Below, piece after piece: positions 1 to 64,000 of a DNA stretch of 64,000 bases. The position numbers and the translations under genes were made by a program. The stretch covers positions 154,330-218,329 of the forward strand of contig JACRJM010000010.1 of the NCBI GenBank assembly GCA_016219965.1. Reading direction: 5' to 3'. How positions within the stretch are numbered: the stretch's first letter is position 1; each line of letters opens with the position of its first letter. Under the pieces are notes generated by a model, which saw only the letters and a program-made list of their open reading frames with translations, searched no databases and was not told the DNA's origin. The DNA comes from Candidatus Schekmanbacteria bacterium (GTDB lineage Bacteria; Schekmanbacteria; GWA2-38-11; J061).

Positions 1-827
1 CGCGATTCTTTCCTGACAGATATCAGATTAATCGGGTAATAAACAACAAGCTTATCCTCGTTCCCTTTTATGCCATATACAGCAGTGCCGCTATTGCCTG
101 AAAGCATTTTTCTCTCTGTTTCAAACCTGTTTGTATGGCAGTCAAAACATTCCTCTGTATTTTTTAAAATATTTCTTCCTTCCATTTCCTTGTGGAATGG
201 ATGGTGGACGAGGTTGCCATCACTTCCAATGATCCATGCGTAACTGCGTTCACTGGTCTTTAGCGGCTTTGCAAATTGCTCTGCAAGTCCTGTCACATCT
301 ATAAGGCAGCCTATGATATATTCATTGTCAGTATCCGGCGCGGAGTTATAACTTCCCGTAGGAAGAATAATCATCTGCCTCTGTCTTGACCCCGGGATTA
401 ATGACTGAAGTTGTCTGTCTCCCTGCTGTGTTAATTTTATCGCTTCCCTGAGCGCTTTCCTGTCAATTGATCTGCATTTATTTTCTTTAGGAAAAAATCT
501 GAGCTCATTATTCCCGATTATAAAAACCGCACAAATATTTTCAATGTTCATAAAATAGCCGGAAAGAAAAAGGACATCCTTTTCGAAACCATTTCCCGAG
601 TTAAGAGTACTTCCTGAAATTACATAATTTGCAAGATTAAGGTCATCTTCAATCCCTTTCAGGAACCTCCCGATTGAATATGAAACCTCGCGGGCAACAA
701 GAATTTGCTGGTCAGAATACCGCTTAACAAGCTCTTCCTCAGATGACTTCTGGAGTCTTATTGAAAGGATGAATATCGAAGGGATAACCAGCAATATTAT
801 TACAAATGGAATTATATTTTTTTTCAT
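1..827 (-). CDS. Membrane sensor with haem-type (CXXCH) Cache-like domain, 3' part cut off
   Basis: About 275 residues are visible and the frame is still open at base 1, so the C-terminal output domain lies outside the window. Residues 4-22 form an N-terminal membrane helix. The segment after it looks like a periplasmic Cache/PAS-type sensor, with a W-x-I-x-G-x-D-G-x-L signature near residues 198-206 followed by HHP and G-R-N. A CFDCH motif at residues 227-231 could attach a covalent c-type haem; haem-bearing periplasmic sensor domains of this kind are known from chemoreceptors and kinases of Geobacter-like bacteria. Start ATG at 827 is preceded by GAGGG at good spacing. It follows the 9-haem cytochrome gene by 65 bases in the same direction, so it may sense redox state or ligands of that pathway. 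Whether it is a kinase, chemoreceptor or cyclase cannot be seen. Confidence 0.8.
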   Translation of the reverse strand, partial: MKKNIIPFVIILLVIPSIFILSIRLQKSSEEELVKRYSDQQILVAREVSYSIGRFLKGIEDDLNLANYVISGSTLNSGNGFEKDVLFLSGYFMNIENICAVFIIGNNELRFFPKENKCRSIDRKALREAIKLTQQGDRQLQSLIPGSRQRQMIILPTGSYNSAPDTDNEYIIGCLIDVTGLAEQFAKPLKTSERSYAWIIGSDGNLVHHPFHKEMEGRNILKNTEECFDCHTNRFETERKMLSGNSGTAVYGIKGNEDKLVVYYPINLISVRKES

Positions 828-892
828 GATTTTCCCTCATCAGAACAGAAGGGGAAGAACCTTCTCACAGGGAGGTTAAACCTTAATCCGTA

Positions 893-2410
893 TTACCTGA
901 TTACAGCACCCGGCACATCGGTTCCGGTAATTTTTTTGTAGGAAATCTGAAGCAATCTTACAGCATATTCAGTGTTATGCACACCCCGGCTTTTATCAGA
1001 GTCAACAAAAGACCAGTTGAAGGCACTCTGTTTTTCCTCATCAGTTGCACTGGAAGAAAATATAAAATAGGATCTGCTAAATGAATCTGCTCCTTCAGTT
1101 ACATTGCCTGATTTCAGTATCTCAGTTTTCAACAGCGCCAGCAATCCATCAATTTCACTCTGTATTCCCTCTTTAGTTCCATCTCCATCATAATCTCCGC
1201 GGGCAGTCCTGTTGAATGTCTCAAGTCCATCATGGCACTGCTGACATGCTGAAAAAAGCTTATTCCCGTCTTTATCTATCACCCTGAATGTATGCCCACC
1301 AATTGTGTTATGTCCTGTCTCACCATCAGCAGGAGTATCAAAACCATGACAGTCAAGGCATTTATTATCAAAACTGGAATGGGCGGAGTCGTCTATCGTT
1401 TCGCCGAATTCGTAGGCCCCGGTACCTGAAAACATCTGCGCCTGATTGAATCTTGGAGTCACGCCTTCGGATACTGCATCATCAACATTTTCTATCTGGT
1501 CATTGTGGCATGTATAGCAAATTGCGCCTTTGCCCGCGCTTACAGTCGTATTGGTGATAGGTCCGGGAAGGTCCACATCTCCCTGTGCTCTTAACTGAAA
1601 ATCATTGCCTGAACCATGAGGTGAATGGCATGCCCCGCATGTTACAGCATTTCGGGCTTCCCCCAAAGTAACGGAGCTGTCATAAATTTTATCAGCACTG
1701 TGACATTTAAGACATGAATTATTTACCTCAGGATGCCCCTCTAAATTCTCAAGAGAATTAGGGAAAGGAGAGTTGACCCACATGTCATACTGTCCTTTAG
1801 ACACGGAATCATCAACATTTTTTGTATGGCAATATCCGCAGACCTCTGCTTTTAAAGCCAGAAGTGTTCTGCTGGATAAACCCCTTGCTGAGCGCGCCGT
1901 ATAGTGCGGTGCATATTTTGCTCCTGCCAGATGGCAGGATTCACATCCCACGTTCTCAAGCTTATTAACCGGATTTTCATCATAGCCGCCATTATCTGCG
2001 GATTTACTGAAACCTGTCGTATGACAGCGGTAGCATTCGTTACTTCCACCGGCAACAACAGCAAAGGCATTTGCATGTTTGGTAGTTTCCCATATTTCTC
2101 CTGTTCCTTCATGGCAATATATACATCTGCTTGAACCGATATAAGTCCTGCCAAGAAATGGGGCCTTGGTAACTCCCTTTTTATCAGAACTGCTCGTGCT
2201 TCCTCCTCCCCCGCCGCTACACCCTGCAAAGGAAAAAATCAGCAGAGAAAATATTATAAATGTTGAAATTACCTGAACAGCTACGGTCAGCAAGGAAAGG
2301 TTTTTCCCTTTCTCTCCTAGTACTTCCAAAGGAATATCCTGTCTGCCTGACTTTAGAGAGCATGGAGCACCTTCAATAATAACAAATAGCCGTTGAAGAG
2401 AATCAAACAT
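893..2410 (-). CDS. 9-haem c-type cytochrome lipoprotein, probable outer component of a porin-cytochrome conduit
   Basis: The 505-residue product has nine CXXCH motifs (CIYCH, CYRCH, CESCH, CGYCH, CLKCH, CGACH, CYTCH, CLDCH, CQQCH). A long hydrophobic segment ends in a lipobox (F-A-G-C) followed by a Gly/Ser-rich linker, so it should be a lipid-anchored, exported multihaem cytochrome. The N-terminus is unusually long before the hydrophobic core (about 45 residues), but the ATG has a good AGGA ribosome site, so it is kept; a TTG start nearer the hydrophobic segment is possible. Haems are sparse (one per 56 residues), as in outer-surface decahaems, in contrast to the densely haemed neighbour upstream. 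The gap to that gene is 8 bases. I infer it is the terminal, cell-surface electron-donating cytochrome; partner and acceptor are unknown. Confidence 0.88.
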   Translation of the reverse strand: MFDSLQRLFVIIEGAPCSLKSGRQDIPLEVLGEKGKNLSLLTVAVQVISTFIIFSLLIFSFAGCSGGGGGSTSSSDKKGVTKAPFLGRTYIGSSRCIYCHEGTGEIWETTKHANAFAVVAGGSNECYRCHTTGFSKSADNGGYDENPVNKLENVGCESCHLAGAKYAPHYTARSARGLSSRTLLALKAEVCGYCHTKNVDDSVSKGQYDMWVNSPFPNSLENLEGHPEVNNSCLKCHSADKIYDSSVTLGEARNAVTCGACHSPHGSGNDFQLRAQGDVDLPGPITNTTVSAGKGAICYTCHNDQIENVDDAVSEGVTPRFNQAQMFSGTGAYEFGETIDDSAHSSFDNKCLDCHGFDTPADGETGHNTIGGHTFRVIDKDGNKLFSACQQCHDGLETFNRTARGDYDGDGTKEGIQSEIDGLLALLKTEILKSGNVTEGADSFSRSYFIFSSSATDEEKQSAFNWSFVDSDKSRGVHNTEYAVRLLQISYKKITGTDVPGAVIR

Positions 2411-2418
2411 TTTAATTC

Positions 2419-3333
2419 CTACTTAACAAGTTTTTTGAAGTTTATCCTATGGCATTCCTGACAAAATTCTCTTTCATGGCAGACAACACATGATCTTCCA
2501 TCCCTGCTTGCTACAGTCCTGTGATTTGGAACCCAATCAGGTTCATAATGTGTCGTAGGTCTTTGCTCATGGCAACGGCTGCAGAAATCTGCCTGATGAC
2601 ATACGGCGCACTTATCCCTGTCCTGCGTTGCATATCTGCCATGTATATCCTGCTTCCATGAAAGGCTATGGGAAGATGGCCTTACCTTTGTATGGCATTC
2701 TTCACAACTTGCAGACTTATGACATAAGAGACAGTCATCTGAGTCAGTTCTGGCACTCCTTCCATGAAACTCTTTCCAGGAGCTGTCGTGTGATACCGGA
2801 ATTGTATGGTCAATGGGCTTACGTCCCTCCCTTATTTCATCGTGGCATGTACTGCATTCCGAAACTGTCATACGATGGCATTTGGAACAGACTTCCATTT
2901 CAGGTATGTCTTCAACCGAAGTTTTATCTCTTGTCTTGATCTCAGGATGGCATTCAAGGCATCCAAAGCCCAAATCAATATGCACCTTGTGGTAAAACTT
3001 CACATCTTTTATCATCATCTGCATGTCACGCAGGAAAACCTTGTTGTCTTCCCTTGTGTGACATGATGAACATTTGTCAGGTGGATCTGATTCGTTTATC
3101 TCATGGCATTGGGAACATTGTTCGTGATTGGGAAGCGTCATCTTTTTTCCATCAGCATTTGTCTCATGACACTGGCTGCATTCAGCCCCGACTGCTCCTC
3201 CTGTTTCAGTATGGAACTTATGTGAAAAAACGAGGCCCAGCTCGTCTTCTCTGCATCCCTGGATAAATATACAAAGAAGCAGTACTGCAAATATGAATGA
3301 GCAGATTAGCGTTATATTTTTTTTATCTAACAT
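2419..3333 (-). CDS. 12-haem c-type cytochrome lipoprotein, probable barrel-inserted component of the conduit
   Basis: The 304-residue product contains twelve CXXCH motifs, about one per 25 residues, the density typical of nanowire-like cytochromes such as MtrA or the periplasmic partners of Geobacter porin-cytochrome complexes. An N-terminal hydrophobic helix ends in a lipobox (F-I-Q-G-C), indicating a lipoprotein. Many additional His residues (HKFH, HKVH, THYE) could be distal haem ligands, consistent with bis-His coordination. Start ATG at 3333 has an AAGGGGTG ribosome site. It is transcribed directly after the barrel gene (19-base gap) and 8 bases before the 9-haem gene. Family knowledge predicts that a dense multihaem cytochrome threads the barrel and passes electrons across the outer membrane; that role is inferred from gene order and composition. 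Confidence 0.9.
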   Translation of the reverse strand: MLDKKNITLICSFIFAVLLLCIFIQGCREDELGLVFSHKFHTETGGAVGAECSQCHETNADGKKMTLPNHEQCSQCHEINESDPPDKCSSCHTREDNKVFLRDMQMMIKDVKFYHKVHIDLGFGCLECHPEIKTRDKTSVEDIPEMEVCSKCHRMTVSECSTCHDEIREGRKPIDHTIPVSHDSSWKEFHGRSARTDSDDCLLCHKSASCEECHTKVRPSSHSLSWKQDIHGRYATQDRDKCAVCHQADFCSRCHEQRPTTHYEPDWVPNHRTVASRDGRSCVVCHEREFCQECHRINFKKLVK

Positions 3334-3352
3334 TACACCACCCCTTAAAACC

Positions 3353-4744
3353 TTAAAAATTAAGTCCCAGCTCTACCCTCACACCCTGCAGGTAATCCAG
3401 CTTAGAATAAGGCACGGCAAGCTTATCATCCTCTTCATAAGAATATGAAACAAGAAAATCAAGATTGTCGGTTATATATCCCTTGAAATAGGATGTAAGT
3501 CCATAGGTCTGGTATTTTTTCAAGTTATAATCATAAACCCTGTAAAACCCTCTGACATTGAATGATACATTATTGAGGTTCTTGCCGAACAGCTTGTTGA
3601 TAGAAGAGAAGCTTTGATCCAGCTGCTGACTAAACTCTCCGCTAATCTCCTGCGATTCAGTTTGAAACCTTTTAGAACGCCTGCTGTCCTGATAGTGTCT
3701 CCACTCCACAAGTATATCAGAACCCTTTAATGGTAAATTCTTGCAGTCAAGTCCTGCTGTGTATTCCTGAGAATCAGAGTTATACTGGTTTCCCTCATTA
3801 TTATTTATGAGGTTTTGTATCTTGTAAGATGCACTCACGCCAAAATAATCAAGGAATGGCTGATGGACCATAACATAATAATCTTCGAATGGCTGAAGCC
3901 GGAGTAATCCCAGCCTCGGCACTTTGAATCCCTTTAAGCCTCGGTTTTCCGCTGAAGTGTAGTCGAATTCATACTCATCAGAACTGCTTCCGCCAAGCCT
4001 TCTGTAATATTCGAAGAGAACCCTTGTGCCGTACTTTCTCGATGAATAGTTTGCACTTACATCAATGTCCTTGGGGTCTTCATTGATGGCAGCAAACTTG
4101 ATATCCATATCAAGGTTCTTTGTTATTTCCTGATAAATAGTAAAATCAGAACTGTAGTCAAGATACTTTACCATTCTGACTTCCAGTCTGGTATCCTTCA
4201 CAGGTTTAAAACCAAGGTTGCCTCCCCATATCTCATTTTTTCTGGGCTCGTATCTAAGACTTACACGACTGCCGCCGAAGGCGCTGAAATCAACATAGGG
4301 AATATTCTTTACCGCAATCTCAGCCCCATCAAAGTGCGCTACCTCGGCACCATAAAAATACTGCCTTCCTGCTTTCACGCTTGCTATGTTGAAAATGTTT
4401 TTATATTCTGCCCATGCGCTGTAAATCTCGCTCAGTTTGTCGCTTCCGCTATAAGTGTTTTTTACATCCCGGAAATAGTCTCTCCTCATGGTATCGCCGA
4501 TATCCCAGGCAATCCTCCCTGAAATAAAGGTTTCAAGATTTTCGAGACCGTAGCCATCGCTTCTGAATGTTACATACTGGTAAAAATCGTGGTCTTCGTC
4601 ATTGGTCCTTATATCTTCATAGCGGGCAGACCTGAAATCATAGATAGTCTTAAGATTCAGGCTGTAATCTTTGGAAAATACGCAAATCGGAGTAAATAAA
4701 ATCCAGAAGAAACACAGAACTGCCTTGAGCAATGTTCTTTTCAT
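3353..4744 (-). CDS. Outer-membrane beta-barrel (porin-like) protein of a porin-cytochrome conduit
   Basis: The 463-residue product has a cleavable signal peptide (hydrophobic segment ending C-V-F-S-K at about residue 26), then alternating amphipathic segments rich in Tyr, Phe, Arg and Asp with tight turns. It ends in G-L-N-F, the C-terminal Phe recognised by the BAM machinery. No enzymatic motif is visible. It resembles the medium-size barrels (about 400-460 residues, OmbB-like) that pair with multihaem cytochromes, more than the larger MtrB. The ATG at 4744 is preferred because GAGG lies six bases upstream; an in-frame TTG at 4747 is also possible. Two lipoprotein cytochrome genes follow within 20 bases, which is the main reason for assigning it to electron transfer rather than solute uptake. 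Confidence 0.85.
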   Translation of the reverse strand: MKRTLLKAVLCFFWILFTPICVFSKDYSLNLKTIYDFRSARYEDIRTNDEDHDFYQYVTFRSDGYGLENLETFISGRIAWDIGDTMRRDYFRDVKNTYSGSDKLSEIYSAWAEYKNIFNIASVKAGRQYFYGAEVAHFDGAEIAVKNIPYVDFSAFGGSRVSLRYEPRKNEIWGGNLGFKPVKDTRLEVRMVKYLDYSSDFTIYQEITKNLDMDIKFAAINEDPKDIDVSANYSSRKYGTRVLFEYYRRLGGSSSDEYEFDYTSAENRGLKGFKVPRLGLLRLQPFEDYYVMVHQPFLDYFGVSASYKIQNLINNNEGNQYNSDSQEYTAGLDCKNLPLKGSDILVEWRHYQDSRRSKRFQTESQEISGEFSQQLDQSFSSINKLFGKNLNNVSFNVRGFYRVYDYNLKKYQTYGLTSYFKGYITDNLDFLVSYSYEEDDKLAVPYSKLDYLQGVRVELGLNF

Positions 4745-4805
4745 CAATATCCTCTGGGTTATCAGTAAAATTTAATTTTAAAATTGGTTAAAAAATATCA
4801 CAATA

Positions 4806-6269
4806 TTATTTATTGTGTAAAGCAATTTCAATATCATTAAGAAGATAAAGCCTTGTTTCATCATCCTTGAAATATTTTTCAATTGTTTCCAGCATCTGGT
4901 CTATCATATCCTTTGAGGCAAAATCTGACAAAGCCTTAGCGGTTGCAGATACAACTGACTTATCGCTGTCTTTCAGCATTTTTAATAGTTCCGGGGCACC
5001 ATCCTTTCCTTTCACTTTCCCCCATGAGTAGACAGCACCTGCACGCACATCAGGTTCATCATCATTTAATAAAGTCTTCAGCGTCTCTTCAACCCTGGCA
5101 CCTTTAAGTTCTGCAAGCGACCAGGCTACAGAACTTCTCATCTCGAAATTCTGATCTTTAGCCCTGCTTATGAGCTCATCCTCTAAACCTTCAAATCCCA
5201 TTTTTTTAAGCGACGATGCCGCCTCTGTACGTACATCAAAATCATCATCATCAAGAGATGGAACAAGCTGTTTCGCCACTGTCCTGTCTTCTAAAATACC
5301 GAGCGCTTTTACTGCTTCAAGCCTTACAAACTCATCTTCATTGTCAAGTATTTTCAATATATCAGGAACAGCCTGCATAACCTTTGATGCGCCTAAAAGC
5401 TCGCATGCCATGCTTTTTATGTCTGTATCATTATCCTTTAACGACTTCATGAGAAGATCTTTCCCGCCTTTATCTCCTGTCTTCATCAGTGAAGCGGCAG
5501 CGTGCAGTCTCACTTCATCATCTTCATCTTTGTTATTTAAAAGCTTTCTGAGGCTGTCTGCAAGGTCTCCGATATTGATTTCACCGATAAGATCGCAGGC
5601 TGTAACTTTTACATCAATATCTTCATCACCAAGGGCTTTTTTTATACTCTCAGCAAAACTTTTGCCTTTGGCAGTTGAGAGTTTTTTAAGAGCATACATT
5701 CTGTTCCATTCATCGTTTTTATCTAAAAGCATTTTATTAAGTTCATCTTCGCTAAGCTTCTCACCTGTTTTTTCAAGCACCTCTGCTGCTGCGTTTCTTA
5801 CCTCGTAATCTTCACCGTAAGTGCTGCGCACTTTTTTCAGTATTTCCACTGCAGAGGCATCTTTCATCCTTTCAACGCTCTCTATGGCTATAAGTTTGAG
5901 GTCTATATTATTACCGGTAAGGAATTCTATTATGCTCCTTTTGGCAACTTCATCAAGGAAGGAGTCATCCTTTATACCTTTCTTTTTTAGCTCCATATAT
6001 GATTCAAGTGCTTTTTTTGTTTTTCCTCTTTTGAGCATAATCTCAGCCTTGACAACAAGCGCATCGCTGTTGCGGGGATCTTTTTTCAAAAGTTCATTTA
6101 TCACCTTGTCTGCTTCCTCAGTCTTACCTTCGGCGATAAGCGACTTTGCCTGCTTTATCAATCTTTCCCCTCCGATAACACATCCTCTTCCGCATGACGA
6201 CAGGGACAATGCAAGGATAGCGCAAAATGCCAGAAGCTTCAGAAATGGTCTCTTTTTTCTTTCATTCAT
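4806..6269 (-). CDS. TPR/HEAT-repeat lipoprotein
   Basis: This 487-residue protein starts with a signal peptide and lipobox (L-S-S-C at about residues 23-26), so it is probably anchored on the periplasmic side of a membrane. Residues 32-100 look like TPR helices (repeats around K-x-A-x-x-L-I-x-E-G-K). The rest, to about residue 460, is a run of roughly 30-residue HEAT repeats with the recurring pattern D-x-D-x-x-V-R-x-x-A-A-x-x-L, many loops being Asp/Glu-rich. HEAT solenoids are scaffolds. The gene is 61 bases upstream of the barrel gene and cotranscribed in the same direction, so a role in assembling or docking the cytochrome conduit is plausible but inferred. The ribosome site before ATG 6269 is weak. 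Confidence 0.85.
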   Translation of the reverse strand: MNERKKRPFLKLLAFCAILALSLSSCGRGCVIGGERLIKQAKSLIAEGKTEEADKVINELLKKDPRNSDALVVKAEIMLKRGKTKKALESYMELKKKGIKDDSFLDEVAKRSIIEFLTGNNIDLKLIAIESVERMKDASAVEILKKVRSTYGEDYEVRNAAAEVLEKTGEKLSEDELNKMLLDKNDEWNRMYALKKLSTAKGKSFAESIKKALGDEDIDVKVTACDLIGEINIGDLADSLRKLLNNKDEDDEVRLHAAASLMKTGDKGGKDLLMKSLKDNDTDIKSMACELLGASKVMQAVPDILKILDNEDEFVRLEAVKALGILEDRTVAKQLVPSLDDDDFDVRTEAASSLKKMGFEGLEDELISRAKDQNFEMRSSVAWSLAELKGARVEETLKTLLNDDEPDVRAGAVYSWGKVKGKDGAPELLKMLKDSDKSVVSATAKALSDFASKDMIDQMLETIEKYFKDDETRLYLLNDIEIALHNK

Positions 6270-6303
6270 AGTTTTAAGTCAGCCTTTATTTTTTAATAAA
6301 AAA

Positions 6304-6328
6304 GCCGCCGGAATATTCTTCCGGCGGC
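6304..6328 (-). terminator. Intrinsic terminator after the BACON/EB_dh cytochrome gene
   Basis: A perfect 10-base-pair GC-rich stem (GCCGCCGGAA pairing with TTCCGGCGGC) closes on a 5-base loop and is followed, on the minus strand, by a T-rich tail (CTTTTTTATT). It lies 40 bases beyond the stop of the gene at 6368 and only 35 bases before the ATG of the HEAT gene. There is little room for a new promoter, so the downstream conduit genes may depend on read-through. Confidence 0.88.
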
Positions 6329-6367
6329 CTTTGTTCATCTGCTTTGGACGCTTACGATCTTACTGCT

Positions 6368-8437
6368 CTATTCTATAAGCAAGCTCTTAAGCGCGATACC
6401 CTTATGGTTTGCAGTCGAATTATCAGTTACTGCCAAACCGAAATTATAGGTATTGCCTGTTTCGAATACTACGTCTCCTACATTTCCTGTATCGAGTTTT
6501 CTTGTAATTAATACATTCCATGTTCCGGTTATATAGGCGGATTCAACACTTAAGTCTTTATTTCCGCCTACTGCACCTCTGTCATCGAACAGTATATTTC
6601 TGGCAATATGTCCTGTTGTAATGGTTATTACCCCATCCTTATTGTAATAGTCGCCCGATCCAACTGTGCCACTAAATACTGCAAGTGAGCCGTCAAGCCA
6701 TATATCTGATGTTGTATAAATTGAATAACCATCGTTATCGAATAACTTACTTGCAGGAATCAGATCATTGGCGCCAAGTGATATACTTGTCCATATGAAC
6801 TGAGGTATTACAGTTGATGTAACAGGAAGAAGATTTGAAATCGTAAGGCTTCCTCCGTCATCAGCAGTGGCAATCGGGAAGGCAGAGTTTGCATCCCTTG
6901 CTAAGCCGAGAGGTGCTGTATTTGCCGCTTTCCATTCCCAAACATCAAGTACGCCGCCTGTACCTGCACCCATTGTCTGCGCAGCCAATGGAGTAAGAAC
7001 AACATTGTTAAAACTCCTGTCAGCATGGCAGTCTGTGCATGTTTCAGTCAATGGATCTACTGATGGATGGACGAAAGCAAGGTCCTGTACATCATCTGAG
7101 TTATTATGACACATGGCACAATTGGCGAGCGGTGCAACAGTGTTAGTTATAACGCCACTGTCATTTTTGGTCAGATGGCATGTTGATGCGCATCCTGCCT
7201 GAGCAAATGTCAATCCGGCCCTTCCGGCACTGTCTGTTATCGGGAACATCATGTACAACTTGTCTTCGTTTGTTTGCGCAGGATCAAAATTTACCCATCC
7301 TGTACCATTATATCCAAGTACTCCAGCAGTTGCACTATTGGTAGCATCTGGCCAGGTTGCCTTTATATACAGGTTCTGTGAATCATGTGCTGCCTGAAGT
7401 GTAACAGTGATCAAATCATCAAAAAGTGCACCATGACCACCGCCTACAACGTTTCCTTTGGTGGGGAATGGAACAGGAGTTATTACACCCCATATCAGAG
7501 AGCTAAGCTCGCTGTTTGTAACTGAATCTGATACCACAGTTGCAATCAGGTCAGCTGCCAATGCACTTTGAGCTATAGTGAATACTTTATCTTCTACTGT
7601 TATAACTGAAGTACGTATGTCTCCGGTGTTAGCTGACACAGCGTAGGAAATTACTCCAGGTCCTGTTCCTGAGAGGGTTTCCAGTGATATGGTGATCCAT
7701 GGAGCGCCCGGTGTAGCAGTCCAGTCGCAGGTAACATCCGTTGTAACTGTTATTACGCCCTCACCCCCTGGTGCATCGAATAAAGCCGGTAATGGATCAC
7801 CACTAAGCAGGAATATACACTCACCGCTTGCAGCAGGAACCTGAACTATTGTAATGACTTGATCTTCTACATTTATAGCAGCCTCACGAGCTTCAGTTAC
7901 CACATTCTCAGCAACCGTAAAACTGATTACACCTGTGCCTGTGCCTGAATCTGTATTTAAAGTAATCCAGTCAGCTTCTGTTGTTGCAAGCCACGGGCAA
8001 TTAGCTTCCGTTGAGACTGTGATTATACCGTCAGCGCCAACTGCCGGGAATTCAGGTGGGTTAGGAACAGGTATAAGTGTGAATGTACATGCTTCCGAAA
8101 TTTCAAATGCATTCTTTTTTGTAGCTTTCTTACTTCCAACTTTTACAACAACACTCTTTTTACCGATTGTTGCAGTATCTTTAACAGTATATGTTCCTTT
8201 GATTGTTGTTCTTGTGATTTTTCCTGTCTTTTTGAAGGTCACTCCCGAGATTGTTACCTTTGCCTTTGACGTAAACCCGTTACCTTTGATTGTAATCGTG
8301 CCCTCACCCCCTATAGTGGCCGGGGTAGGTGAGTAGGTTACCTTGCTGATCTTAAGCGCTGCTTCTGATGCTGTTACTCCAATTGCAAAAACAAATAACA
8401 TGATACAGAAAATACCGACTGCTTTTTTAAAACCCAT
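6368..8437 (-). CDS. Secreted IPT/BACON/ethylbenzene-dehydrogenase-like multihaem cytochrome
   Basis: From ATG 8437 (strong GGAGG site) the protein has 689 residues; a longer reading frame to 8581 exists but lacks a ribosome site. Order of parts: signal peptide to about residue 26; an IPT/TIG immunoglobulin-like domain (to about 110); two BACON-type domains of about 85 residues each, recognisable by W-x-x-T, W-I-T, G-x-G-x-I-S-[FY] and the closing I-x-Q; then a region like the haem-binding gamma subunit of ethylbenzene dehydrogenase/DMSO-dehydrogenase family enzymes (Y-I-K-A-T-W, later D-V-W-E-W-K-A). Inserted in the last part are CAMCH, CTDCH and a CASTCH (CX3CH) motif, possible c-type haem sites. 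It has its own promoter and follows the molybdopterin oxidoreductase gene. A role as periplasmic or surface electron carrier with adhesion-like modules is inferred. Confidence 0.85.
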   Translation of the reverse strand: MGFKKAVGIFCIMLFVFAIGVTASEAALKISKVTYSPTPATIGGEGTITIKGNGFTSKAKVTISGVTFKKTGKITRTTIKGTYTVKDTATIGKKSVVVKVGSKKATKKNAFEISEACTFTLIPVPNPPEFPAVGADGIITVSTEANCPWLATTEADWITLNTDSGTGTGVISFTVAENVVTEAREAAINVEDQVITIVQVPAASGECIFLLSGDPLPALFDAPGGEGVITVTTDVTCDWTATPGAPWITISLETLSGTGPGVISYAVSANTGDIRTSVITVEDKVFTIAQSALAADLIATVVSDSVTNSELSSLIWGVITPVPFPTKGNVVGGGHGALFDDLITVTLQAAHDSQNLYIKATWPDATNSATAGVLGYNGTGWVNFDPAQTNEDKLYMMFPITDSAGRAGLTFAQAGCASTCHLTKNDSGVITNTVAPLANCAMCHNNSDDVQDLAFVHPSVDPLTETCTDCHADRSFNNVVLTPLAAQTMGAGTGGVLDVWEWKAANTAPLGLARDANSAFPIATADDGGSLTISNLLPVTSTVIPQFIWTSISLGANDLIPASKLFDNDGYSIYTTSDIWLDGSLAVFSGTVGSGDYYNKDGVITITTGHIARNILFDDRGAVGGNKDLSVESAYITGTWNVLITRKLDTGNVGDVVFETGNTYNFGLAVTDNSTANHKGIALKSLLIE

Positions 8438-8494
8438 ATTATCCCTCCAGTTAATTTTTAATAAAATGATAGTGAAAATATGATACTTGGTGTC

Positions 8495-8524
8495 ATAATA
8501 GTTTGAATGCAATCCATTCGTCAA
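8495..8524 (-). promoter_or_regulatory. Sigma-70-like promoter of the BACON/EB_dh cytochrome
   Basis: Read on the minus strand, TTGACG (8524-8519) and TATTAT (8500-8495) are separated by 18 bases; each hexamer matches the consensus at 5 of 6 positions. The predicted start near 8488 leaves a leader of about 50 bases before the GGAGG ribosome site and ATG at 8437. Confidence 0.65.
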
Positions 8525-8624
8525 GTATCTTTTCATTAAAAGTATACTTTTTTTGTTACCACCTGACTTTAACAGTGTCAAACATTTTTTTTATTTTTTA
8601 AAATATTTCAATCTAAAAACAATT

Positions 8625-10739
8625 TTATTCTTTTTCTATCCTGCAAAGAAGTCCCCTCAACTGATAAGAACCAAAAGCATTATCATAGGGCGGCTGATTG
8701 CTGGTAAGCACATTGGCATTCGACTCCCATACACCGTAATCAGGGCCTTTTAGCTCAGGATACCACCAGCCATGATCAATGCTGATTACCCTCGGGTGTA
8801 TATCATCTGTAATGACGGCTTTCATTCTTGCTCTGCCTCTCGGGGAACTTATGATAATCCAGTCTCCTGAATTTATATTGTATCTGTCTGCAACTTCTCT
8901 ATGGATTTCAGCCTGCGGGAAAGGTCTTTTACTCCTAAGCGATGAGATCTGCCTTCCTTCGCTGTGAAAGAGCTCCATCTTACGGCTTCCGGTAATAAGT
9001 ATATAAGGAAATTCTTTGGCTGTCTCCGGAGCGCTCTCCGGACTCTCAGGGGGCTCCTTATATAATGGAAGAGGGTCATAGCCCATCCTCTCAAGTGTCT
9101 TGCAATATAACTCAACCTTTCGCGACGGTGTCCTGAAACCTTTTATCTCATATTTTCTGTATTCATGAGGAGGGTAAATAAAATGCCTTTCCAATAATTG
9201 CGTGTAATTAATCCCCAAAGGTTGAAGCTGGTAATTCATTATATCCTGTAAACTCTCTTCACTTGCCGGAAGGGAGAGCCTTTTTGCAAGCTCGTTCATT
9301 ATCCATTCATCCTGTCTCGCTTCTCCGAAGCTTGTTATCTTGGGTTGTGCTATAACCATATTCTCAACAACAAGGGGGTAGCCGATGACCTGCTCTACTT
9401 CAGGCCAGAATGCTGCAGGAAGGACATAATCAGCGTGAGCTGCGGTAGGAGTCATGAAGAGGTCGGTGACAACGAGAAGATCAAGCTTTATTAGGCTCTC
9501 ATATACCTCTTTTGCATTTGCAACCGTAGTAAGGGGATTTCCTCCGAAGATAAGAAGCGCTCTTATCCTGTAAGGTTCTCCTGTCCTCATAGCTTTGAAA
9601 AGCGCAGGTATGTGCGCTGACGGCATGAAAGCGCGCCACCCTCCAAGGAGTTTAAACTCATCCGCTCCGAGCCGTTTCTTAGACATCCCCTCCGGAAGTT
9701 TATCCTTCAGGGTAGGATAGCTGTTTATTATGTTCATGCCAAAGATGTCGCCGCCTGGAATATCAATGTTGCCTGTAAGCCCTCTTAATATGGCAATAGC
9801 CCTTACGGTCTGAAGGGAGTTTATATTCTGCTCCAGCCCTAAACCCCATTCAAGTATTGCCGGCTTGTTCAGCGCATATGTCCTTGCCGCCTCTCTAATG
9901 TCATCTGCAGGGACACCTGTTATCATTTCCGCCCATTGAGGGGTGCATTCTTTTACCCGCTCTTTAAGCTCATTAAATCCTATTGTCCATTTCTCAACAA
10001 AGCCCCTGTCATATATTTCCTCATTTATTATTACGTAGATCATGGCAAGGGCAAGGGCTGCATCAGTGCCGGGACGCACAGGGAGCCATTGCCCGCAGAG
10101 CTTTGCTGTCTCAGACCTCCTCGGGTCTATGGCAATGGTTTTGCATCCCTTGCGGAGAGCACGCCTCACAACTATGGAAAGCTCTCCATCAGGGCCTGAC
10201 ACAACAGGGTTATGCCCCCAGAACATTATACATCTGGGGGGAACTTCACCGTAATAATCGCCGGTCACAAATCCGCCGTAGGTGAGATTGCTTACCGTTA
10301 TGCGCGGGATGAAACACTGGGCAAGCCCGGGCTCATACCAGTTGGGAGTGCCAAGCTGGTTTGCAAATCTTACGGTGTGCATATAATGATGGCGTCCGGT
10401 CCCCTGCCCGAGGGCGATGGATTCCGCCCCTAGCTCTTTGCGGAACCTATCAAGCTTTGATGCTATCTCACCTAACGCATCATCCCATGATATCTTTTCC
10501 CATTGGCAGCTTCCTCTTTCACCTTTTCGGCGCAATGGATGTGAGAGTCTTTCCGGATGGTTTGCAATCTCAGCAGTTGCAAGCCCTTTTACACACATCC
10601 ACCCTTTGCTCATGGGTGATTCCGGGTTTCCCCGGACTTTTACCACTTTTCCGTCTTTCACATGGACAAGTGTGCCGCATCCGCCGTGACATATCCTGCA
10701 TACGCTTTTAAAAACTCTATCTGAGCTTGATGGATTCAC
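8625..10739 (-). CDS. Molybdopterin-dependent oxidoreductase, DMSO reductase superfamily, single subunit
   Basis: The 704-residue catalytic subunit binds one [4Fe-4S] cluster through C14, C17, C21 and C49 and should carry a bis-pterin Mo or W cofactor. C142 in L-A-Q-C-F-I-P-R sits where the Cys metal ligand is found in the formate dehydrogenase/acetylene hydratase branch. The C-terminal cofactor-binding domain (from about 590) ends with a G-Y-x-L-R-G-L-L-C motif. No Tat or Sec signal is visible, so it is predicted cytoplasmic. No iron-sulfur or membrane partner is adjacent, which sets it apart from respiratory complexes. The start is GTG with GAGG close upstream. The next gene downstream is a haem protein of an ethylbenzene-dehydrogenase-like type, but compartments differ, so a shared complex is uncertain. 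The substrate cannot be deduced. Confidence 0.88.
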   Translation of the reverse strand: MNPSSSDRVFKSVCRICHGGCGTLVHVKDGKVVKVRGNPESPMSKGWMCVKGLATAEIANHPERLSHPLRRKGERGSCQWEKISWDDALGEIASKLDRFRKELGAESIALGQGTGRHHYMHTVRFANQLGTPNWYEPGLAQCFIPRITVSNLTYGGFVTGDYYGEVPPRCIMFWGHNPVVSGPDGELSIVVRRALRKGCKTIAIDPRRSETAKLCGQWLPVRPGTDAALALAMIYVIINEEIYDRGFVEKWTIGFNELKERVKECTPQWAEMITGVPADDIREAARTYALNKPAILEWGLGLEQNINSLQTVRAIAILRGLTGNIDIPGGDIFGMNIINSYPTLKDKLPEGMSKKRLGADEFKLLGGWRAFMPSAHIPALFKAMRTGEPYRIRALLIFGGNPLTTVANAKEVYESLIKLDLLVVTDLFMTPTAAHADYVLPAAFWPEVEQVIGYPLVVENMVIAQPKITSFGEARQDEWIMNELAKRLSLPASEESLQDIMNYQLQPLGINYTQLLERHFIYPPHEYRKYEIKGFRTPSRKVELYCKTLERMGYDPLPLYKEPPESPESAPETAKEFPYILITGSRKMELFHSEGRQISSLRSKRPFPQAEIHREVADRYNINSGDWIIISSPRGRARMKAVITDDIHPRVISIDHGWWYPELKGPDYGVWESNANVLTSNQPPYDNAFGSYQLRGLLCRIEKE

Positions 10740-10906
10740 TTTCCTCTTTCGCTATCTTCTGCTGTTATTATTCTCAGCCTCTTAAACTACTGATAGGCAA
10801 ACTTTACCATATATATAATGAGAAAGTCAGCTCTATTTGTAACATCACCAAATGCCTTTTTATAAAAAAGTCTTTAAATTTAATATGTTAACCAATAATG
10901 CTCAGA

Positions 10907-10922
10907 TGGCATGCTGCTTGCA
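10907..10922 (+). promoter_or_regulatory. Sigma-54 (-24/-12) promoter before the EF-hand gene
   Basis: TGGCATG-CTGC-TTGCA matches the RpoN consensus TGGCACG-N4-TTGCW with one mismatch, and GG to GC spacing is exactly ten bases. The predicted start is near 10933, giving a leader of about 75 bases before the ATG at 11009. Sigma-54 promoters need an enhancer-binding activator; its site was not identified. Confidence 0.7.
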
Positions 10923-10954
10923 TAGTACTCGTATGAAAGCTTTTTCAAGTTACG

Positions 10955-10990
10955 CATTAGTCTAATCATTAGTCTAATCAATGAGTCTAA
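10955..10990 (+). repeat. Array of ATTAG-N-CTAAT palindromes
   Basis: A 12-base unit, CATTAGTCTAAT, occurs twice in tandem (10955-10966, 10967-10978), followed by a degenerate third unit (CAATGAGTCTAA, 10979-10990). Each full unit contains the perfect palindrome ATTAG-T-CTAAT. The array lies between the predicted sigma-54 start and the EF-hand ribosome site, so it could be an operator for a dimeric regulator or act in the leader RNA. Confidence 0.7.
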
Positions 10991-11008
10991 CAATTAAAGG
11001 AGAACAAA

Positions 11009-11536
11009 ATGAATGGAATTTCAAGTGTAGATTTTTCATCATCCGTCAATAAGTATTATGACGGAAAGAATAAAAGCGAAGCAAGCAGTAATAATACTTT
11101 CTCAAGCCAGGTAGATTCCCAGATAGATTCCCAAATAGATTCAATGACTGCAACCCTGATAAAAGACAAAGATTCTGACGGGGACAAAGTCCTTTCCTCT
11201 GAAGAGCTTAACATGGATAGCGATACTTTCTCGCAGGTTGACACAAATAAGGATGGTAAGGCCGACAGAGCTGAACTCAATGCATTCTTTCCTGTAAACC
11301 AGATAGACTTTATGTCTTCAAGAGTAATATCGGACAAAGATTCTGACGGAGACAAAGCCCTCAGTGCTCTTGAGCTTAACGCGGACAGTGAAACTTTCGG
11401 CAAAATCGATACAAACGGGGACGGCAAGGCTGACAGAGCTGAACTGAACGCATACTGGCAGACAATGAACAACGCGAATCAGACAGCAAGTGATATTAAT
11501 CCGTCAACTGAAGCGACAGTTAATATAAAAGTGTAA
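11009..11536 (+). CDS. Four-EF-hand calcium-binding protein
   Basis: The 175-residue acidic protein has four EF-hand loops: D-K-D-S-D-G-D-K (about residue 53), D-T-N-K-D-G-K-A (78), D-K-D-S-D-G-D-K (109) and D-T-N-G-D-G-K-A (133). Loops 1-2 and 3-4 form two copies of a roughly 55-residue unit, a clear internal duplication. The Ser/Asn-rich N-terminus has no signal peptide, so it is probably cytoplasmic or leaves by a signal-less route. Start ATG is set by AAAGGAGA eight bases upstream. The gene is alone on the plus strand between two minus-strand blocks and converges on the GT2 gene with only four bases between stops. Calcium binding follows from the motifs; whether it acts as sensor or buffer is unknown. 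Confidence 0.88.
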   Translation: MNGISSVDFSSSVNKYYDGKNKSEASSNNTFSSQVDSQIDSQIDSMTATLIKDKDSDGDKVLSSEELNMDSDTFSQVDTNKDGKADRAELNAFFPVNQIDFMSSRVISDKDSDGDKALSALELNADSETFGKIDTNGDGKADRAELNAYWQTMNNANQTASDINPSTEATVNIKV

Positions 11537-11540
11537 CCGG

Positions 11541-12500
11541 CTAAAATACAAGTCCCCATATTACGCCGCACCCTATTGAGAGGGCTCTCAGCATTAGCAT
11601 GAATGGAGCAGTCATTGCTACGGGGAGATCTTTTTTAAAAGCAAAGATTATAAATGGCAAACTTATCGTGAAAAAACCTATTGCCGGTATAATCACAAAA
11701 TATGCTCCCGCCAGAGGATAAAAGAGCGAAATGAAAGCTCCGGCGGCAACAAGGAATAAAAAAAGGATCTGAAGTTTAAGCGACTGCGGCGTATATGTGT
11801 CCTTCATCATCTTGTCAGGAAACCGCCTGTAAACTACCATTCTCCAGTATCCGCGCCAGAACTTAAGCCTTGTGTAACGCAATACCGTATCAGGGTGATT
11901 AAGGTGGCAAACAATTGCATCCGGATTAAACACCATTTTAACGCCAAGTCCAGAAAGCTTATAGGAAAGTTCCGTATCCTCATTATTTGCAACCGGGAAA
12001 CTTCTGTCAAACCCCCCGGCTTTTAAGAATATTTCTTTTCTGTAACCGGCTGAATATGTATCAACCATGTCAATCGAGTCTGCCTTCTTTAACATCTCAA
12101 ATCGTTCTTCAAACTCAACCTGTGCAAAGCGGGCAACAAGACTTCTCTGCTCCGTCCTGTAAGCTCCCTTGACTGCTCCGGTCTCGCTGTCTTCGAAAGG
12201 AGCTGTCATCTGTGCTATCCAGTCTTTGGCAGGGACACAATCAGAATCAGTAAAAAGAATGATATCACCTTTCGCTTCATCAACCCCGCGATTTCTCGCA
12301 GCCGCAGGACCAGCGTTTTTCTGCCTTATAACTTTTGCTCCCAGCGACTCAGCAATCCCGGCAGTTTTATCAGTGGAACCGTCATCCACAACGATTACTT
12401 CATAACTTTCCCTTCCATAGGTCTGATCAAGCAATGCCTTAAGACATTCACCTATGGTTTTCTCAGCATTATAAGCAGGGATGATGATTGAAATTTTCAT
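11541..12500 (-). CDS. Family 2 glycosyltransferase with C-terminal membrane segments
   Basis: The 319-residue protein has a GT-A fold with the family start (S-I-I-I-P-A-Y-N-A-E), V-V-D-D-G-S-T-D, the metal-binding D-S-D near residue 89, and the acceptor-side N-E-D near 173. Two to three hydrophobic helices follow after residue 240, typical of inner-membrane-attached enzymes adding sugars to lipid-linked glycans. It uses a nucleotide-sugar donor whose identity cannot be read from sequence. It is the last gene of the glycan locus, separated from the radical SAM gene by 235 bases that contain palindromic repeats. Confidence 0.9.
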   Translation of the reverse strand: MKISIIIPAYNAEKTIGECLKALLDQTYGRESYEVIVVDDGSTDKTAGIAESLGAKVIRQKNAGPAAARNRGVDEAKGDIILFTDSDCVPAKDWIAQMTAPFEDSETGAVKGAYRTEQRSLVARFAQVEFEERFEMLKKADSIDMVDTYSAGYRKEIFLKAGGFDRSFPVANNEDTELSYKLSGLGVKMVFNPDAIVCHLNHPDTVLRYTRLKFWRGYWRMVVYRRFPDKMMKDTYTPQSLKLQILFLFLVAAGAFISLFYPLAGAYFVIIPAIGFFTISLPFIIFAFKKDLPVAMTAPFMLMLRALSIGCGVIWGLVF

Positions 12501-12560
12501 TTAGAAAACCACTTTCTATTTAATCGGCTCAGAAAAAATCTTTTTTTTAGCGGTGGCAAT

Positions 12561-12622
12561 TGGCTTGGCAGTTCCTGTGGAAGGCACCTGCTGTTTAGTG
12601 CCGGAACAGGACTGACAAGCCA
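12561..12622. repeat. 62-base palindromic repeat, copy A
   Basis: Begins TGGCTTGGCAGT and ends ACTGACAAGCCA, near-perfect inverted ends of about 16 bases. It matches copy B at 15555-15616 at 59 of 62 positions. The middle contains GCACCTGCTGTTTAGT. Both copies are intergenic in the same glycan locus. It is REP-like in size and structure. Confidence 0.85.
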
Positions 12623-12666
12623 CCTCTCGTCTTAATTCACATTTAAAATATCTTAATTCCATGCTA

Positions 12667-12734
12667 AGCTGGTTTGGCGGATTCCCCCGAAGGCGCATGA
12701 AGCTTTAAGCCTGAGGGGGACCGGCAAGCCAGCT
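12667..12734. repeat. 68-base palindromic element after the radical SAM gene
   Basis: Outer arms AGCTGGTTTGGCGG and CCGGCAAGCCAGCT pair at 12 of 14 positions, and an inner pair TCCCCC/GGGGGA can extend the hairpin. The arms share the GGCTTG/CAAGCC ends of the 62-base repeat. It begins directly after the stop codon of the gene at 12736, so it may also act on the transcript as a 3' hairpin, though it lacks a clear T-run. Confidence 0.65.
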
Positions 12735-12735
12735 C

Positions 12736-14199
12736 TTACTCTTTTTCACTGATATCTGAACCCTTTACCAGATACTTGATAAACGTCCTTGCGCTCTTTG
12801 CAGTCCTTTTTATCTCTTCCGGATGCATTATCATCTGCATCATCTTATATAGGAGATATCCGGGGCGCAGATAAAAAGACCGTCTGGCATAATCACAGAA
12901 TTTTACAATTTCAGCCGAAGAAAGTTTCTCAGTCCTTATTACCGTGTTGTGAAGACCATCAGGGGTAAGCCACTTCGAAAAATCATCTGTGGAGATCAAG
13001 CCCCGCTCCTTGTACCAGTTGTAAGCCTCTGTACCCGGATAGATCATCACCGGATAGAACTGCACTGTGTCGGGCTTTAATCTTTTTGCAAGCTCAAGGG
13101 TTTCCATGAGAGTCTCTTTTGTCTCCCCCGGGAGCCCTGCCATGAAACAGCCGTGAATAAGGATGCCGGCTCTTCTGGCATTTTTCATAAACCCTTCCAT
13201 GTCTTCAACGGTGATTTTCTTTTTCATATTCTCGAGGATCAACTGACTGCCGCTCTCAAAGCCAACACAGAAACAGCGGCACCCGGCCTCTTTCATTATC
13301 TTCATGGTATCATAATCAAGCCCCACGCGTGCATTGGCTGTCCATGAGATATTTATCTTTTCCCTGATTATGGACTTCGCAAGCTCTTCACATCTTTTTT
13401 TATTTACTGTAATGGTATCATCTTCAAAAAAGACCGCTTTTGCCTGCGGGAAATTTTCAACTATATATTTCATCTCAGCTACAACACTCTCTATGGAGCG
13501 GAGCCTGAACTTTCTCCCCATGAGGGTTTGCGGATAAACGCAGAATGTGCAGGGGAAAGGACATCCCCTGCTTGTAGTGATAGTCACCATTGGATAAAGG
13601 GCATTTGGGTTAAAGTAATTCTCTATTTTAAGGAACTTCTTGTAAACCGAACTCACAAATGGAAAAGCATCAAGGTCTTCCGTAAAAGCCCTCTGTGGAT
13701 TGTGAATGATTTTATCGCCGTCACGAAAACTTAAACCTGATACTTCCTTTAAATCTTTTTTCCCGGAAAGTACTGCTGCAAGCTCAACCAATGTCTGGTC
13801 ATATTCGTAACGTGCAACGGCATCAACCCTGCCGTCAATGCGGATCACTTCGTCAGAAAGCGCCGACACATGTGTTCCCACAAGGACAATGAATGATGAG
13901 GGGAATATGTCCTTCAACCTTCCTGCAACATCAACATCATTATAAATGCTCGGAGTGCTCGTATCGAGGACTATAAGATCAGGAGAAAATCTTTTCCCCC
14001 GCTCAATAACTTCTTCAAAGGAATACCCGTCAGCAGGGGCATCTATTAGGTCAATCTCATGTCCCGCCTTTTGAAGCGCCCCGGCAGCATAGGCAAGCCA
14101 CATCGGGTAATAGAGTGTGCCGCTCTTGGTGACAGCAGGGCTTCTCTGCGGACGGGAAAATTTTTTAAGATATGGAGGATTAAGCAGAAGTACATTCAT
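12736..14199 (-). CDS. B12-binding-type radical SAM protein
   Basis: The 487-residue protein has an N-terminal Rossmann-like cobalamin-binding-type domain (residues 1-150, starting with L-L-L-N-P-P) without the classical DxHxxG motif. A radical SAM domain follows with C213-x3-C217-x2-C220 for the [4Fe-4S] cluster. The C-terminal part (G-L-P-G-E-T, Y-P-G-T) is typical of the family. Such enzymes commonly methylate or rearrange unactivated carbons; the substrate here is unknown. It starts at the base after the stop of the DUF362 gene, so the two are translationally linked. It is one of four such proteins in the glycan locus. Confidence 0.88.
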   Translation of the reverse strand: MNVLLLNPPYLKKFSRPQRSPAVTKSGTLYYPMWLAYAAGALQKAGHEIDLIDAPADGYSFEEVIERGKRFSPDLIVLDTSTPSIYNDVDVAGRLKDIFPSSFIVLVGTHVSALSDEVIRIDGRVDAVARYEYDQTLVELAAVLSGKKDLKEVSGLSFRDGDKIIHNPQRAFTEDLDAFPFVSSVYKKFLKIENYFNPNALYPMVTITTSRGCPFPCTFCVYPQTLMGRKFRLRSIESVVAEMKYIVENFPQAKAVFFEDDTITVNKKRCEELAKSIIREKINISWTANARVGLDYDTMKIMKEAGCRCFCVGFESGSQLILENMKKKITVEDMEGFMKNARRAGILIHGCFMAGLPGETKETLMETLELAKRLKPDTVQFYPVMIYPGTEAYNWYKERGLISTDDFSKWLTPDGLHNTVIRTEKLSSAEIVKFCDYARRSFYLRPGYLLYKMMQMIMHPEEIKRTAKSARTFIKYLVKGSDISEKE

Positions 14200-15438
14200 T
14201 TATGTTACCTTTCTTGTTATTTCATCATATTGTCTAAGCTGTTCCGCGAGGAACCCCTGCTTCCCTTTGAACTCAATCGCATGAACAGGGCAGACAAGAA
14301 AACAGTATAGACATCCTATACAACCGTTATCTGTGTTTTCCAGCTCAATAGGAAGACTAATGCCGACAGGGCAGTAATCCGCACATTTCCTGCATCCTTC
14401 AAGGCAAAGGTCCTCTCTGAACCTTAGCCCTTCAAGAAACATCTCCTCCTTTATATAGTTGTCCTGCCTTAACCCTGTCTTAAAAAGAATAGCCCCGAAG
14501 AAGGATGTTGTGCAAAGATAGTTGAAAAGTGCTGTATTGCGGACCGCCAGAAAATACTTCTGCCGCTTCGGGCTGTGTATGAAAGATGCAAAAAAGTTAG
14601 CCTTAGGCTCAATGAATTTTTTCGATATCCCTGAAAGGTCAAACTCATCTGCAAATTTGCGGTGCTCCGGTGTTATTAAACCTGAATCAGCGGCAGCTTT
14701 AAGTACTCCGATCTTTTTGTAATCAAAAGTGGCGATCTTTGCACAGACCAGGTCTATGAGGTATGGGTCAGTTCCGGTAATAATTACACCTGTTCTTACG
14801 GGCGTTCCGCGCGTAGGTCCGAGCCCCTCCATTGATATTATGCCGTCAACTATATGGAGATGTGGTTTTACAACTTTATTAATATTAAGAATATTGCGGG
14901 CAAGGCTCTTATGGGCCTTTTTTTTATTGTCCTGTCCTACAAGGCATCCTATAAGATTTTTAATGGAAAGACTCATCCCTGCCTCAAAGTGGGTCTTGAT
15001 CTTTGGCATATTTATAAAAAAATCTGCCTCAACACATTCCCTTGCGACATCCGCTTTTATCCCATTTTCAAAATCTATCTCCAATTTATCAGAATAATTG
15101 AGGTCAATTACTTTCACACCATAATGATTTGCAAGCCTGTCAACGGCAAGCCTTGAGATAACGCTGATATTGCTCCTGTAAAATCCGCTGTTCGTCCCTT
15201 CCCCGATGGTAATGTCCCCGTATCCCTTCTCCCTGAGATATTCTATCATGGCAGCGACAATCCGCAGATCTGTAGTGTTACCTGTGAGTGCATTCATGTT
15301 GCTATTCAGATTTGGCTTGATCAGTATCTTCGCTGACTTTGAAGAAGGGAAAAGGTCGTTATAGGTCTCAAGGGTATTAAAGAGCTTCTCCCTTATCTCC
15401 CCCCTTGATCCCACCTTTAATAGATCAAACCTAAACAT
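14200..15438 (-). CDS. DUF362 protein with C-terminal two-cluster ferredoxin domain
   Basis: The 412-residue protein has a DUF362 domain (residues 1-270, with I-K-P-N-L-N and M-P-K-I-K-T-H signatures). A linker and two [4Fe-4S] sites follow: C345, C349, C352, C356 and C373, C376, C379, C383. The first set has an irregular first spacing. DUF362 proteins have no settled biochemical function; the ferredoxin part implies electron transfer. The stop adjoins the ATG of the radical SAM gene with no spacer, so it may be the dedicated electron donor for that enzyme, an inference from coupling alone. The upstream gap carries two palindromic repeats. Confidence 0.85.
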   Translation of the reverse strand: MFRFDLLKVGSRGEIREKLFNTLETYNDLFPSSKSAKILIKPNLNSNMNALTGNTTDLRIVAAMIEYLREKGYGDITIGEGTNSGFYRSNISVISRLAVDRLANHYGVKVIDLNYSDKLEIDFENGIKADVARECVEADFFINMPKIKTHFEAGMSLSIKNLIGCLVGQDNKKKAHKSLARNILNINKVVKPHLHIVDGIISMEGLGPTRGTPVRTGVIITGTDPYLIDLVCAKIATFDYKKIGVLKAAADSGLITPEHRKFADEFDLSGISKKFIEPKANFFASFIHSPKRQKYFLAVRNTALFNYLCTTSFFGAILFKTGLRQDNYIKEEMFLEGLRFREDLCLEGCRKCADYCPVGISLPIELENTDNGCIGCLYCFLVCPVHAIEFKGKQGFLAEQLRQYDEITRKVT

Positions 15439-15478
15439 AGTTTTTCCAGTAATCCCAAAAAATAGTTTTTGTTAATCC

Positions 15479-15545
15479 AGAAGCGGCAGCGATTTGCACT
15501 CTGCACTGAACAGCAGGTGCTCCCGTGCAAACCACAGCCGCTTCT
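15479..15545. repeat. 67-base palindromic element with core inverted relative to the 62-base repeat
   Basis: Arms AGAAGCGGC...TTTGCAC and GTGCAAA...GCCGCTTCT form a long stem. The interior, read on the opposite strand, contains GCACCTGCTGTTCAG, nearly the same core as the 62-base repeat. It lies nine bases from copy B in opposite orientation, an arrangement like a REPIN doublet. Confidence 0.75.
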
Positions 15546-15554
15546 GTGCTCAGA

Positions 15555-15616
15555 TGGCTTGGCAGTTCCTGCGGAAGGCACCTGCTGTTTAGTACCGGAG
15601 CAGGACTGACAAGCCA
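15555..15616. repeat. 62-base palindromic repeat, copy B
   Basis: Matches copy A (12561-12622) at 59 of 62 positions, with identical TGGCTTG...CAAGCCA ends. It lies between the DUF362 and GT9 genes, just downstream of the GT9 stop codon. Confidence 0.85.
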
Positions 15617-15629
15617 GCTGCTAGATTTA

Positions 15630-16805
15630 TCAACATAGAATCTCATCTATTGCATTTTTAACATCTTCTGTCTTCACTGCCAAGATGCAGTTTTCCCCTT
15701 TATCTATATATGGGCACTCCTTCTCATTGCACGGGCAGCAGGGATATTCTTTTTTCAGTATAATGCACCTGTTCCCTATGGGCCGCCACTGTGCCACCGA
15801 CTCCGGACCAGAAATCAAAACAACGGGCACGCCGGCACAGGCTGCGATATGTGACGGACCGCTGCTTGTACCAATAAAAAGCCGGCACATATCAAAAATC
15901 GCCTTTAACTCTTTTAATGAACCGGTTGTTCCTGCCGCGGAAATAACAGAGCTATCGCAACCTATCATTTCTCTTAGTCTGTCAACAACCGGAGCTTCAC
16001 CATAAGCACCTGTCAGAATTATCTTTGCCCCATGATTTGATACAAGATAACGGCCAACTTCGCCATATCTCTCAAGCGGCCACTGCTTCAGGGGAAGTCT
16101 TGCACCCTGATGAATCACAACCGTAACATCATTATTATTGATATTATACCTGCTAAAAAATAATTTTGCGAATCCCCTCTCTTTTTCTCCAATGAACATC
16201 TCCGGCAAAGCCGTCTTATCAACCTTAGCGCCAAGAGTCTCCGCTATGATTGTGTGATATGCTGATTCATGTGTGTGCGGCGGATAATCGGCTACGGTAG
16301 TAAGTAAAAACCATCCCCCTGATGAGGCAAAGCTCACCCTGAACGGTATCCTTCCAAGGACAGTCAAAAGAAAGATGTTGCGTGCATCACCGCGAAAGTC
16401 AGCGGCAAGGGTAAAACGCTCTTTTCTTATCAATGACAAAACACTCCTGTACTCGCTTAAAGCAGTTTTAAAGTCTTTTTTAAAAAACCATGGTGGATCA
16501 TAGGTTATAATTCTGTCTATATAAGGGTTGCCTTCAAGCACTTCGCGCGACTTAGATGACACAAGGTAAGAGATATGCGATTGGGGGAACCTTTCTCTTA
16601 TCCCTTTCAATGTATGGGTTGTGAGCAGGACATCACCGATGTAGTCTGCGCGGATAAGTAGGATTTTCTGAGGACTATCCGGAACAGGCTTTCTCCCGAC
16701 TATCTTCCATGGCATAAAAATATGACACAAAGCCCATAAGAAAAATCCTGCAAGGTCTATAAAAAAAACTATTATCTTTGTCCGAGTATTTACAAATTTA
16801 TACAA
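15630..16805 (-). CDS. Family 9 glycosyltransferase (heptosyltransferase-like)
   Basis: The 391-residue protein carries GT9 marks: K-I-L-L-I-R-A-D-Y-I-G-D-V-L-L-T near residue 48, and a C-terminal donor-binding half with G-A-R, W-P-L-E-R-Y, G-T-S-S-G-P-S-H-I-A. It has a short hydrophobic N-terminus. The family transfers ADP-heptose or related sugars to lipopolysaccharide-type acceptors. The C-terminal tail has a Cys cluster (C-C-P-C-N-E-K-E-C, then C-I-L) also seen in other GT9 proteins. The start is TTG, overlapping the upstream gene by 16 bases; an internal start is possible. Confidence 0.88.
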   Translation of the reverse strand: MYKFVNTRTKIIVFFIDLAGFFLWALCHIFMPWKIVGRKPVPDSPQKILLIRADYIGDVLLTTHTLKGIRERFPQSHISYLVSSKSREVLEGNPYIDRIITYDPPWFFKKDFKTALSEYRSVLSLIRKERFTLAADFRGDARNIFLLTVLGRIPFRVSFASSGGWFLLTTVADYPPHTHESAYHTIIAETLGAKVDKTALPEMFIGEKERGFAKLFFSRYNINNNDVTVVIHQGARLPLKQWPLERYGEVGRYLVSNHGAKIILTGAYGEAPVVDRLREMIGCDSSVISAAGTTGSLKELKAIFDMCRLFIGTSSGPSHIAACAGVPVVLISGPESVAQWRPIGNRCIILKKEYPCCPCNEKECPYIDKGENCILAVKTEDVKNAIDEILC

Positions 16806-18175
16806 TGTTGATCCCGGTTCTCCACCACATTATCGAGAAAAGCCCCCGCCAGCACCATGAGGAACCCGTCTATGAGCCACCTGTAGCGGCTTAGTACAAA
16901 AAAATTAGCATATAATGCCGTAAACAAAATTAGTATAAAAAAGATAAATGACAGCTCTCTCCATTTTTTTCTGCTTACATATATTCCGCCAGCCGCAAGA
17001 GGGAAAAGGAACATATAATGAACTATATAAATTACATTCCCTGGGAAAGAGGCGAAGGCGGGTTTTCGCCCTTCGGGAGGTCTGTATATCCAGAAGTAAA
17101 AACACTTTGTTGCCACTCTCTTTACATATAATAAAGGTTCATCTAAAACATAATCAATTCCTGCCTTATACAAAAGACTTTCCAACTCTGTTTCCGAAAT
17201 ATCTCCTACTCTCTCTCTTATCTCATTTGGAAGATAGGCACGTGTCCTGCTCGTCACAAATGACTGGAACTCTGCGGGCGACTTGATTTTATCCGGTACA
17301 TCTTTCCGGGTTACAGCGGGGTCAGGCTCTCTTCCTCCGATATATTTTTTATATGCCTCCACATCTACATCCCAGCCTGTATCCATTGTAAAAGGGTTAT
17401 TGCCCATCCAGAAATTGAACCCGCCATTGGTAGAAATATTGGTAATCCTTCCATGCTCTTGATAATTTCGAATACACCAGGGAATGATTATTATGATGTA
17501 TAGACAAACGAGTATTAACCCCTTCCTCAATACATAGCTGCTTTTGTTCATACGCCAGTATAAAATAGCAAATGGGATGAAAATTAAAGCCTGGGGATAG
17601 CTTAAAGTCATTATGCCAAGCGATACTCCTGCATAGAGGGCAACCGGCATGGAAAAATTCTTACTGCATCTGATAATTAACAAAACAGAAAGCGCAATCA
17701 TGAATATGTCGCATGTCAAAGGATAAAAAGATGTGGCAGATGAAATAATAAATGGAGGATAGAACGAGGCAAGCCCCATTGCTATTAATGAAGCCCTCCT
17801 GCTGAAAAATTCCCTGCTGATAAAGAAAATCAGAGCACAGGTGATGACTGATAGGATAATTTGTAAAATCAGAAGATACAGATAGGGATGGTCAAAGGTT
17901 TCACGGGAAAAAACCATAAGATAAGGATAGAAGGGCGGGAAAAAAGATTTCAACTCAGCTCCGTTCCTTAACCCGTAAAAATCAAAGGCAAAACCTTTCC
18001 CTGCTATTATATTGTCAGCGATCTGTCCATATTCAAGGGTAACAGGGATCTTCCATGACCTGCCGGCCATCAATGCGATAAGCCTTAACAAAAAAGCGGC
18101 AAAGAGAAGGCCAAAAAATGATGGGCCGTAAAAGATGTTGGAATCACTTTTATGTCTCAGCAATTCCTGCTCCAT
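16790..18175 (-). CDS. Membrane glycosyltransferase of the GT39/GT83 (ArnT/PMT) type
   Basis: The 461-residue protein has about nine to ten membrane helices and an early acidic catalytic-type motif (E-Y-G-Q-I-A-D-N-I) after helix 1, followed by G-K-G-F and F-P-P-F-Y-P. A large extracytoplasmic loop lies near residues 240-340 (F-W-M-G-N-N-P). The family uses polyprenyl-phosphate sugars on the periplasmic face. It overlaps the O-antigen-ligase-like gene upstream by 26 bases, so both are probably made together; it may decorate the polymer or lipid carrier after flipping. Confidence 0.85.
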   Translation of the reverse strand: MEQELLRHKSDSNIFYGPSFFGLLFAAFLLRLIALMAGRSWKIPVTLEYGQIADNIIAGKGFAFDFYGLRNGAELKSFFPPFYPYLMVFSRETFDHPYLYLLILQIILSVITCALIFFISREFFSRRASLIAMGLASFYPPFIISSATSFYPLTCDIFMIALSVLLIIRCSKNFSMPVALYAGVSLGIMTLSYPQALIFIPFAILYWRMNKSSYVLRKGLILVCLYIIIIIPWCIRNYQEHGRITNISTNGGFNFWMGNNPFTMDTGWDVDVEAYKKYIGGREPDPAVTRKDVPDKIKSPAEFQSFVTSRTRAYLPNEIRERVGDISETELESLLYKAGIDYVLDEPLLYVKRVATKCFYFWIYRPPEGRKPAFASFPGNVIYIVHYMFLFPLAAGGIYVSRKKWRELSFIFFILILFTALYANFFVLSRYRWLIDGFLMVLAGAFLDNVVENRDQHCINL

Positions 18176-19562
18176 TTTTTTTAGCCAGCCTGACTATTGC
18201 CATTCCGAACGCAAGCTGCAGCCAGATCATTCCATAAACATATTCAAAATCCGTAAGACCATTGACAAGAATCCCACTTAGATTGGCGATAAAGGCGAGT
18301 ATCATCGTCCTGTAGTATTTGTCTGTCGTTACTCTGTAAACATCAACTGACTTTTTCATCGCATAGCCGAGAATGGCAAGCCAGATGATAAGCCCGGTAA
18401 ATCCGAGGTCATAGAGAGTGGAAAAATATATGCTGTGGGAATGGGGCCATGGATAAAATTCATGCTGCATTCCCCCCATGCCTACTCCGATGCCATAGGT
18501 TTCAAAAATTTTCACAATCCCTTTTTTCCAGAACATCATCCTGTAAGAAACAGACGTTGTCCCCGATGAAGTAGACATGGTACGCAGGATTCCGAACTCG
18601 ATGGTCCTGCTCAGGTCGTCTATGTGGGAAGCGAGAAAACCAAAAAGTATGAGAGACAACATAACCAGATAAGAGGTAAATATCCTTTTCTTAAGAAATT
18701 CGTTTCTGAATATAAAAACAGTCGCTATTGCCAGAAGCCCAAGCAAGCTCCCCTTTGTAATGGTTGAAAGATGTCCTGTAAAAAGAAACATGAGAACAAC
18801 AAACATTATAAATTTTATTATCTTCTTCCTGCAAAGGAGAATTACGGCAAAGGTGTATGAGATTACCGTGTTAAGATAGAAGGCCGTGGCAGGCGGTGAA
18901 AGGATGCCGTGCCCCCTCATGATTTCAGGCCGGGGGTTGAAGGTGAAGGCTAAGATCAGATTCCTGTAGTTATAGTATATTTCTCCCGGGTAATCTAAAC
19001 CCATTGAATAAAGCGCAATAACAGTTGTGATTACACCTGCAGCTACCGTAGCCCCTATAAGCCAGTTAAGGTATCTCTTTGTCTTTATGATAAGATAGCA
19101 GGAGACTATCATCATTCCGTCGATCACAAAGTTATATGTTTTAAAATATCCGTTTGACCTGTCAGCTGACCAGAAAAGTGTCAGACACCCCCATAAAAAG
19201 AAAAGCAGATAGAGAAAAAAGAACTTGTCTTTTTCCAGAGATTTAATCCTCTTATTCCCTAAAGTAAGAGCAGCCAGAGATGATATAAAAGCAATTACTG
19301 CAAAAACATGATAGATAAGAAAAGTTTCAACTACATTGCTGCCAAGAATGAGATAAAGAGCTGCCTGTTCAACTGAAATGGTAAACACTACCAGAAACAA
19401 AGAAATCTCAGGAACAGAAAAAATGAATGCCATAAAGAATATGGAAACAACAGCGGCCGCAAAATAATAATTAGGATATAAAAGAAGCAGAACAGCGATT
19501 AAGAGCTGAAAGACTATTATTTCAATCCAGAGAATTTTTTTATTTATTACGTCAGACTGCAT
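18150..19562 (-). CDS. O-antigen ligase/polymerase-like (Wzy/WaaL) membrane protein
   Basis: The 470-residue protein has about twelve hydrophobic segments and the large periplasmic loop typical of the family, with R-M-M-F-W-K-K-G, G-I-G-V-G-M-G-G and P-H-S-H-S near residues 325-385. The family joins undecaprenyl-linked glycans to each other or to a lipid acceptor. Which of the two cannot be told by sequence alone. It overlaps the hydrolase gene by a single base and the GT39-like gene by 26 bases. Confidence 0.87.
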   Translation of the reverse strand: MQSDVINKKILWIEIIVFQLLIAVLLLLYPNYYFAAAVVSIFFMAFIFSVPEISLFLVVFTISVEQAALYLILGSNVVETFLIYHVFAVIAFISSLAALTLGNKRIKSLEKDKFFFLYLLFFLWGCLTLFWSADRSNGYFKTYNFVIDGMMIVSCYLIIKTKRYLNWLIGATVAAGVITTVIALYSMGLDYPGEIYYNYRNLILAFTFNPRPEIMRGHGILSPPATAFYLNTVISYTFAVILLCRKKIIKFIMFVVLMFLFTGHLSTITKGSLLGLLAIATVFIFRNEFLKKRIFTSYLVMLSLILFGFLASHIDDLSRTIEFGILRTMSTSSGTTSVSYRMMFWKKGIVKIFETYGIGVGMGGMQHEFYPWPHSHSIYFSTLYDLGFTGLIIWLAILGYAMKKSVDVYRVTTDKYYRTMILAFIANLSGILVNGLTDFEYVYGMIWLQLAFGMAIVRLAKKNGAGIAET

Positions 19563-21124
19563 TACTTCTTCTCAAACACTATGACCTGAACAGATGGTAG
19601 AGTAATGTCTCTTTCAATTTTCACGGTTGTGGAACCGCTTATGGTATTACTTTCTATTACTTCAAGGTTGTGGGCATCATCTACGCTGTAGATTTTATAC
19701 GAAATCTGTTCCCCGCTGCTCCAGGGAAAATTTTCGAGAGTAAGAGAAAGCTTTCCATAAGTTGTAGGGCTTGAAATGCTTAAGTCCGTTAATGCCTGAT
19801 CATAATTCTTCATTTGCTTAGGTATAGCAGCAGTGTCTCCCTTTCTCTTTGTCACATATGTATTCATATAGAAATCAACATCAAAGTTGGCTGCCACAAC
19901 TGTAATCTTTTTGTTGTCGCCTGAAATACCGGCAAGGACAGCAGCATTAAGGTTTTTGCCGGCAGCAGAGTCTTTAAGGATGTAAGGTGTATCCTGCAGC
20001 ATGTTAAATCCTTTGAAAGCATAATAGACAGGCTTGGGTTCATAATTATTGAATACCATAGAGTAATCATGACCCGGAAAATCTGTTCCTCCATATCTTA
20101 TTGAAAGCTCAAGCCCTGATTTCACCATATTGATAAGAGCCAGAATATTGTTGGAAGCCAGATCCGTTGTGTCAAACTCAAGGTTATATCTTCCACTCCA
20201 CTGGTCCCCCACCATGACATTCCATTCGTCGTTGCCAACCTTCGGGGTACCGTAAAGAGGGCTCATGTTAGGATATTTCTCAAGATTTCTCTTTATTGTG
20301 CTTATCTGATCATTGAAAAGCGGATAAACAACCGGAGAATAACCGTGAACCGTAAAATAGTCCACCGGGACATTGTACTTGTTGCAGTAATTTAAAAAGT
20401 CCTTGGCCCAACTGCTTGCTTCAGAAGACGATATAGAGAATCTGCCCGATGCCCTGTCAGCGATGACGGCATTCCCAAAAACAAGCCCCGGTCCTACAAC
20501 TATAAAATTTGGATCAACATTTTTTACAGCCTTTGCCCAAACCGCGAAGGCCTTGAAAAATTCATCTTTAGTCCCATTCCAGTACATGGGATTGTCAGGT
20601 TCATTCCCGAACCTGAACATCCTTATCTTGTAGTTGTGCCCCCCCTGTTTGCCTTTTGTAAGATATTTCAGCATGCTTTGCGTATAAGTACGAAACCCGT
20701 CAAGGTCTTTAAAAGGCTGAGGAGGGTTGTTGAACCATAGCATTGGTTCTATGCCAAGCTCGATAGCCCTTTCTATATGATCCTCTGCAATCTTGATAAA
20801 TCTTAAACTGCCTATACTGTTAGACTTTGAAAAAAGCCTGTCATCAGCAGGCACAAGTGTTTCTATAAGCCGGAAGCGGGCATCACTCAAAAGATTAAAA
20901 CTTTTAGTCACTTCATCAGGATTGGTAAAGACACCAAATACATTGTCATTTATTTTTCCCTTTTTAGACGCACAGTCAATGTTTGCCGTAAAAACAGAAT
21001 TACCGGCAACACGTTTAACAGGAATTGATTTCACCTTTGCAAAAGCTCCGCAGTTAAAAGAAAGAAAGCTGCTTAAAAAAAAGAATATCATCATTAATTT
21101 TAAAGCATTTTTTTTTCTAACCAT
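19562..21124 (-). CDS. Exported GH39/clan-A-like glycoside hydrolase
   Basis: The 520-residue protein has a signal peptide (residues 1-28). A TIM-barrel domain follows with the acid/base candidate E175 in R-F-G-N-E-P-D and the nucleophile candidate E300 in N-D-E-W-N-V, the two-glutamate arrangement of clan A enzymes such as beta-xylosidases of GH39. A C-terminal beta-rich domain covers about 400-520. The ribosome site AAAGGAG supports ATG 21124. Its place between the radical SAM genes and the ligase suggests a hydrolase or transglycosidase trimming or processing the polymer in the periplasm. The sugar specificity is unknown. Confidence 0.8.
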   Translation of the reverse strand: MVRKKNALKLMMIFFFLSSFLSFNCGAFAKVKSIPVKRVAGNSVFTANIDCASKKGKINDNVFGVFTNPDEVTKSFNLLSDARFRLIETLVPADDRLFSKSNSIGSLRFIKIAEDHIERAIELGIEPMLWFNNPPQPFKDLDGFRTYTQSMLKYLTKGKQGGHNYKIRMFRFGNEPDNPMYWNGTKDEFFKAFAVWAKAVKNVDPNFIVVGPGLVFGNAVIADRASGRFSISSSEASSWAKDFLNYCNKYNVPVDYFTVHGYSPVVYPLFNDQISTIKRNLEKYPNMSPLYGTPKVGNDEWNVMVGDQWSGRYNLEFDTTDLASNNILALINMVKSGLELSIRYGGTDFPGHDYSMVFNNYEPKPVYYAFKGFNMLQDTPYILKDSAAGKNLNAAVLAGISGDNKKITVVAANFDVDFYMNTYVTKRKGDTAAIPKQMKNYDQALTDLSISSPTTYGKLSLTLENFPWSSGEQISYKIYSVDDAHNLEVIESNTISGSTTVKIERDITLPSVQVIVFEKK

Positions 21125-21252
21125 TGGACATCTCCTTTCTTCCTTAAATAAGATATGCAGGAAGTATTCTCATGAAAAAAATTCTCATGTTTATTAACAA
21201 GCTAAAGTATTTAAGTGGAAAAAACAACATACTAAAAAGGATAAAGAAGCTG

Positions 21253-22584
21253 TCAAGACCCGCCCCCCCGCAATACCCTTTTTACTCCTTTTATAATCCG
21301 TGAAAAATTCAACATTATCGTATTGGCAATCTTTAAAGATGGATTCACATAAAAAAGTTTCGAAAGCTCCTCATCTCTTTTGGGCAGCAGTTCATCTTCA
21401 GTAAGGCTCACTCCTTCTTCAATGGCCATTCTGTAAATATCAGTATGCGGCTCAAGCCGCGGGTTATTGAGAGGAACATTGATATTTCCCCTTGCTATAT
21501 AATTATACCATACAGACAGCAGGAAAAGCTTAATAAATGAGATAAGGTCCTGTCCCGGAGGATTAAAAAAGAAGCAAAAAATGAAATTAATATCCTTATT
21601 TCTTGAGGCTAATTTAAACGTCCTTTTAATCTCGCTGACATCAATTGGTTTCTTAAGTAGCTTCAATGATTTCTCAGAATTTCCATCAGGAGAAAAAAAC
21701 ACCAGATCGCACCCGCTTTTTTTTAAGAGGCCAGCAAACTCATCGTCAAATCCAATCTCTGTGAAATAAGCACCCCATTTCATTTCAAGCTTTCTTCTTA
21801 TTATTTCATTGCAGATTTCTACGGCATGTTTTTTGGGAAGATTGAAAATCGCATCAGCGAACATGAAAGTCTTCACCCCATAGTTTGCTGATAGGTTTTC
21901 CAGTTCATCAACTATATCCTGCGGAGGCCTTTCCCTTATTCTAAGGCCATTCAAAAAAGAATAATTGCAGTAAATGCACTTTAACGAGCAGCCGCGTTTT
22001 GCAAGTACACCGAGGCTGTAAGGATCCCTGTAATTGGATGGAGGCAACAGATCCCGTCTCGGATGTTTTTCCCGTTCAAAGTCCGGCAATTCCCTTCTGC
22101 CGGTAAACTTAATATCCGTACCATCCCTGTAATAGACCCCCTTAACATTCCCGGGAGTCTCAAAGTTTGAAAGCAGCTCAGGAAACGTTTCCTCTCCTTC
22201 GAGAAACACGCCGAAGTCAAGTTCCCTGTACCTTCCCATTATCTGAGGAGCAAATATGGAAAAGCCCGGCCCGCCAATGACAATCTTTGCACCCGGGACA
22301 ATCTCTTTTATTATGGAAAGCGAAGGGGAGAGCGTTTTGAGATAATAAAAGTTATCGCTGAAGGTAAGCGTATCAACATTTCTTACAGATATGCCAACTA
22401 CATCAGGATTAAAATCTTTAAGACCCTTCCTCAGTCCTTCGTAGGGGTCACCGGAAGTATTAGGATCATAGATCCTTACCTCATGACCATCAAGCCTGCT
22501 TGCAATATAGGAAAGACCTAAGGGGTAGAGGACAAGCTCTTTTCTTCCGAGATATGACTGGAATAGGAATATCTTCGTTGTGAT
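21253..22584 (-). CDS. B12-binding-type radical SAM protein lacking a canonical start codon
   Basis: The frame encodes about 443 residues if it begins at the ATC codon 22584-22582. The first ATG, GTG or TTG in frame is only at 22239 and would remove the whole N-terminal cobalamin-binding-type domain (K-I-F-L-F-Q-S-Y-L-G, V-V-G-I-S, I-V-I-G-G-P-G), which is clearly coding. An in-frame TAA at 22596-22594 sets the limit, and AAGGA lies five bases before the ATC. The radical SAM cluster motif is C199-x3-C203-x2-C206 (numbering from ATC). The N-terminal 67 bases overlap the upstream paralogue gene in another frame. Either an unusual start is used, or a one-base deletion removed the link to the ATG at 22589. 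The substrate is unknown. Confidence 0.75.
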   Translation of the reverse strand: MTTKIFLFQSYLGRKELVLYPLGLSYIASRLDGHEVRIYDPNTSGDPYEGLRKGLKDFNPDVVGISVRNVDTLTFSDNFYYLKTLSPSLSIIKEIVPGAKIVIGGPGFSIFAPQIMGRYRELDFGVFLEGEETFPELLSNFETPGNVKGVYYRDGTDIKFTGRRELPDFEREKHPRRDLLPPSNYRDPYSLGVLAKRGCSLKCIYCNYSFLNGLRIRERPPQDIVDELENLSANYGVKTFMFADAIFNLPKKHAVEICNEIIRRKLEMKWGAYFTEIGFDDEFAGLLKKSGCDLVFFSPDGNSEKSLKLLKKPIDVSEIKRTFKLASRNKDINFIFCFFFNPPGQDLISFIKLFLLSVWYNYIARGNINVPLNNPRLEPHTDIYRMAIEEGVSLTEDELLPKRDEELSKLFYVNPSLKIANTIMLNFSRIIKGVKRVLRGGGS

Positions 22585-24038
22585 TTCATCCTTTTATATG
22601 AGTTTAACAACCAGTAAAGCATCTTCCCTGTGCTTTTTCTATCAAAAAACCACACTGCAAAATCGCTGACCAGCATGGCAACTATAAAGCCCGGAATGGG
22701 GAAGTTGATAAGATGAAGCATGAAGTTCATGTAAGTCTCTTTCTCAAAATTGAACTGTTTCCTGAACCCCTTAATAATATCACTTTCCTTGAGCAAGCCG
22801 TCTTCCAATGCCCTGTAGTAAAGCTGGGTCCCGGGGAAAAACACGAGTGAAAAAACCTGGATATGACGAGGTCTAGGAAGACTTGCAGCAAACCTCAGGG
22901 TAGTAAGGAAATCCTCTTTCTTTTCGTAGGGGTTGTCAGTTATGAAATCATAAAAAGGCATAAGACGGGCTTTGAACTTGTTAACCGTATTCACAGAATC
23001 CAGAACCTTTTTATTCGTTATGCTCCTGTTGTATATCTTTCTTGTCCCTTCGCTTGCTGTCTCGATGCCAATCTGTATCTGAAAGAGTCCGGCATCGACA
23101 AGACAGGCGAGTTTTTCTTCGTTCACTGTCGCAGGACTGCCAAGACACCTGAAAGGGAGAGATATCTTTTTACTGTAAAGCCCGGCAAATTTTTTTATCT
23201 CCTCCTCCGGTATGGCAAAGAATGAATCATCGCTTATAAGCATTATCTCGAACTTCCTGAACTTCATTTTAATCTCTTCCATTTCAAAAATGACATTCTC
23301 CGCAGACCTGTGCCTCAGATACTTTTCCCCCTTGTAAAAATTCCTGAATGTAAAACAATATGTGCAGCTGTGAGGACACCCTCTGGTAACCATGGTCTGA
23401 TAGATGGGCTTGCCGTTTTCCGGGTCCCTGAAAATGAATTTCATAAGAAGCTCTTCATCCATTTTGAAGATGCTGTCCTTGTCTTTATCAAAAATATAAT
23501 GCTCATCAAGGGAATAATCAGGAACAGGAAGATCATCGAGGCTTCCTTTAAGAGGCATCATCGGATTTTTTATAATCTCGCCGTTCTTCTTTACCCAGAG
23601 CCCCGGGACAGTATGGTAATCGCGTCCTTCCGAAATGCGCCGAGTGAGTTCCAAAAGCGTGTCCTCCCCCTCTCCAAGACAGATGATATCGCTGTGTTCA
23701 ATGCAATACTCAGGTGCAGCTGTGGGATGCACTCCTCCCCAGATTACCGGGGCATCAACATGTTCTTTGAGATAATCAGTAAGCTGAATTGCCCTGTCGA
23801 AATGACATGAGAAAAGAGATATCCCGACCAGCATGGAATCCTTGCACAGCTCCGCAACCTGTCCAAGCACTTTGTCGCTGTATCTGTAAATCTCGTTTTC
23901 ATTCGCCTCCATATCAAACTTCATGTCCGGAAGGAATATGAGCTTCGTAGGAATCCCGTTTTTTTTCAGATATGCTGAGAGAGACCTGATGCCAAAAGCA
24001 CTTATGTCGCTCTGCGGAGATATCAAGGTTACAGTCAT
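22518..24038 (-). CDS. B12-binding-type radical SAM protein, tandem paralogue 2
   Basis: The 506-residue protein has a cobalamin-binding-type domain at residues 1-150 (I-S-P-Q-S, W-G-G-V-H-P-T, G-E-G-E-D) and a radical SAM domain with C221-x3-C225-x2-C228. The C-terminal region contains hydrophobic stretches near 455-480. It is very similar along its length to the preceding gene product, with both starting M-T-V-T-L-I-S-P-Q-S, so the pair arose by tandem duplication. Its ATG overlaps the stop of the first copy by four bases (ATGA). Its last 22 codons overlap the next radical SAM gene in another frame, and its tail differs from the paralogue's. Confidence 0.88.
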   Translation of the reverse strand: MTVTLISPQSDISAFGIRSLSAYLKKNGIPTKLIFLPDMKFDMEANENEIYRYSDKVLGQVAELCKDSMLVGISLFSCHFDRAIQLTDYLKEHVDAPVIWGGVHPTAAPEYCIEHSDIICLGEGEDTLLELTRRISEGRDYHTVPGLWVKKNGEIIKNPMMPLKGSLDDLPVPDYSLDEHYIFDKDKDSIFKMDEELLMKFIFRDPENGKPIYQTMVTRGCPHSCTYCFTFRNFYKGEKYLRHRSAENVIFEMEEIKMKFRKFEIMLISDDSFFAIPEEEIKKFAGLYSKKISLPFRCLGSPATVNEEKLACLVDAGLFQIQIGIETASEGTRKIYNRSITNKKVLDSVNTVNKFKARLMPFYDFITDNPYEKKEDFLTTLRFAASLPRPRHIQVFSLVFFPGTQLYYRALEDGLLKESDIIKGFRKQFNFEKETYMNFMLHLINFPIPGFIVAMLVSDFAVWFFDRKSTGKMLYWLLNSYKRMKSQRRYSYSSHISEEKSLSSTP

Positions 24039-25543
24039 ATTTGTTTTTCTCTCTTCAATGAATTAATAGCTGAAGCTCTCTGTTTAGCCTGAATCTTTTT
24101 ATAGTAATAATAAGCTCTGTAAAGCAACTTTCCTATGCTTTCCCTGTCGAGAACCCATACAGCAAAATCGCTGAGTAAAATACTGAACACAAATTTCGGA
24201 AGCGGGATATTTATAAGATGAAGCATGAAGTTCATATAATTCTTTTTTTCAAAATGGAACTGTTTCCTGAACATCTTCATGATGTCGCTTTCCTTTATCA
24301 GACCTTCTTTAAGGGCCCTGTAGTAAAGCTGGGTCCCTGGGAAAAGCACGAGAGAAAAGATCTGAAGATAATAGGGCCTTGGAAGATTGGCGGCAAATCT
24401 AAGCGTTGTAAGGAAATCTTCCTTTTTCTCGTAAGGATTGTCAGTTATAAAATCATAATAAGGCATAAGCCTGCCATTGAACTTGTTAATAGCATAAGCA
24501 GATTCCATCACCTTGCTATTCGTAATAGTCCGGTTATATATCTTCCGCGTTGCTTCGCTTGCTGTCTCTATCCCCATCTGTATCTGAAAAAGACCAGCGT
24601 CTACAAGATAACCAAGTTTCTTTTCAGTAACGGTTGAAGGACTTCCAAGACACCGCATGGGGAGGGATATCTTCTGCCTGTATAGTTCGGCAAACTTTTT
24701 AATCTCCTCTTCCGGTATGGCAAAAAAAGAATCATCGCTTATGACAACCATCTCAATCTTCCTGAACCTGCTTCTTATTTCCTCGAGCTCAGAGACAACA
24801 TCCCCGGCAGACCTGTGTCTCAGATACTTTTCACCTTTATAAAAATTCTTGAAGGTAAAACAATAGGCACAGTTGTGCGGACATCCTCTTGTCACCATGG
24901 TTTGATAGGTAGGCTTTCCGCTTTCAGGGTCCTTGGGAAGAAACCTTATAAGGGAATCTTCGTCCATCTTGGATATTCTGTCCTCACCGCTGTCGAATAA
25001 ATAGTGTTCCTCAAGCGAATAATCAGGATGCGGGAGCTGATCCAGGTCACTTTTCAATGGCATCATGGGGTTTTTTATAATTTCCCTGTCCTTATTTATC
25101 CAGAGACCGGGAACTGAAAGATAATCATCGCCTTTAGAAATTCGCTGTGCAAGTTGAAGAAGGGTATCTTCCCCTTCGCCGATGCAGATGATATCACTGT
25201 ATTCAAGAGAATGCTCGGGTGCGGCTGTCGGATGTATCCCTCCCCAGACTACCGGGGAGCTGATATGTTCCTTTAAATAATTCGTAAGTTCTATGGCCCT
25301 GTCGAAATGGCATGAAAAAAGTGATATCCCGACCAGAACGGAATCCCTGCAAAGCTCTGCGACCTGTCCAAGAACAGATTCACTATAACGATAAGCCCTG
25401 TCTCCATTATCCCCTGTATCGAACTTAATGTCCGGAAGGAATATGAGTCTTGTGGGAATTCCGTTCTTTTTAAGGTATGCTGAAAGCGACCTTATGCCAA
25501 AGGCGCTGATATCGCTCTGCGGTGATATCAATGTTACCGTCAT
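24035..25543 (-). CDS. B12-binding-type radical SAM protein, tandem paralogue 1
   Basis: The 502-residue protein has the same build as its downstream copy: cobalamin-binding-type domain, linker P-V-P-D-Y/P-H-P-D-Y type, radical SAM motif C221-x3-C225-x2-C228, S-D-D-S-F-F-A at about 270 and a shared P-G-T-Q-L-Y-Y motif. The two differ mainly by scattered substitutions and by their C-terminal tails, which suggests diverged specificity rather than a recent copy error. The chemistry is probably methyl transfer or rearrangement on a lipid or glycan intermediate, an inference from the neighbours. It follows the acyltransferase gene by 63 bases. Confidence 0.88.
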   Translation of the reverse strand: MTVTLISPQSDISAFGIRSLSAYLKKNGIPTRLIFLPDIKFDTGDNGDRAYRYSESVLGQVAELCRDSVLVGISLFSCHFDRAIELTNYLKEHISSPVVWGGIHPTAAPEHSLEYSDIICIGEGEDTLLQLAQRISKGDDYLSVPGLWINKDREIIKNPMMPLKSDLDQLPHPDYSLEEHYLFDSGEDRISKMDEDSLIRFLPKDPESGKPTYQTMVTRGCPHNCAYCFTFKNFYKGEKYLRHRSAGDVVSELEEIRSRFRKIEMVVISDDSFFAIPEEEIKKFAELYRQKISLPMRCLGSPSTVTEKKLGYLVDAGLFQIQMGIETASEATRKIYNRTITNSKVMESAYAINKFNGRLMPYYDFITDNPYEKKEDFLTTLRFAANLPRPYYLQIFSLVLFPGTQLYYRALKEGLIKESDIMKMFRKQFHFEKKNYMNFMLHLINIPLPKFVFSILLSDFAVWVLDRESIGKLLYRAYYYYKKIQAKQRASAINSLKREKQI

Positions 25544-25606
25544 ATTATTCTCGTGTATGTCCTGTTAATTAATTTACAACTAAAATGTATGCAATATATG
25601 AAACAT

Positions 25607-26569
25607 CTAAACATCCTGGAAGATATGCTGATTTCCCTGTACAGGGTTTTTTCTAGCCACATACAGAAACATCCCATAGTGAGAAGGATATTTTTCAATG
25701 TAACTGGCCAGAATTCCTGCAAAAGACTGCGTTGCCTTTAGTATTGCATCATCTTTTGGAATTTCATTGTCAATACCTATAGGCTCTCCCAAAATTATCC
25801 TGTGTCTTTTGTCGCTTCCGCGTACCATAAAAGCCGGTACCAGAGAAGCTCCTGTCTTCATTGCTATCTCTATCGCCCCTGTTGAAAGAAGTACCTTGCG
25901 GTCAAGAAGATCAACTCTTGTCCGCCTTGCTCCGGCAACCCCATCCATGGACATTACTACTATCTCATTTTTTTTAAGGGCCTCAAATATTGATTTTAAA
26001 AACCGGTCAATATAAAGGAATTTGACCGGAAGCTTTTTTTCCGACTCGTACTCCATCTCCATTATCCTGTTATCAACAGCATTGCTCCATCCATCTTTTA
26101 CAAACGATGTGGGCCTTATGGCAACCTGATTAACAGGATAGCCTTCAAAGCCAAGCACAGGAAGGATCATTTTGTATGAGCCGAAATGGGAAAGGCATAT
26201 CATTACTCCTTTCCCGTTCTTAAGCGCATTGTCAAGGTTCTCTTTCCCTTCTATCTCTGAAATCCTTCTTACTCTTTCCTTATTCATCCTGCTGAACTGC
26301 CAGATGTCAAAGGCGTTTTTTCTGAAATTTCTGAAGCAGTCGCGCACTATGATATCAATGTCTTTTCCGTCAAGTCGCCTTCCAAGAAGAGCCCGGAGTT
26401 CTGCTTCAACTATTCCTCTCTTATGTTTTTCTATGGCAAATGACAATGAGCCTGTTATATCGCCTAACAAACAGCTCAGGTTGTAAGGAAAGAGTTTGAA
26501 AATATTTCCAACAGTGTAAAGAAAAAAAAGTTTTAAAATCCTCTTTATGTTTTCAGCAATTCCAGACAT
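25607..26569 (-). CDS. LpxL/HtrB-like lysophospholipid acyltransferase with altered HX4(D/E) motif
   Basis: The 320-residue protein resembles the bacterial lipid A acyltransferase family (hydrophobic N-terminus with L-F-P-Y, catalytic block near residue 123, later S-M-D-G-V-A-G-A-R-R and P-A-F-M-V-R). In the catalytic block, the usual H-x4-[D/E] reads S-H-F-G-S-Y-K, so the acidic partner of the catalytic His is replaced by Lys. The enzyme may use another acid, have an altered role, or be inactive. Position between the radical SAM pair and the phosphodiesterase suggests acylation of a lipid-linked intermediate. Confidence 0.8.
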   Translation of the reverse strand: MSGIAENIKRILKLFFLYTVGNIFKLFPYNLSCLLGDITGSLSFAIEKHKRGIVEAELRALLGRRLDGKDIDIIVRDCFRNFRKNAFDIWQFSRMNKERVRRISEIEGKENLDNALKNGKGVMICLSHFGSYKMILPVLGFEGYPVNQVAIRPTSFVKDGWSNAVDNRIMEMEYESEKKLPVKFLYIDRFLKSIFEALKKNEIVVMSMDGVAGARRTRVDLLDRKVLLSTGAIEIAMKTGASLVPAFMVRGSDKRHRIILGEPIGIDNEIPKDDAILKATQSFAGILASYIEKYPSHYGMFLYVARKNPVQGNQHIFQDV

Positions 26570-26602
26570 TACCTTTTCTCACCTATAACTAATATTACAT
26601 CA

Positions 26603-28237
26603 TCATCCCATGTATCCAAGCCCTTTAAGGCGATCCTTTATATTTTCAGTTTCATCTTTTCCCTCTCCCGATGCGGAATAGCCGGACAGGTTATCTGATG
26701 TATAAACAGGTTTTCTTCCTTCAGTAACGCTCTCCTCGAAAGCATCAACAAGAACTTTTCCATCCAGATTGTCGGGGATTGGTATACCCAGGATATAGAA
26801 CAGTGTAGGCATGATATCTATAATCTCTGCACCCTTAATTTCATTTTCTTTTTTAATCCCCCCACCGCTCATTATTAAAATACCATTGGGCTCATGGTCT
26901 GAGGACCATCTGTTGTCCTTCCAGAAAAAATCATCAACAAGGTTGCAGCTGCTTATAACCTTCCCCTCTACGAGCACATCATTGCAGGTGTAACCGGTTT
27001 CGATCTCGAGGACTATGTCAGAAGCCTTTTCAAGCATCTGCCCTGAATAGATTTCCTCTCTTTTATGTGCCTTTCTTATCACTTTTAATCCTGTTTCAGG
27101 GTCAACGAGCGACGAAAGCTCCGAAATCACCTTGTCCCGCAAACTCTCATACTCCTCCCCTGTATTTACTATTCCCTGCGGGTTTCTCCCCTGAAGATTA
27201 ATATAAATGTTGCCGGCAGGCCCAAAATGAAATACTTTTGTTTTCCCCCAGTCTATATTTATCAACTGCAAAGCAGGGATCTCGTTTACTTCCACTTTAA
27301 AGACAGCTTTAAGCTTTTTCTTAATACTTTCAGGGAACATACTTTTAATAAACATGAAAGGCTTAAATATGTACTTCCTCAAAGCCCCCGGATTTTTATA
27401 TTTAAGGTATCCTCTCTTTTCAAGGAATTTATTGATGACAATTGTTTTTGAAACAGTTGCTGAGCCATGGTCTGAAACTATTATCTTATGTGATTTTTCA
27501 GAGGCTTTATCCAGCAGAGCTCCAACTGAGCGGTCAACTTCCTTATATACTGAAAATACCGCATTATCATTTCCCGGAGCTTCAAGCATATCCTGCCAGA
27601 AATCATGCTGAACCCTGTCGGTTGCCACAAAAACTATGACAAAAACATCCCATGCATAATCCTCCATAAGCTTAAGCGCTGTGTCGGTCCTAAGCCTGTT
27701 CATGGCTATCACGTCAGCAACATATTTCTCCCGGTCAAGAATCTGATTAGAGTCAAGGGTGATGTCAACAACATATTTTCTAACCTTACTTTCAATCTGC
27801 TCATAGATTTCCTTGGGATATGTATAATCATCAACGCCTTCAGGAGCATCCATCCCTGATATCATGACGCTTTCAACCTTGTCAGGGGGATATGTCATTG
27901 GTACATTTATTATGATATTTTTAAGCCCTTCCCGCGATGTGTACATCCAGAATGGAGGCATCCCCCTGTCCTGAGATTTTACGAACTTTACAAACCTCGG
28001 ATCTTTCTCTGACAGTTCACCGAAATTTAGTATCCCATGTTTTCCAGGGTTTGCTCCTGTCATGAAGGAAGTCCATGCACAGGGGCTTAAAGGGGGAATA
28101 GATGATTTAAGTTTTCCATGCGTCCCTTCATTAAGTAATCTTTCGATATTGGGAAGATGCCCTTCCTTCACCCATGGGTCAATGAGGTCAAAGGTAGCGC
28201 CGTCTATTCCAATTATAACTACTTTGTTCTCAGCCAA
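26603..28237 (-). CDS. Type I phosphodiesterase / alkaline phosphatase superfamily protein
   Basis: The 544-residue protein starts with the metal-site motif V-I-I-G-I-D-G-A-T-F, has P-P-L-S-P-C-A-W-T-S-F-M-T-G-A-N-P-G near residue 50 where the nucleophile Ser/Thr lies, and later metal ligands in T-D-R-V-Q-H-D (about 205), V-S-D-H-G (about 253) and S-D-H-E-P-N-G. It ends with R-L-K-G-L-G-Y-M-G, a tail typical of this family. No signal peptide is seen, so it is probably cytoplasmic. The start is TTG with GGGGAGAGA upstream, and it overlaps the flippase gene by eight bases. Likely activity is hydrolysis or transfer of a phosphodiester or phosphoglycan group; the substrate is unknown. Confidence 0.85.
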   Translation of the reverse strand: MAENKVVIIGIDGATFDLIDPWVKEGHLPNIERLLNEGTHGKLKSSIPPLSPCAWTSFMTGANPGKHGILNFGELSEKDPRFVKFVKSQDRGMPPFWMYTSREGLKNIIINVPMTYPPDKVESVMISGMDAPEGVDDYTYPKEIYEQIESKVRKYVVDITLDSNQILDREKYVADVIAMNRLRTDTALKLMEDYAWDVFVIVFVATDRVQHDFWQDMLEAPGNDNAVFSVYKEVDRSVGALLDKASEKSHKIIVSDHGSATVSKTIVINKFLEKRGYLKYKNPGALRKYIFKPFMFIKSMFPESIKKKLKAVFKVEVNEIPALQLINIDWGKTKVFHFGPAGNIYINLQGRNPQGIVNTGEEYESLRDKVISELSSLVDPETGLKVIRKAHKREEIYSGQMLEKASDIVLEIETGYTCNDVLVEGKVISSCNLVDDFFWKDNRWSSDHEPNGILIMSGGGIKKENEIKGAEIIDIMPTLFYILGIPIPDNLDGKVLVDAFEESVTEGRKPVYTSDNLSGYSASGEGKDETENIKDRLKGLGYMG

Positions 28238-29720
28238 GTCTCTCCCCTTTTTTCAAAACTATCTTTTTGAAAATATCTATATCTTCTTTATCTATTGCGC
28301 CTGAAAGGAACAATGTGATGGTACAGAAGACAATGCCGGCAATGACTGATAAGGGAATATTCATACCCTTAAACAGGAAAAATCCTGCAGCAAGAGATAG
28401 GGCTGAAACAAGAGATTTTGCAAGCATTGAAAAAAAAGCGAACGTAAAAACATGACTGAAAGCAAAATACAGAATCAGGAAAAAGTAAAAAGCCGAACCT
28501 GCCGCATAGGCAATTCCTGCTCCAAGATTGCCGTAAGCCGGAATTAACCAGAGATCAAAAGGAACCTTTAACGCTATTGTTACAAGGGAGCAGAAAAAAA
28601 CTATTATCTCCTTGTTCGCAGCTGCCATCAGCAGGCTGAACAGCGGCACAAGAAATGTAAAAAAAATATTGAGAGAAACTATCGAAAAAACACCGCCGGC
28701 AGCATCATACTTGGCTCCGAAGATGATATCTATTATCTGATTGGAAAAAGAAAAACAGACGACTCCGCCGAGCAGTCCTCCCATAGCAAGGAGTTTACAG
28801 ATTTTACTGAAAAGGAATATAAGCTTCTCTTTCTCTTCCTGGCTTCCCTTAATCATCCTTGACATTACAGGAAAGAAAGATGTGATCATAACGGTCGGTA
28901 TAAACTGCGCCGCTGAAAGGATGGAATAAGGGGCATAGAAGAGAGATATTTCCTCGTTATCAGCAAGATATTTAAGGAAGAATATTTCCATATTGTTGCA
29001 GCACGCCATAGAAAGAGCGATTAATCCCATGACATAAGTATATTTAAAAAAAACGCCAAGCTTCACCTTGTCGAAATGGAATACGGGTTTGATAAAAACT
29101 CTTCTGACTACTATAAAAACTGCAATGAATCTTAAAACCGAAGCAAGAGCCTGCGAGTAAAAAATAAACAGGAAACCTAAATTCAGGTAACATGCAAAGG
29201 CTATAAATATGAGGTTTATTGCCTGGAAAAATATCGTGATATATGCATCATACTCCATCCTTTCAAAAGCCTTGAAAACAGCCTGATACATCATGGAAGA
29301 AGCAATGAGGATACGCGTTACTGCAACAATAAAAACAGCAAGGGAACCCTCAGGTGTGAGATGTAAAAATGGGATAGATGCAAGAATAAAGATGAACACT
29401 GCACCGGAAAGGCCCCAGCGGATCGTAAGAGCGTTTCCCAACGCAAGCGGAGCAGCTTCCCTGTCACAGGCCATTTCCCTAATGCTCACTATCTCAAGAC
29501 CAAAATAAGTCACAGTTACCGCAGTGGTGACAAAAGAAACTATAAAACCATACCTGCCGTAATCCTCTAATGACAGGTATCTTGTTATTATAAGTATAAC
29601 AGCTAAGTTGCCGGCAATATCCAGGATACGGGCTATCGCGGTTGCAATGAAGTTTCCTACAAGTCCGCTGTTTTGCCCATTGATTGCTGCTTTTGATGAT
29701 TCTGCCCGAGCTGTCGTCAT
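28230..29720 (-). CDS. Wzx-type polysaccharide flippase (MATE/PST superfamily)
   Basis: The 496-residue protein has twelve to fourteen membrane helices and the N-terminal pattern of oligosaccharide flippases (L-S-L-E-D-Y-G-R-Y-G near residue 52, G-L-E-I-V-S-I-R-E near 75). It should turn lipid-linked repeat units from the cytoplasmic to the periplasmic face. Wzx plus a Wzy/WaaL-like protein, a Wzz/BY-kinase and Wza in one locus is the set expected of a Wzx/Wzy-dependent pathway. The gap to the Wzz gene is 22 bases. Confidence 0.9.
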   Translation of the reverse strand: MTTARAESSKAAINGQNSGLVGNFIATAIARILDIAGNLAVILIITRYLSLEDYGRYGFIVSFVTTAVTVTYFGLEIVSIREMACDREAAPLALGNALTIRWGLSGAVFIFILASIPFLHLTPEGSLAVFIVAVTRILIASSMMYQAVFKAFERMEYDAYITIFFQAINLIFIAFACYLNLGFLFIFYSQALASVLRFIAVFIVVRRVFIKPVFHFDKVKLGVFFKYTYVMGLIALSMACCNNMEIFFLKYLADNEEISLFYAPYSILSAAQFIPTVMITSFFPVMSRMIKGSQEEKEKLIFLFSKICKLLAMGGLLGGVVCFSFSNQIIDIIFGAKYDAAGGVFSIVSLNIFFTFLVPLFSLLMAAANKEIIVFFCSLVTIALKVPFDLWLIPAYGNLGAGIAYAAGSAFYFFLILYFAFSHVFTFAFFSMLAKSLVSALSLAAGFFLFKGMNIPLSVIAGIVFCTITLFLSGAIDKEDIDIFKKIVLKKGERLG

Positions 29721-29742
29721 TTAATGTCCTGCTTATGCATTA

Positions 29743-31512
29743 TTAATAGAGACTGAAGGAAGTTCTTATATCTCTGGCCCGGTTTATAACAATTCCGTAA
29801 GGTGGGATTCCGCTGTCGCTGAGTATGTTCAAAGATTCTTTGAAATGGTTTGCTTCAGTCTTGAAAAGCGAAACTACCATGACAGGAATCTCTACGTGGG
29901 AAGCAAGAGAGTTTGTAAAGATATTTCTTCTTACAAGAGAAGTGCAGTCCATGATTATAAAATCGTATTTACTCTTTAGCTCATCAATAAGTTCCTTGAA
30001 TTCCGGCATCCCCAAATACATGGAAGGAAGGTTTTTACCTTTCCCAAGGGGAATGATGTCAAGCCCCTTTATATTTGAACTCTTAATAACTTCCTCAAGC
30101 GATGCCTTCTTGTCGAGGTAATCCTTAAGGCCTGGCTTTGATTTAAGACGGAAATATCTTTTAAGTCTGCTCTGGAAAAAATCAGCATCAATAAGTACCA
30201 CCCTTTTGCCGCGTTCAGCTATTACACGGGCAAGATATGAAGATATAACCGATTTCCCGTCACCTTGTGTGGGGCTGAAGATGCCTGTAACTTTATTGCC
30301 TGTTTTTATAATACCTGAACCAATATCCCCTATGCTGTCAAGAAACCGCTTGTTCCAGTAGAAAGTGACCCATCTTACAAAAGGCCATGACACCAGAGGC
30401 ACGATCCCCAATATAAGTCCGCTGAAATCTTTTCTTACCGGGTCAATGGCCTTGTATGTGGTATCAAAGTATTCTAAAGTGAAAATAAGGAACAACCCTA
30501 TTACTATGCTGAGTCCGCCCCCTATGCCGAGCACCATACCTGTATTGGGAAGATAAATGTCATTGGCAGGATCGAAGGAAGGTTTTGCCCTTTGAATGAG
30601 AATTGCATTCGTTATATCCATTTCTGAAAGCATCTCAGCAATAGCAATTTGTTCATCAATCATCTTATTACTGTTATCAAGCACATCCATTTTTCTCTGT
30701 ATTTCGTTAAGTCTCATCTGCATCACAGGTATGGCAGCAAGCTGTTTCTTTACAGTTTCAATCTGTTTAATTATAGAAAGTACATCAGGGTGTTTTTCAG
30801 TAAGCTCAATCTTAAGGGCAGGAAGTTTAGTCTCAAGCGAAACAAGCTGTTCTTCCAGCTGTTCCTTCTTCGTGCTTAAGTCAGCAAAGCCTCCTTTAAA
30901 CATGATATCGCTTACGTCACTTTCATATTCATCCAATTTTTTGACTATCACTTTCTGCCTGGCTTTTAATACAGCAGCAGTTTTAGTCATCTCAGCCCTG
31001 TTGAGATTGAAATAAAAATCCATGGTCTTTTCGCTGACCCTGTTTGCAATTGCTACAGCCTCTTCAGGATTGCTTGAATAGCCGGTTATTGAAAAAATTT
31101 CAGCGCTCTCTATCTGTGCAACCTTCACCCCTTTTTTCTGTGAACTCAAAAGCTTATATATGCTGAAAGTGTCAATAAAGAATTTGTCACCTTCAATAAG
31201 TTTTCCGTCCTCATTTTTCAGGTTTAGCTCTTTGATAACCGGGTCAACTACAGTTCTGGTCCTGATAAGTGTTTGATAAGTATCAATTACATTTTTCTCC
31301 TGAATATAATTAAACTTCCCAAGATCATCCGGGCTATTTGAAAATATCTGGGGTTTATAGTCTTTGATATTTATCATGAGCTTTGATGTAGCGCTGTATA
31401 TTGGGATTACTTTCTTTGAAAGAAAAATGGGAAGCGCTACAAGTATCAGCACTGATATTATAAGGACGTATTTTCTTCGCCAGATTATCTCAAGATATTT
31501 TATCAGTTCCAT
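29743..31512 (-). CDS. Wzz chain-length determinant fused to a BY-kinase-like ATPase domain
   Basis: The 589-residue protein has a Wzz domain with membrane helices at about residues 17-34 and 325-345, a coiled periplasmic middle, then a cytoplasmic ATPase domain. The Walker A motif S-P-T-Q-G-D-G-K-S is at 413-421, the A' motif I-D-A-D-F at 441-445, and the Walker B region I-I-M-D-C-T-S lacks the usual I-D-T-P-P form. The C-terminal tail ends in a single Tyr (S-F-S-L-Y) rather than a Tyr cluster, so classic cyclic autophosphorylation may be lost. It controls polymer length together with Wzx, Wzy and Wza encoded nearby. Confidence 0.88.
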   Translation of the reverse strand: MELIKYLEIIWRRKYVLIISVLILVALPIFLSKKVIPIYSATSKLMINIKDYKPQIFSNSPDDLGKFNYIQEKNVIDTYQTLIRTRTVVDPVIKELNLKNEDGKLIEGDKFFIDTFSIYKLLSSQKKGVKVAQIESAEIFSITGYSSNPEEAVAIANRVSEKTMDFYFNLNRAEMTKTAAVLKARQKVIVKKLDEYESDVSDIMFKGGFADLSTKKEQLEEQLVSLETKLPALKIELTEKHPDVLSIIKQIETVKKQLAAIPVMQMRLNEIQRKMDVLDNSNKMIDEQIAIAEMLSEMDITNAILIQRAKPSFDPANDIYLPNTGMVLGIGGGLSIVIGLFLIFTLEYFDTTYKAIDPVRKDFSGLILGIVPLVSWPFVRWVTFYWNKRFLDSIGDIGSGIIKTGNKVTGIFSPTQGDGKSVISSYLARVIAERGKRVVLIDADFFQSRLKRYFRLKSKPGLKDYLDKKASLEEVIKSSNIKGLDIIPLGKGKNLPSMYLGMPEFKELIDELKSKYDFIIMDCTSLVRRNIFTNSLASHVEIPVMVVSLFKTEANHFKESLNILSDSGIPPYGIVINRARDIRTSFSLY

Positions 31513-31607
31513 TTATTATATTTATTCTGCCTCAAGGCACAAAAAAAACAAAAATTAAATCATTAATTTATTATACACTGATTCAATGGATTGAGGAATT
31601 TATTTAA

Positions 31608-32771
31608 TCAAATTCTAATGATTATTTTGCCATCTGTACAGTGTGATGACAATTCCAATGCTTCCATAACCCTGTCAAACGGATAGCGGGATGTTACCAT
31701 TTTCTCAACTTTAAGCCTGCCCGAAGCAATAAGCCGTATAATGTTCGGATAAATCCCATATCCGGAATGTCCCCTTGAACCTATTAGGCTGTTAGCCCCC
31801 GATACAAACAAATCCAGATTAACAGGTGTACTGCATGCTGCTCTGCCAAGATATATGATCTTCCCGTTAAGCGACATGGATTTCTCCATTTCAGGGACAG
31901 TAAGAGGAGCCGCACCGGCTGCTTCCACCTGCACATCTGCTCCAAAACCATCAGTCAGTTCCATAACCCTTTGGGAGGCTTCACCTTTCACCATTTTTTC
32001 AACATTAAAAACATGGTCTGCCCCCATTTGAGAGGCAATATTCAGCCTTTCATCAACCCTGTCAAAGGCTATTATACTGCTTGCTCCTGCAGCCCGGGCA
32101 AGTGAAATTGCACCAAGTCCTATGGGACCTGTACCATAAACAGCAACCACTGCACCGGGAGCAAATCCTCCTCCGGCAATAAAAATACCATTGTAAGCAC
32201 AACCAACAGGTTCGATAAGCGCTCCCACATCAAAAAGCTCATCACCCGGATATATTTTCTCAAACTCATTAATCTTCCAGCAGTACCTCTCCTTTACTGC
32301 TGCAAACTCTGCAAGCGCTCCGTCGGAACTTAATCCTAAAAGTTCTATATTCCTGCACTGGTTTGGAGCCCCTCCCCTGCACGACCTGCATATTCCGCAC
32401 CACATAATGCTTTCAACTGCAACCTTGTCGCCAACTTTAAGGGTCTTCACAAGAGACCCTGTCTTTTCCACTATTCCGGAAAATTCGTGACCTAAAATGC
32501 AGGGAAATTTGGCGAGACCTGAAAAGATTATGTACTTCTCTTCATCCGTCTTGTAGACATGAGTATCGGAGCCGCAGATTCCGCAACTTTTAACCCTTAT
32601 CAGGACTTCATCATCTCCGGTCTCCGGAACCGGCACGTTCCTGATTTCGAATCCGGGGTTTTTCCATACCATATTCCCATTGACAGCTCTCTTCCTTTTT
32701 TTTTCATCTTCACTCAATTTATAGGAATTACGAGGCTGCCATTCGGCGTTGGCAATGAAGGCTTTCATCAT
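31608..32771 (-). CDS. Zinc-dependent medium-chain dehydrogenase
   Basis: The 387-residue enzyme has catalytic zinc ligands C66 in C-G-I-C-G-S-D-T-H and H95-E96 in G-H-E-F-S-G, a structural zinc site at C125, C128, C131 and C139, and the NAD-binding motif G-T-G-P-I-G at 213-218. Similarity is to sorbitol, threonine and inosose dehydrogenases; the N-terminal extension with E-D-E-K-K resembles scyllo-inosose-type enzymes, but I cannot confirm the substrate. It is seven bases behind the ligase gene. Within the locus it probably oxidises a sugar or cyclitol precursor. Confidence 0.87.
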   Translation of the reverse strand: MMKAFIANAEWQPRNSYKLSEDEKKRKRAVNGNMVWKNPGFEIRNVPVPETGDDEVLIRVKSCGICGSDTHVYKTDEEKYIIFSGLAKFPCILGHEFSGIVEKTGSLVKTLKVGDKVAVESIMWCGICRSCRGGAPNQCRNIELLGLSSDGALAEFAAVKERYCWKINEFEKIYPGDELFDVGALIEPVGCAYNGIFIAGGGFAPGAVVAVYGTGPIGLGAISLARAAGASSIIAFDRVDERLNIASQMGADHVFNVEKMVKGEASQRVMELTDGFGADVQVEAAGAAPLTVPEMEKSMSLNGKIIYLGRAACSTPVNLDLFVSGANSLIGSRGHSGYGIYPNIIRLIASGRLKVEKMVTSRYPFDRVMEALELSSHCTDGKIIIRI

Positions 32772-32778
32772 CAGAAGA

Positions 32779-34275
32779 TCACAATGCCTTTCTGTTAACT
32801 TTTCCGCTGCCGGTTTTTGGAAGGGATTCTCTGAGTTCTATCTCCCTTGGAAGTTTGTAACGAGGAAGGAGATTCTTGCAAAAGCTTAGAATCTCATCTG
32901 CTTCTATATTTTTCCCGGGCATAGGGACTATGATAGCCTTTGGAACTTTTCCTCTCAGTCTGTCATCAAGAGCAACTACTGCAACTTCCCTGATATCAGG
33001 ATGTTCAAGCAACGCCCGTTCTATCTCCAGCGGATAAACTTTGAGCCCGGCAATCTTCATCATTCCCATCTTTCTTTCAATAAAATAAAAATTACCATCA
33101 TTGTCGCATTTGCCAAGGTCACTGCTGTAATACCAGCCGTTGCGAAAGCATGAACTTGTAGTTATATCATCACCATAATATCCGCTTACAACAGCAGGAC
33201 CCTTGAATACCATCTCCCCTGTTCTTCCGGGAGGAAGCTCCCTTCCTCTGTCATCTACTATTTTCACTTCATATGATTTGCAAGGTTTGCCTACTGAACC
33301 TGCCGGCGCTAATCTCCCCGGTTTCACTGCAAGGGCAATTCCGGTTGTCTCAGTACTTCCCCAGACAGGGATAATTGGAATCCCAACCCTCTGCACAAAT
33401 CTTTCAATCAGCTTAACAGGTGTATACATCCCGCCGCTTTCAGGAACTCTTAAAGAACTCATGTCATATTCTTTGTGGTCAAGAACTTCAAGGAGGTTTT
33501 CATACATCGGGACAAGCCCCATCATGCATGTTACCTTATGATTTGCAATTGCCTCAGCTATGGACTTGGGATAGATTTTATCGACAAGCACCATTGTCCC
33601 TCCAAGATAGACCGGTCTTGCAAATATTTCGTGAGGGTGGGCAAAGGGGGCAAACATACAGAGATGTATGTCATCTGCTGTCAATTCCAGAGAGTCAATC
33701 GAGGCAACTGTATTCCAGTAAATATTGGAATAGGTCGTCACAGCTCCCTTGGAAGTGCCGGTTGACCCTGAAGTGTAGTTAAGATAAACAATGTCTTCGT
33801 CATTTATCGGAAGACAGGGGTTTTCAGGCTTTCCTAAGTTTAGCGCATCCTCCCAGGAAAGTAAGCCCGCTTCTCTGCCTCCAACAGTTATAATCCTGAT
33901 ATCACTGTTTTGCGGAATGGATTTTTTTATCAGCTCAAGGAAAGAAATCTGAGTGATGACACATAATGGGGAAATATTATTCAGAATGGCATTTACATTT
34001 CTATCAGTCAGTTCATAATTAACAGGAACTGCTATGCCGCGCGCCTTCGCAATTCCAAGAAAACCAATAACGAGTTCAGGTATTCGGGGAAGCATAAGTA
34101 CAACCCTGTCCCCTTTTTTCAGCCCCAGCTCTAACAAAGCACCGGCAAACCTGTTAACAAGACTGTTAAATTCCGCGTAGCTTGTCTTTTTATCGTGGAA
34201 AACTATCGCCGGCTTTTCTGCAAATTCTGCCGCATTTTTTTCCAGTGCCTCTACAAGTGTCATGATTTCATCCAT
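32779..34275 (-). CDS. AMP-forming acyl-CoA synthetase-like ligase (ANL superfamily)
   Basis: The roughly 498-residue enzyme has the AMP-binding motif Y-T-S-G-S-T-G-T-S-K-G near residue 175, W-G-S-T-E-T-T-G near 305, the hinge Y-S-S-D-L-G and D-x-x-F-I-E-R-K near 405, and the C-terminal catalytic lysine in P-K-T-G-S-G-K-V-N-R-K. It activates a carboxylate with ATP. ATG 34275 is chosen because GAGGAAATTGGAAG precedes it; a start at 34326 has no ribosome site. No carrier-protein gene is nearby, so CoA is the likely acceptor. It may supply acyl groups for the acyltransferase at 25607, an inference. Confidence 0.87.
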   Translation of the reverse strand: MDEIMTLVEALEKNAAEFAEKPAIVFHDKKTSYAEFNSLVNRFAGALLELGLKKGDRVVLMLPRIPELVIGFLGIAKARGIAVPVNYELTDRNVNAILNNISPLCVITQISFLELIKKSIPQNSDIRIITVGGREAGLLSWEDALNLGKPENPCLPINDEDIVYLNYTSGSTGTSKGAVTTYSNIYWNTVASIDSLELTADDIHLCMFAPFAHPHEIFARPVYLGGTMVLVDKIYPKSIAEAIANHKVTCMMGLVPMYENLLEVLDHKEYDMSSLRVPESGGMYTPVKLIERFVQRVGIPIIPVWGSTETTGIALAVKPGRLAPAGSVGKPCKSYEVKIVDDRGRELPPGRTGEMVFKGPAVVSGYYGDDITTSSCFRNGWYYSSDLGKCDNDGNFYFIERKMGMMKIAGLKVYPLEIERALLEHPDIREVAVVALDDRLRGKVPKAIIVPMPGKNIEADEILSFCKNLLPRYKLPREIELRESLPKTGSGKVNRKAL

Positions 34276-34412
34276 CTTCCAATTTCCTCTAAATCTGACT
34301 TTCCCATGAATGATAAACTTTCCCAAGGTACCTATAGAAACTTATACCAGGTATTCCTGAATCCGGCAGTACCATTTATCACCCCTATGTCCGGCAGTTT
34401 TTTCATCCCTTG

Positions 34413-35210
34413 TTATTTGGCACCCGGTGACGAAACTGATGGACTCCCTCCCTTGCCGGGACCTTCATCTATCTGCTGGCCTATGAAATATCCTGTTTCA
34501 AGCTGAAGGAGCGGTGAAATAATACCAGATAAGCGGCTGAAGAACAAACTAACATCTGAAATAGTTGTCCTCGGAACATATATAATGTCATCTTTTACAA
34601 GTACTATATTATTCCCTTTATCACTGCCGCTTAAAATATCATCTACATTGACTTTTATCAATTGCGGACTTTTTAATCCTCCCCTGATAACAAGGACGCT
34701 CTTCTTTTTCCCGTCTATAGTGAAGCCACCTGCCCGCGATATGGCTTCAACAATTGTCATTGGCTCATCTGCCTGAAAGAATCCCGGACTTGTTACCTCA
34801 CCAAGGACCATTATTTTCTGGCTGTGAATAGCAGTAATTGCAACTGAGACCTGCGGATCAATAATGTACGGAGAAAGCCCTTGAGCTATCTTGTCCCTGA
34901 GCTGGAAAATACTTAAGCCGCCAGCCTGAATATCTCCTACAAGCGGATACATTACCTTTCCGGAATAATCTATGCGCAGAGTTTTGGATAGCTCATCACG
35001 TCTGTAAACTGAAATATCAACAATATCCCCTGAACCCAGAATAAACTCAGTTATTTTGGGAGTTTTCTCATTTTCTGCCGGATTTTCCTGTCCGGAAGAT
35101 GCCGCATTTCCTTTTCCGCTGATATCCTGTTTATTCCCAATCATACTGCAGCTTGCACAGGCAACAAGAAATACGACCAATGTAAATGCTAATATTTTTT
35201 TTACTGGCAA
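34413..35210 (-). CDS. Polysaccharide export lipoprotein of the Wza/BexD family
   Basis: The 265-residue protein has a signal peptide with Cys residues in a lipobox-like A-C-A-S-C stretch. The poly_export domain follows (L-G-S-G-D-I-V-D-I-S-V-Y, about residues 57-68; S-G-K-V-M-Y-P-L-V-G-D) and then SLBB-type repeats (G-E-V-T-S-P-G-F-F, E-A-I-S-R-A-G-G-F). Proteins of this family form the outer-membrane channel for capsule or exopolysaccharide export. The start is TTG with AAGG upstream. It lies 38 bases after the phosphoglycosyltransferase fusion gene. The Pro/Gly/Ser-rich C-terminus replaces the long helix that inserts in the membrane in classic Wza, so the pore may differ. Confidence 0.87.
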   Translation of the reverse strand: MPVKKILAFTLVVFLVACASCSMIGNKQDISGKGNAASSGQENPAENEKTPKITEFILGSGDIVDISVYRRDELSKTLRIDYSGKVMYPLVGDIQAGGLSIFQLRDKIAQGLSPYIIDPQVSVAITAIHSQKIMVLGEVTSPGFFQADEPMTIVEAISRAGGFTIDGKKKSVLVIRGGLKSPQLIKVNVDDILSGSDKGNNIVLVKDDIIYVPRTTISDVSLFFSRLSGIISPLLQLETGYFIGQQIDEGPGKGGSPSVSSPGAK

Positions 35211-35248
35211 ATTTGATTACCTTCTTTTAAAAAAATTTTGTTTCTATT

Positions 35249-36985
35249 CTAATATGCACCGGCTCTTTTTAAAACAGCAATTATCGTTCTAAACAAAATT
35301 TTTATGTCCAGCCATACAGACTGGTTCTCGACATAGAAAACATCATACCTTATCCAGCTGTGAAAGGGGGAATCGCTTCTTCCTTCGACCTGCCATAATC
35401 CGGTAATCCCCGGTTTAACTTTAAGGCGGATGTCACGCCAGCTGGAGCAGAATTTCATTTCTTCCATCACAAGAGGTCTAGGACCTACAAGGCTCATGTC
35501 TCCTTTCAAAACATTGATAAACTGCGGAAGCTCGTCAAGGCTCGTGGAACGAAGTATTCTCCCCACTTTTGTAACGCGGGGATCTTTTGACAGTTTGAAC
35601 ATCGGACCGTCGCATTCTTTCTGAGCAGCAAGCTTTTCTTGCAGGCTCTCTGCATCTTCAATCATTGTCCTGAATTTGAGCATGCCGAACTCTTTTCCGT
35701 CTTTTCCGCATCTCTTCTGCCAGAATACAATGGGCCCTCTTGAATCAATTCTAATTGCGGCAGCTATCAAAAGCATCAAGGGAGAAAAAACAATTAATCC
35801 CAAAGAAGCAAAAACAATATCTACGAAACGTTTTATTCTGAGGAATGTCCTGTACTTAAAACGATTTACCTGCGGAGAATCAATAGCAGCGACACCGTTA
35901 AACTCATAACCCGCAGGGAGAAGATTTATATCCCCGAAACTGAGATTTCCCACAAGCACCTTATTCTTAAAAGATTTTCCTGAGTTGATATAAAGACCGC
36001 TGCCGGCAATGCAATAACCGAGCGCCGAGCCTTGTTCCACCCTGCAGTTATCCCAGAGAATGCTTTCCCTCACAAGAACCCCTCTTCCTATCGTGCACCC
36101 GTTCCCAAGCACAGTCGGTCCGATTATCCGTGAACCCTCTTCAATCATACAGTTATTCCCGATTAACACCGGCCCGAGAATATACGTATTTGGAGATATT
36201 GACACATTTTCTCCTACCCATATCCCTTCGGCAAGCATTTTATAACCGTCCTCTGCATGCCCCGTAAACAGGTTCTCCCTGTGGGCTTCATAATAATCTT
36301 CTATGCTGTTGATTGCTTTACAGCTTTCTTTTATTTCATAGGTATATGCGCTTAATGAGGCATTCTTCAAAAGAGGAATAAGCTGCTCCTGAATGTCGAA
36401 ATAACCATCATCTTTTACAAACTCAAGCGCCTCGGGATTAAAAACATAAACACCAAGAGGCTTCATTACAGATCTTCTTTCCACTGAATGATGTATGCTG
36501 TAAAAAGAACCCACAGCATTGTTGTCTGCAACCTGAACTCCTTCTGAAAGAAATCTTTTTGTAACCTGCACTGCGATTGTTACAACAGAGTGATTTTCAT
36601 CATGATATGCTACAATGTCATTAAGGTTGATGGTACCGAGAAAGGAGTTCCCATCTACAACCAGAAACTTGTCATTTCCTATAAAATCCCTCATGTCCCT
36701 CAGTATCCCTGCGCTCCCACGAGGTTTTTCGTCATCAGTATAATGTATATCTATAGTAAGACCGTTTTTACGTTTAAGGCTTTCGAGATATGCTGTTGAA
36801 GCACTACCCATCGACGCGGCAAAAACAATCTCATTTATCCCCATTCCGGCAAGACAATGTATCGTGTATTCGACAAGCGGTCTGTTAAAAACCGGCAGCA
36901 TAAAGACCGGTTTATCCTTCGTCAGAGGACTTAACCTCTTACTTAATTTATCTGCGAGAATTATACATTTAGTAATTTTAGTCAT
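35249..36985 (-). CDS. Fusion: degenerate NDP-sugar pyrophosphorylase, beta-helix and phosphoglycosyltransferase
   Basis: The 578-residue protein has three parts. Residues 1-240 resemble sugar-1-phosphate nucleotidyltransferases, but the signature G-G-x-G-T-R is changed to A-D-K-L-S-K-R, so catalysis is doubtful. Residues 245-340 are hexapeptide (left-handed beta-helix) repeats. From about 380 to the end is a bacterial sugar transferase (WbaP/PglC type): one membrane helix, K-F-R-T-M, the catalytic D-E in S-L-D-E-L-P-Q-F, and V-G-P-R-P. The C-terminal part should start the glycan on undecaprenyl phosphate; the N-terminal part may bind the nucleotide sugar. ATG 36985 is used; a TTG at 36991 is possible, and no good ribosome site precedes either. 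It is the first gene of the glycan locus. Confidence 0.88.
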
Positions 36986-37239
36986 AATCAATTATATAAT
37001 AACGCAACCTACTAATTTAGTCACCTTTTCTAATCAACAGAATCCATACTTACTGTTTATCAAATAATTTCAATCTGTGGCTGTAAGAAAAGTTACATTG
37101 TTATTTTTTAATACTCATTATTGAAAAAACTATCATATACAGGATTTAAGGTAATATTACAACCTCAGCCGTGTTTTAGGAATCTTAAACAAAAGCGGAA
37201 ATAAACCAGTTAAGATATTTGTTGTAGGCAACATTAAAC

Positions 37240-38460
37240 TTAATTATTGAGAAATGCCGCTATGTCGGCAAGCTCAGAGTCTTCCATCAATGGCCACTGT
37301 ATATTCTTCTTTTTCATCTCATCGCGCATCTTGGGCCCATGGTTCCACATCGCCCACGCCATATAAATCGGAGAAATTTTATTATTGTCAGACGGCAGGG
37401 ATATCTTCCCATCTATTTTCCCGGTTCCTTTTACATGGCAGGAAGAACACTTCTTTGTATTGAAAAGCTCCGCGCCCATTTTGGCATCCCCGGCAGTTTC
37501 AACCCGTCTTAAACTTAAAAGATATGCAACCAGATGAGACATCTCATCAGAAGTAAGCTCTAATTTTCCTTCGCTGATACTGGCTCCTCTGGAAATCATA
37601 AGCGGGGAATGATTCCACATTAGCCCTGCAATCTGCATTATGGTGATGATTCCATTTTCCCCGGAACTTAATGCCTTCGAAAGATCGGGGCCTGCTTTTC
37701 CTCCCTTGCCATATACCGAATGGCAGGCGATGCATCCCTTCCTCCGGAAAATCTCCTCTCCTTCAGCGGCATTCCCGGGCGACAAATATTCTTTTTCAGA
37801 CACACCTGATACTTCCTTTATATAAGCCACAAGATCTGCCATGTCGCTTTTTTCAAAGGTAGGCCATTTTATCCCTTTTTTAGCCATTTCTCTTTTCATC
37901 GCAGGCGCATGGTTCCACATGAGATCAGCCCATACAACCGGGCTTGTATATTTTCCCCAGCCCGAAAGCTCAGGCCCCACACGTCCACCTTTCCCTTTAA
38001 TAGAATGGCATACGCTGCATTTTTTTTCTTCGAAAAAAGATGCCCCTTTTTTTGGATCACCGATCTCAATGGTAGAGCGTATAAAGGTAAGAAAGGAGAA
38101 GATATCTGACATCTCCTCTTTTGACACAGGTTCGTATTTGATTTCTTTAAGGACTATTTTCTCAAGCATAACCGGCGCATGGTTCCAGAGGGATGAAGCC
38201 AAACTGCTTTCAGTTATATCCCGTCTCTTATCTTCTGACACCGCAAGGTCAGGCCCCTCATTTCCGCCTTCTCCCCAAACCGAATGGCATTTGATACACC
38301 CCTTCTCATAAAAAGCTTTCCATCCTTTCGTAGGATTTCCCTGTTCTGAAGTCTTATCATTAATACTCTCAGAAGATGATACAGGGGGAGAGGCAAGAAG
38401 CAGTATCAACATGATCAGGAAGAGAACACACAAACTCTGAGATTTCAAGTTCCCCCTCAT
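37240..38460 (-). CDS. Cytochrome c with four tandem class I-type haem domains
   Basis: The roughly 406-residue exported protein has a signal peptide and four repeats of about 95 residues. Each has a CXXCH (CIKCH, CSVCH, CIACH, CSSCH), a G-x-G-G-x-x-G-P-[DE]-L block in the first three, and an M-W-N-H-x-P-x-M type motif giving a probable axial Met. It should be periplasmic and may carry electrons to or from the membrane complex encoded just upstream. The ATG overlaps the stop of the small membrane protein gene (TGATG); a GTG three bases earlier is possible. It corresponds in place to the small cytochrome subunits of alternative complex III, but has four haem domains instead of one. Confidence 0.87.
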   Translation of the reverse strand: MRGNLKSQSLCVLFLIMLILLLASPPVSSSESINDKTSEQGNPTKGWKAFYEKGCIKCHSVWGEGGNEGPDLAVSEDKRRDITESSLASSLWNHAPVMLEKIVLKEIKYEPVSKEEMSDIFSFLTFIRSTIEIGDPKKGASFFEEKKCSVCHSIKGKGGRVGPELSGWGKYTSPVVWADLMWNHAPAMKREMAKKGIKWPTFEKSDMADLVAYIKEVSGVSEKEYLSPGNAAEGEEIFRRKGCIACHSVYGKGGKAGPDLSKALSSGENGIITIMQIAGLMWNHSPLMISRGASISEGKLELTSDEMSHLVAYLLSLRRVETAGDAKMGAELFNTKKCSSCHVKGTGKIDGKISLPSDNNKISPIYMAWAMWNHGPKMRDEMKKKNIQWPLMEDSELADIAAFLNN

Positions 38461-38789
38461 CACTGGTTCATCTCCTCTATTTTATTCATTGGTTTATCTT
38501 TGGGTTTATCTTTGAGTTTATCATTGAATTTATCATTAGGTCTGTCTTTAGCCAGAGTTATCCCAAAAAAGAGTGTACCTCCCACGCCGGCAAGAAGAAT
38601 GAATACCGGTATTATGAGAATAGCTATGACACGCGCAAAAGGCGCTGAAGGGTCATTCCATTCAGAAGCCCAAAAATAACCGTTAAGGAGAAAAACGATT
38701 ATAAACACAGCCATTCCCCATAAGGCGAGAACAATTGAAACATGTCCCGCAAAAGTTATTTTCCTGAATGTTGAGTCATCAATCTTCAA
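38460..38789 (-). CDS. Small two-helix membrane protein of the oxidoreductase operon
   Basis: The 109-residue protein has two membrane helices (about residues 16-36 and 52-75) and a charged cytoplasmic tail made of four-residue repeats of the K-D-K-P type. The tail is encoded by a 12-base tandem repeat. No known domain is recognised. The start is TTG with GGAG seven bases upstream; it overlaps the next gene. Position and topology suggest an accessory subunit of the alternative complex III/Qrc-like complex. Confidence 0.75.
   Translation of the reverse strand: MKIDDSTFRKITFAGHVSIVLALWGMAVFIIVFLLNGYFWASEWNDPSAPFARVIAILIIPVFILLAGVGGTLFFGITLAKDRPNDKFNDKLKDKPKDKPMNKIEEMNQ
38491..38550. repeat. 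Five 12-base tandem repeats encoding the charged tail
   Basis: Units read GGTTTATCTTTG twice, then AGTTTATCATTG, AATTTATCATTA and GGTCTGTCTTTA. They are in frame within the small membrane protein gene, encoding K-D-K-P/N-D-K-L-type tetrapeptides, so copy-number change would keep the frame. Confidence 0.85.
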
Positions 38790-38800
38790 TCTTATTCTCC

Positions 38801-40165
38801 CTAATCAGCCCGTTCCGGTTCATTTTTCAGTCCCGGCAGATAGCTTTCAACCCTCTCGCTTACCTCCTGTACAGATTTTTTACGCCCCTCTTTTATTTCC
38901 CATATGGATATTACGGGAAAGAACTTTGTAAATAAAACATAGAGGAGGATAAAACCCGCAAAACATCCTGCCATTTCTGAAAACTCCACCCAGCTTGGGA
39001 AATAGTTTCCCCTGTCATAGGGAAGCCTTGGGTTGGCAAGCGTAGGTACAATGATGCAGAACCTTTCAAGCCACATTCCAATAGTGACTGAGACTGAAGC
39101 AATCACAATTCCGGTAATTGTTCTCGTCTTCTTGTTGCACAATATCGTAAATGGAATAACAAAACAGGTGATGCACATTACCCAGAAATAAGGGGAGAAG
39201 CGCCCGCTGAACTTTTCCCAGAATACCGCCATGTGAACCGGCTCCGCGCCGTAGAACGTCGTGATATACTCACAGAATGTAAAATAAAACCATAGCAGTG
39301 TCATAACAAGAAGAAGTAATGACATATTCTCGAAATGGACACGGCGTATATAGTTCTCAAGGTTAAACGCTTTTCTTAAAACCGCCATGGCGATAATAAG
39401 GGCTGCAATCCCTGAAAAAATCGCACCTGCCACAAAATAGGGACCGAATACAGTGCTGTGCCACATAGGCTGGACGGTCATGGCAAAAACATATGACACA
39501 ACCGTATGTACAGAAACAGCTACCGGGATAACGACAATCGCCATTATGGCAATCAATCTTTCAAGCACCTTCCACTGGAGAGGAGTCCCTTCCCAGCCAA
39601 GGGCAAGAATTGAATAAACGAGCTTCCTTATTTTCCCTTCAGAGCGGTCACGTATCAAAGCGATGTCAGGTATCATGGGAATATAAAGATAAACCGTGCT
39701 TGCTGTAAGATATGTCGTAATGCTCACCATATCCCACAATAGCGGGGACTGGAACCTTCCGTAGATTATCGGGTTTAACAACCTATCAGGTCTACCCATA
39801 TCCACAAAGGGATTTGCTGCACCGATAAAAAGAACCATCACTGTAATGATTTCAGCCGACCTTGTTATGGCTCTTCTCCATTCAGCCTTGGCTATCCGGA
39901 GGATTGCAGAGATAAGCGTACCCGCATGGCTTATGCCGATGAAGAATACGAAGTTTGTAATATACATCCCCCAGTAAACAGGACGGTTCAGATTGGTTAC
40001 CCCTAACCCCCATATGAGCTGTGACATATAAGCAATCCCGGCCCAGGCGACAATGGCAAGAAGAATACCTACTGTAATATAAAATCCCCTTCCTGTTTTA
40101 AATATGGGCTCAAGGAGAATGTCGTCAGGGTCTTCCCCGATGGTTTTTACTTTTTCATCCGCCAT
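38801..40165 (-). CDS. NrfD/PsrC-family quinone-interacting membrane subunit
   Basis: The 454-residue protein has about ten membrane helices with the NrfD pattern (N-R-P-V-Y-W-G-M-Y-I-T-N-F near residue 60, F-x-G-I-S-H-A-G-T-L-I-S, D-M-G-R-P-D-R). Conserved His and acidic residues within helices are those thought to form the quinone site and proton path. It is the ActC/QrcD-type subunit, linking the quinone pool to the periplasmic haem and iron-sulfur subunits. It is three bases behind the ferredoxin-subunit gene and eleven bases before the small membrane protein gene. Confidence 0.9.
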   Translation of the reverse strand: MADEKVKTIGEDPDDILLEPIFKTGRGFYITVGILLAIVAWAGIAYMSQLIWGLGVTNLNRPVYWGMYITNFVFFIGISHAGTLISAILRIAKAEWRRAITRSAEIITVMVLFIGAANPFVDMGRPDRLLNPIIYGRFQSPLLWDMVSITTYLTASTVYLYIPMIPDIALIRDRSEGKIRKLVYSILALGWEGTPLQWKVLERLIAIMAIVVIPVAVSVHTVVSYVFAMTVQPMWHSTVFGPYFVAGAIFSGIAALIIAMAVLRKAFNLENYIRRVHFENMSLLLLVMTLLWFYFTFCEYITTFYGAEPVHMAVFWEKFSGRFSPYFWVMCITCFVIPFTILCNKKTRTITGIVIASVSVTIGMWLERFCIIVPTLANPRLPYDRGNYFPSWVEFSEMAGCFAGFILLYVLFTKFFPVISIWEIKEGRKKSVQEVSERVESYLPGLKNEPERAD

Positions 40166-40168
40166 TTA

Positions 40169-40852
40169 TCATTCACCTTTTAAAAGGTAATAGACCTTAG
40201 GCTCTGTCCCTAAATCTTCCAATAACCGTGAAGCCCTGCGGCTTTTCGAAAGAACTGTAACCCTGTGCTGAGGATTGTCAAGGTCCCCGAAATACATCGC
40301 CTTGCCCGGGCAGGATTCGACGCATGCAGGCACATAATCATCTTCACGCATATCGCGGTTTTCAGACCTTGCCAGCTCTTTAGCCTTTTGCCATCTATGG
40401 TGGCAGAAGGAGCATTTTTCTACAACCCCCTTGGGGCGTACCGAGACATCAGGGTTAAGCGTTGCCATCATCTCACTGGGCCAGTACGGCACATACCAGT
40501 CGAAATATCGCACAGTATAAGGACAGGCGGTAGTACAGTACCGGCAGCCTATACAGCGTGGATAAATCTGCCCAACCAAACCTCCATCTCCTTTATATGT
40601 TGCTCTCACAGGACAGACCTTGGTACAGGGAGGTTTATCGCAGTGGAAACAGGGTCTTGGCATTATTTTCTTCTTCACATCAGGATATTCGCCTTCCTCA
40701 ATTGTAAGAATATCCATCCATCTTATGGACCTTCCTTCCCTGAAAAGCTGAGGATCAGAGAGCCCAATGTTGTTTTCCGAATTGCAGGCGATAATACAGG
40801 CTCCGCAGCCAGTGCATTTATCAAGGTCGATCACCATTCCCCATCGCGGCAT
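40169..40852 (-). CDS. Four-cluster ferredoxin subunit (NrfC/DmsB type)
   Basis: The 227-residue protein has the four Cys groups of the DmsB/PsrB family: C-T-G-C-G-A-C-I-I-A-C, C-F-H-C-D-K-P-P-C-T-K-V-C-P, C-I-G-C-R-Y-C-T-T-A-C-P and C-S-F-C with a later C-V-E-S-C-P, enough for four iron-sulfur clusters. It lacks its own signal peptide and would be carried across the membrane with the Tat-signal-bearing catalytic-type subunit encoded just upstream. In alternative complex III this part is fused to ActB; here it is separate, as in Qrc. Confidence 0.92.
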   Translation of the reverse strand: MPRWGMVIDLDKCTGCGACIIACNSENNIGLSDPQLFREGRSIRWMDILTIEEGEYPDVKKKIMPRPCFHCDKPPCTKVCPVRATYKGDGGLVGQIYPRCIGCRYCTTACPYTVRYFDWYVPYWPSEMMATLNPDVSVRPKGVVEKCSFCHHRWQKAKELARSENRDMREDDYVPACVESCPGKAMYFGDLDNPQHRVTVLSKSRRASRLLEDLGTEPKVYYLLKGE

Positions 40853-40870
40853 TTAATCACTCCTAAAACA

Positions 40871-43216
40871 TTATGCTTTATAAATCTTCACCTTCGTCTT
40901 ATCTGCAAGGAAAATCCCTGTAACTGGGTCACGCACAGCACTCATGATATCTGCTGCATTGCTTCCAATCCCATTTGACCATTCACCGGGGATAACATGC
41001 CCCATGCCGGCAGGGATTGAAACAAATTCTGGATGAATACTCTTTGTCGGTGTAACCTCTGCCCTTATCTTCCCTTTATCAGACTCCACTATAACCTCAT
41101 CTCCCCGCTTAAACCCGAGCTTTTTTGCGATCTCTTCATTTATCTCAATCCATGTATTCCATCTATCAGTCAGAACAGATGTTATATTATCAAGCATCCA
41201 GGGTGAATTCGGGTTGGTCAGTGCGGCAAGAGACGCAGGTTTAGAAACATGAAGTGCGAAATACTGCTCTCGTGTTTCATCCGTTTCCGTCAGCTCGGGG
41301 AAAGAATAATTCGTCATACTTTTGATTGCCGGCATAAGCTCAAATTTGCCGGTCGGTTTTAAAATAACACGCGATAATTCCCCATAATAATAAATCGGGT
41401 CCCACCATCCTCCTGCATCTATTATCGTTTTTTTGAATTCATCAAGTCCGCCTTCTGATGGGATCCTCCAGCCTGCTTTTTCAAGAAGTCTTACCCATGT
41501 CCCTTCAAATTCCTCTCCAAGCCTGCTCCCTCTTCCCGCTTCAAAAAGCCCTTCGATGGCAAGCTCTACGTAATCGCTGAAACTCTTCCAGTGAAAGTTT
41601 ATGGCGACCTCCGGAGAAAGTCCTGATGCAATGTTTAAAAGAACATCCTCAGATGCTTTGCATTCGACAACAGGCTCCACAACCGGCCGGGATATTGAAA
41701 ATACCTGATAACCTTCAGAGGTGGCAACAGCGGAGCCGTTCCATTTTTCGAGATATGTGCAGTCAGGAAGTATCATATCACAAAGAGATGATGTTTCATC
41801 CATTATACCGGAGAAACTCACCTTGAAAGGTATTTTATCAAGTGCTTTTCTCCACAGCGCGCTCTCTAAACTTGAGTAAATCGGATTTGCATTTTTTATG
41901 AAAAGAGCCTTTACCGGCGATTCCGGCGAAGAAATAATTTTACTTAGAAAATCCGTGTTATTCTCTCCATATATTGATGATGATTTCTCTCCTTCTTTTT
42001 TCAACACTATATCAGGAGGGAAAAGGATGCCGCCTTTCGTATTTATACTTCCTAAAAGAGCGTTAAGGCTATGGACTGCAAGCTGTATCCGCGTTTGCGT
42101 CCGATTTCCTACAGCCAATGCAGGTCTTGAAGAGGCAAAGTCTCTTGCAAGCCTTATTATTTCCTCAACCTTAACTCCCGTCATATTTGAAACATCAGAA
42201 GGGGCATATTCACTCATCACAACAGATTTGAAGCCCCTCTCTGTTTTTCCGCTTTCATCAGTCCGGTCTTCAAAGCCGCTGCAGTTTATATTCACAAAAT
42301 TATAATCATAGAGGTCTTCCCTTATGATCACATGCGCAACACCCAGAGCAAGAACGCCCTCGGTTCCGGGCCTTACCGGTATCCATTTGTCCGCAGTCGA
42401 AGCAGATGCGGACAATCTCGGACCCACGTGAACAAATCTGCATCTGCCCGATGGTCTTTCGCTGTGGGCCTGTCCATAAGCTTTTAAAGACTGCATGAGG
42501 TTCTCGTGGCTTTCAAAGATATCAGTATTGAAAGAGAGGACAAAATTGGAATTACCAATATCATAGGAAGGGGCAGCATTTATCCCCTGCATCAAATAAA
42601 TTGCATCGAGCATGGATGAATCATAATAATCATGCCCATCCATGTAGCAGATATAGTTTGGACTTCCATAAGCCTGCATAAACCTGTCAGCAAAACTTAC
42701 TTCAAGACTGGTTGAAGGCTTCCCATGCAAAAACATAAGAGACTGCGGGCTTTGTGTCCTCAGGGATTTAAGATTACCGGTAACAGCTTTCATGGCATCA
42801 TCCCAGGATATCCTTTCCCATTTTGAACTGTCGCCGCTTCCGGTTTTTTTCATCGGACCCGAAAGCCTGTTAGGATTATAAAGGATATGAAGCCCGTTCA
42901 CACCTCTGGGGCATATGCCGCCGCGGTTTACAGGATGGGCAGAATTCCCCTCTATGCTTACAAGACGGCCATCAATCGTCCTTGCACGGATGCCGCAGGA
43001 GCTTGAGCAGAGATTGCACGTCGTAGTCTTCCATGTTTCAATGCCGTGCGGAACCGGGACCTCCTCAAATCTGTTCAGGAATTCATGGATTCCCTTGTTC
43101 ACATTTTTTATCTTCTGGCAGCCGCCAAGTGCAGTAGCAGAAGCGGCTCCGGAAGCTTTTAGAAATGATCTTCTTTTTATATTTCTATGCTTCTTCAAAA
43201 CACCTTTTCTCCTCAT
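40871..43216 (-). CDS. Tat-exported molybdopterin-oxidoreductase-like subunit (ActB1/QrcB type)
   Basis: The 781-residue protein begins with a twin-arginine signal (R-R-S-F-L-K at about 15-20, ending near A-L-G-G-C). A [4Fe-4S] site follows with C-N-L-C-S-S-S-C and C-P-R-G, and then the domains of the DMSO reductase superfamily. Its operon partners identify it with the large subunit of alternative complex III or Qrc, where the molybdopterin site is usually empty; whether a cofactor is bound here is not clear from sequence. It lies 18 bases from both the pentahaem gene and the ferredoxin gene. Confidence 0.88.
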   Translation of the reverse strand: MRRKGVLKKHRNIKRRSFLKASGAASATALGGCQKIKNVNKGIHEFLNRFEEVPVPHGIETWKTTTCNLCSSSCGIRARTIDGRLVSIEGNSAHPVNRGGICPRGVNGLHILYNPNRLSGPMKKTGSGDSSKWERISWDDAMKAVTGNLKSLRTQSPQSLMFLHGKPSTSLEVSFADRFMQAYGSPNYICYMDGHDYYDSSMLDAIYLMQGINAAPSYDIGNSNFVLSFNTDIFESHENLMQSLKAYGQAHSERPSGRCRFVHVGPRLSASASTADKWIPVRPGTEGVLALGVAHVIIREDLYDYNFVNINCSGFEDRTDESGKTERGFKSVVMSEYAPSDVSNMTGVKVEEIIRLARDFASSRPALAVGNRTQTRIQLAVHSLNALLGSINTKGGILFPPDIVLKKEGEKSSSIYGENNTDFLSKIISSPESPVKALFIKNANPIYSSLESALWRKALDKIPFKVSFSGIMDETSSLCDMILPDCTYLEKWNGSAVATSEGYQVFSISRPVVEPVVECKASEDVLLNIASGLSPEVAINFHWKSFSDYVELAIEGLFEAGRGSRLGEEFEGTWVRLLEKAGWRIPSEGGLDEFKKTIIDAGGWWDPIYYYGELSRVILKPTGKFELMPAIKSMTNYSFPELTETDETREQYFALHVSKPASLAALTNPNSPWMLDNITSVLTDRWNTWIEINEEIAKKLGFKRGDEVIVESDKGKIRAEVTPTKSIHPEFVSIPAGMGHVIPGEWSNGIGSNAADIMSAVRDPVTGIFLADKTKVKIYKA

Positions 43217-43234
43217 TATTCTTTCCCAGCTTTC

Positions 43235-43735
43235 TCAGCGGTGACAATCCACACAATCCCATACAACGTTCCGCTCCTTGTGACATTCGATGCAGTCTTC
43301 CATCACCAATGTTTTAAGAGGACTTGTAAGCGGCTCGGTCATCTTCCATACTTCGCCATGGCATTTCACGCAGTCAATATTCGCTATGCCCACATGCCTT
43401 CTGTGCGAAAAATAAACATGAGAAGGGAGTTTAAAAACCCTTTCCCATTCCAGGTCTTCATGCCTTGAGGAAGCCTGTCTTATCTTTTCCTCCTCAGGGC
43501 TGTCCGTTATTTTGCTCTCATGACAACCAAGGCAGATACCTATATCAGGAATACCTGCAAAAGTTTGTTTCTTAACATAGACATGACATGCCTCGCATTC
43601 AATGCCCTGTCCTACGACATGTACTTTGTGGCTGAATTTTACAATCCGGCCTGAGAACTTAGAGAGAGGGAAAACAGAAACTGTAATGCCCCCACAGAAA
43701 ATAAGAATAAGTGCAGGTACCAAAAATTTCTTCAT
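43235..43735 (-). CDS. Pentahaem c-type cytochrome (ActA/QrcA-like)
   Basis: The 166-residue protein has an N-terminal hydrophobic segment (signal anchor or signal peptide) and five CXXCH motifs (CEACH, CLGCH, CVKCH, CIECH, CVDCH), with extra His in F-S-H-K-V-H and F-S-H-R-R-H for bis-His coordination. Five haems match ActA of alternative complex III, while Qrc has six. It is the first gene of the operon, behind a sigma-70-like promoter, and ends 18 bases before the molybdopterin-like subunit gene. No clear ribosome site precedes the ATG. Confidence 0.88.
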   Translation of the reverse strand: MKKFLVPALILIFCGGITVSVFPLSKFSGRIVKFSHKVHVVGQGIECEACHVYVKKQTFAGIPDIGICLGCHESKITDSPEEEKIRQASSRHEDLEWERVFKLPSHVYFSHRRHVGIANIDCVKCHGEVWKMTEPLTSPLKTLVMEDCIECHKERNVVWDCVDCHR

Positions 43736-43772
43736 GATTATTATTATAAAATAAAAACCACAATATTAGGCA

Positions 43773-43800
43773 ACTATAATTTCACTTCTGTAATTTTCAA
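43773..43800 (-). promoter_or_regulatory. Sigma-70-like promoter of the ActA-type operon
   Basis: On the minus strand TTGAAA (43800-43795) and TATAGT (43778-43773) are 16 bases apart, each matching at 5 of 6 positions. The predicted start near 43766 gives a leader of about 30 bases to ATG 43735. Confidence 0.55.
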
Positions 43801-43808
43801 TTCCTTTC

Positions 43809-43837
43809 TTGCCATTAACAGAGAGTAAAGGTATCTT
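43809..43837 (+). promoter_or_regulatory. Possible promoter of the SGNH-type gene
   Basis: TTGCCA (43809-43814) and TATCTT (43832-43837) are 17 bases apart; matches are 5 and 4 of 6. The start would be near 43844, some 36 bases before ATG 43880. It is divergent from, and close to, the cytochrome operon promoter. Confidence 0.4.
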
Positions 43838-43879
43838 AATGTCAGAGCAAAAGTTTTATTAAAAACTTAACCTGTATTT

Positions 43880-45112
43880 ATGAGAATAACCAGAAGAAGG
43901 ATAGTAAATTTAGTGCTTGTTTTGGCAAGTATCATATTTACATTCTTAGCCGGCGAAATAGCTCTGAGATTCACAAGGTTCGAGCATACTATCAAACGAT
44001 ATTCATTTTATAATTATCCATTCCCCAAATTTTATTTCAAGTCAGACCCTGTGAAGGGATATGATATCAGAGAAAATTTTAATGAATCCGAAGCTTATGC
44101 TGACAGAGACCGTACGTATAAAATCTGGTCAAATGAGATAGGATGTTTTGACACTCCTGCAAAGAATATAGATAATTACGTCCTCCTTGTTGGCGATAGC
44201 TTCACCCATGCTTATACTGACTTTCAGGATAAATGGGGAACATATGCAGAATCACTTCTAGGATACAGGATACTAAAATGCGGCGTATCAGGATATGGAA
44301 CCAAGGATGAGCTTTACAAAGCAAAAGATATCATCTCGAAAGTAAAGCATCCCCCAAAATTAATTATTTTAGGGTATTTCATAAATGATCTCCAGGATGA
44401 CTATCTGTTCCCTCAAATAACAATTATAGAGGGATGCAGGGTTTTTGACAGGACACTTGATAAAAAAACAGGTGAGATTTTTTTACGTAAAGATCTCAAA
44501 GATGAATTTCATCTCTGGAAAAAATTCGGATTAAACCATTATCCTAAAAATCCCTATTTTGTGAGGATAAGATATTTTTTCAAAAAGCATTCTATCATTT
44601 ATAATCTTGTGCGAATTGTATTTTTCAATGCGTTCTTAAACCCCATAGAGCTTGATTTGTCTTATAATGATTACCCGTGGATCAAGAATGCATGGGAACA
44701 GCATTTTGAGAATTTAAGAGAATTCAAAAAACTGGCGGAAAGCTGCGGAGCCAGGTTACTGGTTGTAGAAATTCCCGCAAAATACCAGGTATTTTCAGAT
44801 CGTTTTGATGAGTTCAAAAATATTGCTCCTGATAAACCCAACAGAATACTCAATAATTTTTTTCAGGCAGAAGGGATAGATTTTATAGATCTCCTCCCTT
44901 ATTTCAAAAAAGAGGCAAATGCAGATCCTGATAATAAGAATTTCACTCCCAAGATCCTATACTGGAAATATGATGCGCACTGGAACAAAACCGGAAACCA
45001 TCTCGCAGGATTGCTTGTGTCAAAGTATATTTTGGAAAAAAATCTTCTCAACATAGATGACAGGGAAAAAAAGATTGCAAATATCGAACAGACAATTTCT
45101 ACCGGATATTAG
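43880..45112 (+). CDS. Membrane-anchored SGNH/GDSL-hydrolase-like protein
   Basis: The 410-residue protein has an N-terminal membrane helix (residues 9-28). An SGNH domain follows with block I G-D-S-F-T-H-A near residue 105, Gly in G-V-S-G-Y-G-T (block II), Asn in F-I-N-D-L (block III) and a final D-A-H-W-N-K-T-G-N-H motif (block V) giving the Asp-His pair. AlgX/AlgJ-like relatives transfer or remove acetyl groups on exported polysaccharides. The position next to the large glycan locus fits such a role, but it is on the other strand with its own promoter. The exact substrate is unknown. Confidence 0.82.
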   Translation: MRITRRRIVNLVLVLASIIFTFLAGEIALRFTRFEHTIKRYSFYNYPFPKFYFKSDPVKGYDIRENFNESEAYADRDRTYKIWSNEIGCFDTPAKNIDNYVLLVGDSFTHAYTDFQDKWGTYAESLLGYRILKCGVSGYGTKDELYKAKDIISKVKHPPKLIILGYFINDLQDDYLFPQITIIEGCRVFDRTLDKKTGEIFLRKDLKDEFHLWKKFGLNHYPKNPYFVRIRYFFKKHSIIYNLVRIVFFNAFLNPIELDLSYNDYPWIKNAWEQHFENLREFKKLAESCGARLLVVEIPAKYQVFSDRFDEFKNIAPDKPNRILNNFFQAEGIDFIDLLPYFKKEANADPDNKNFTPKILYWKYDAHWNKTGNHLAGLLVSKYILEKNLLNIDDREKKIANIEQTISTGY

Positions 45113-45230
45113 GACTAAAGTGCAGACAACCGTCAATTCCTTATTCATAAAGATTTTTTTGTAATAGATATGGAGTTGTAACTAAACTACTTTCACAAAA
45201 TAAGTTTTTCATAGAGGAAGGAGAATTGTT

Positions 45231-45806
45231 ATGAAAAAACTTTTGGTACCATCCATGCTTTTATTGAGTCTTTCTCTGATTTTTTATGCAGGCTGCGGGG
45301 GAGATACGCCGGAAAGCCTTGCAAAAAACCACATAGAAACCGCAAACAGCGCTGTCAGGGTGAAGGACTTTAAAACCGCCATTGAAGAATACAAGACTGC
45401 CATTGAAATTGACCCGGGAAATGCTCTTGCCCATTATGATCTTGCTTATCTATTGGAAACTGAGTTCAAAAATTATGAAGAGGCAATCATCCATTACCGC
45501 ATGGCGCTCGAGCACTCACCGGATCAATATAGATTCCTTTATAAATCCATAGCTAAAATTTACTATGACCAGGAAAAATATGATGACGCACTTTTAGCTT
45601 ACAGGAAAGCTGTTGCGATTCTTCCAAATGATTCACTTGCACATAATGACTATGGTGCAGTACTTATAAAAAAAGGGATGATAAAAGAGGCGATTGAGGA
45701 ATTTGAAAAAGCGATAAAGATTGATCCCTCTGATGAGACTCCGCAGAAAAACAGGGATAAGGCATATGTTCTCCTTAACGAGAGCCATGAAGAAAAGAAA
45801 GAATAA
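45231..45806 (+). CDS. TPR-repeat lipoprotein
   Basis: The 191-residue protein has a signal peptide with lipobox F-Y-A-G-C at residues 18-22 and then about four TPR units (A-x-x-x-Y-K-x-A-I-E-I-D-P-G-N-A-L-A-H-Y-D-L-A pattern) to residue 175. TPR lipoproteins act as scaffolds in envelope processes. The ribosome site GGAAGGAG decides ATG 45231. It lies nine bases before rarA on the same strand, so the two are likely cotranscribed, without an obvious functional link. Confidence 0.87.
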   Translation: MKKLLVPSMLLLSLSLIFYAGCGGDTPESLAKNHIETANSAVRVKDFKTAIEEYKTAIEIDPGNALAHYDLAYLLETEFKNYEEAIIHYRMALEHSPDQYRFLYKSIAKIYYDQEKYDDALLAYRKAVAILPNDSLAHNDYGAVLIKKGMIKEAIEEFEKAIKIDPSDETPQKNRDKAYVLLNESHEEKKE

Positions 45807-45815
45807 GTATAATAA

Positions 45816-47171
45816 ATGGAACTATTCGAATACGACAAGCCCAAGATTGTAAAACCGGGGAAATTTGCCCCTCTTGCTGAAAGAATGCGTCCCAATAATC
45901 TGGATGAATTCGTCGGGCAGGACCACATCCTCGGTGAAGGAAAGTTTTTAAGAAAGGCGATAGAGGAAGACTCGGTAAGCTCCATAATCTTATGGGGTCC
46001 GCCGGGCTCAGGTAAAACTACCCTGGCTCAGATAATCTCGCAGAAAACCGGAGCGACTTTCATCTCCTTCAGCGCAGTCACCTCAGGCATAAAGGAAATA
46101 AAGGAAGTAATAAAGACCGCAAAAGAGAATCTGGAACGGTATGGGAAAAGGACAATAATATTTATTGATGAGATACACCGTTTCAACAAGGCACAGCAGG
46201 ATGCGTTCCTCCCTTATGTTGAAGAAGGAGCGATAATATTGATAGGTGCAACAACTGAGAACCCCTCTTTTGAGGTCATATCTCCTCTTCTTTCAAGAAC
46301 AAGGGTTTATACCCTCCATGCCTTAACTGAGGAGGAAATAATAAAAATCATCAAAAGAGCATTGAATGACAAAGAGCACGGAGTGGCAAAATATAACCCT
46401 GATATCTCGGATGATACTCTCTCATTTGTCGCATCCCTTTCAGGAGGCGACGGCAGAGTTGCCCTTAATGTCCTCGATGTTGCCATAACATCAGAAAAGC
46501 CTGATGCAGATGGGAAAAGAAAAATAACTAACGACACAATAACGCAGGTCATGCAGAAAAAAGCCCTGATCTATGACAAAGCAGGCGAGGAACACTACAA
46601 TATAATATCTGCATTCCATAAAAGCTTAAGAGGCAGCGACCCGGACGCTTCCCTTTACTGGCTTGCAAGGATGCTTGAAGCCGGAGAAGACCCGCTTTAT
46701 ATCGCAAGACGCATGGTAAGGTTTGCAAGCGAAGACGTGGGGAACGCTGACCCGCAAGCTCTGCTTGTTGCAAATGCAGCCAAGGAGGCAGTTGACTTTC
46801 TCGGTATGCCGGAAGGAGATCTTGCCCTTGCACAGACTGCCATTTACCTTGCAACTGCGCCAAAGAGCAACGCTACATACATGGCATATCTTTCAGCCAA
46901 AAAAGAGGTAAGAAATACCGGCTATCTTCCTGTGCCGCTCCACTTGAGAAATCCTGTGACAGATCTTATGAAAGAAGAAGGTTACGGCGACGGCTATCTT
47001 TACCCTCACAGCTATGAGAATGCCGTAGTAAAACAGGAGTACTATCCCAAGGGGATGAAAAACAAAGAATTCTACACTCCCACAGACAGAGGCTTTGAAA
47101 AAAAGATTGCCCAGCGTCTTGAGTTCTGGAAAGACCTTCTTTCAGGAAAAAAAAGGGATAAAGAAGACTGA
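45816..47171 (+). CDS. rarA: Replication-associated recombination protein A (RarA/MgsA AAA ATPase)
   Basis: The 451-residue ATPase has R-P-x-N-L-D-E-F-V-G-Q near the start, Walker A G-P-P-G-S-G-K-T at about 53-60, Walker B I-F-I-D-E-I-H-R-F, sensor 1 G-A-T-T-E-N-P-S-F, and the clamp-loader-like C-terminal part with L-Y-W-L-A-R-M-L and P-K-S-N-A. It is related to clamp loaders and WRNIP1 and acts at stalled replication forks in the cytoplasm. Length is normal for the family. It follows the TPR lipoprotein gene closely. Confidence 0.95.
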   Translation: MELFEYDKPKIVKPGKFAPLAERMRPNNLDEFVGQDHILGEGKFLRKAIEEDSVSSIILWGPPGSGKTTLAQIISQKTGATFISFSAVTSGIKEIKEVIKTAKENLERYGKRTIIFIDEIHRFNKAQQDAFLPYVEEGAIILIGATTENPSFEVISPLLSRTRVYTLHALTEEEIIKIIKRALNDKEHGVAKYNPDISDDTLSFVASLSGGDGRVALNVLDVAITSEKPDADGKRKITNDTITQVMQKKALIYDKAGEEHYNIISAFHKSLRGSDPDASLYWLARMLEAGEDPLYIARRMVRFASEDVGNADPQALLVANAAKEAVDFLGMPEGDLALAQTAIYLATAPKSNATYMAYLSAKKEVRNTGYLPVPLHLRNPVTDLMKEEGYGDGYLYPHSYENAVVKQEYYPKGMKNKEFYTPTDRGFEKKIAQRLEFWKDLLSGKKRDKED

Positions 47172-47314
47172 CGTCTTTGAAACTCCCCAAAAAATATCTT
47201 GCTTATAGAGTTACAGTTCACTAACATTTTATTAAACTTGATAACAGGTGTAAAATTTTTTGTTTTTCTGACTGTAAAGTATAAATACAAAGTAGTTTTA
47301 TTGGAGAAAGGATT

Positions 47315-47545
47315 ATGAAATTTAAAAGAATCACAATAAATTCTAAGCAGATGGGGGGAATCCCCTGTATCAGAAACCTTAGGATTCCTGTCGCTACTGT
47401 GGTTGGTCTTGTGGCAAACGGGATTAAAGAAAAAGAAATTTTGAGGGATTATCCTGACCTTGAGGCAGAAGATATTCACGAAGCTTTACGATTCGCTGCT
47501 AAGGCAGTTGAAGAACGACAGATACCTATCGTATCAGGAAAATGA
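47315..47545 (+). CDS. DUF433 antitoxin-like protein
   Basis: The 76-residue protein matches the DUF433 (VapB45-like) pattern: G-I-P-C-I-R-N-L-R-I-P-V-A-T-V at residues 16-30, a helix-turn-helix-like stretch with G-I-K-E-K-E-I-L-R-D-Y-P-D-L-E-A-E-D-I, and A-L-R-F-A-A. It is the usual partner of DUF5615 PIN-like toxins. Its stop overlaps the next ATG by four bases (ATGA). The ribosome site GGAGAAAGGA is strong. The pair sits between rarA and ydcF near the ribosomal operon. Confidence 0.87.
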   Translation: MKFKRITINSKQMGGIPCIRNLRIPVATVVGLVANGIKEKEILRDYPDLEAEDIHEALRFAAKAVEERQIPIVSGK

Positions 47546-47910
47546 AATTTTTGATTGATAATGCTCTTTCTCCGCGGTTTTCAGGGGGACTTATTAAATT
47601 AGGATATGAGTCAGTGCATGTCAGGGATATTGGATTGTCATCAGCCCTTGATGAAGTTATCTTTGACTATGCAGTAAGAGAAAACCGAATACTCATTTCT
47701 GAAGATACTGACTTTGGAACTATTTTAGCAGCACGTAATTCGATTAAGCCTTCTTTTATCTTGTTCAAAATGGAAGATAAACGAACTTACAATTTATTGG
47801 ATATTTTGATTAATAATCTGCCTGATATTAAAGACGCTCTCGAGCAGGGAAGTGTAGTTGTTTTTGAAGACCAGAGGATACGGATCCGTAAATTGCCATT
47901 TAGGGAATGA
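47542..47910 (+). CDS. DUF5615 PIN-like protein, probable toxin of the pair
   Basis: The 122-residue protein begins M-K-F-L-I-D-N-A-L-S with the first acidic PIN-type residue (D6), and has S-E-D-T-D-F-G near residue 55 as the second acidic patch, the hallmark of DUF5615. The family is treated as VapC-like, so RNA cleavage is likely but not shown. Translational overlap with the DUF433 gene supports a toxin-antitoxin operon. Confidence 0.85.
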   Translation: MKFLIDNALSPRFSGGLIKLGYESVHVRDIGLSSALDEVIFDYAVRENRILISEDTDFGTILAARNSIKPSFILFKMEDKRTYNLLDILINNLPDIKDALEQGSVVVFEDQRIRIRKLPFRE

Positions 47911-47970
47911 AGTGCATCCATTAAGAGCAGTAGTATGGCCTTTTTTTTGACCCAACAGATATAAAAACTG

Positions 47971-48708
47971 ATGTTCAAACTTATTAAACTCGTCTTTTAT
48001 GCTGCACTTCTATTTGTCGCATATCAATTCCATCCATGGATCTTAACGAGGATAGGAAATTTTCTTATCGTGGATGAAAAGCTGGAAAAGGCTGACGCCA
48101 TAGTTGTCATGAGCGGAGATGATGAGAACGGCAGCCGTGTGGAGAGAGCAGTTGAGCTCTTTAAAAAAGATTATGGGAAGGTCATAATACTGAGCGGAAA
48201 CAAAATAGCGTGGAATACTTATTCAAATGAAATCATGCTGAAGCAGGCGCTTTCCTTAAAAGTGCCTGAAGAGTCAATACTCCGTGTAACCAGCAATGCC
48301 CACTCTACAGTAGAGGAAGTCCCTGGAATAGTCGCTTTTCTTCAAAATAAGGGATTCAGGAAGGCCATAATCGTAACAAGCGATTACCACACAAGAAGGA
48401 CGGCTTTCACCTTCATACACCTTTCAAATTCGGGAGATATAAAAATCATAATGACCGGTGCAGAAAATATGAGATTCAAGGCTGACAGATGGTGGAAAGA
48501 AAGGCTTTATGCCAAGACATTTTTCATGGAGTGCTGCAAACTGCTCTGGTACTATACGGTTCAAAACCTCGAATACAACTATCTGAAAAAACCCGCCGCC
48601 CAAAAGGGCGGCGAAGCATTACTCTACAAGCTCGATTATAGCCATTTCAGCGCCATCACCACGCCTTACCCTGGTACGGATAATACGCGTATAGCCGCCG
48701 TTTCTTGA
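47971..48708 (+). CDS. YdcF/DUF218-type membrane-associated protein
   Basis: The 245-residue protein has an N-terminal hydrophobic helix (residues 4-22) and the DUF218 fold with A-D-A-I-V-V-M-S-G near residue 42, E-R-A-V-E-L, I-L-S-G-N, N-A-H-S-T-V-E-E and V-T-S-D-Y-H-T-R-R near 153. Relatives include ElyC/SanA, which act in envelope polysaccharide metabolism. The last 30 or so codons overlap the end of rplQ on the other strand and read through the ribosomal terminator hairpin, so the tail after about residue 205 is probably not conserved. Confidence 0.82.
   Translation: MFKLIKLVFYAALLFVAYQFHPWILTRIGNFLIVDEKLEKADAIVVMSGDDENGSRVERAVELFKKDYGKVIILSGNKIAWNTYSNEIMLKQALSLKVPEESILRVTSNAHSTVEEVPGIVAFLQNKGFRKAIIVTSDYHTRRTAFTFIHLSNSGDIKIIMTGAENMRFKADRWWKERLYAKTFFMECCKLLWYYTVQNLEYNYLKKPAAQKGGEALLYKLDYSHFSAITTPYPGTDNTRIAAVS
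48594..48613 (-). terminator. Intrinsic terminator of the ribosomal super-operon
   Basis: A perfect 8-base-pair GC stem (CGCCGCCC/GGGCGGCG) with a 4-base loop is followed on the minus strand by GGTTTTTT, just after the rplQ stop. On the plus strand the same bases are inside the ydcF reading frame and have no T-run, so it acts on the minus strand only. Confidence 0.9.
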
Positions 48709-48972
48709 TGCATATTTGGGTGATATCTCTGTAAAGACCTTCTTTAATATTTTTTTATCCTTTACCCAATTAGCTGCAAGTCTTCTTGAATGCAATGACT
48801 CTTTCTTTGAAAGGGTTATCACCTTTTCCGCAACCCTTCTAAGCTCCTTCGCCTTGGGGACAGTCGTCTCTATCTTCCCATGAATAAAAAGTGAGGTTGT
48901 CATGTTGCGAAGCATGGCAAGCCTGTGGCTTGTTGTTTTATTGAGTTTCCTGTTTCCCGTCCGGTGATCCAT
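48619..48972 (-). CDS. rplQ: Ribosomal protein L17
   Basis: At 117 residues this is the full-length bacterial L17, recognised by the start M-D-H-R-T-G-N-R-K-L, R-L-A-M-L-R-N-M-T-T-S-L and the C-terminal R-x-R-R-G-D-G-A-E-M-A-I-I-E-L-V. It lies in the 50S subunit near the tunnel exit. It is the last gene of the alpha operon, 15 bases behind rpoA, and is followed at once by the terminator hairpin. Confidence 0.97.
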   Translation of the reverse strand: MDHRTGNRKLNKTTSHRLAMLRNMTTSLFIHGKIETTVPKAKELRRVAEKVITLSKKESLHSRRLAANWVKDKKILKKVFTEISPKYASRNGGYTRIIRTRVRRGDGAEMAIIELVE

Positions 48973-48987
48973 TTTAACAATCTCCGC

Positions 48988-50022
48988 TTAAATTATTTCT
49001 TCCTCTTCGAGGTCTTCTTCAGGCTTTTTTACTGGCTCTGCAACAGGCCATTCATCTATCTTCATGCCAAGCGAAAGACCCATCTGCGTCATCAGTTGTT
49101 TGATCTCGTTAAGTGACTTTCTTCCGAAGTTCTTTGTCTTCAGCATCTCCTGCTCTGTCTTCTGCACAAGTTCCCCTATAGTCCGGATATTGGCATTTTT
49201 CAAACAGTTCTGAGACCTTACAGAGAGCTCAAGTTCATCAACACTTCTTAAAAGATTTTCTGAAAGCCTTACCTTTTCCTTGTCTTCCGAAGGACCTTCC
49301 GAGCTGGACGACTCCAGCATTTCCGTTTCATCAAAGTTTATGAATGGAGTCATGTAATCCTTCAGTATCTTTGCAGCCTGCCCAAGCGCATCATCAGGGG
49401 TTATGCTTCCGTCAGTCCATACTTCCAAAAGCAGGCGGTCGTAGTCAGTTTCCTGTCCGATTCTAGCGCTTTCGATCCTGTAATTCACCTTTCTTACAGG
49501 GCTGAATATAGAATCTATGGCAATAACACCTATCGGATTTTTTTCCTTCTCATTCTTCTCGGCAGGCACATATCCACGCCCTTTTTCAATCTCTATCTCA
49601 GCTTCGAACTTACCGTCTGAATCCAGCGTCGCCAGATGAAGATCGGGGTTCATTATTTCAATATCATTGTCATGTTCAATATCTGATGCCTTGACTTCCC
49701 CTTCTCCCTTTGCCTTGATATAAACCGTTTTTGGCCCATCTGAATGCATCTTCACCCTTAATTGCTTCAGATTAAGGATTATATCGGTTACATCCTCAAC
49801 AACACCGGGAAGCGAGGTAAACTTCATGTTCACACCATCGATTCTTATGCTCGTAGGTGCAGCACCTTCTATTGAAGAAAGAAGTATTCTCCTTAACGAG
49901 TTACCAATAGTTGTTCCAAAACCTCTTTCAAGAGGCTCCGCTACAAACCTCGAATACATAGCGGTTTTTGTTTCTTCATCACACTCAACCCTTTTAGGTT
50001 TATTAAGACTTTGAATTTTCAT
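48988..50022 (-). CDS. rpoA: RNA polymerase alpha subunit
   Basis: The 344-residue subunit has the N-terminal assembly domain ([25 protein letters not shown] near the start), a linker, and a C-terminal domain at about 255-320 with S-V-R-S-Q-N-C-L-K and [11 protein letters not shown] short acidic tail ([10 protein letters not shown]) ends the protein. It dimerises to start polymerase assembly and binds UP elements and activators through the C-terminal domain. It sits in its usual place between rpsD and rplQ. Confidence 0.97.
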
Positions 50023-50048
50023 GCAACCAACTCCCTCAAAGTAAGATT

Positions 50049-50675
50049 TTACTTCGAATATAATTCCACTATAAGCTGTTCCTGGATTGGTATAGTGATG
50101 TAATCCCTGCGCGGCAGACTTAACACTTTGCCTTTGGCATTTTCCCTGTCTGTCTCAAGCCACGCCGGCACTGCGCCTCTGTTTGAAAGCTTCCCAATCT
50201 GATTCACGATATCAAGTTTTTTGCTCCCCTCATCAAGATCGATTGTATCACCTGCTTTTACCAGGTAGGAAGGAATGTTTACTTTCCTGCCGTTCACACG
50301 GAAATGGCCGTGAGTTACAAACTGCCTTGCAAGCGGACGTGAAGCTGCAAAGTTCATTTTGAAAACAATATTATCAAGTCTCCGTTCAAGAAGCATCAGC
50401 AGGTTTTCTCCGGTGATTCCCTTCTGTCGCTCAGCCATTTTAAAGTAGCTTCTGAACTGGCGCTCGAGTATTCCGTATATCCTTTTTACCTTTTGTTTTT
50501 CCCTGAGCTGTATTCCGTACTCTGAAAACTTTCCGCGTGTAAACTTTCCGCTGTGTCCCGGCGGATAACCTCTTTTCTCAAAAGTGCATTTCTCAAAGCA
50601 CTTGTCTCCCTTCAAAAACAGCTTTAAACCTTCTCTCCTGCAAAGCCTGCAAGCGGCTTCTCTATATCTTGCCAA
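50049..50675 (-). CDS. rpsD: Ribosomal protein S4, zinc-binding form
   Basis: The 208-residue protein keeps all four N-terminal Cys (C-R-L-C-R-R-E-G then C-F-E-K-C), the C+ form that binds zinc. The S4 RNA-binding domain ([19 protein letters not shown]) follows. S4 starts 30S assembly and in many bacteria represses the alpha operon. The start is TTG. Confidence 0.96.
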
Positions 50676-50732
50676 AGTTACTCCTCCTCAAACTTGTCTT
50701 TCAAAAAAAACATTCAACCAATTTTAAGGGAA

Positions 50733-51122
50733 TTACACCCTTCTGCGTTTCCTCGGGCGGCACCCGTTATGCGGTATCGGGGTAACATCCTTTATCACAC
50801 TTATGGTCAATCCAGCAGACTGTAAAGCCCTTATTGCAGCCTCTCTTCCGGCACCGGGCCCTTTTACGTAAACTTCAATCTGCTTCATGCCAAATTCAAT
50901 GGCTTTCTTTGCAGCACCTTCAGCTGCCAGAGTTGCAGCAAAGGGAGTACTCTTTCTTGATCCCTTAAAAGCCTGCGTACCGGTACTCGCCCAGGTTAAG
51001 ACGTTCCCTTCAATATCTGTTATAGTGACAATCGTATTGTTAAAAGTAGACTGAATATGGGCAATACCATTGCGCACTATTTGCTTTTCTTTTTTCTTCT
51101 TAACTTTTTTTTCCTTAACCAT
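50733..51122 (-). CDS. rpsK: Ribosomal protein S11
   Basis: The 129-residue protein has the S11 core ([34 protein letters not shown]) and ends [15 protein letters not shown] as usual. A Lys-rich N-terminal stretch precedes it. It belongs to the 30S platform and lies between rpsM and rpsD in the alpha operon. Confidence 0.97.
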
Positions 51123-51159
51123 TAATCACCCCGTAATATTTATCAGCAACAATTTGCTT

Positions 51160-51537
51160 CTATTCTGCTGACTTCTTTTTTACTATTCCGCCTTTTCTCG
51201 GTCCCTTGCGTGTCCTTGCATTGGTGTGAGTGCGTTGACCCCTTACAGGAAGGCTTCTTCTGTGCCTTAAACCCCTGTAGCATCCTATATCCATAAGGCG
51301 TTTTATGTTTATGGATATATCTTTCCTGAGGTCACCCTCAATCTTCAGGTCCCTCTCTATAACTTTTCTCAGCTCATTCACTTCAGGGTCGCTGAGATTC
51401 TTCACCTTCTTGAACCCGTCCACCCCTGTTATTTGCAGCACCTTCTGTGATGTTGCTCTCCCAATCCCAAAGATATAAGTGAGCGCTATCTCTACATTCT
51501 TTTCTTTTGGTAAATCAACTCCGCCTATCCTTGCCAA
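51160..51537 (-). CDS. rpsM: Ribosomal protein S13
   Basis: The 125-residue protein begins [10 protein letters not shown] (TTG start) and has the helix-hairpin-helix-like I-F-G-I-G-R-A-T-S and the basic tail [25 protein letters not shown]. It sits in the 30S head and contacts the P-site tRNA. It follows rpmJ by about 20 bases. Confidence 0.97.
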
Positions 51538-51556
51538 TTCTCGCTCCTCCTGTTCC

Positions 51557-51670
51557 CTAACCTTGACGCTGCTTGTGTTTAGGGTTGATGCATAACACTC
51601 TTACCGTGCCTTTTCTCTTTATTATCTTGCACTTATCACAGATTTTTTTTACTGATGCTCTTACTTTCAT
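51557..51670 (-). CDS. rpmJ: Ribosomal protein L36, zinc-binding form
   Basis: The 37-residue protein reads [15 protein letters not shown] and ends K-H-K-Q-R-Q-G, with the three Cys and one His of the zinc (C+) form. A longer in-frame extension to 51760 overlaps infA and has no support; ATG 51670 has AGGA upstream. It lies between infA and rpsM as in most bacteria. Confidence 0.96.
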
Positions 51671-51680
51671 TTTCCTGCTC

Positions 51681-51908
51681 CTACTTTCTATCCTTGTGTC
51701 GGTAAATGATCCTTCCTCTTGTGAGGTCATAGGGGGATAACTGCACAGTGACCTTATCACCCGGTAATATCTTAATAAAATTCATCCTCATCTTACCTGA
51801 AACATGTGCCAGTATCTTATGCCCATTTTCCAGTTCAGCCCTGAACATTGCATTAGGCAATGTCTCAAGGATAGTAGCTACCACTTCAATGGGCTCTTCC
51901 TTCGGCAT
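51681..51908 (-). CDS. infA: Translation initiation factor IF-1
   Basis: The 75-residue protein has the OB-fold sequence expected of IF-1: [30 protein letters not shown] and [11 protein letters not shown]. It binds the 30S A site during initiation. The tail R-H-K-D-R-K is slightly longer than usual. It is located between map and rpmJ. Confidence 0.97.
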
Positions 51909-51939
51909 CCGATTTAGCTCCCCCCTCCTGCAAACTCAC

Positions 51940-52686
51940 TTAAGCCAGTGTTAAAATCTCGGCACAGTCATTTTTGATAGCTATCGTATGTTCAAAATGG
52001 GCAGAAAGTTTACCATCTTTTGTAATTGCAGTCCACCCATCATTTAATATTTCTACATCGCAGCTTCCTTCGTTTACCATAGGTTCTATGGCAAAAACCA
52101 TACCGCTTTTAAGCCTTATACCTTTGCCGGGTTCCCCGAAGTTCGGTATCTGCGGCGGCTCATGGAGCTCTCTTCCTATGCCGTGGCCTACAAAATACTT
52201 TACTACCGAAAATCCATTCCGCTCAACTTCCAGCTGAATAGCATTTGATATATCTCCCAGCCGGTTCCCCTCTCTTGCTTCCCTTATGCCTGCCTCGAGG
52301 GAATTCCTTGTCACATCTATAAGCTTCCTGGCATTCTCATTTATCTTACCCACAGGGAATGTTGCTGCGGCATCACCGAAATATCCTTCATTCTCTGCGC
52401 CTATGTCAATACTTACTATATCTCCTTCGCAAAGCACCCGGCCAGCAGGAATACCGTGAACAATCTCATTGTTGACGGAAATACAAAGTGTTGCCGGATA
52501 CCCTTTGTACCCTTTGAAAGCCGGTTTACATTTAAGCTCAAGAATACGCTTTTCAGCATATTCATCAAGATCTTTTGTTTTAACCCCCGGTGCAACCATC
52601 TTGCCAAGCTCTGTCAATATCTCAGCCACAATCCTGTTCACACGACGCATTGTATCAAGCTCCCGGGGAGACCTAAGCGCGATCAT
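51940..52686 (-). CDS. map: Methionine aminopeptidase type I
   Basis: The 248-residue enzyme removes N-terminal Met from new proteins. Metal ligands are visible: D in S-I-D-I-G-A, D in G-Y-F-G-D-A-A-A-T-F, H in G-H-G-I-G-R-E-L-H-E-P-P, E in A-I-E-P-M-V and E in F-E-H-T-I-A. The ATG overlaps the stop of adk by four bases (ATGA), so translation is coupled. Confidence 0.96.
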   Translation of the reverse strand: MIALRSPRELDTMRRVNRIVAEILTELGKMVAPGVKTKDLDEYAEKRILELKCKPAFKGYKGYPATLCISVNNEIVHGIPAGRVLCEGDIVSIDIGAENEGYFGDAAATFPVGKINENARKLIDVTRNSLEAGIREAREGNRLGDISNAIQLEVERNGFSVVKYFVGHGIGRELHEPPQIPNFGEPGKGIRLKSGMVFAIEPMVNEGSCDVEILNDGWTAITKDGKLSAHFEHTIAIKNDCAEILTLA

Positions 52687-53336
52687 CTGCTATTCCCAAT
52701 AGCATCGCATATCAGTCCGAAGACCTTCCCTATCTCAAGAGAGCCGTCTATTTCTTCCAGTATTCTTTTATTACCGTAATATTGAATAAGCGGGCTTGTC
52801 TGATTCTTGTAAACCTTCAGCCGCTCACGTATGGTTGCTTCCTTGTCATCATCCCTCTGGAAGAGTTTCGCCTGACACTTATCACACTTGTCTGCTGTCT
52901 TCGGGGGATTGAACATCAGGTGGAACACCTCGCCGCATGAACTGCAAGTTCTCCTGCCGCTTAATCTTTTTACAAGTTCCTCATCCAAAGCTGTTATGGA
53001 AACAACCTTCTTAAGAGGAAGATTTTTCTTTGAAAGAAGCTTATCAAGCTCTTCAGCCTGCACTATAGTCCTCGGGAATCCGTCGAGAATGAAGCCTTTT
53101 TTGCAATCATCCTCTCCTATTCTTTCAGCGATAAGCCCTATTACTATCCTGTCCGGAACAAGTTCACCCTTGTCCATGAAGGTCTTTGCCTCTACGCCAA
53201 GCGGCGTTCCCTGTTTCACTGCGCTTCTAAGCATATCACCGGTAGATATCTGCGGAATCGAAAATTTTTCCGCACACATCTTTGCCTGCGTACCTTTTCC
53301 AACCCCGGGAGGACCTAAAAAAATCAGGTTGTTCAT
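52683..53336 (-). CDS. adk: Adenylate kinase with zinc-binding lid
   Basis: The 217-residue enzyme (ATP + AMP to 2 ADP) has the P-loop G-P-P-G-V-G-K-G-T-Q, the AMP site S-T-G-D-M-L-R, D-G-F-P-R-T and a long LID with four Cys (C-S-S-C and later C-D-K-C) for zinc, as in Gram-positive and many anaerobe enzymes. It lies between secY (three-base gap) and map. Confidence 0.96.
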   Translation of the reverse strand: MNNLIFLGPPGVGKGTQAKMCAEKFSIPQISTGDMLRSAVKQGTPLGVEAKTFMDKGELVPDRIVIGLIAERIGEDDCKKGFILDGFPRTIVQAEELDKLLSKKNLPLKKVVSITALDEELVKRLSGRRTCSSCGEVFHLMFNPPKTADKCDKCQAKLFQRDDDKEATIRERLKVYKNQTSPLIQYYGNKRILEEIDGSLEIGKVFGLICDAIGNSR

Positions 53337-53339
53337 TAT

Positions 53340-54653
53340 CTATCCGCGCCTCCCCTTCAATCTTCCTTTTTTCAGGAACCCTTCATAGTGCCTTGTAAGC
53401 AGATGGGATTCTATCTGCGATACAGTGTCAAGGGCTACACCCACGACTATGAGCAGCGCTGTACCACCGAAATAAAAGGGGACGCGGCCATATCTTATTA
53501 GAAAATCAGGCATAACCGAGACTGCCGAAAGATAAAGAGCTCCGCCGAAAGTTATACGCATAAGGACTTTATCAATATACTCGGAGGTCTTCTTCCCGGG
53601 ACGTATCCCCGGTATGAATCCGCCGTACTTTTTCATGTTCTCAGACAGATCAGTTGGATTAAAAATTATGGCCGTATAAAAATAGCAGAAGAATATGATT
53701 CCAAGAACATACATGGACTCATAAACAAGCGAGCCCGGTGAAAGCTTCTCGGTAATCCACATCGTAAATGAGTTCTTGTAAAACCCGGCAATCGTCGCCG
53801 GAAACATAAGTATTGAAGATGAAAATATTACAGGTATGACGCCTGCTGTATTTACTTTTAACGGTATATGCGTATTCTGTCCGCCGTAAACCCTGCGCCC
53901 GACAACCCGTTTTGCGTATTGGACCGGTATCCTTCTCTGTCCACGCTCCATGAATATTATTGCACCTGTTATGGCGACTACGAGTATTACTACGATTACC
54001 ATGAAAATAAGGTTGATATCCCCTCTTTGAACTGCCTGAATTGAAGTAACTATTGCATCAGGCATCCTCACTACGATACCGGAGAAAATTATAAGTGATA
54101 TTCCGTTCCCTATTCCCTTTTCAGTTATCTGTTCGCCAAGCCACATGATAAACGCAGTGCCGGCTGTAAGAGTGAGCATGGAAATAATCCTGAAACCCCA
54201 TCCCGGATCCGGTATCAGCGGAGCATTGCCTACGGGGCTTCTCATCTGTTCAAGTCCGTAGCTTATACCAAGACCCTGTATCATGCTGAGCACGACCGTG
54301 CCGTATCGGGTGTACTGTGTGATCTTTTTTCTTCCTGCTTCTCCCTCTTTTGAGAGCTTCTCAAGTGCAGGTATGACAACCGTAAGCAGCTGCAGTATGA
54401 TTGATGCGCTGATATAAGGCATTATGCCGAGTGCAAATATCGTAAGTTTCCTGAGGGCGCCGCCTGAGAACATGTCAAAAAAACCGAGCATCCCGCCCTG
54501 CATCTTTGCAAAGAACTCAGCCAGAGCCTGGCCGTCAATTCCGGGGACAGGTATATGCGCACCAATCCTGTACACCGCAAGGAGGCCAAATGTAAAAAGG
54601 AGCCTTTTTTTCAGCTCCGGAATTTTGAAAATATTTTGAAATTTCTCAATCAC
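53340..54653 (-). CDS. secY: Protein translocase subunit SecY
   Basis: The 437-residue protein has ten membrane helices and SecY signatures: R-I-G-A-H-I-P-V-P-G, G-I-M-P-Y-I-S-A-S-I-I-L-Q-L, K-R-V-V-G-R-R-V-Y-G-G and F-I-P-G-I-R-P-G. It forms the protein-conducting channel with SecE and SecG. The start is GTG, six bases after the rplO stop. Confidence 0.97.
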   Translation of the reverse strand: MIEKFQNIFKIPELKKRLLFTFGLLAVYRIGAHIPVPGIDGQALAEFFAKMQGGMLGFFDMFSGGALRKLTIFALGIMPYISASIILQLLTVVIPALEKLSKEGEAGRKKITQYTRYGTVVLSMIQGLGISYGLEQMRSPVGNAPLIPDPGWGFRIISMLTLTAGTAFIMWLGEQITEKGIGNGISLIIFSGIVVRMPDAIVTSIQAVQRGDINLIFMVIVVILVVAITGAIIFMERGQRRIPVQYAKRVVGRRVYGGQNTHIPLKVNTAGVIPVIFSSSILMFPATIAGFYKNSFTMWITEKLSPGSLVYESMYVLGIIFFCYFYTAIIFNPTDLSENMKKYGGFIPGIRPGKKTSEYIDKVLMRITFGGALYLSAVSVMPDFLIRYGRVPFYFGGTALLIVVGVALDTVSQIESHLLTRHYEGFLKKGRLKGRRG

Positions 54654-54658
54654 GTGAT

Positions 54659-55105
54659 TTATCTTTTAAGGACCACAACTTCACCGCCTGCCTTCTTTAT
54701 CTTCTCTTCAGCCTGTTTGCTGAAGTAGTGCGCGGATACTTTGACTGCTTTTGAAATATTCCCCTGTCCAAGAACTTTTATCCCATTCTCGGCTCCCTTA
54801 ACCAGCCTGTTCGCTATGAGGATTTCAGGAGTGACTTCGTTTATTCCTTCCAGTGCATCTATATCGGAAAGATTGATGATTACAGGTTTTGCAGCAAAGA
54901 TATTGGTGAAACCTCTTTTAGGCAGCCTTCTGTAAAGAGGCATCTGGCCTCCCTCAAAACCTAACTTGCGGCTGTAGCCGGAGCGTGCCTTTGCTCCTTT
55001 GTCGCCGCGGCATGATGTGCTGCCATGCCCTGACCCCGGGCCGCGTCCTACACGTTTTCTTTTCCCGTTATTGCCTCTTGATGTAGGCAGACTCGAAAGT
55101 GTCAT
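54659..55105 (-). CDS. rplO: Ribosomal protein L15
   Basis: The 148-residue protein has the Gly/Arg-rich N-terminus ([13 protein letters not shown]) and L-P-K-R-G-F-T-N-I typical of L15, and a C-terminal G-I-K-V-L-G-Q-G region. It stabilises 23S rRNA late in 50S assembly. It is placed between rpmD and secY as usual. Confidence 0.97.
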
Positions 55106-55136
55106 TTTAAATCTTCTCCCTCTGCTCTTTCCTGGT

Positions 55137-55325
55137 TTATTGCCCGCTCAGTTCACTTACGGCAAGCATATGAGGAATCTTCTCTATCATCCCGCGCACC
55201 TGCACAGAATCCTCACGGACAACAGAGTGATTGATATATCTAAGCCCCAATCCCTTGATCACGGCTTTCTGTTTCTTGCTGCATCCAATAAGACTTCTTT
55301 TAAGATCTATTTTTATTTTACCCAT
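55137..55325 (-). CDS. rpmD: Ribosomal protein L30
   Basis: The 62-residue protein has the small L30 pattern: [10 protein letters not shown], a central [14 protein letters not shown] and [11 protein letters not shown]. Many anaerobe lineages lack L30, so its presence is a minor lineage marker. The gap to rpsE is nine bases. Confidence 0.95.
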
Positions 55326-55334
55326 TTTAACACC

Positions 55335-55835
55335 CTATGAAACTATGTCTTCTAAGGTTTTATTTCTTAACCTTGCTATGTCAGATGGGCTTCTTAAGCT
55401 TGTAAGCGCATCGAATGTGGCTTTAACTGCATTGTGAGGATTTGTTGAGCCAAGAGACTTTGTAAGAATATCAGTTATGCCAAGTATCTCAAGTACAGCC
55501 CTTACTCCACCTCCTGCTATAACGCCTGTACCTTTGTGGGCAGGTTTCAATAACACCTTGCCGCTCCTGAAATGCCCGATAACCTCGTAAGGAATTGTGC
55601 CTTCCTTAATTGGGATTTCAACAATGTTCTTCTTTGCCCTTTCAGTCCCCTTTCTGATCGCCTCAGGAACTTCGTTGGCTTTTCCCATTCCATAACCTAC
55701 ATGCCCGTTGCCGTCTCCGACAACAACAAGCGCGGAAAAGCTGAAACGTTTACCACCCTTAACAACCTTTGATACACGGCTGATATGGACTATTTTGTCA
55801 TTCAACTTCATTTCATCTAAATTTAATTTTTTCAA
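55335..55835 (-). CDS. rpsE: Ribosomal protein S5
   Basis: The 166-residue protein has the S5 signature [21 protein letters not shown] and [11 protein letters not shown], then [15 protein letters not shown]. It is in the 30S body and contributes to decoding accuracy. The start is TTG with a near GGAGG site. It is 15 bases after rplR. Confidence 0.97.
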
Positions 55836-55850
55836 TGGAACCTCCGCTGG

Positions 55851-56213
55851 CTAAAACTCCAGGCCCTTCTCTCGGGCTGCATCTGCCAGTATTTTAACTT
55901 TCCCGTGGAAAGGATAGCCATTTCTGTCAAAAACCGCTTTCTTTATATTTTTTGCAACCGCCTTTTCTGCCAATGATTCACCAACAGCTTTCGCAGCATC
56001 CTTATTCTTATGGTTCTTAAGCTTCCCCCGCAACTCTTTGTCAATGCTGCTGCATGAAACAATTGTGTGGCCTTTGTCATCATCTATGAGCTGCGCATAG
56101 ATGTAATGGAGGCTTTTATAAACACAAAGCCTTGGCTTCTCAGTTGTTCCGTGAATCTTTTTTCTGATTTTCAGATGTCTGCTTTTTCTTGTTTCGCTTC
56201 TGCTGACTTCCAA
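55851..56213 (-). CDS. rplR: Ribosomal protein L18
   Basis: The 120-residue protein matches L18: R-K-I-H-G-T-T-E-K-P-R-L-C-V-Y-K-S, A-Q-L-I-D-D, and the C-terminal F-D-R-N-G-Y-P-F-H-G-K-V-K-I-L-A-D-A-A-R-E-K-G. It binds 5S rRNA together with L5. The start is TTG. It lies between rplF and rpsE. Confidence 0.97.
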   Translation of the reverse strand: MEVSRSETRKSRHLKIRKKIHGTTEKPRLCVYKSLHYIYAQLIDDDKGHTIVSCSSIDKELRGKLKNHKNKDAAKAVGESLAEKAVAKNIKKAVFDRNGYPFHGKVKILADAAREKGLEF

Positions 56214-56246
56214 TGTTCCGCTCCTTAATCAATCAATCCCGATATC

Positions 56247-56783
56247 TTATGCCCCGGCTTTTCCAACCTTGGTCTTTATGTACTCGCCTGAATATCTTAT
56301 CCCCTTTCCCTTGTAAGGCTCAGGAGGATAGAATCCCCTTATTTCCGCGGCAGTCTGACCAACAAGCTGTTTGTCAACGCCTTTTACAGTTATTTCAGTC
56401 TGCTTGCCAACCTCTATTTTTATCCCTTCCGGGATCTTGTAATTTACAGTGTGTGAGAATCCTATATTCAGAAGAAGTTCATTCCCCTGTACCTGCGATT
56501 TATAACCGACACCGACAATCTCAAGCTTCCGTTCAAAACCCTTAGTTACACCAGTTATCATGTTATTGATTACGCTCCGGACGAGACCGTGCTTGGCGTC
56601 GGAATCACTGCTTGACGTCCCGATGCTCGCCACAACCTGCCCTGTTTCAACTTTCACGGATATCTCACTGGGAAATCTGAACTGTATGGAACCCAGAGGG
56701 CCCTTTACCTTGACTTCGTTCCCCTTAGTTTCAACCGAAACTCCCTGCGGACAGGGTACCGGCTTTTTACCTATTCTTGACAT
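56247..56783 (-). CDS. rplF: Ribosomal protein L6
   Basis: The 178-residue protein begins M-S-R-I-G-K-K-P-V and ends with the L6 signature P-E-P-Y-K-G-K-G-I-R-Y near residue 155. It has two related alpha/beta domains. It sits near the GTPase centre of the 50S subunit. It is 39 bases after rpsH. Confidence 0.97.
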   Translation of the reverse strand: MSRIGKKPVPCPQGVSVETKGNEVKVKGPLGSIQFRFPSEISVKVETGQVVASIGTSSSDSDAKHGLVRSVINNMITGVTKGFERKLEIVGVGYKSQVQGNELLLNIGFSHTVNYKIPEGIKIEVGKQTEITVKGVDKQLVGQTAAEIRGFYPPEPYKGKGIRYSGEYIKTKVGKAGA

Positions 56784-56822
56784 ACTGCCTGCCCCCTTAT
56801 TCCATAAACATAAAAGCTGTCT

Positions 56823-57221
56823 TTACCATACTTCACAAAGCACCTCTCCACCGATATTCTCTTTCCTGCAATCCTTATCCGTCATTATCCCCTTTGACGT
56901 GGATATTATTACTATGCCGTATCCTCCCAATGATTTTGGAATCTTTTTCGACTTTTCATAGTACCTGCCGCCAGGGGTGCTTTTCCTTTTCAATCCTGTA
57001 ATTATAGATTTCCCTGTTTCATCATATTTGAGAACTATATTTATCAGGTCTCGTCCCTTCTCGTTCTTGGTTATCCTGAACTTCTGAATATACCCCTGTT
57101 CCTGGAGTATATTTGCGATTGCAAGCTTAAGCTTTGATGAGGGTATCTCTACATCATCATGCCTCGCCATGATCGCGTTGCGTATCCTTGTTAACATGTC
57201 AGCTACGACATCTGTCATCAT
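56823..57221 (-). CDS. rpsH: Ribosomal protein S8
   Basis: The 132-residue protein begins with D-V-V-A-D-M-L-T-R-I-R-N-A and has the later G-I-V-I-I-S-T-S-K-G-I-M-T-D signature. It binds the central domain of 16S rRNA and in many bacteria represses the spc operon. It lies between rpsN and rplF. Confidence 0.97.
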   Translation of the reverse strand: MMTDVVADMLTRIRNAIMARHDDVEIPSSKLKLAIANILQEQGYIQKFRITKNEKGRDLINIVLKYDETGKSIITGLKRKSTPGGRYYEKSKKIPKSLGGYGIVIISTSKGIMTDKDCRKENIGGEVLCEVW

Positions 57222-57255
57222 AGTATTGGTTTTCTCCCTTAACTTATGTTACAAA

Positions 57256-57441
57256 TTACCAGCTGGCTTTTATTACGCCTGGAAGCTGTCCTTCATGAGC
57301 AAGCTTTCTGAAACATATCCTGCACATCTCAAACTTCCTTAAATAGCCCCTTGGTCTGCCGCAAATCCTGCATCTGGTATAAGCCCTGACACTGAACTTT
57401 GGCTTTCTATTACACTTGATTATTAGCGATTTCTTTGCCAT
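57256..57441 (-). CDS. rpsN: Ribosomal protein S14, zinc type (Z)
   Basis: The 61-residue short form carries [10 protein letters not shown] and C-R-I-C, giving a four-Cys zinc site, as opposed to the longer zinc-free form of Gammaproteobacteria. It belongs to the 30S head. It is located between rplE and rpsH. Confidence 0.97.
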
Positions 57442-57456
57442 CTATCTCCCGCAATG

Positions 57457-57999
57457 TTAATTCCTGAAAGGAACTCCCATGAACTTTAAAAGAGTCTTCC
57501 CTTCTTCATCATTTTTTGCCGTTGTCACTATCGTTATATTCATTCCACGGAGCTTGTCTATCTTGTCATAAACTATCTCAGGGAATATTATCTGTTCTTT
57601 CACTCCAAGTGTATAATTCCCGCTGCCGTCAAACGCCTTCCCTGAGATCCCCTTGAAATCCCTGATCCTTGGCAATGCAGCGTTTACAAGCCTGTCGAAG
57701 AATTCATACATCCTGGATCCGCGAAGCGTTACTTTAAGTCCTACAACAAGACCCTCGCGCAGTTTGAAATTGGCTATCGATTTCTTTGACCTTCGAAGTG
57801 CCGGCTTTTGTCCGCTTATTGCCGTAAGGTCAGCGTTAGCGGATTCAAGCACCTTGGAATTCTGTATAACCTCAGCACCGATACCCATGTTAAGGACTAT
57901 TTTTTCTATCCGCGGGACCTGCATGACATTCTTGTACCCGAACTCTTTTAGGAGTTGTGGAACTACTTCTTTTTGATAAATTTCTTTTATACGAGCCAT
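57457..57999 (-). CDS. rplE: Ribosomal protein L5
   Basis: The 180-residue protein has [13 protein letters not shown], the loop [10 protein letters not shown], and F-P-E-I-V-Y-D-K-I typical of L5. It binds 5S rRNA and contacts the P-site tRNA. Its ATG adjoins the stop of rplX without spacer. Confidence 0.97.
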
Positions 58000-58332
58000 T
58001 TACTTTCCCTCAATGCTCTCACCGCATTTTTTGCAATATCTTATTTTATTACCGTCTGCGAGTATTTTTTTTCCAAGCCTTACCGGCTTTGCACATCTGC
58101 TGCAGTACACCATTACATTCGACCAGCTGATTGTACCTTCTTTTTCGATTATACCTCCCTGACTCTGCTTCTGCGTTGGCTTCTGGTGATGCTTTACCAT
58201 ATTTGCATGCTCAACGATGACGCGTTTAGTACGGGGTAATATCTTCAACAACTTGCCGGTCTTTCCGCGTTCTTTGCCGGTAATTACCATTACCATGTCA
58301 TTTTTTTTAAGAAGCCTATTTTCATTTTCCAT
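58000..58332 (-). CDS. rplX: Ribosomal protein L24 with C-terminal zinc-ribbon-like tail
   Basis: The 110-residue protein has the KOW motif (K-N-D-M-V-M-V-I-T-G-K-E-R-G-K-T-G-K) and E-H-A-N-M-V-K-H-H, then a tail with two C-x2-C pairs (Y-C-S-R-C, C-K-K-C) that may bind zinc, a variant seen in several bacterial phyla. It is an early assembly protein at the tunnel exit. Confidence 0.96.
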   Translation of the reverse strand: MENENRLLKKNDMVMVITGKERGKTGKLLKILPRTKRVIVEHANMVKHHQKPTQKQSQGGIIEKEGTISWSNVMVYCSRCAKPVRLGKKILADGNKIRYCKKCGESIEGK

Positions 58333-58345
58333 AAAACTGATACTC

Positions 58346-58714
58346 CTATAATACCTCTGGCGCCAGAGATATGATCTTCATGAAATTCTTGCGCCTTAAC
58401 TCTCTTGCAACAGGTCCGAATATTCGTGTTCCGACCGGCTCCTTCTGGGCATTTATTAGAACAGCCGCATTGTCGTCAAACCTGATATAAGTCCCGTCAG
58501 TCCTTCCAAGTTCTTTTCTTGTTCTTACAACCACAGCAAAGACAACATCACCTTTTTTAACAGTTCCATTCGGGGACGCTTCCTTCACCGATGCCCTTAT
58601 TATGTCGCCTATAGCAGCATACCTGTGTTTTGATCCGCCCATTACCCTGATACACTGGATACTTTTTGCGCCGGAATTGTCAGCCACGTTCAAGTTACTT
58701 CTGGTCTGAATCAT
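58346..58714 (-). CDS. rplN: Ribosomal protein L14
   Basis: The 122-residue protein starts [16 protein letters not shown] and has the later V-V-V-R-T-R-K-E and F-G-P-V-A-R-E-L-R signatures. It forms part of the intersubunit bridge with 16S rRNA. It lies between rpsQ and rplX. Confidence 0.97.
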
Positions 58715-58761
58715 CTAATTAATCTCCTGATGCAGCAATACACATAAAAAATGTATGAAAA

Positions 58762-59013
58762 CTATCTTTCCGCCCTCGTAATTATCTCTTTTACTATGCT
58801 CCGTTTATCCTTGCTAATCGGCCTGGTCTCTATAATCCGGACCTTGTCGCCGAGCTTGCATTCATTCTTCTCATCATGGACCTTAAACTTTACACGGCGT
58901 CTGTATATCTTGTTATACTTTGGATGCCGCACAAGCCTTTCGACTGCTACTACAACCGTCTTGTCCATCCGGTTGCTTACTACCGTACCAACCAATTCTT
59001 TATTAACTTTCAT
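58762..59013 (-). CDS. rpsQ: Ribosomal protein S17
   Basis: The 83-residue OB-fold protein has [20 protein letters not shown] and the signature [14 protein letters not shown]. It is a primary 16S rRNA-binding protein. It lies between rpmC and rplN. Confidence 0.97.
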
Positions 59014-59041
59014 CTGCCGTTATTCCCGGTTAAATGCCCTA

Positions 59042-59251
59042 TCAGACGTTAGCCGTCTTACTGCTATGCGCCCTCTGATTCAGTATCGTAATGATTCTGG
59101 CGCGTTCCCTTCTTACCTGCTTTATCTTGGCAGGAGATTCAGCCTGACCGGAAGAATGCCTGAATTTCAGGTTGAAAAGCTCTTCCGACAGATCTGTTTC
59201 CTTTTTTTTCAGCTCTTCGTCTGTAAGTTCTCTTAATTCTTTTGCCTTCAT
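59042..59251 (-). CDS. rpmC: Ribosomal protein L29
   Basis: The 69-residue helical protein has E-L-R-E-L-T-D-E-E-L and L-F-N-L-K-F-R-H-S-S-G-Q plus K-Q-V-R-R-E-R-A-R-I-I-T-I-L-N. It sits at the tunnel exit where SRP and trigger factor dock. It follows rplP by 33 bases. Confidence 0.97.
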   Translation of the reverse strand: MKAKELRELTDEELKKKETDLSEELFNLKFRHSSGQAESPAKIKQVRRERARIITILNQRAHSSKTANV

Positions 59252-59284
59252 TCAAAAACCTCAAAGGATTTCGTTTTACTGTTT

Positions 59285-59692
59285 TTACGCACGGGAAACA
59301 ATCTTTGTCCTGATCCCAAGCTTATGCGAAGCAAGCATCAACGCTTTGGTAGCAACATCTTCCGTAACTCCGCTCATTTCAAAAAGCATTCTCCCTGCCT
59401 TTACCGGAGCAACCCAGAACTCTGGGGCTCCTTTTCCTTTTCCCATCCTGGTTTCAGCCGGTTTCTTAGAAACCGGTTTATCCGGGAAAATCCTTATCCA
59501 GACTTTCCCGCCTCTTTTAATCGTTCTGGTTATTGCAATACGGCTTGCCTCAATCTGGCGCGCTGTAATTTTTCCGCATTCAAGCGTCTTTAGACCGTAT
59601 TCACCGAAATCAAGTTTGGACCCTCTTGTAGCCTTCCCTCTCAGTCTTCCCTTCTGCTGCTTTCTATATTTTGTTTTCGATGGCATTAACAT
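59285..59692 (-). CDS. rplP: Ribosomal protein L16
   Basis: The 135-residue protein begins [16 protein letters not shown] and has [22 protein letters not shown] typical of L16. It contacts A-site tRNA in the 50S subunit and is needed late in assembly. It lies between rpsC and rpmC. Confidence 0.97.
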
Positions 59693-59727
59693 TGCCGGTC
59701 TACCTCTCTTTTTTTAAACCTGCTTAT

Positions 59728-60390
59728 TTACCTTGCTTCCGTTTCTTTCTCTGGTGCGGCCTTCTCCGGGATAACATTGCCTTTGTAAATCCATACCTTG
59801 ACCCCTATCAACCCGTACGGTGCTCTTGCTTCTGCAAATCCGTAATCTATATCAGCCTTCAGGGTGTGCAGCGGAACGCGGCCTTCCCTGAACCATTCTG
59901 TCCTTGCGATTTCCGCGCCGCCAAGCCTTCCCGCACAGCAGATCTTAATCCCTTGTGCGCCGTAACGGAGCGCGGATGTAATACTCCTCTTCATTGCACG
60001 TCTGTATGAGACCCTCTTTAATATCTGCATGGCTATGTTTTCCGCCACGAGCTGAGAGTCCACTTCAGCTTTCTTTATTTCATGTATATTTACGGTAACT
60101 ATCTTTCCCGTAAGCTTTTTCAGATCATCTTTGAGTTTGTCGACTTCCTGCCCCTTCCTTCCTATAACTATACCGGGCCTGGCAGAATAGATATCAACCT
60201 TAAGATTATCAGATGCTCTTTCTATCTCTATTTTTGCCACACCTGCTCTCTCAAGCTTGACCTTAAGAAGCTTCCTTATGGCAAGATCCTGATGAACCTG
60301 GTCAGCATAATTTTTAGTAGCAAACCACTTGGAGTCCCAAGTTTTTGTAATTCCGAGCCTAAATCCTAACGGATGAACCTTTTGTCCCAC
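59728..60390 (-). CDS. rpsC: Ribosomal protein S3
   Basis: The 220-residue protein begins [13 protein letters not shown] (GTG start), has the KH-type [10 protein letters not shown], and [18 protein letters not shown]. It lines the mRNA entry site of the 30S. A Glu-rich tail ends the protein. Confidence 0.97.
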
Positions 60391-60407
60391 GTCGTAACCT
60401 CCGGATC

Positions 60408-60791
60408 CTACTTGGTCCCTAAAATTATTGTTATATGACTGCTTCTCTTGCGGATGATATCTGCCCTTCCGAAAGCCCTGGGGCTCATCCTTTTCATACT
60501 AGGTCCCTCATCCACAAACACCCTGTCTATTACCAGTGTGTCAGGATCGAGCTCAACCTTCTTTGCTTCAGAAACATTCATTACATTCGAAATCGCTGAT
60601 TTCAAAAGCTTCCTCACGGCAACAGAAGGGTAGCGCGGCGAGAATTCAAGTATTGAAAGAGCTTCATTGGCAGTCTTGCCGCGGATCATGTCAACGACAA
60701 GCCTTACTTTTCTCGGGCCGATTCTTAGAAACCGTGCCTTTGCCACTCCTGTTATTTTTTCTGCCTCTGGTTTTTTCTCTATTTCAGCCAT
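60408..60791 (-). CDS. rplV: Ribosomal protein L22
   Basis: The 127-residue protein has [36 protein letters not shown] and R-S-S-H-I-T-I-I-L. Its loop extends into the peptide exit tunnel. A Glu/Lys-rich N-terminal extension is present. Its start adjoins the rpsS stop. Confidence 0.97.
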
Positions 60792-61091
60792 TTATTTCTT
60801 TCCCGTTACACTTGTAGTTTTTTCAGATTTTTTCCCGGAATGCCCGCGGAATGTCCTCGTCGGGGCGAATTCTCCGAGTTTGTGTCCTACCATATTCTCT
60901 GTGACATAAACGGGTATAAACTTCTTTCCGTTGTGTACGGCTAATGTATAGCCTATGAATTCAGGGATGATGGTGCTTCTCCTTGACCAGGTTTTAATAA
61001 TCTTCTGGTCTCCCCTTGAACGGCTCATCCCCTCGATCTTTTTCTTTAGGGATTCATCAACAAATGGACCTTTCGATACTGAGCGTGCCAT
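60792..61091 (-). CDS. rpsS: Ribosomal protein S19
   Basis: The 99-residue protein has [30 protein letters not shown] and [14 protein letters not shown]. It belongs to the 30S head with S13. Its ATG directly follows the stop of rplB. Confidence 0.97.
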
Positions 61092-61922
61092 CTATCTTTT
61101 ATTCCTCCCTTTGACTATATATTTATTGCTTGATTTCTTACGGACAGTTTTATATCCCTTAGTCGGTTTGCCCCATGGCGTGCAAGGATGTCTGCCTCCT
61201 GATGTTCTTCCTTCTCCTCCGCCGTGCGGATGATCAACAGGGTTCATCGCGACACCCCTTACCTTCGGCCTTTTTCCGAGCCAGCGTTTTCTTCCGGCTT
61301 TACCGAGAGAAACATTCTCTATCTCTACATTTCCTATCTGGCCTATGGTGGCAAGACAGTCTTTGCTTATCATCCTTATCTCACCTGAGGGCAGTTTGAC
61401 CTGTGCATACTCACCATCTTTTGCGAGCAACTGTGCTCCCATTCCGGCGCCGCGTACAAGCTGTCCGCCCTTGCCAGGCTTCATTTCTATATTATGTATC
61501 GTTGTACCAAGCGGGATCTTCTTTATTGGAAGAGCATTCCCTTCCTTTATATCAGCATCCGGACCAGATATAAGCGTATCACCGACCTTAACCCCTGCAG
61601 GATAAAGTATGTAGCGCTTGTCACCGTCAGCATAATGAAGCAGAGCGAGAAGCGCCGTCCTGTTCGGATCATATTCCACGGAAGCGACGCGTGCTGGAAC
61701 TGCGAACTTGTCCCTTCTGAAATCTATGATCCTGTAACGTCTCTTGTGGCCCCCTCCGATATGGCGCGAGGTAATTCTTCCGTTATTATTGCGGCCTCCC
61801 GTCTTATGCAAAGAGTCAAGGAGCGACTTCTCAGGCTCAGACTTTGTTACCTCTGAGCGGATTACCTTTGTCTGGAAGCGCCTTCCAGGAGACGTAGGTT
61901 TATATTTTAGTAATTCCGGCAT
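61092..61922 (-). CDS. rplB: Ribosomal protein L2
   Basis: The 276-residue protein has [30 protein letters not shown] and the peptidyl-transferase-near signature [19 protein letters not shown]. It is one of the most conserved 50S proteins and needed for subunit joining. Confidence 0.97.
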
Positions 61923-61938
61923 TTATATTCTCCAATCC

Positions 61939-62232
61939 TTATACACCTTCAAAAATTTCTATCTTCTCCCCTTCCTTCAGGGTTACGATTGCTTTTTTCC
62001 AGTCAGAACGTTTGCCGGTAAATTTTCCATATCTCTTGACCTTACCAACCCTGTTCTGAACGCAGACCTTAAGAACCTTTACATTGAATATCTGTTCTAT
62101 GGCATCCTTTATCTCAAGCCTGTTTGCATCAGGATGAACCACAAAGGAAACCTTATTCTCTTTATCTTTTTGCCTGTTGGATTTCTCCGTTATCACAGGA
62201 GACTTTATAATGTCATATTTTTTCAGTTCCAC
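61939..62232 (-). CDS. rplW: Ribosomal protein L23
   Basis: The 97-residue protein has D-I-I-K-S-P-V-I-T-E-K-S, F-V-V-H-P-D-A-N-R-L-E-I-K-D-A-I-E and V-G-K-V-K-R-Y-G. It is the trigger-factor docking protein at the tunnel exit. The start is GTG, overlapping the rplD end by ten bases. Confidence 0.96.
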   Translation of the reverse strand: MELKKYDIIKSPVITEKSNRQKDKENKVSFVVHPDANRLEIKDAIEQIFNVKVLKVCVQNRVGKVKRYGKFTGKRSDWKKAIVTLKEGEKIEIFEGV

Positions 62233-62846
62233 TTCAGTGCCTCCCTGAAGAGGGCTATATCTTTTTCCATGATGATGACCTTTTCATGGTTGAGCATGTC
62301 GTACACATTCGGGTGGCGCACATTCATAACCTTCACACCCGGTATATTCCCTGCCGATTTTTCTATTATCTCATTCTTATCGCCAATGAGTATGAGGGCT
62401 GATTTATTGACACCTAATTTTTTGAGAACCTCCACCATAGTCTTTGTCTTTATACCTGTGAGACCAAAGTCATCGATCACTATAATATTACCTTCCCCGG
62501 CCTTAAGGTTCGCAGCATCAATAAGGGCACGTTTCTTGAGCTTCTTTGGAAGCGTATAGGAGTAATCTCTGGGAAGCGGCCCATGTGTAGTTCCGCCGCC
62601 GACCCTTACTGGCGATTTGCGTGAACCTGCTCTTGCACGCCCTGTTCCCTTCTGCTTGAAAAGTTTCCTTGTGCTGTAATCAACTTCTGCGCGGGGTTTG
62701 GCATATGCATTCCCCTCCCTCTCGCTTGCAAGCTTGTTCACAACCGTCTGATGAAGGAGCTTCAGGGATATATCTTTAACCTCAAATCCTTCGAGGAGGT
62801 TCACCTCTTTAATCTTTTCATTTTTACTGTTTACTACCGGTATCAT
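62223..62846 (-). CDS. rplD: Ribosomal protein L4
   Basis: The 207-residue protein has the tunnel loop region K-L-F-K-Q-K-G-T-G-R-A-R-A-G-S-R-K-S-P and G-G-G-T-T-H-G-P-L-P-R-D-Y, and a conserved C-terminal D-M-L-N-H-E-K-V-I-I. In some bacteria L4 also represses the S10 operon. It overlaps rplW by ten bases. Confidence 0.97.
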   Translation of the reverse strand: MIPVVNSKNEKIKEVNLLEGFEVKDISLKLLHQTVVNKLASEREGNAYAKPRAEVDYSTRKLFKQKGTGRARAGSRKSPVRVGGGTTHGPLPRDYSYTLPKKLKKRALIDAANLKAGEGNIIVIDDFGLTGIKTKTMVEVLKKLGVNKSALILIGDKNEIIEKSAGNIPGVKVMNVRHPNVYDMLNHEKVIIMEKDIALFREALKWN

Positions 62847-62864
62847 TCCTGTCTCTTCACTTAA

Positions 62865-63488
62865 CTATAAGGTTTTTACAGCTTCTTTTATTACCACGAG
62901 AGATCCCTTTGTTCCAGGTACTGCTCCCTCTATGAATATCAGATTCTTGTCAGTCATTATCTTCTTTATCTGGAGGTTCTGAACGGTTACGCGTTCACCA
63001 CCCATCCGGCCTGCACCTTTGCGGCCCTTCACGGTATGCTGGGGCTTTCTGCATCCTACAGAACCCACCGCCCTGTGAAATCTCGAACCATGAGTCGCAG
63101 GTCCTCCCGAGAAATGATGTCTTTTTATTACACCCTGAAATCCCTTCCCCTTAGAGGTCCCGACTACATCAACATAATCCCCTTCCTTGAAAATCTCCCC
63201 GGTTATCTTCTGTCCAAGGCTGTATGCCGAAGGGTCATCAATCCTTACTTCACGAACTGTCATCACCGGTTCCACCTTGCTCTTGGCAAAGTGTCCTGCA
63301 AGTGCTTTTCCCGGTTTCTTTCTCTTCCCGCCGAAGGCATACTGAATGCTTGTATAACCGTCTTTTTCAGCGGTTTTTATCTGTGTAACAGAACAGGGCC
63401 CTGCTTCTACAGCTGTCACGGCAATTGCCTGCCCGTCCGTATCAAAGATCTGTGTCATCCCTAATTTTTTTCCGAGGATCGTTTTCAT
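62865..63488 (-). CDS. rplC: Ribosomal protein L3
   Basis: The roughly 207-residue protein has I-L-G-K-K-L-G-M-T-Q-I-F and the signature G-F-Q-G-V-I-K-R-H-H-F-S-G-G-P-A-T-H-G-S. It reaches the peptidyl transferase centre. The ATG at 63488 with GGAG eight bases upstream is preferred over the TTG at 63491. Confidence 0.97.
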   Translation of the reverse strand: MKTILGKKLGMTQIFDTDGQAIAVTAVEAGPCSVTQIKTAEKDGYTSIQYAFGGKRKKPGKALAGHFAKSKVEPVMTVREVRIDDPSAYSLGQKITGEIFKEGDYVDVVGTSKGKGFQGVIKRHHFSGGPATHGSRFHRAVGSVGCRKPQHTVKGRKGAGRMGGERVTVQNLQIKKIMTDKNLIFIEGAVPGTKGSLVVIKEAVKTL

Positions 63489-63512
63489 CAATCTTGCTCC
63501 GTATATTTACTG

Positions 63513-63836
63513 CTACTTTCCTGCTTTTGGCAGCTTTATTTCTACATCGACTCCTGCCGAGAGAGTAAGCTTCATCAGCTCATCAACAGTCTGCGCTGTA
63601 GGCTCTAGTATGTCCAGAAGCCTCTTGTACGTTCTTATCTCAAACTGTTCTCTCGACTTCTTGTCCACATGAGGAGATCTAAGCACCGTGTACCTCGTTA
63701 TATGAGTCGGAAGAGGTATCGGACCGGCAACCTTAGCGCCTGTTCTAACAGCGGTGTTTACTATCTCATCTGCAGACTTATCAAGAAGTCTGTAGTCATA
63801 AGCCTTAAGCCTGATTCTTATTTTTTGCTCTACCAT
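63513..63836 (-). CDS. rpsJ: Ribosomal protein S10
   Basis: The 107-residue protein has [14 protein letters not shown] and the signature [25 protein letters not shown]. It belongs to the 30S head. It starts the S10 block, 23 bases after the end of tuf. Confidence 0.97.
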
Positions 63837-63859
63837 GTCTCACTTTGTTTCGTTCAACG

Positions 63860-64000
63860 TTATTTAATTACTTCGCTTACGACGCCTGCGCCGACTGTCC
63901 TGCCGCCTTCACGTATTGCAAACCTTAATTCCTTCTCCATCGCTATCGGGGTTATCAGCGTCACTTCTACGCTCACATTGTCCCCCGGCATTACCATCTC
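63860..64000 (-). CDS. tuf: Elongation factor Tu, C-terminal 46 residues only
   Basis: The visible end of the frame reads [35 protein letters not shown], the unmistakable domain III end of EF-Tu. The rest lies beyond base 64000. Its place just before rpsJ is that of the str-S10 junction. Confidence 0.96.

Follow-up and report, generated by a model that had tools for sequence, protein, structure and literature searches.

Gene content of the locus

The sequence analysed (hereafter the window) is a stretch of 64,000 nucleotides from Candidatus Schekmanbacterium. Near its beginning, genes for a TPR/HEAT lipoprotein, an outer-membrane barrel, a 12-haem lipoprotein, a 9-haem lipoprotein and a haem-Cache sensor kinase follow one another in this transcription order on the minus strand (Table 1), with intergenic gaps of 58 bp (HEAT/barrel), 19 bp (barrel/12-haem) and 8 bp (12-haem/9-haem). 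The first four genes had been described in an earlier note on this DNA, and all were found at the coordinates, on the strand and in the order given there; its counts of twelve and nine haems agree with the CXXCH motifs in the respective ORFs. A strong terminator-like hairpin, followed by T6 on the minus strand, separates the HEAT gene from the gene upstream, so that transcription of the unit probably begins with HEAT. At the other end the unit runs beyond the window, as seen from the loci of relatives, through the sensor kinase and into a gene for an NtrC-type regulator. In locus L008 the full sensor kinase ORF (14049-16157) encodes 702 aa with kinase matches and is followed by a gene for an NtrC-type sigma-54 activator. 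A scan for sigma-54 promoters gave hits at chance level only, and plasmid tblastn returned no match.

Table 1. Coordinates of the conduit genes, the associated hairpin and the quinone-reactive complex in the window
Feature	Position	Strand	Details
Sensor histidine kinase start, Cache domain with one CXXCH	3..827	-	weak Cache matches; continues outside the window
9-haem c-type cytochrome lipoprotein, OcwA-like, predicted surface terminal reductase	893..2410	-	505 aa, exactly 9 CXXCH
12-haem c-type cytochrome lipoprotein, predicted wire inside or under barrel	2419..3333	-	304 aa, exactly 12 CXXCH
Outer-membrane barrel, OmbB/Pcc superfamily	3353..4747	-	464 aa, C-terminal Phe (...GVRVELGLNF)
TPR/HEAT-repeat lipoprotein	4806..6269	-	487 aa, lipobox LSSC, TPR at ~residues 40-100, then HEAT repeats
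Terminator-like hairpin between upstream gene and HEAT gene	6304..6328	.	10-bp stem, 8 G-C pairs; then T6 on minus strand
4-haem class-I cytochrome c of quinone-reactive complex	37240..38463	-	Cytochrom_C repeats, 4 CXXCH; 56% identity to G001 gene
NrfD/ActC-like quinone-binding membrane subunit	38801..40165	-	ActC, PDB 6f0k_C E 1.7e-75; 76% identity to G001
QrcC-like FeS subunit	40169..40852	-	QrcC E 9.5e-95, below cut-off; 76% identity to G001
QrcB-like molybdopterin-fold subunit	40871..43216	-	QrcB E 1.6e-104, below cut-off; 52% identity to G001
5-haem cytochrome, QrcA/ActA-like subunit	43235..43735	-	QrcA E 5e-26, below cut-off; 57% identity to G001 gene

In three Schekmanbacterial genomes (the window genome, G001 and G002) these genes are linked, always in the order barrel, 12-haem protein, 7- or 9-haem protein. 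A chance grouping is excluded because, in the relatives, genes for one protein of 12 haems and one of 7 or 9 adjoin that of the orthologous barrel, and because a protein of at least five haems lies within two ORFs of the barrel in 45 of the 52 family barrels examined, a multihaem protein being the most constant neighbour of the family.

The barrel and its two cytochromes

The barrel is 41-53% identical to barrels of three other Schekmanbacteria, and a profile search (A6) of 385 sampled genomes found relatives in 54. Its relation to OmbB-type barrels is supported by hhalign comparison with a Geobacteraceae OmbB-like set (97.9%, E 6e-13; reversed control 0.2%), the members of the Geobacteraceae reference set having been called OmbB, OmaB or OmcB by architecture, not by name. 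The Geobacteraceae members of the barrel family are found in clusters of barrel, 8-haem protein of 230 aa and 9-12-haem lipoprotein, in tandem at one locus (L196) and with a TetR gene at another (L197); a tandem arrangement and a TetR gene are described for ombB-omaB-omcB (PMC4245776, PMC4589669). In a tree of the family the window barrel lies outside the OmbB branch and inside a 98%-supported set of 22, with an 11-14-haem inner cytochrome adjacent in 12 of these. Profile searches of the PDB with the barrel found no relative. A home-made strand score gave 14 candidate barrel strands where shuffled sequences gave 9.0 ± 2.3, a margin too small to settle the strand number, and the AlphaFold models of the barrel (two-row alignment, pLDDT 29) and of the 12-haem protein alone (pLDDT 40) were unusable.

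In the 12-haem protein, Cys27 stands after a hydrophobic stretch (lipobox), the N-terminal part resembles ActA/QrcA, and the 12 histidines found besides those of the CXXCH motifs suffice for bis-His ligation of all haems. The earlier note's description of both cytochromes as lipoproteins is right for this locus, although not as a peculiarity of it: the ten relatives of the 12-haem protein that were aligned all keep Cys27, so the lipid anchor is a feature of a subgroup.

The lipobox of the 9-haem protein, FAGC, ends at Cys64; the true start of its ORF is probably later than position 2410, because a relative is without the 40-residue extension. By sequence comparison the protein is homologous to OcwA, the terminal reductase with nine haems known from Thermincola (PMC6703420). 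It matches PDB 6i5b with E 1e-19 as a profile and E 3.4e-13 as a single sequence, aligning in three stretches that include the C-terminal helical GVHN region, and it has the features of an OcwA-like nonahaem protein (nine haems, a c554-like N part and NrfA-like C-terminal helices). The homology to OcwA of Thermincola potens (PDB 6I5B, PMC6703420) extends across the c554-like and C-terminal parts, but OcwA acts on a Gram-positive cell surface whereas the gene of the window lipoprotein belongs to the unit of an outer-membrane conduit.

Raw comparison of the window cytochromes with the OmaB and OmcB sets gave 98.8% and 99.6%, above all control cytochromes, a signal that was lost once CXXCH was masked; OmaB/OmcB homology was for this reason dropped as independent proof. 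Comparison with candidate ExtAB loci (L139 and L199, assigned by architecture only) gave 86.6% for the barrel and a raw 91% for the cytochrome, the cytochrome signal again disappearing on masking.

Comparison with known conduits and the place of the HEAT lipoprotein

Published Pcc systems have inner cytochromes of 5-14 haems and outer cytochromes of 1-15 haems (PMC4245776, PMC4589669). The window unit encodes a small OmbB-related barrel, by hhalign against the architecture-defined set; an inner cytochrome with 12 CXXCH motifs 19 bp downstream of the barrel gene; and, in the same cluster, a lipoprotein cytochrome with 9 motifs and the lipobox given above, for which a surface location is predicted. 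On this sequence evidence the unit is very probably a Pcc-type trans-outer-membrane electron conduit of Candidatus Schekmanbacterium. The earlier note's proposal of an outer-membrane electron conduit is supported by the genes present, by their conserved linkage and by the homology of the barrel to the Pcc barrels of Geobacteraceae. Its further proposals, that the conduit is of a distinct type and that its haem numbers match no recognised system, are not supported: the barrel is related to OmbB, the gene order is equal and both haem numbers fall inside the published Pcc ranges.

Among the closest known systems, OmbB-OmaB-OmcB of Geobacter sulfurreducens (PMC4245776, PMC4589669) shares the barrel superfamily and likewise has the gene of the inner cytochrome between those of the barrel and the outer lipoprotein cytochrome. 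It differs in an inner cytochrome of 8 haems, against 12 haems and a lipobox in the window; moreover, the outer protein of the window is OcwA-like with 9 haems, and the window barrel lies beyond the OmbB branch. The Pcc clusters of Anaeromyxobacter and Kuenenia (PMC4245776) are alike by description in having a long inner cytochrome of 12-14 haems beside a small barrel, but are without the outer cytochrome gene that the window unit has. MtrCAB of Shewanella is alike in its working (barrel, inner wire, outer reductase) but has a barrel of a separate family. Membership in the MtrCAB group was rejected: TIGR03509 (MtrB/PioB) matched neither the window barrel nor its family, PF11854 gave one weak match (E 0.0038) among 15 family barrels, and the window barrel has 464 aa against 662 model positions.

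The TPR/HEAT lipoprotein (HEAT_2 match, E 7.5e-65) had been taken in the earlier note for a fourth component of the conduit. A new conduit type in which this protein is a structural subunit scaffolding the barrel-cytochrome complex would fit its leading position in the window, downstream of the hairpin, and the presence of a homologue (34% identity) two genes from the barrel in a third relative, G003. Against it, G001 (97% complete) has barrel, 12-haem and 9-haem genes, yet a search there for a HEAT homologue gave none; the G002 homologue lies on another contig among unrelated genes, unlinked to the conduit; no HEAT gene adjoins the barrel at the distant loci outside the phylum; and the window protein is only ~30% identical to its homologues. 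This makes a structural role very unlikely, and the HEAT lipoprotein would be at most an accessory of the window lineage. The interpretation of the earlier note is accordingly supported for the electron conduit, and not supported for the distinct type or for the HEAT protein as a conserved component.

Probable electron supply and direction of flow

A quinone-reactive complex is encoded in the window 31 kb from the conduit (Table 1) and is a candidate electron supplier. QrcA, QrcB and QrcC are the best NCBIfam matches of this complex, all below the curated cut-offs, and ActC is the nearest match of the membrane subunit. In the sister genome G001 the complex directly precedes the barrel, its 4-haem cytochrome gene standing immediately before the barrel gene. 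This adjacency of a Qrc/alternative-complex-III-like complex and the conduit suggests a complete quinol-to-surface chain. Genes for CbcL-like, NapC-like and Rieske/cytochrome b proteins are next to the conduit unit.

In the proposed mechanism, electrons would be drawn from menaquinol by the Qrc/alternative-complex-III-like complex together with the CbcL-like, NapC-like and Rieske/cytochrome b proteins. The 12-haem lipoprotein, its lipid in the inner leaflet, may act as a wire reaching into the barrel from the periplasmic side, the barrel would serve as the pore, and the external OcwA-like lipoprotein would pass electrons to an acceptor outside the cell, for instance minerals of Fe(III) or Mn(IV), humics or a partner cell. 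The haem-Cache sensor kinase and the NtrC-type regulator probably control expression.

The same parts could in principle carry electrons inwards: Fe(II), a mineral or a partner would donate them to the 9-haem protein, and quinone would be reduced by the Qrc-like complex. Qrc serves menaquinone reduction in sulfate reducers, and the Qrc subunits are the top NCBIfam matches here, though below cut-off; porin-cytochrome systems are discussed for iron oxidisers too (PMC5566968). This direction is nevertheless distinctly unlikely: the membrane subunit has its closest match in ActC, from the quinol-oxidising alternative complex III; OcwA, to which the outer protein is most closely related, is a terminal reductase (PMC6703420); and the CbcL-like and NapC-like proteins encoded nearby point to oxidation of quinol. 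It is extremely unlikely that the 9-haem protein is instead a periplasmic or surface reductase of the nitrite/hydroxylamine type, with the barrel as its substrate porin and no trans-membrane wire. OcwA can reduce nitrite slowly (PMC6703420), and the 9-haem protein has only 8 histidines beyond its 9 CXXCH motifs, fewer than its haems, which is compatible with an open site; yet it holds no CXXCK motif, and such a reading leaves no role for a 12-haem partner with full bis-His capacity, a multihaem protein being the neighbour that the barrel family most constantly keeps.

Within the preferred reading of an outward Pcc-type conduit, a narrower proposal may be made, though an unlikely one: a Pcc subtype in which the barrel is plugged on its periplasmic side by a lipid-anchored wire of 11-14 haems that leads to a reductase of the OcwA/NrfA class, the whole being directly coupled to a quinol oxidase that is a hybrid of Qrc and alternative complex III, and the HEAT lipoprotein acting as an assembly or docking factor in the lineages that bear it.

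The conduit is already known in kind (Pcc), although a description of one from Schekmanbacteria was not found. Among the papers covered by the literature search, none mentions extracellular electron transfer together with cytochromes for this phylum. Because the quinone-reactive complex and the conduit stand side by side in G001, the quinol-to-surface path can be tested as one gene block. The unit assigns a likely extracellular respiration to the uncultured phylum Schekmanbacteria, and it links the surface reductase class of the Gram-positive Thermincola (OcwA) to outer-membrane conduits.

The gene unit and its barrel family

Four minus-strand genes were confirmed in the layout that the earlier note had described, and its counts of 12 and 9 haems for the two cytochromes were exact. 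The genes are separated by 58, 19 and 8 bp, with a strong hairpin and T run between the HEAT gene and its upstream neighbour. The unit continues with a sensor kinase that has a single CXXCH in its Cache domain, and with an NtrC-type regulator past the window edge. The 9-haem ORF start is probably over-extended, since a relative in G001, another Schekmanbacterial genome, lacks ~40 residues there.

Coordinates of the gene unit and related features (L numbers, loci in sampled genomes)
Feature	Location	Coordinates	Strand	Remark
TPR/HEAT lipoprotein	window	4806-6269	-
Barrel	window	3353-4747	-	last residue Phe
12-haem cytochrome	window	2419-3333	-
9-haem cytochrome	window	893-2410	-	C-terminal motif
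Outer cytochrome	L196	1524-3749		C-terminal motif
Outer cytochrome	L045	7674-9209		C-terminal motif
Qrc-like complex	window	37240-43735		52-76% identity to G001
CXXCH sensor kinase	L008	14049-16157		start = window 3-827
CXXCH sensor kinase	L051	2952-4412
CXXCH sensor kinase	L115	7962-9428
CXXCH sensor kinase	L123	2046-3545
CXXCH sensor kinase	L145	7530-9092
Next upstream genes	window	6368-10739
11-haem cytochrome ORF	L008	2200-4002
Barrel by 33-haem protein	L152	4337 region		G336

A profile built from 15 barrels was searched against 385 genomes sampled across many families and matched in 54. At 45 of the 52 places examined, a protein with at least 5 haems was encoded within two ORFs of the barrel, several of the remaining places being at contig edges. 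Matches included Geobacteraceae-like genomes (PpcA 77% identical in G311), whose clusters of a barrel (~404 aa), an 8-haem protein (~230 aa) and a 9-12-haem lipoprotein, in tandem at L196 and with a TetR gene ahead of them at L197, have the published layout of ombB-omaB-omcB (PMC4245776, PMC4589669). The match of Schekmanbacterial barrels to this set had a probability of 97.9% and an E-value of 6e-13 (reversed control, 0.2%). In a tree with weakly supported deepest splits, the window barrel fell within a set of 22 barrels (98% support), apart from the OmbB branch; an 11-14-haem cytochrome follows 12 of the 22. Published porin-cytochrome (Pcc) conduits have 5-14 haems in inner and 1-15 in outer cytochromes, and barrels of 18-22 strands, so the haem numbers in the window, which had been thought to match no recognised system, are ordinary for this kind. 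The unit is a predicted Pcc-type conduit; with a barrel matching the OmbB-like set and such haem numbers, the proposal of a distinct conduit type was not borne out. No description of a Pcc-type conduit in the Schekmanbacterial phylum was found in the literature searched. At one locus (L152) a Pcc-family barrel adjoins a 33-haem, 917 aa protein.

Conservation among Schekmanbacteria

Comparison within the order was confined to the three other genomes found. G001 keeps the order sensor kinase, 9-haem, 12-haem, barrel, and G002 has a 7-haem relative, the 12-haem gene and the barrel, reaching the contig end. In G003 (GWA2_38_11; locus L006, G003:C90) the barrel is kept, but the 12-haem gene is missing downstream of it, a transposase-like ORF occupying that position, and a 7-haem gene sits between barrel and HEAT; a broken or split conduit is possible there. 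Searches of G001 gave no HEAT homologue, and that of G002 is surrounded by unrelated genes; HEAT is therefore not a constant component, and its proposed membership as a fourth component was not established.

The two cytochromes

The 12-haem protein has 12 additional His, sufficient for two ligands per haem. Towards its N terminus it is similar to pentahaem ActA/QrcA; a wider profile gave matches to 3OV0, a Geobacter-type polymer cytochrome of 318 aa, and weakly to 6r2q chain A, which we take to be MtrA. All ten aligned relatives have Cys27, the predicted site of lipid attachment, whereas OmaB-like proteins seem to start with a plain signal peptide, although a loose lipoprotein motif flags some of them.

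By sequence comparison, the 9-haem protein is homologous to OcwA (6I5B), with an E-value of 1e-19 for a profile and of 3.4e-13 for the single sequence, whose alignment takes in the C-terminal helical region. OcwA is an NrfA/HAO-type terminal reductase of the cell surface (PMC6703420). The window protein has only eight other His for its nine haems, which leaves room for at least one haem without bis-His ligation, as OcwA has; the G001 relative has twelve such His, eight being common to both. Both window cytochromes were closer to OmaB/OmcB sets than to control cytochromes; this excess vanished with CXXCH masked and was not counted as independent evidence. The motif HN..[YF]....[LIMV] occurred in the last 90 residues of 16/82 multihaem proteins (0.2 expected in shuffles), and the OmcB-like set weakly matched NrfA-family structures; an NrfA-like C-terminal part may be common to outer proteins of the OmcB and OcwA types.

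Regulation, neighbouring genes and electron supply

In several genomes (table), Pcc-family barrels have as neighbours sensor histidine kinases whose presumed sensory region contains CXXCH, and such conduits may commonly be controlled by a haem-based redox sensor. At L040, L041, L058 (G377) and L189 (G424), genes for a family barrel and 6-haem cytochrome precede those for an FeS protein and a large molybdopterin oxidoreductase, the latter with a Tat-type start and perhaps a lipobox; G377 holds four near-identical copies. The G377/G424 enzymes are possibly extracellular Mo-enzymes fed by a conduit. Next upstream in the window are a TIG/BACON protein, which carries CXXCH motifs and an ethylbenzene-dehydrogenase-like haem domain, and a molybdopterin oxidoreductase that lacks a Tat signal. 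The 11-haem ORF of L008, joining an N-terminal response-regulator receiver domain to a NapC-like part, is either an unusual domain combination or mis-joined.

Immediately before the G001 barrel lies a complex of 5-haem, QrcB-like, QrcC-like, NrfD and 4-haem cytochrome c proteins, with counterparts in the window and G002. Its best NCBIfam matches are QrcA/B/C, all below cut-off, and the closest match of its membrane subunit is alternative complex III ActC (E 1.7e-75). Just past the window's regulator are multihaem plus cytochrome b proteins with a CbcL-like architecture, as well as NapC-like cytochromes and a Rieske/cytochrome b set. Together with the Qrc/ACIII-like complex, this neighbourhood suggests a quinol-to-surface electron chain. 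The Schekmanbacterial Pcc conduit would have some variant traits, namely a predicted lipid-anchored inner wire, an OcwA-type outer reductase and a link to a Qrc/ACIII-like complex.
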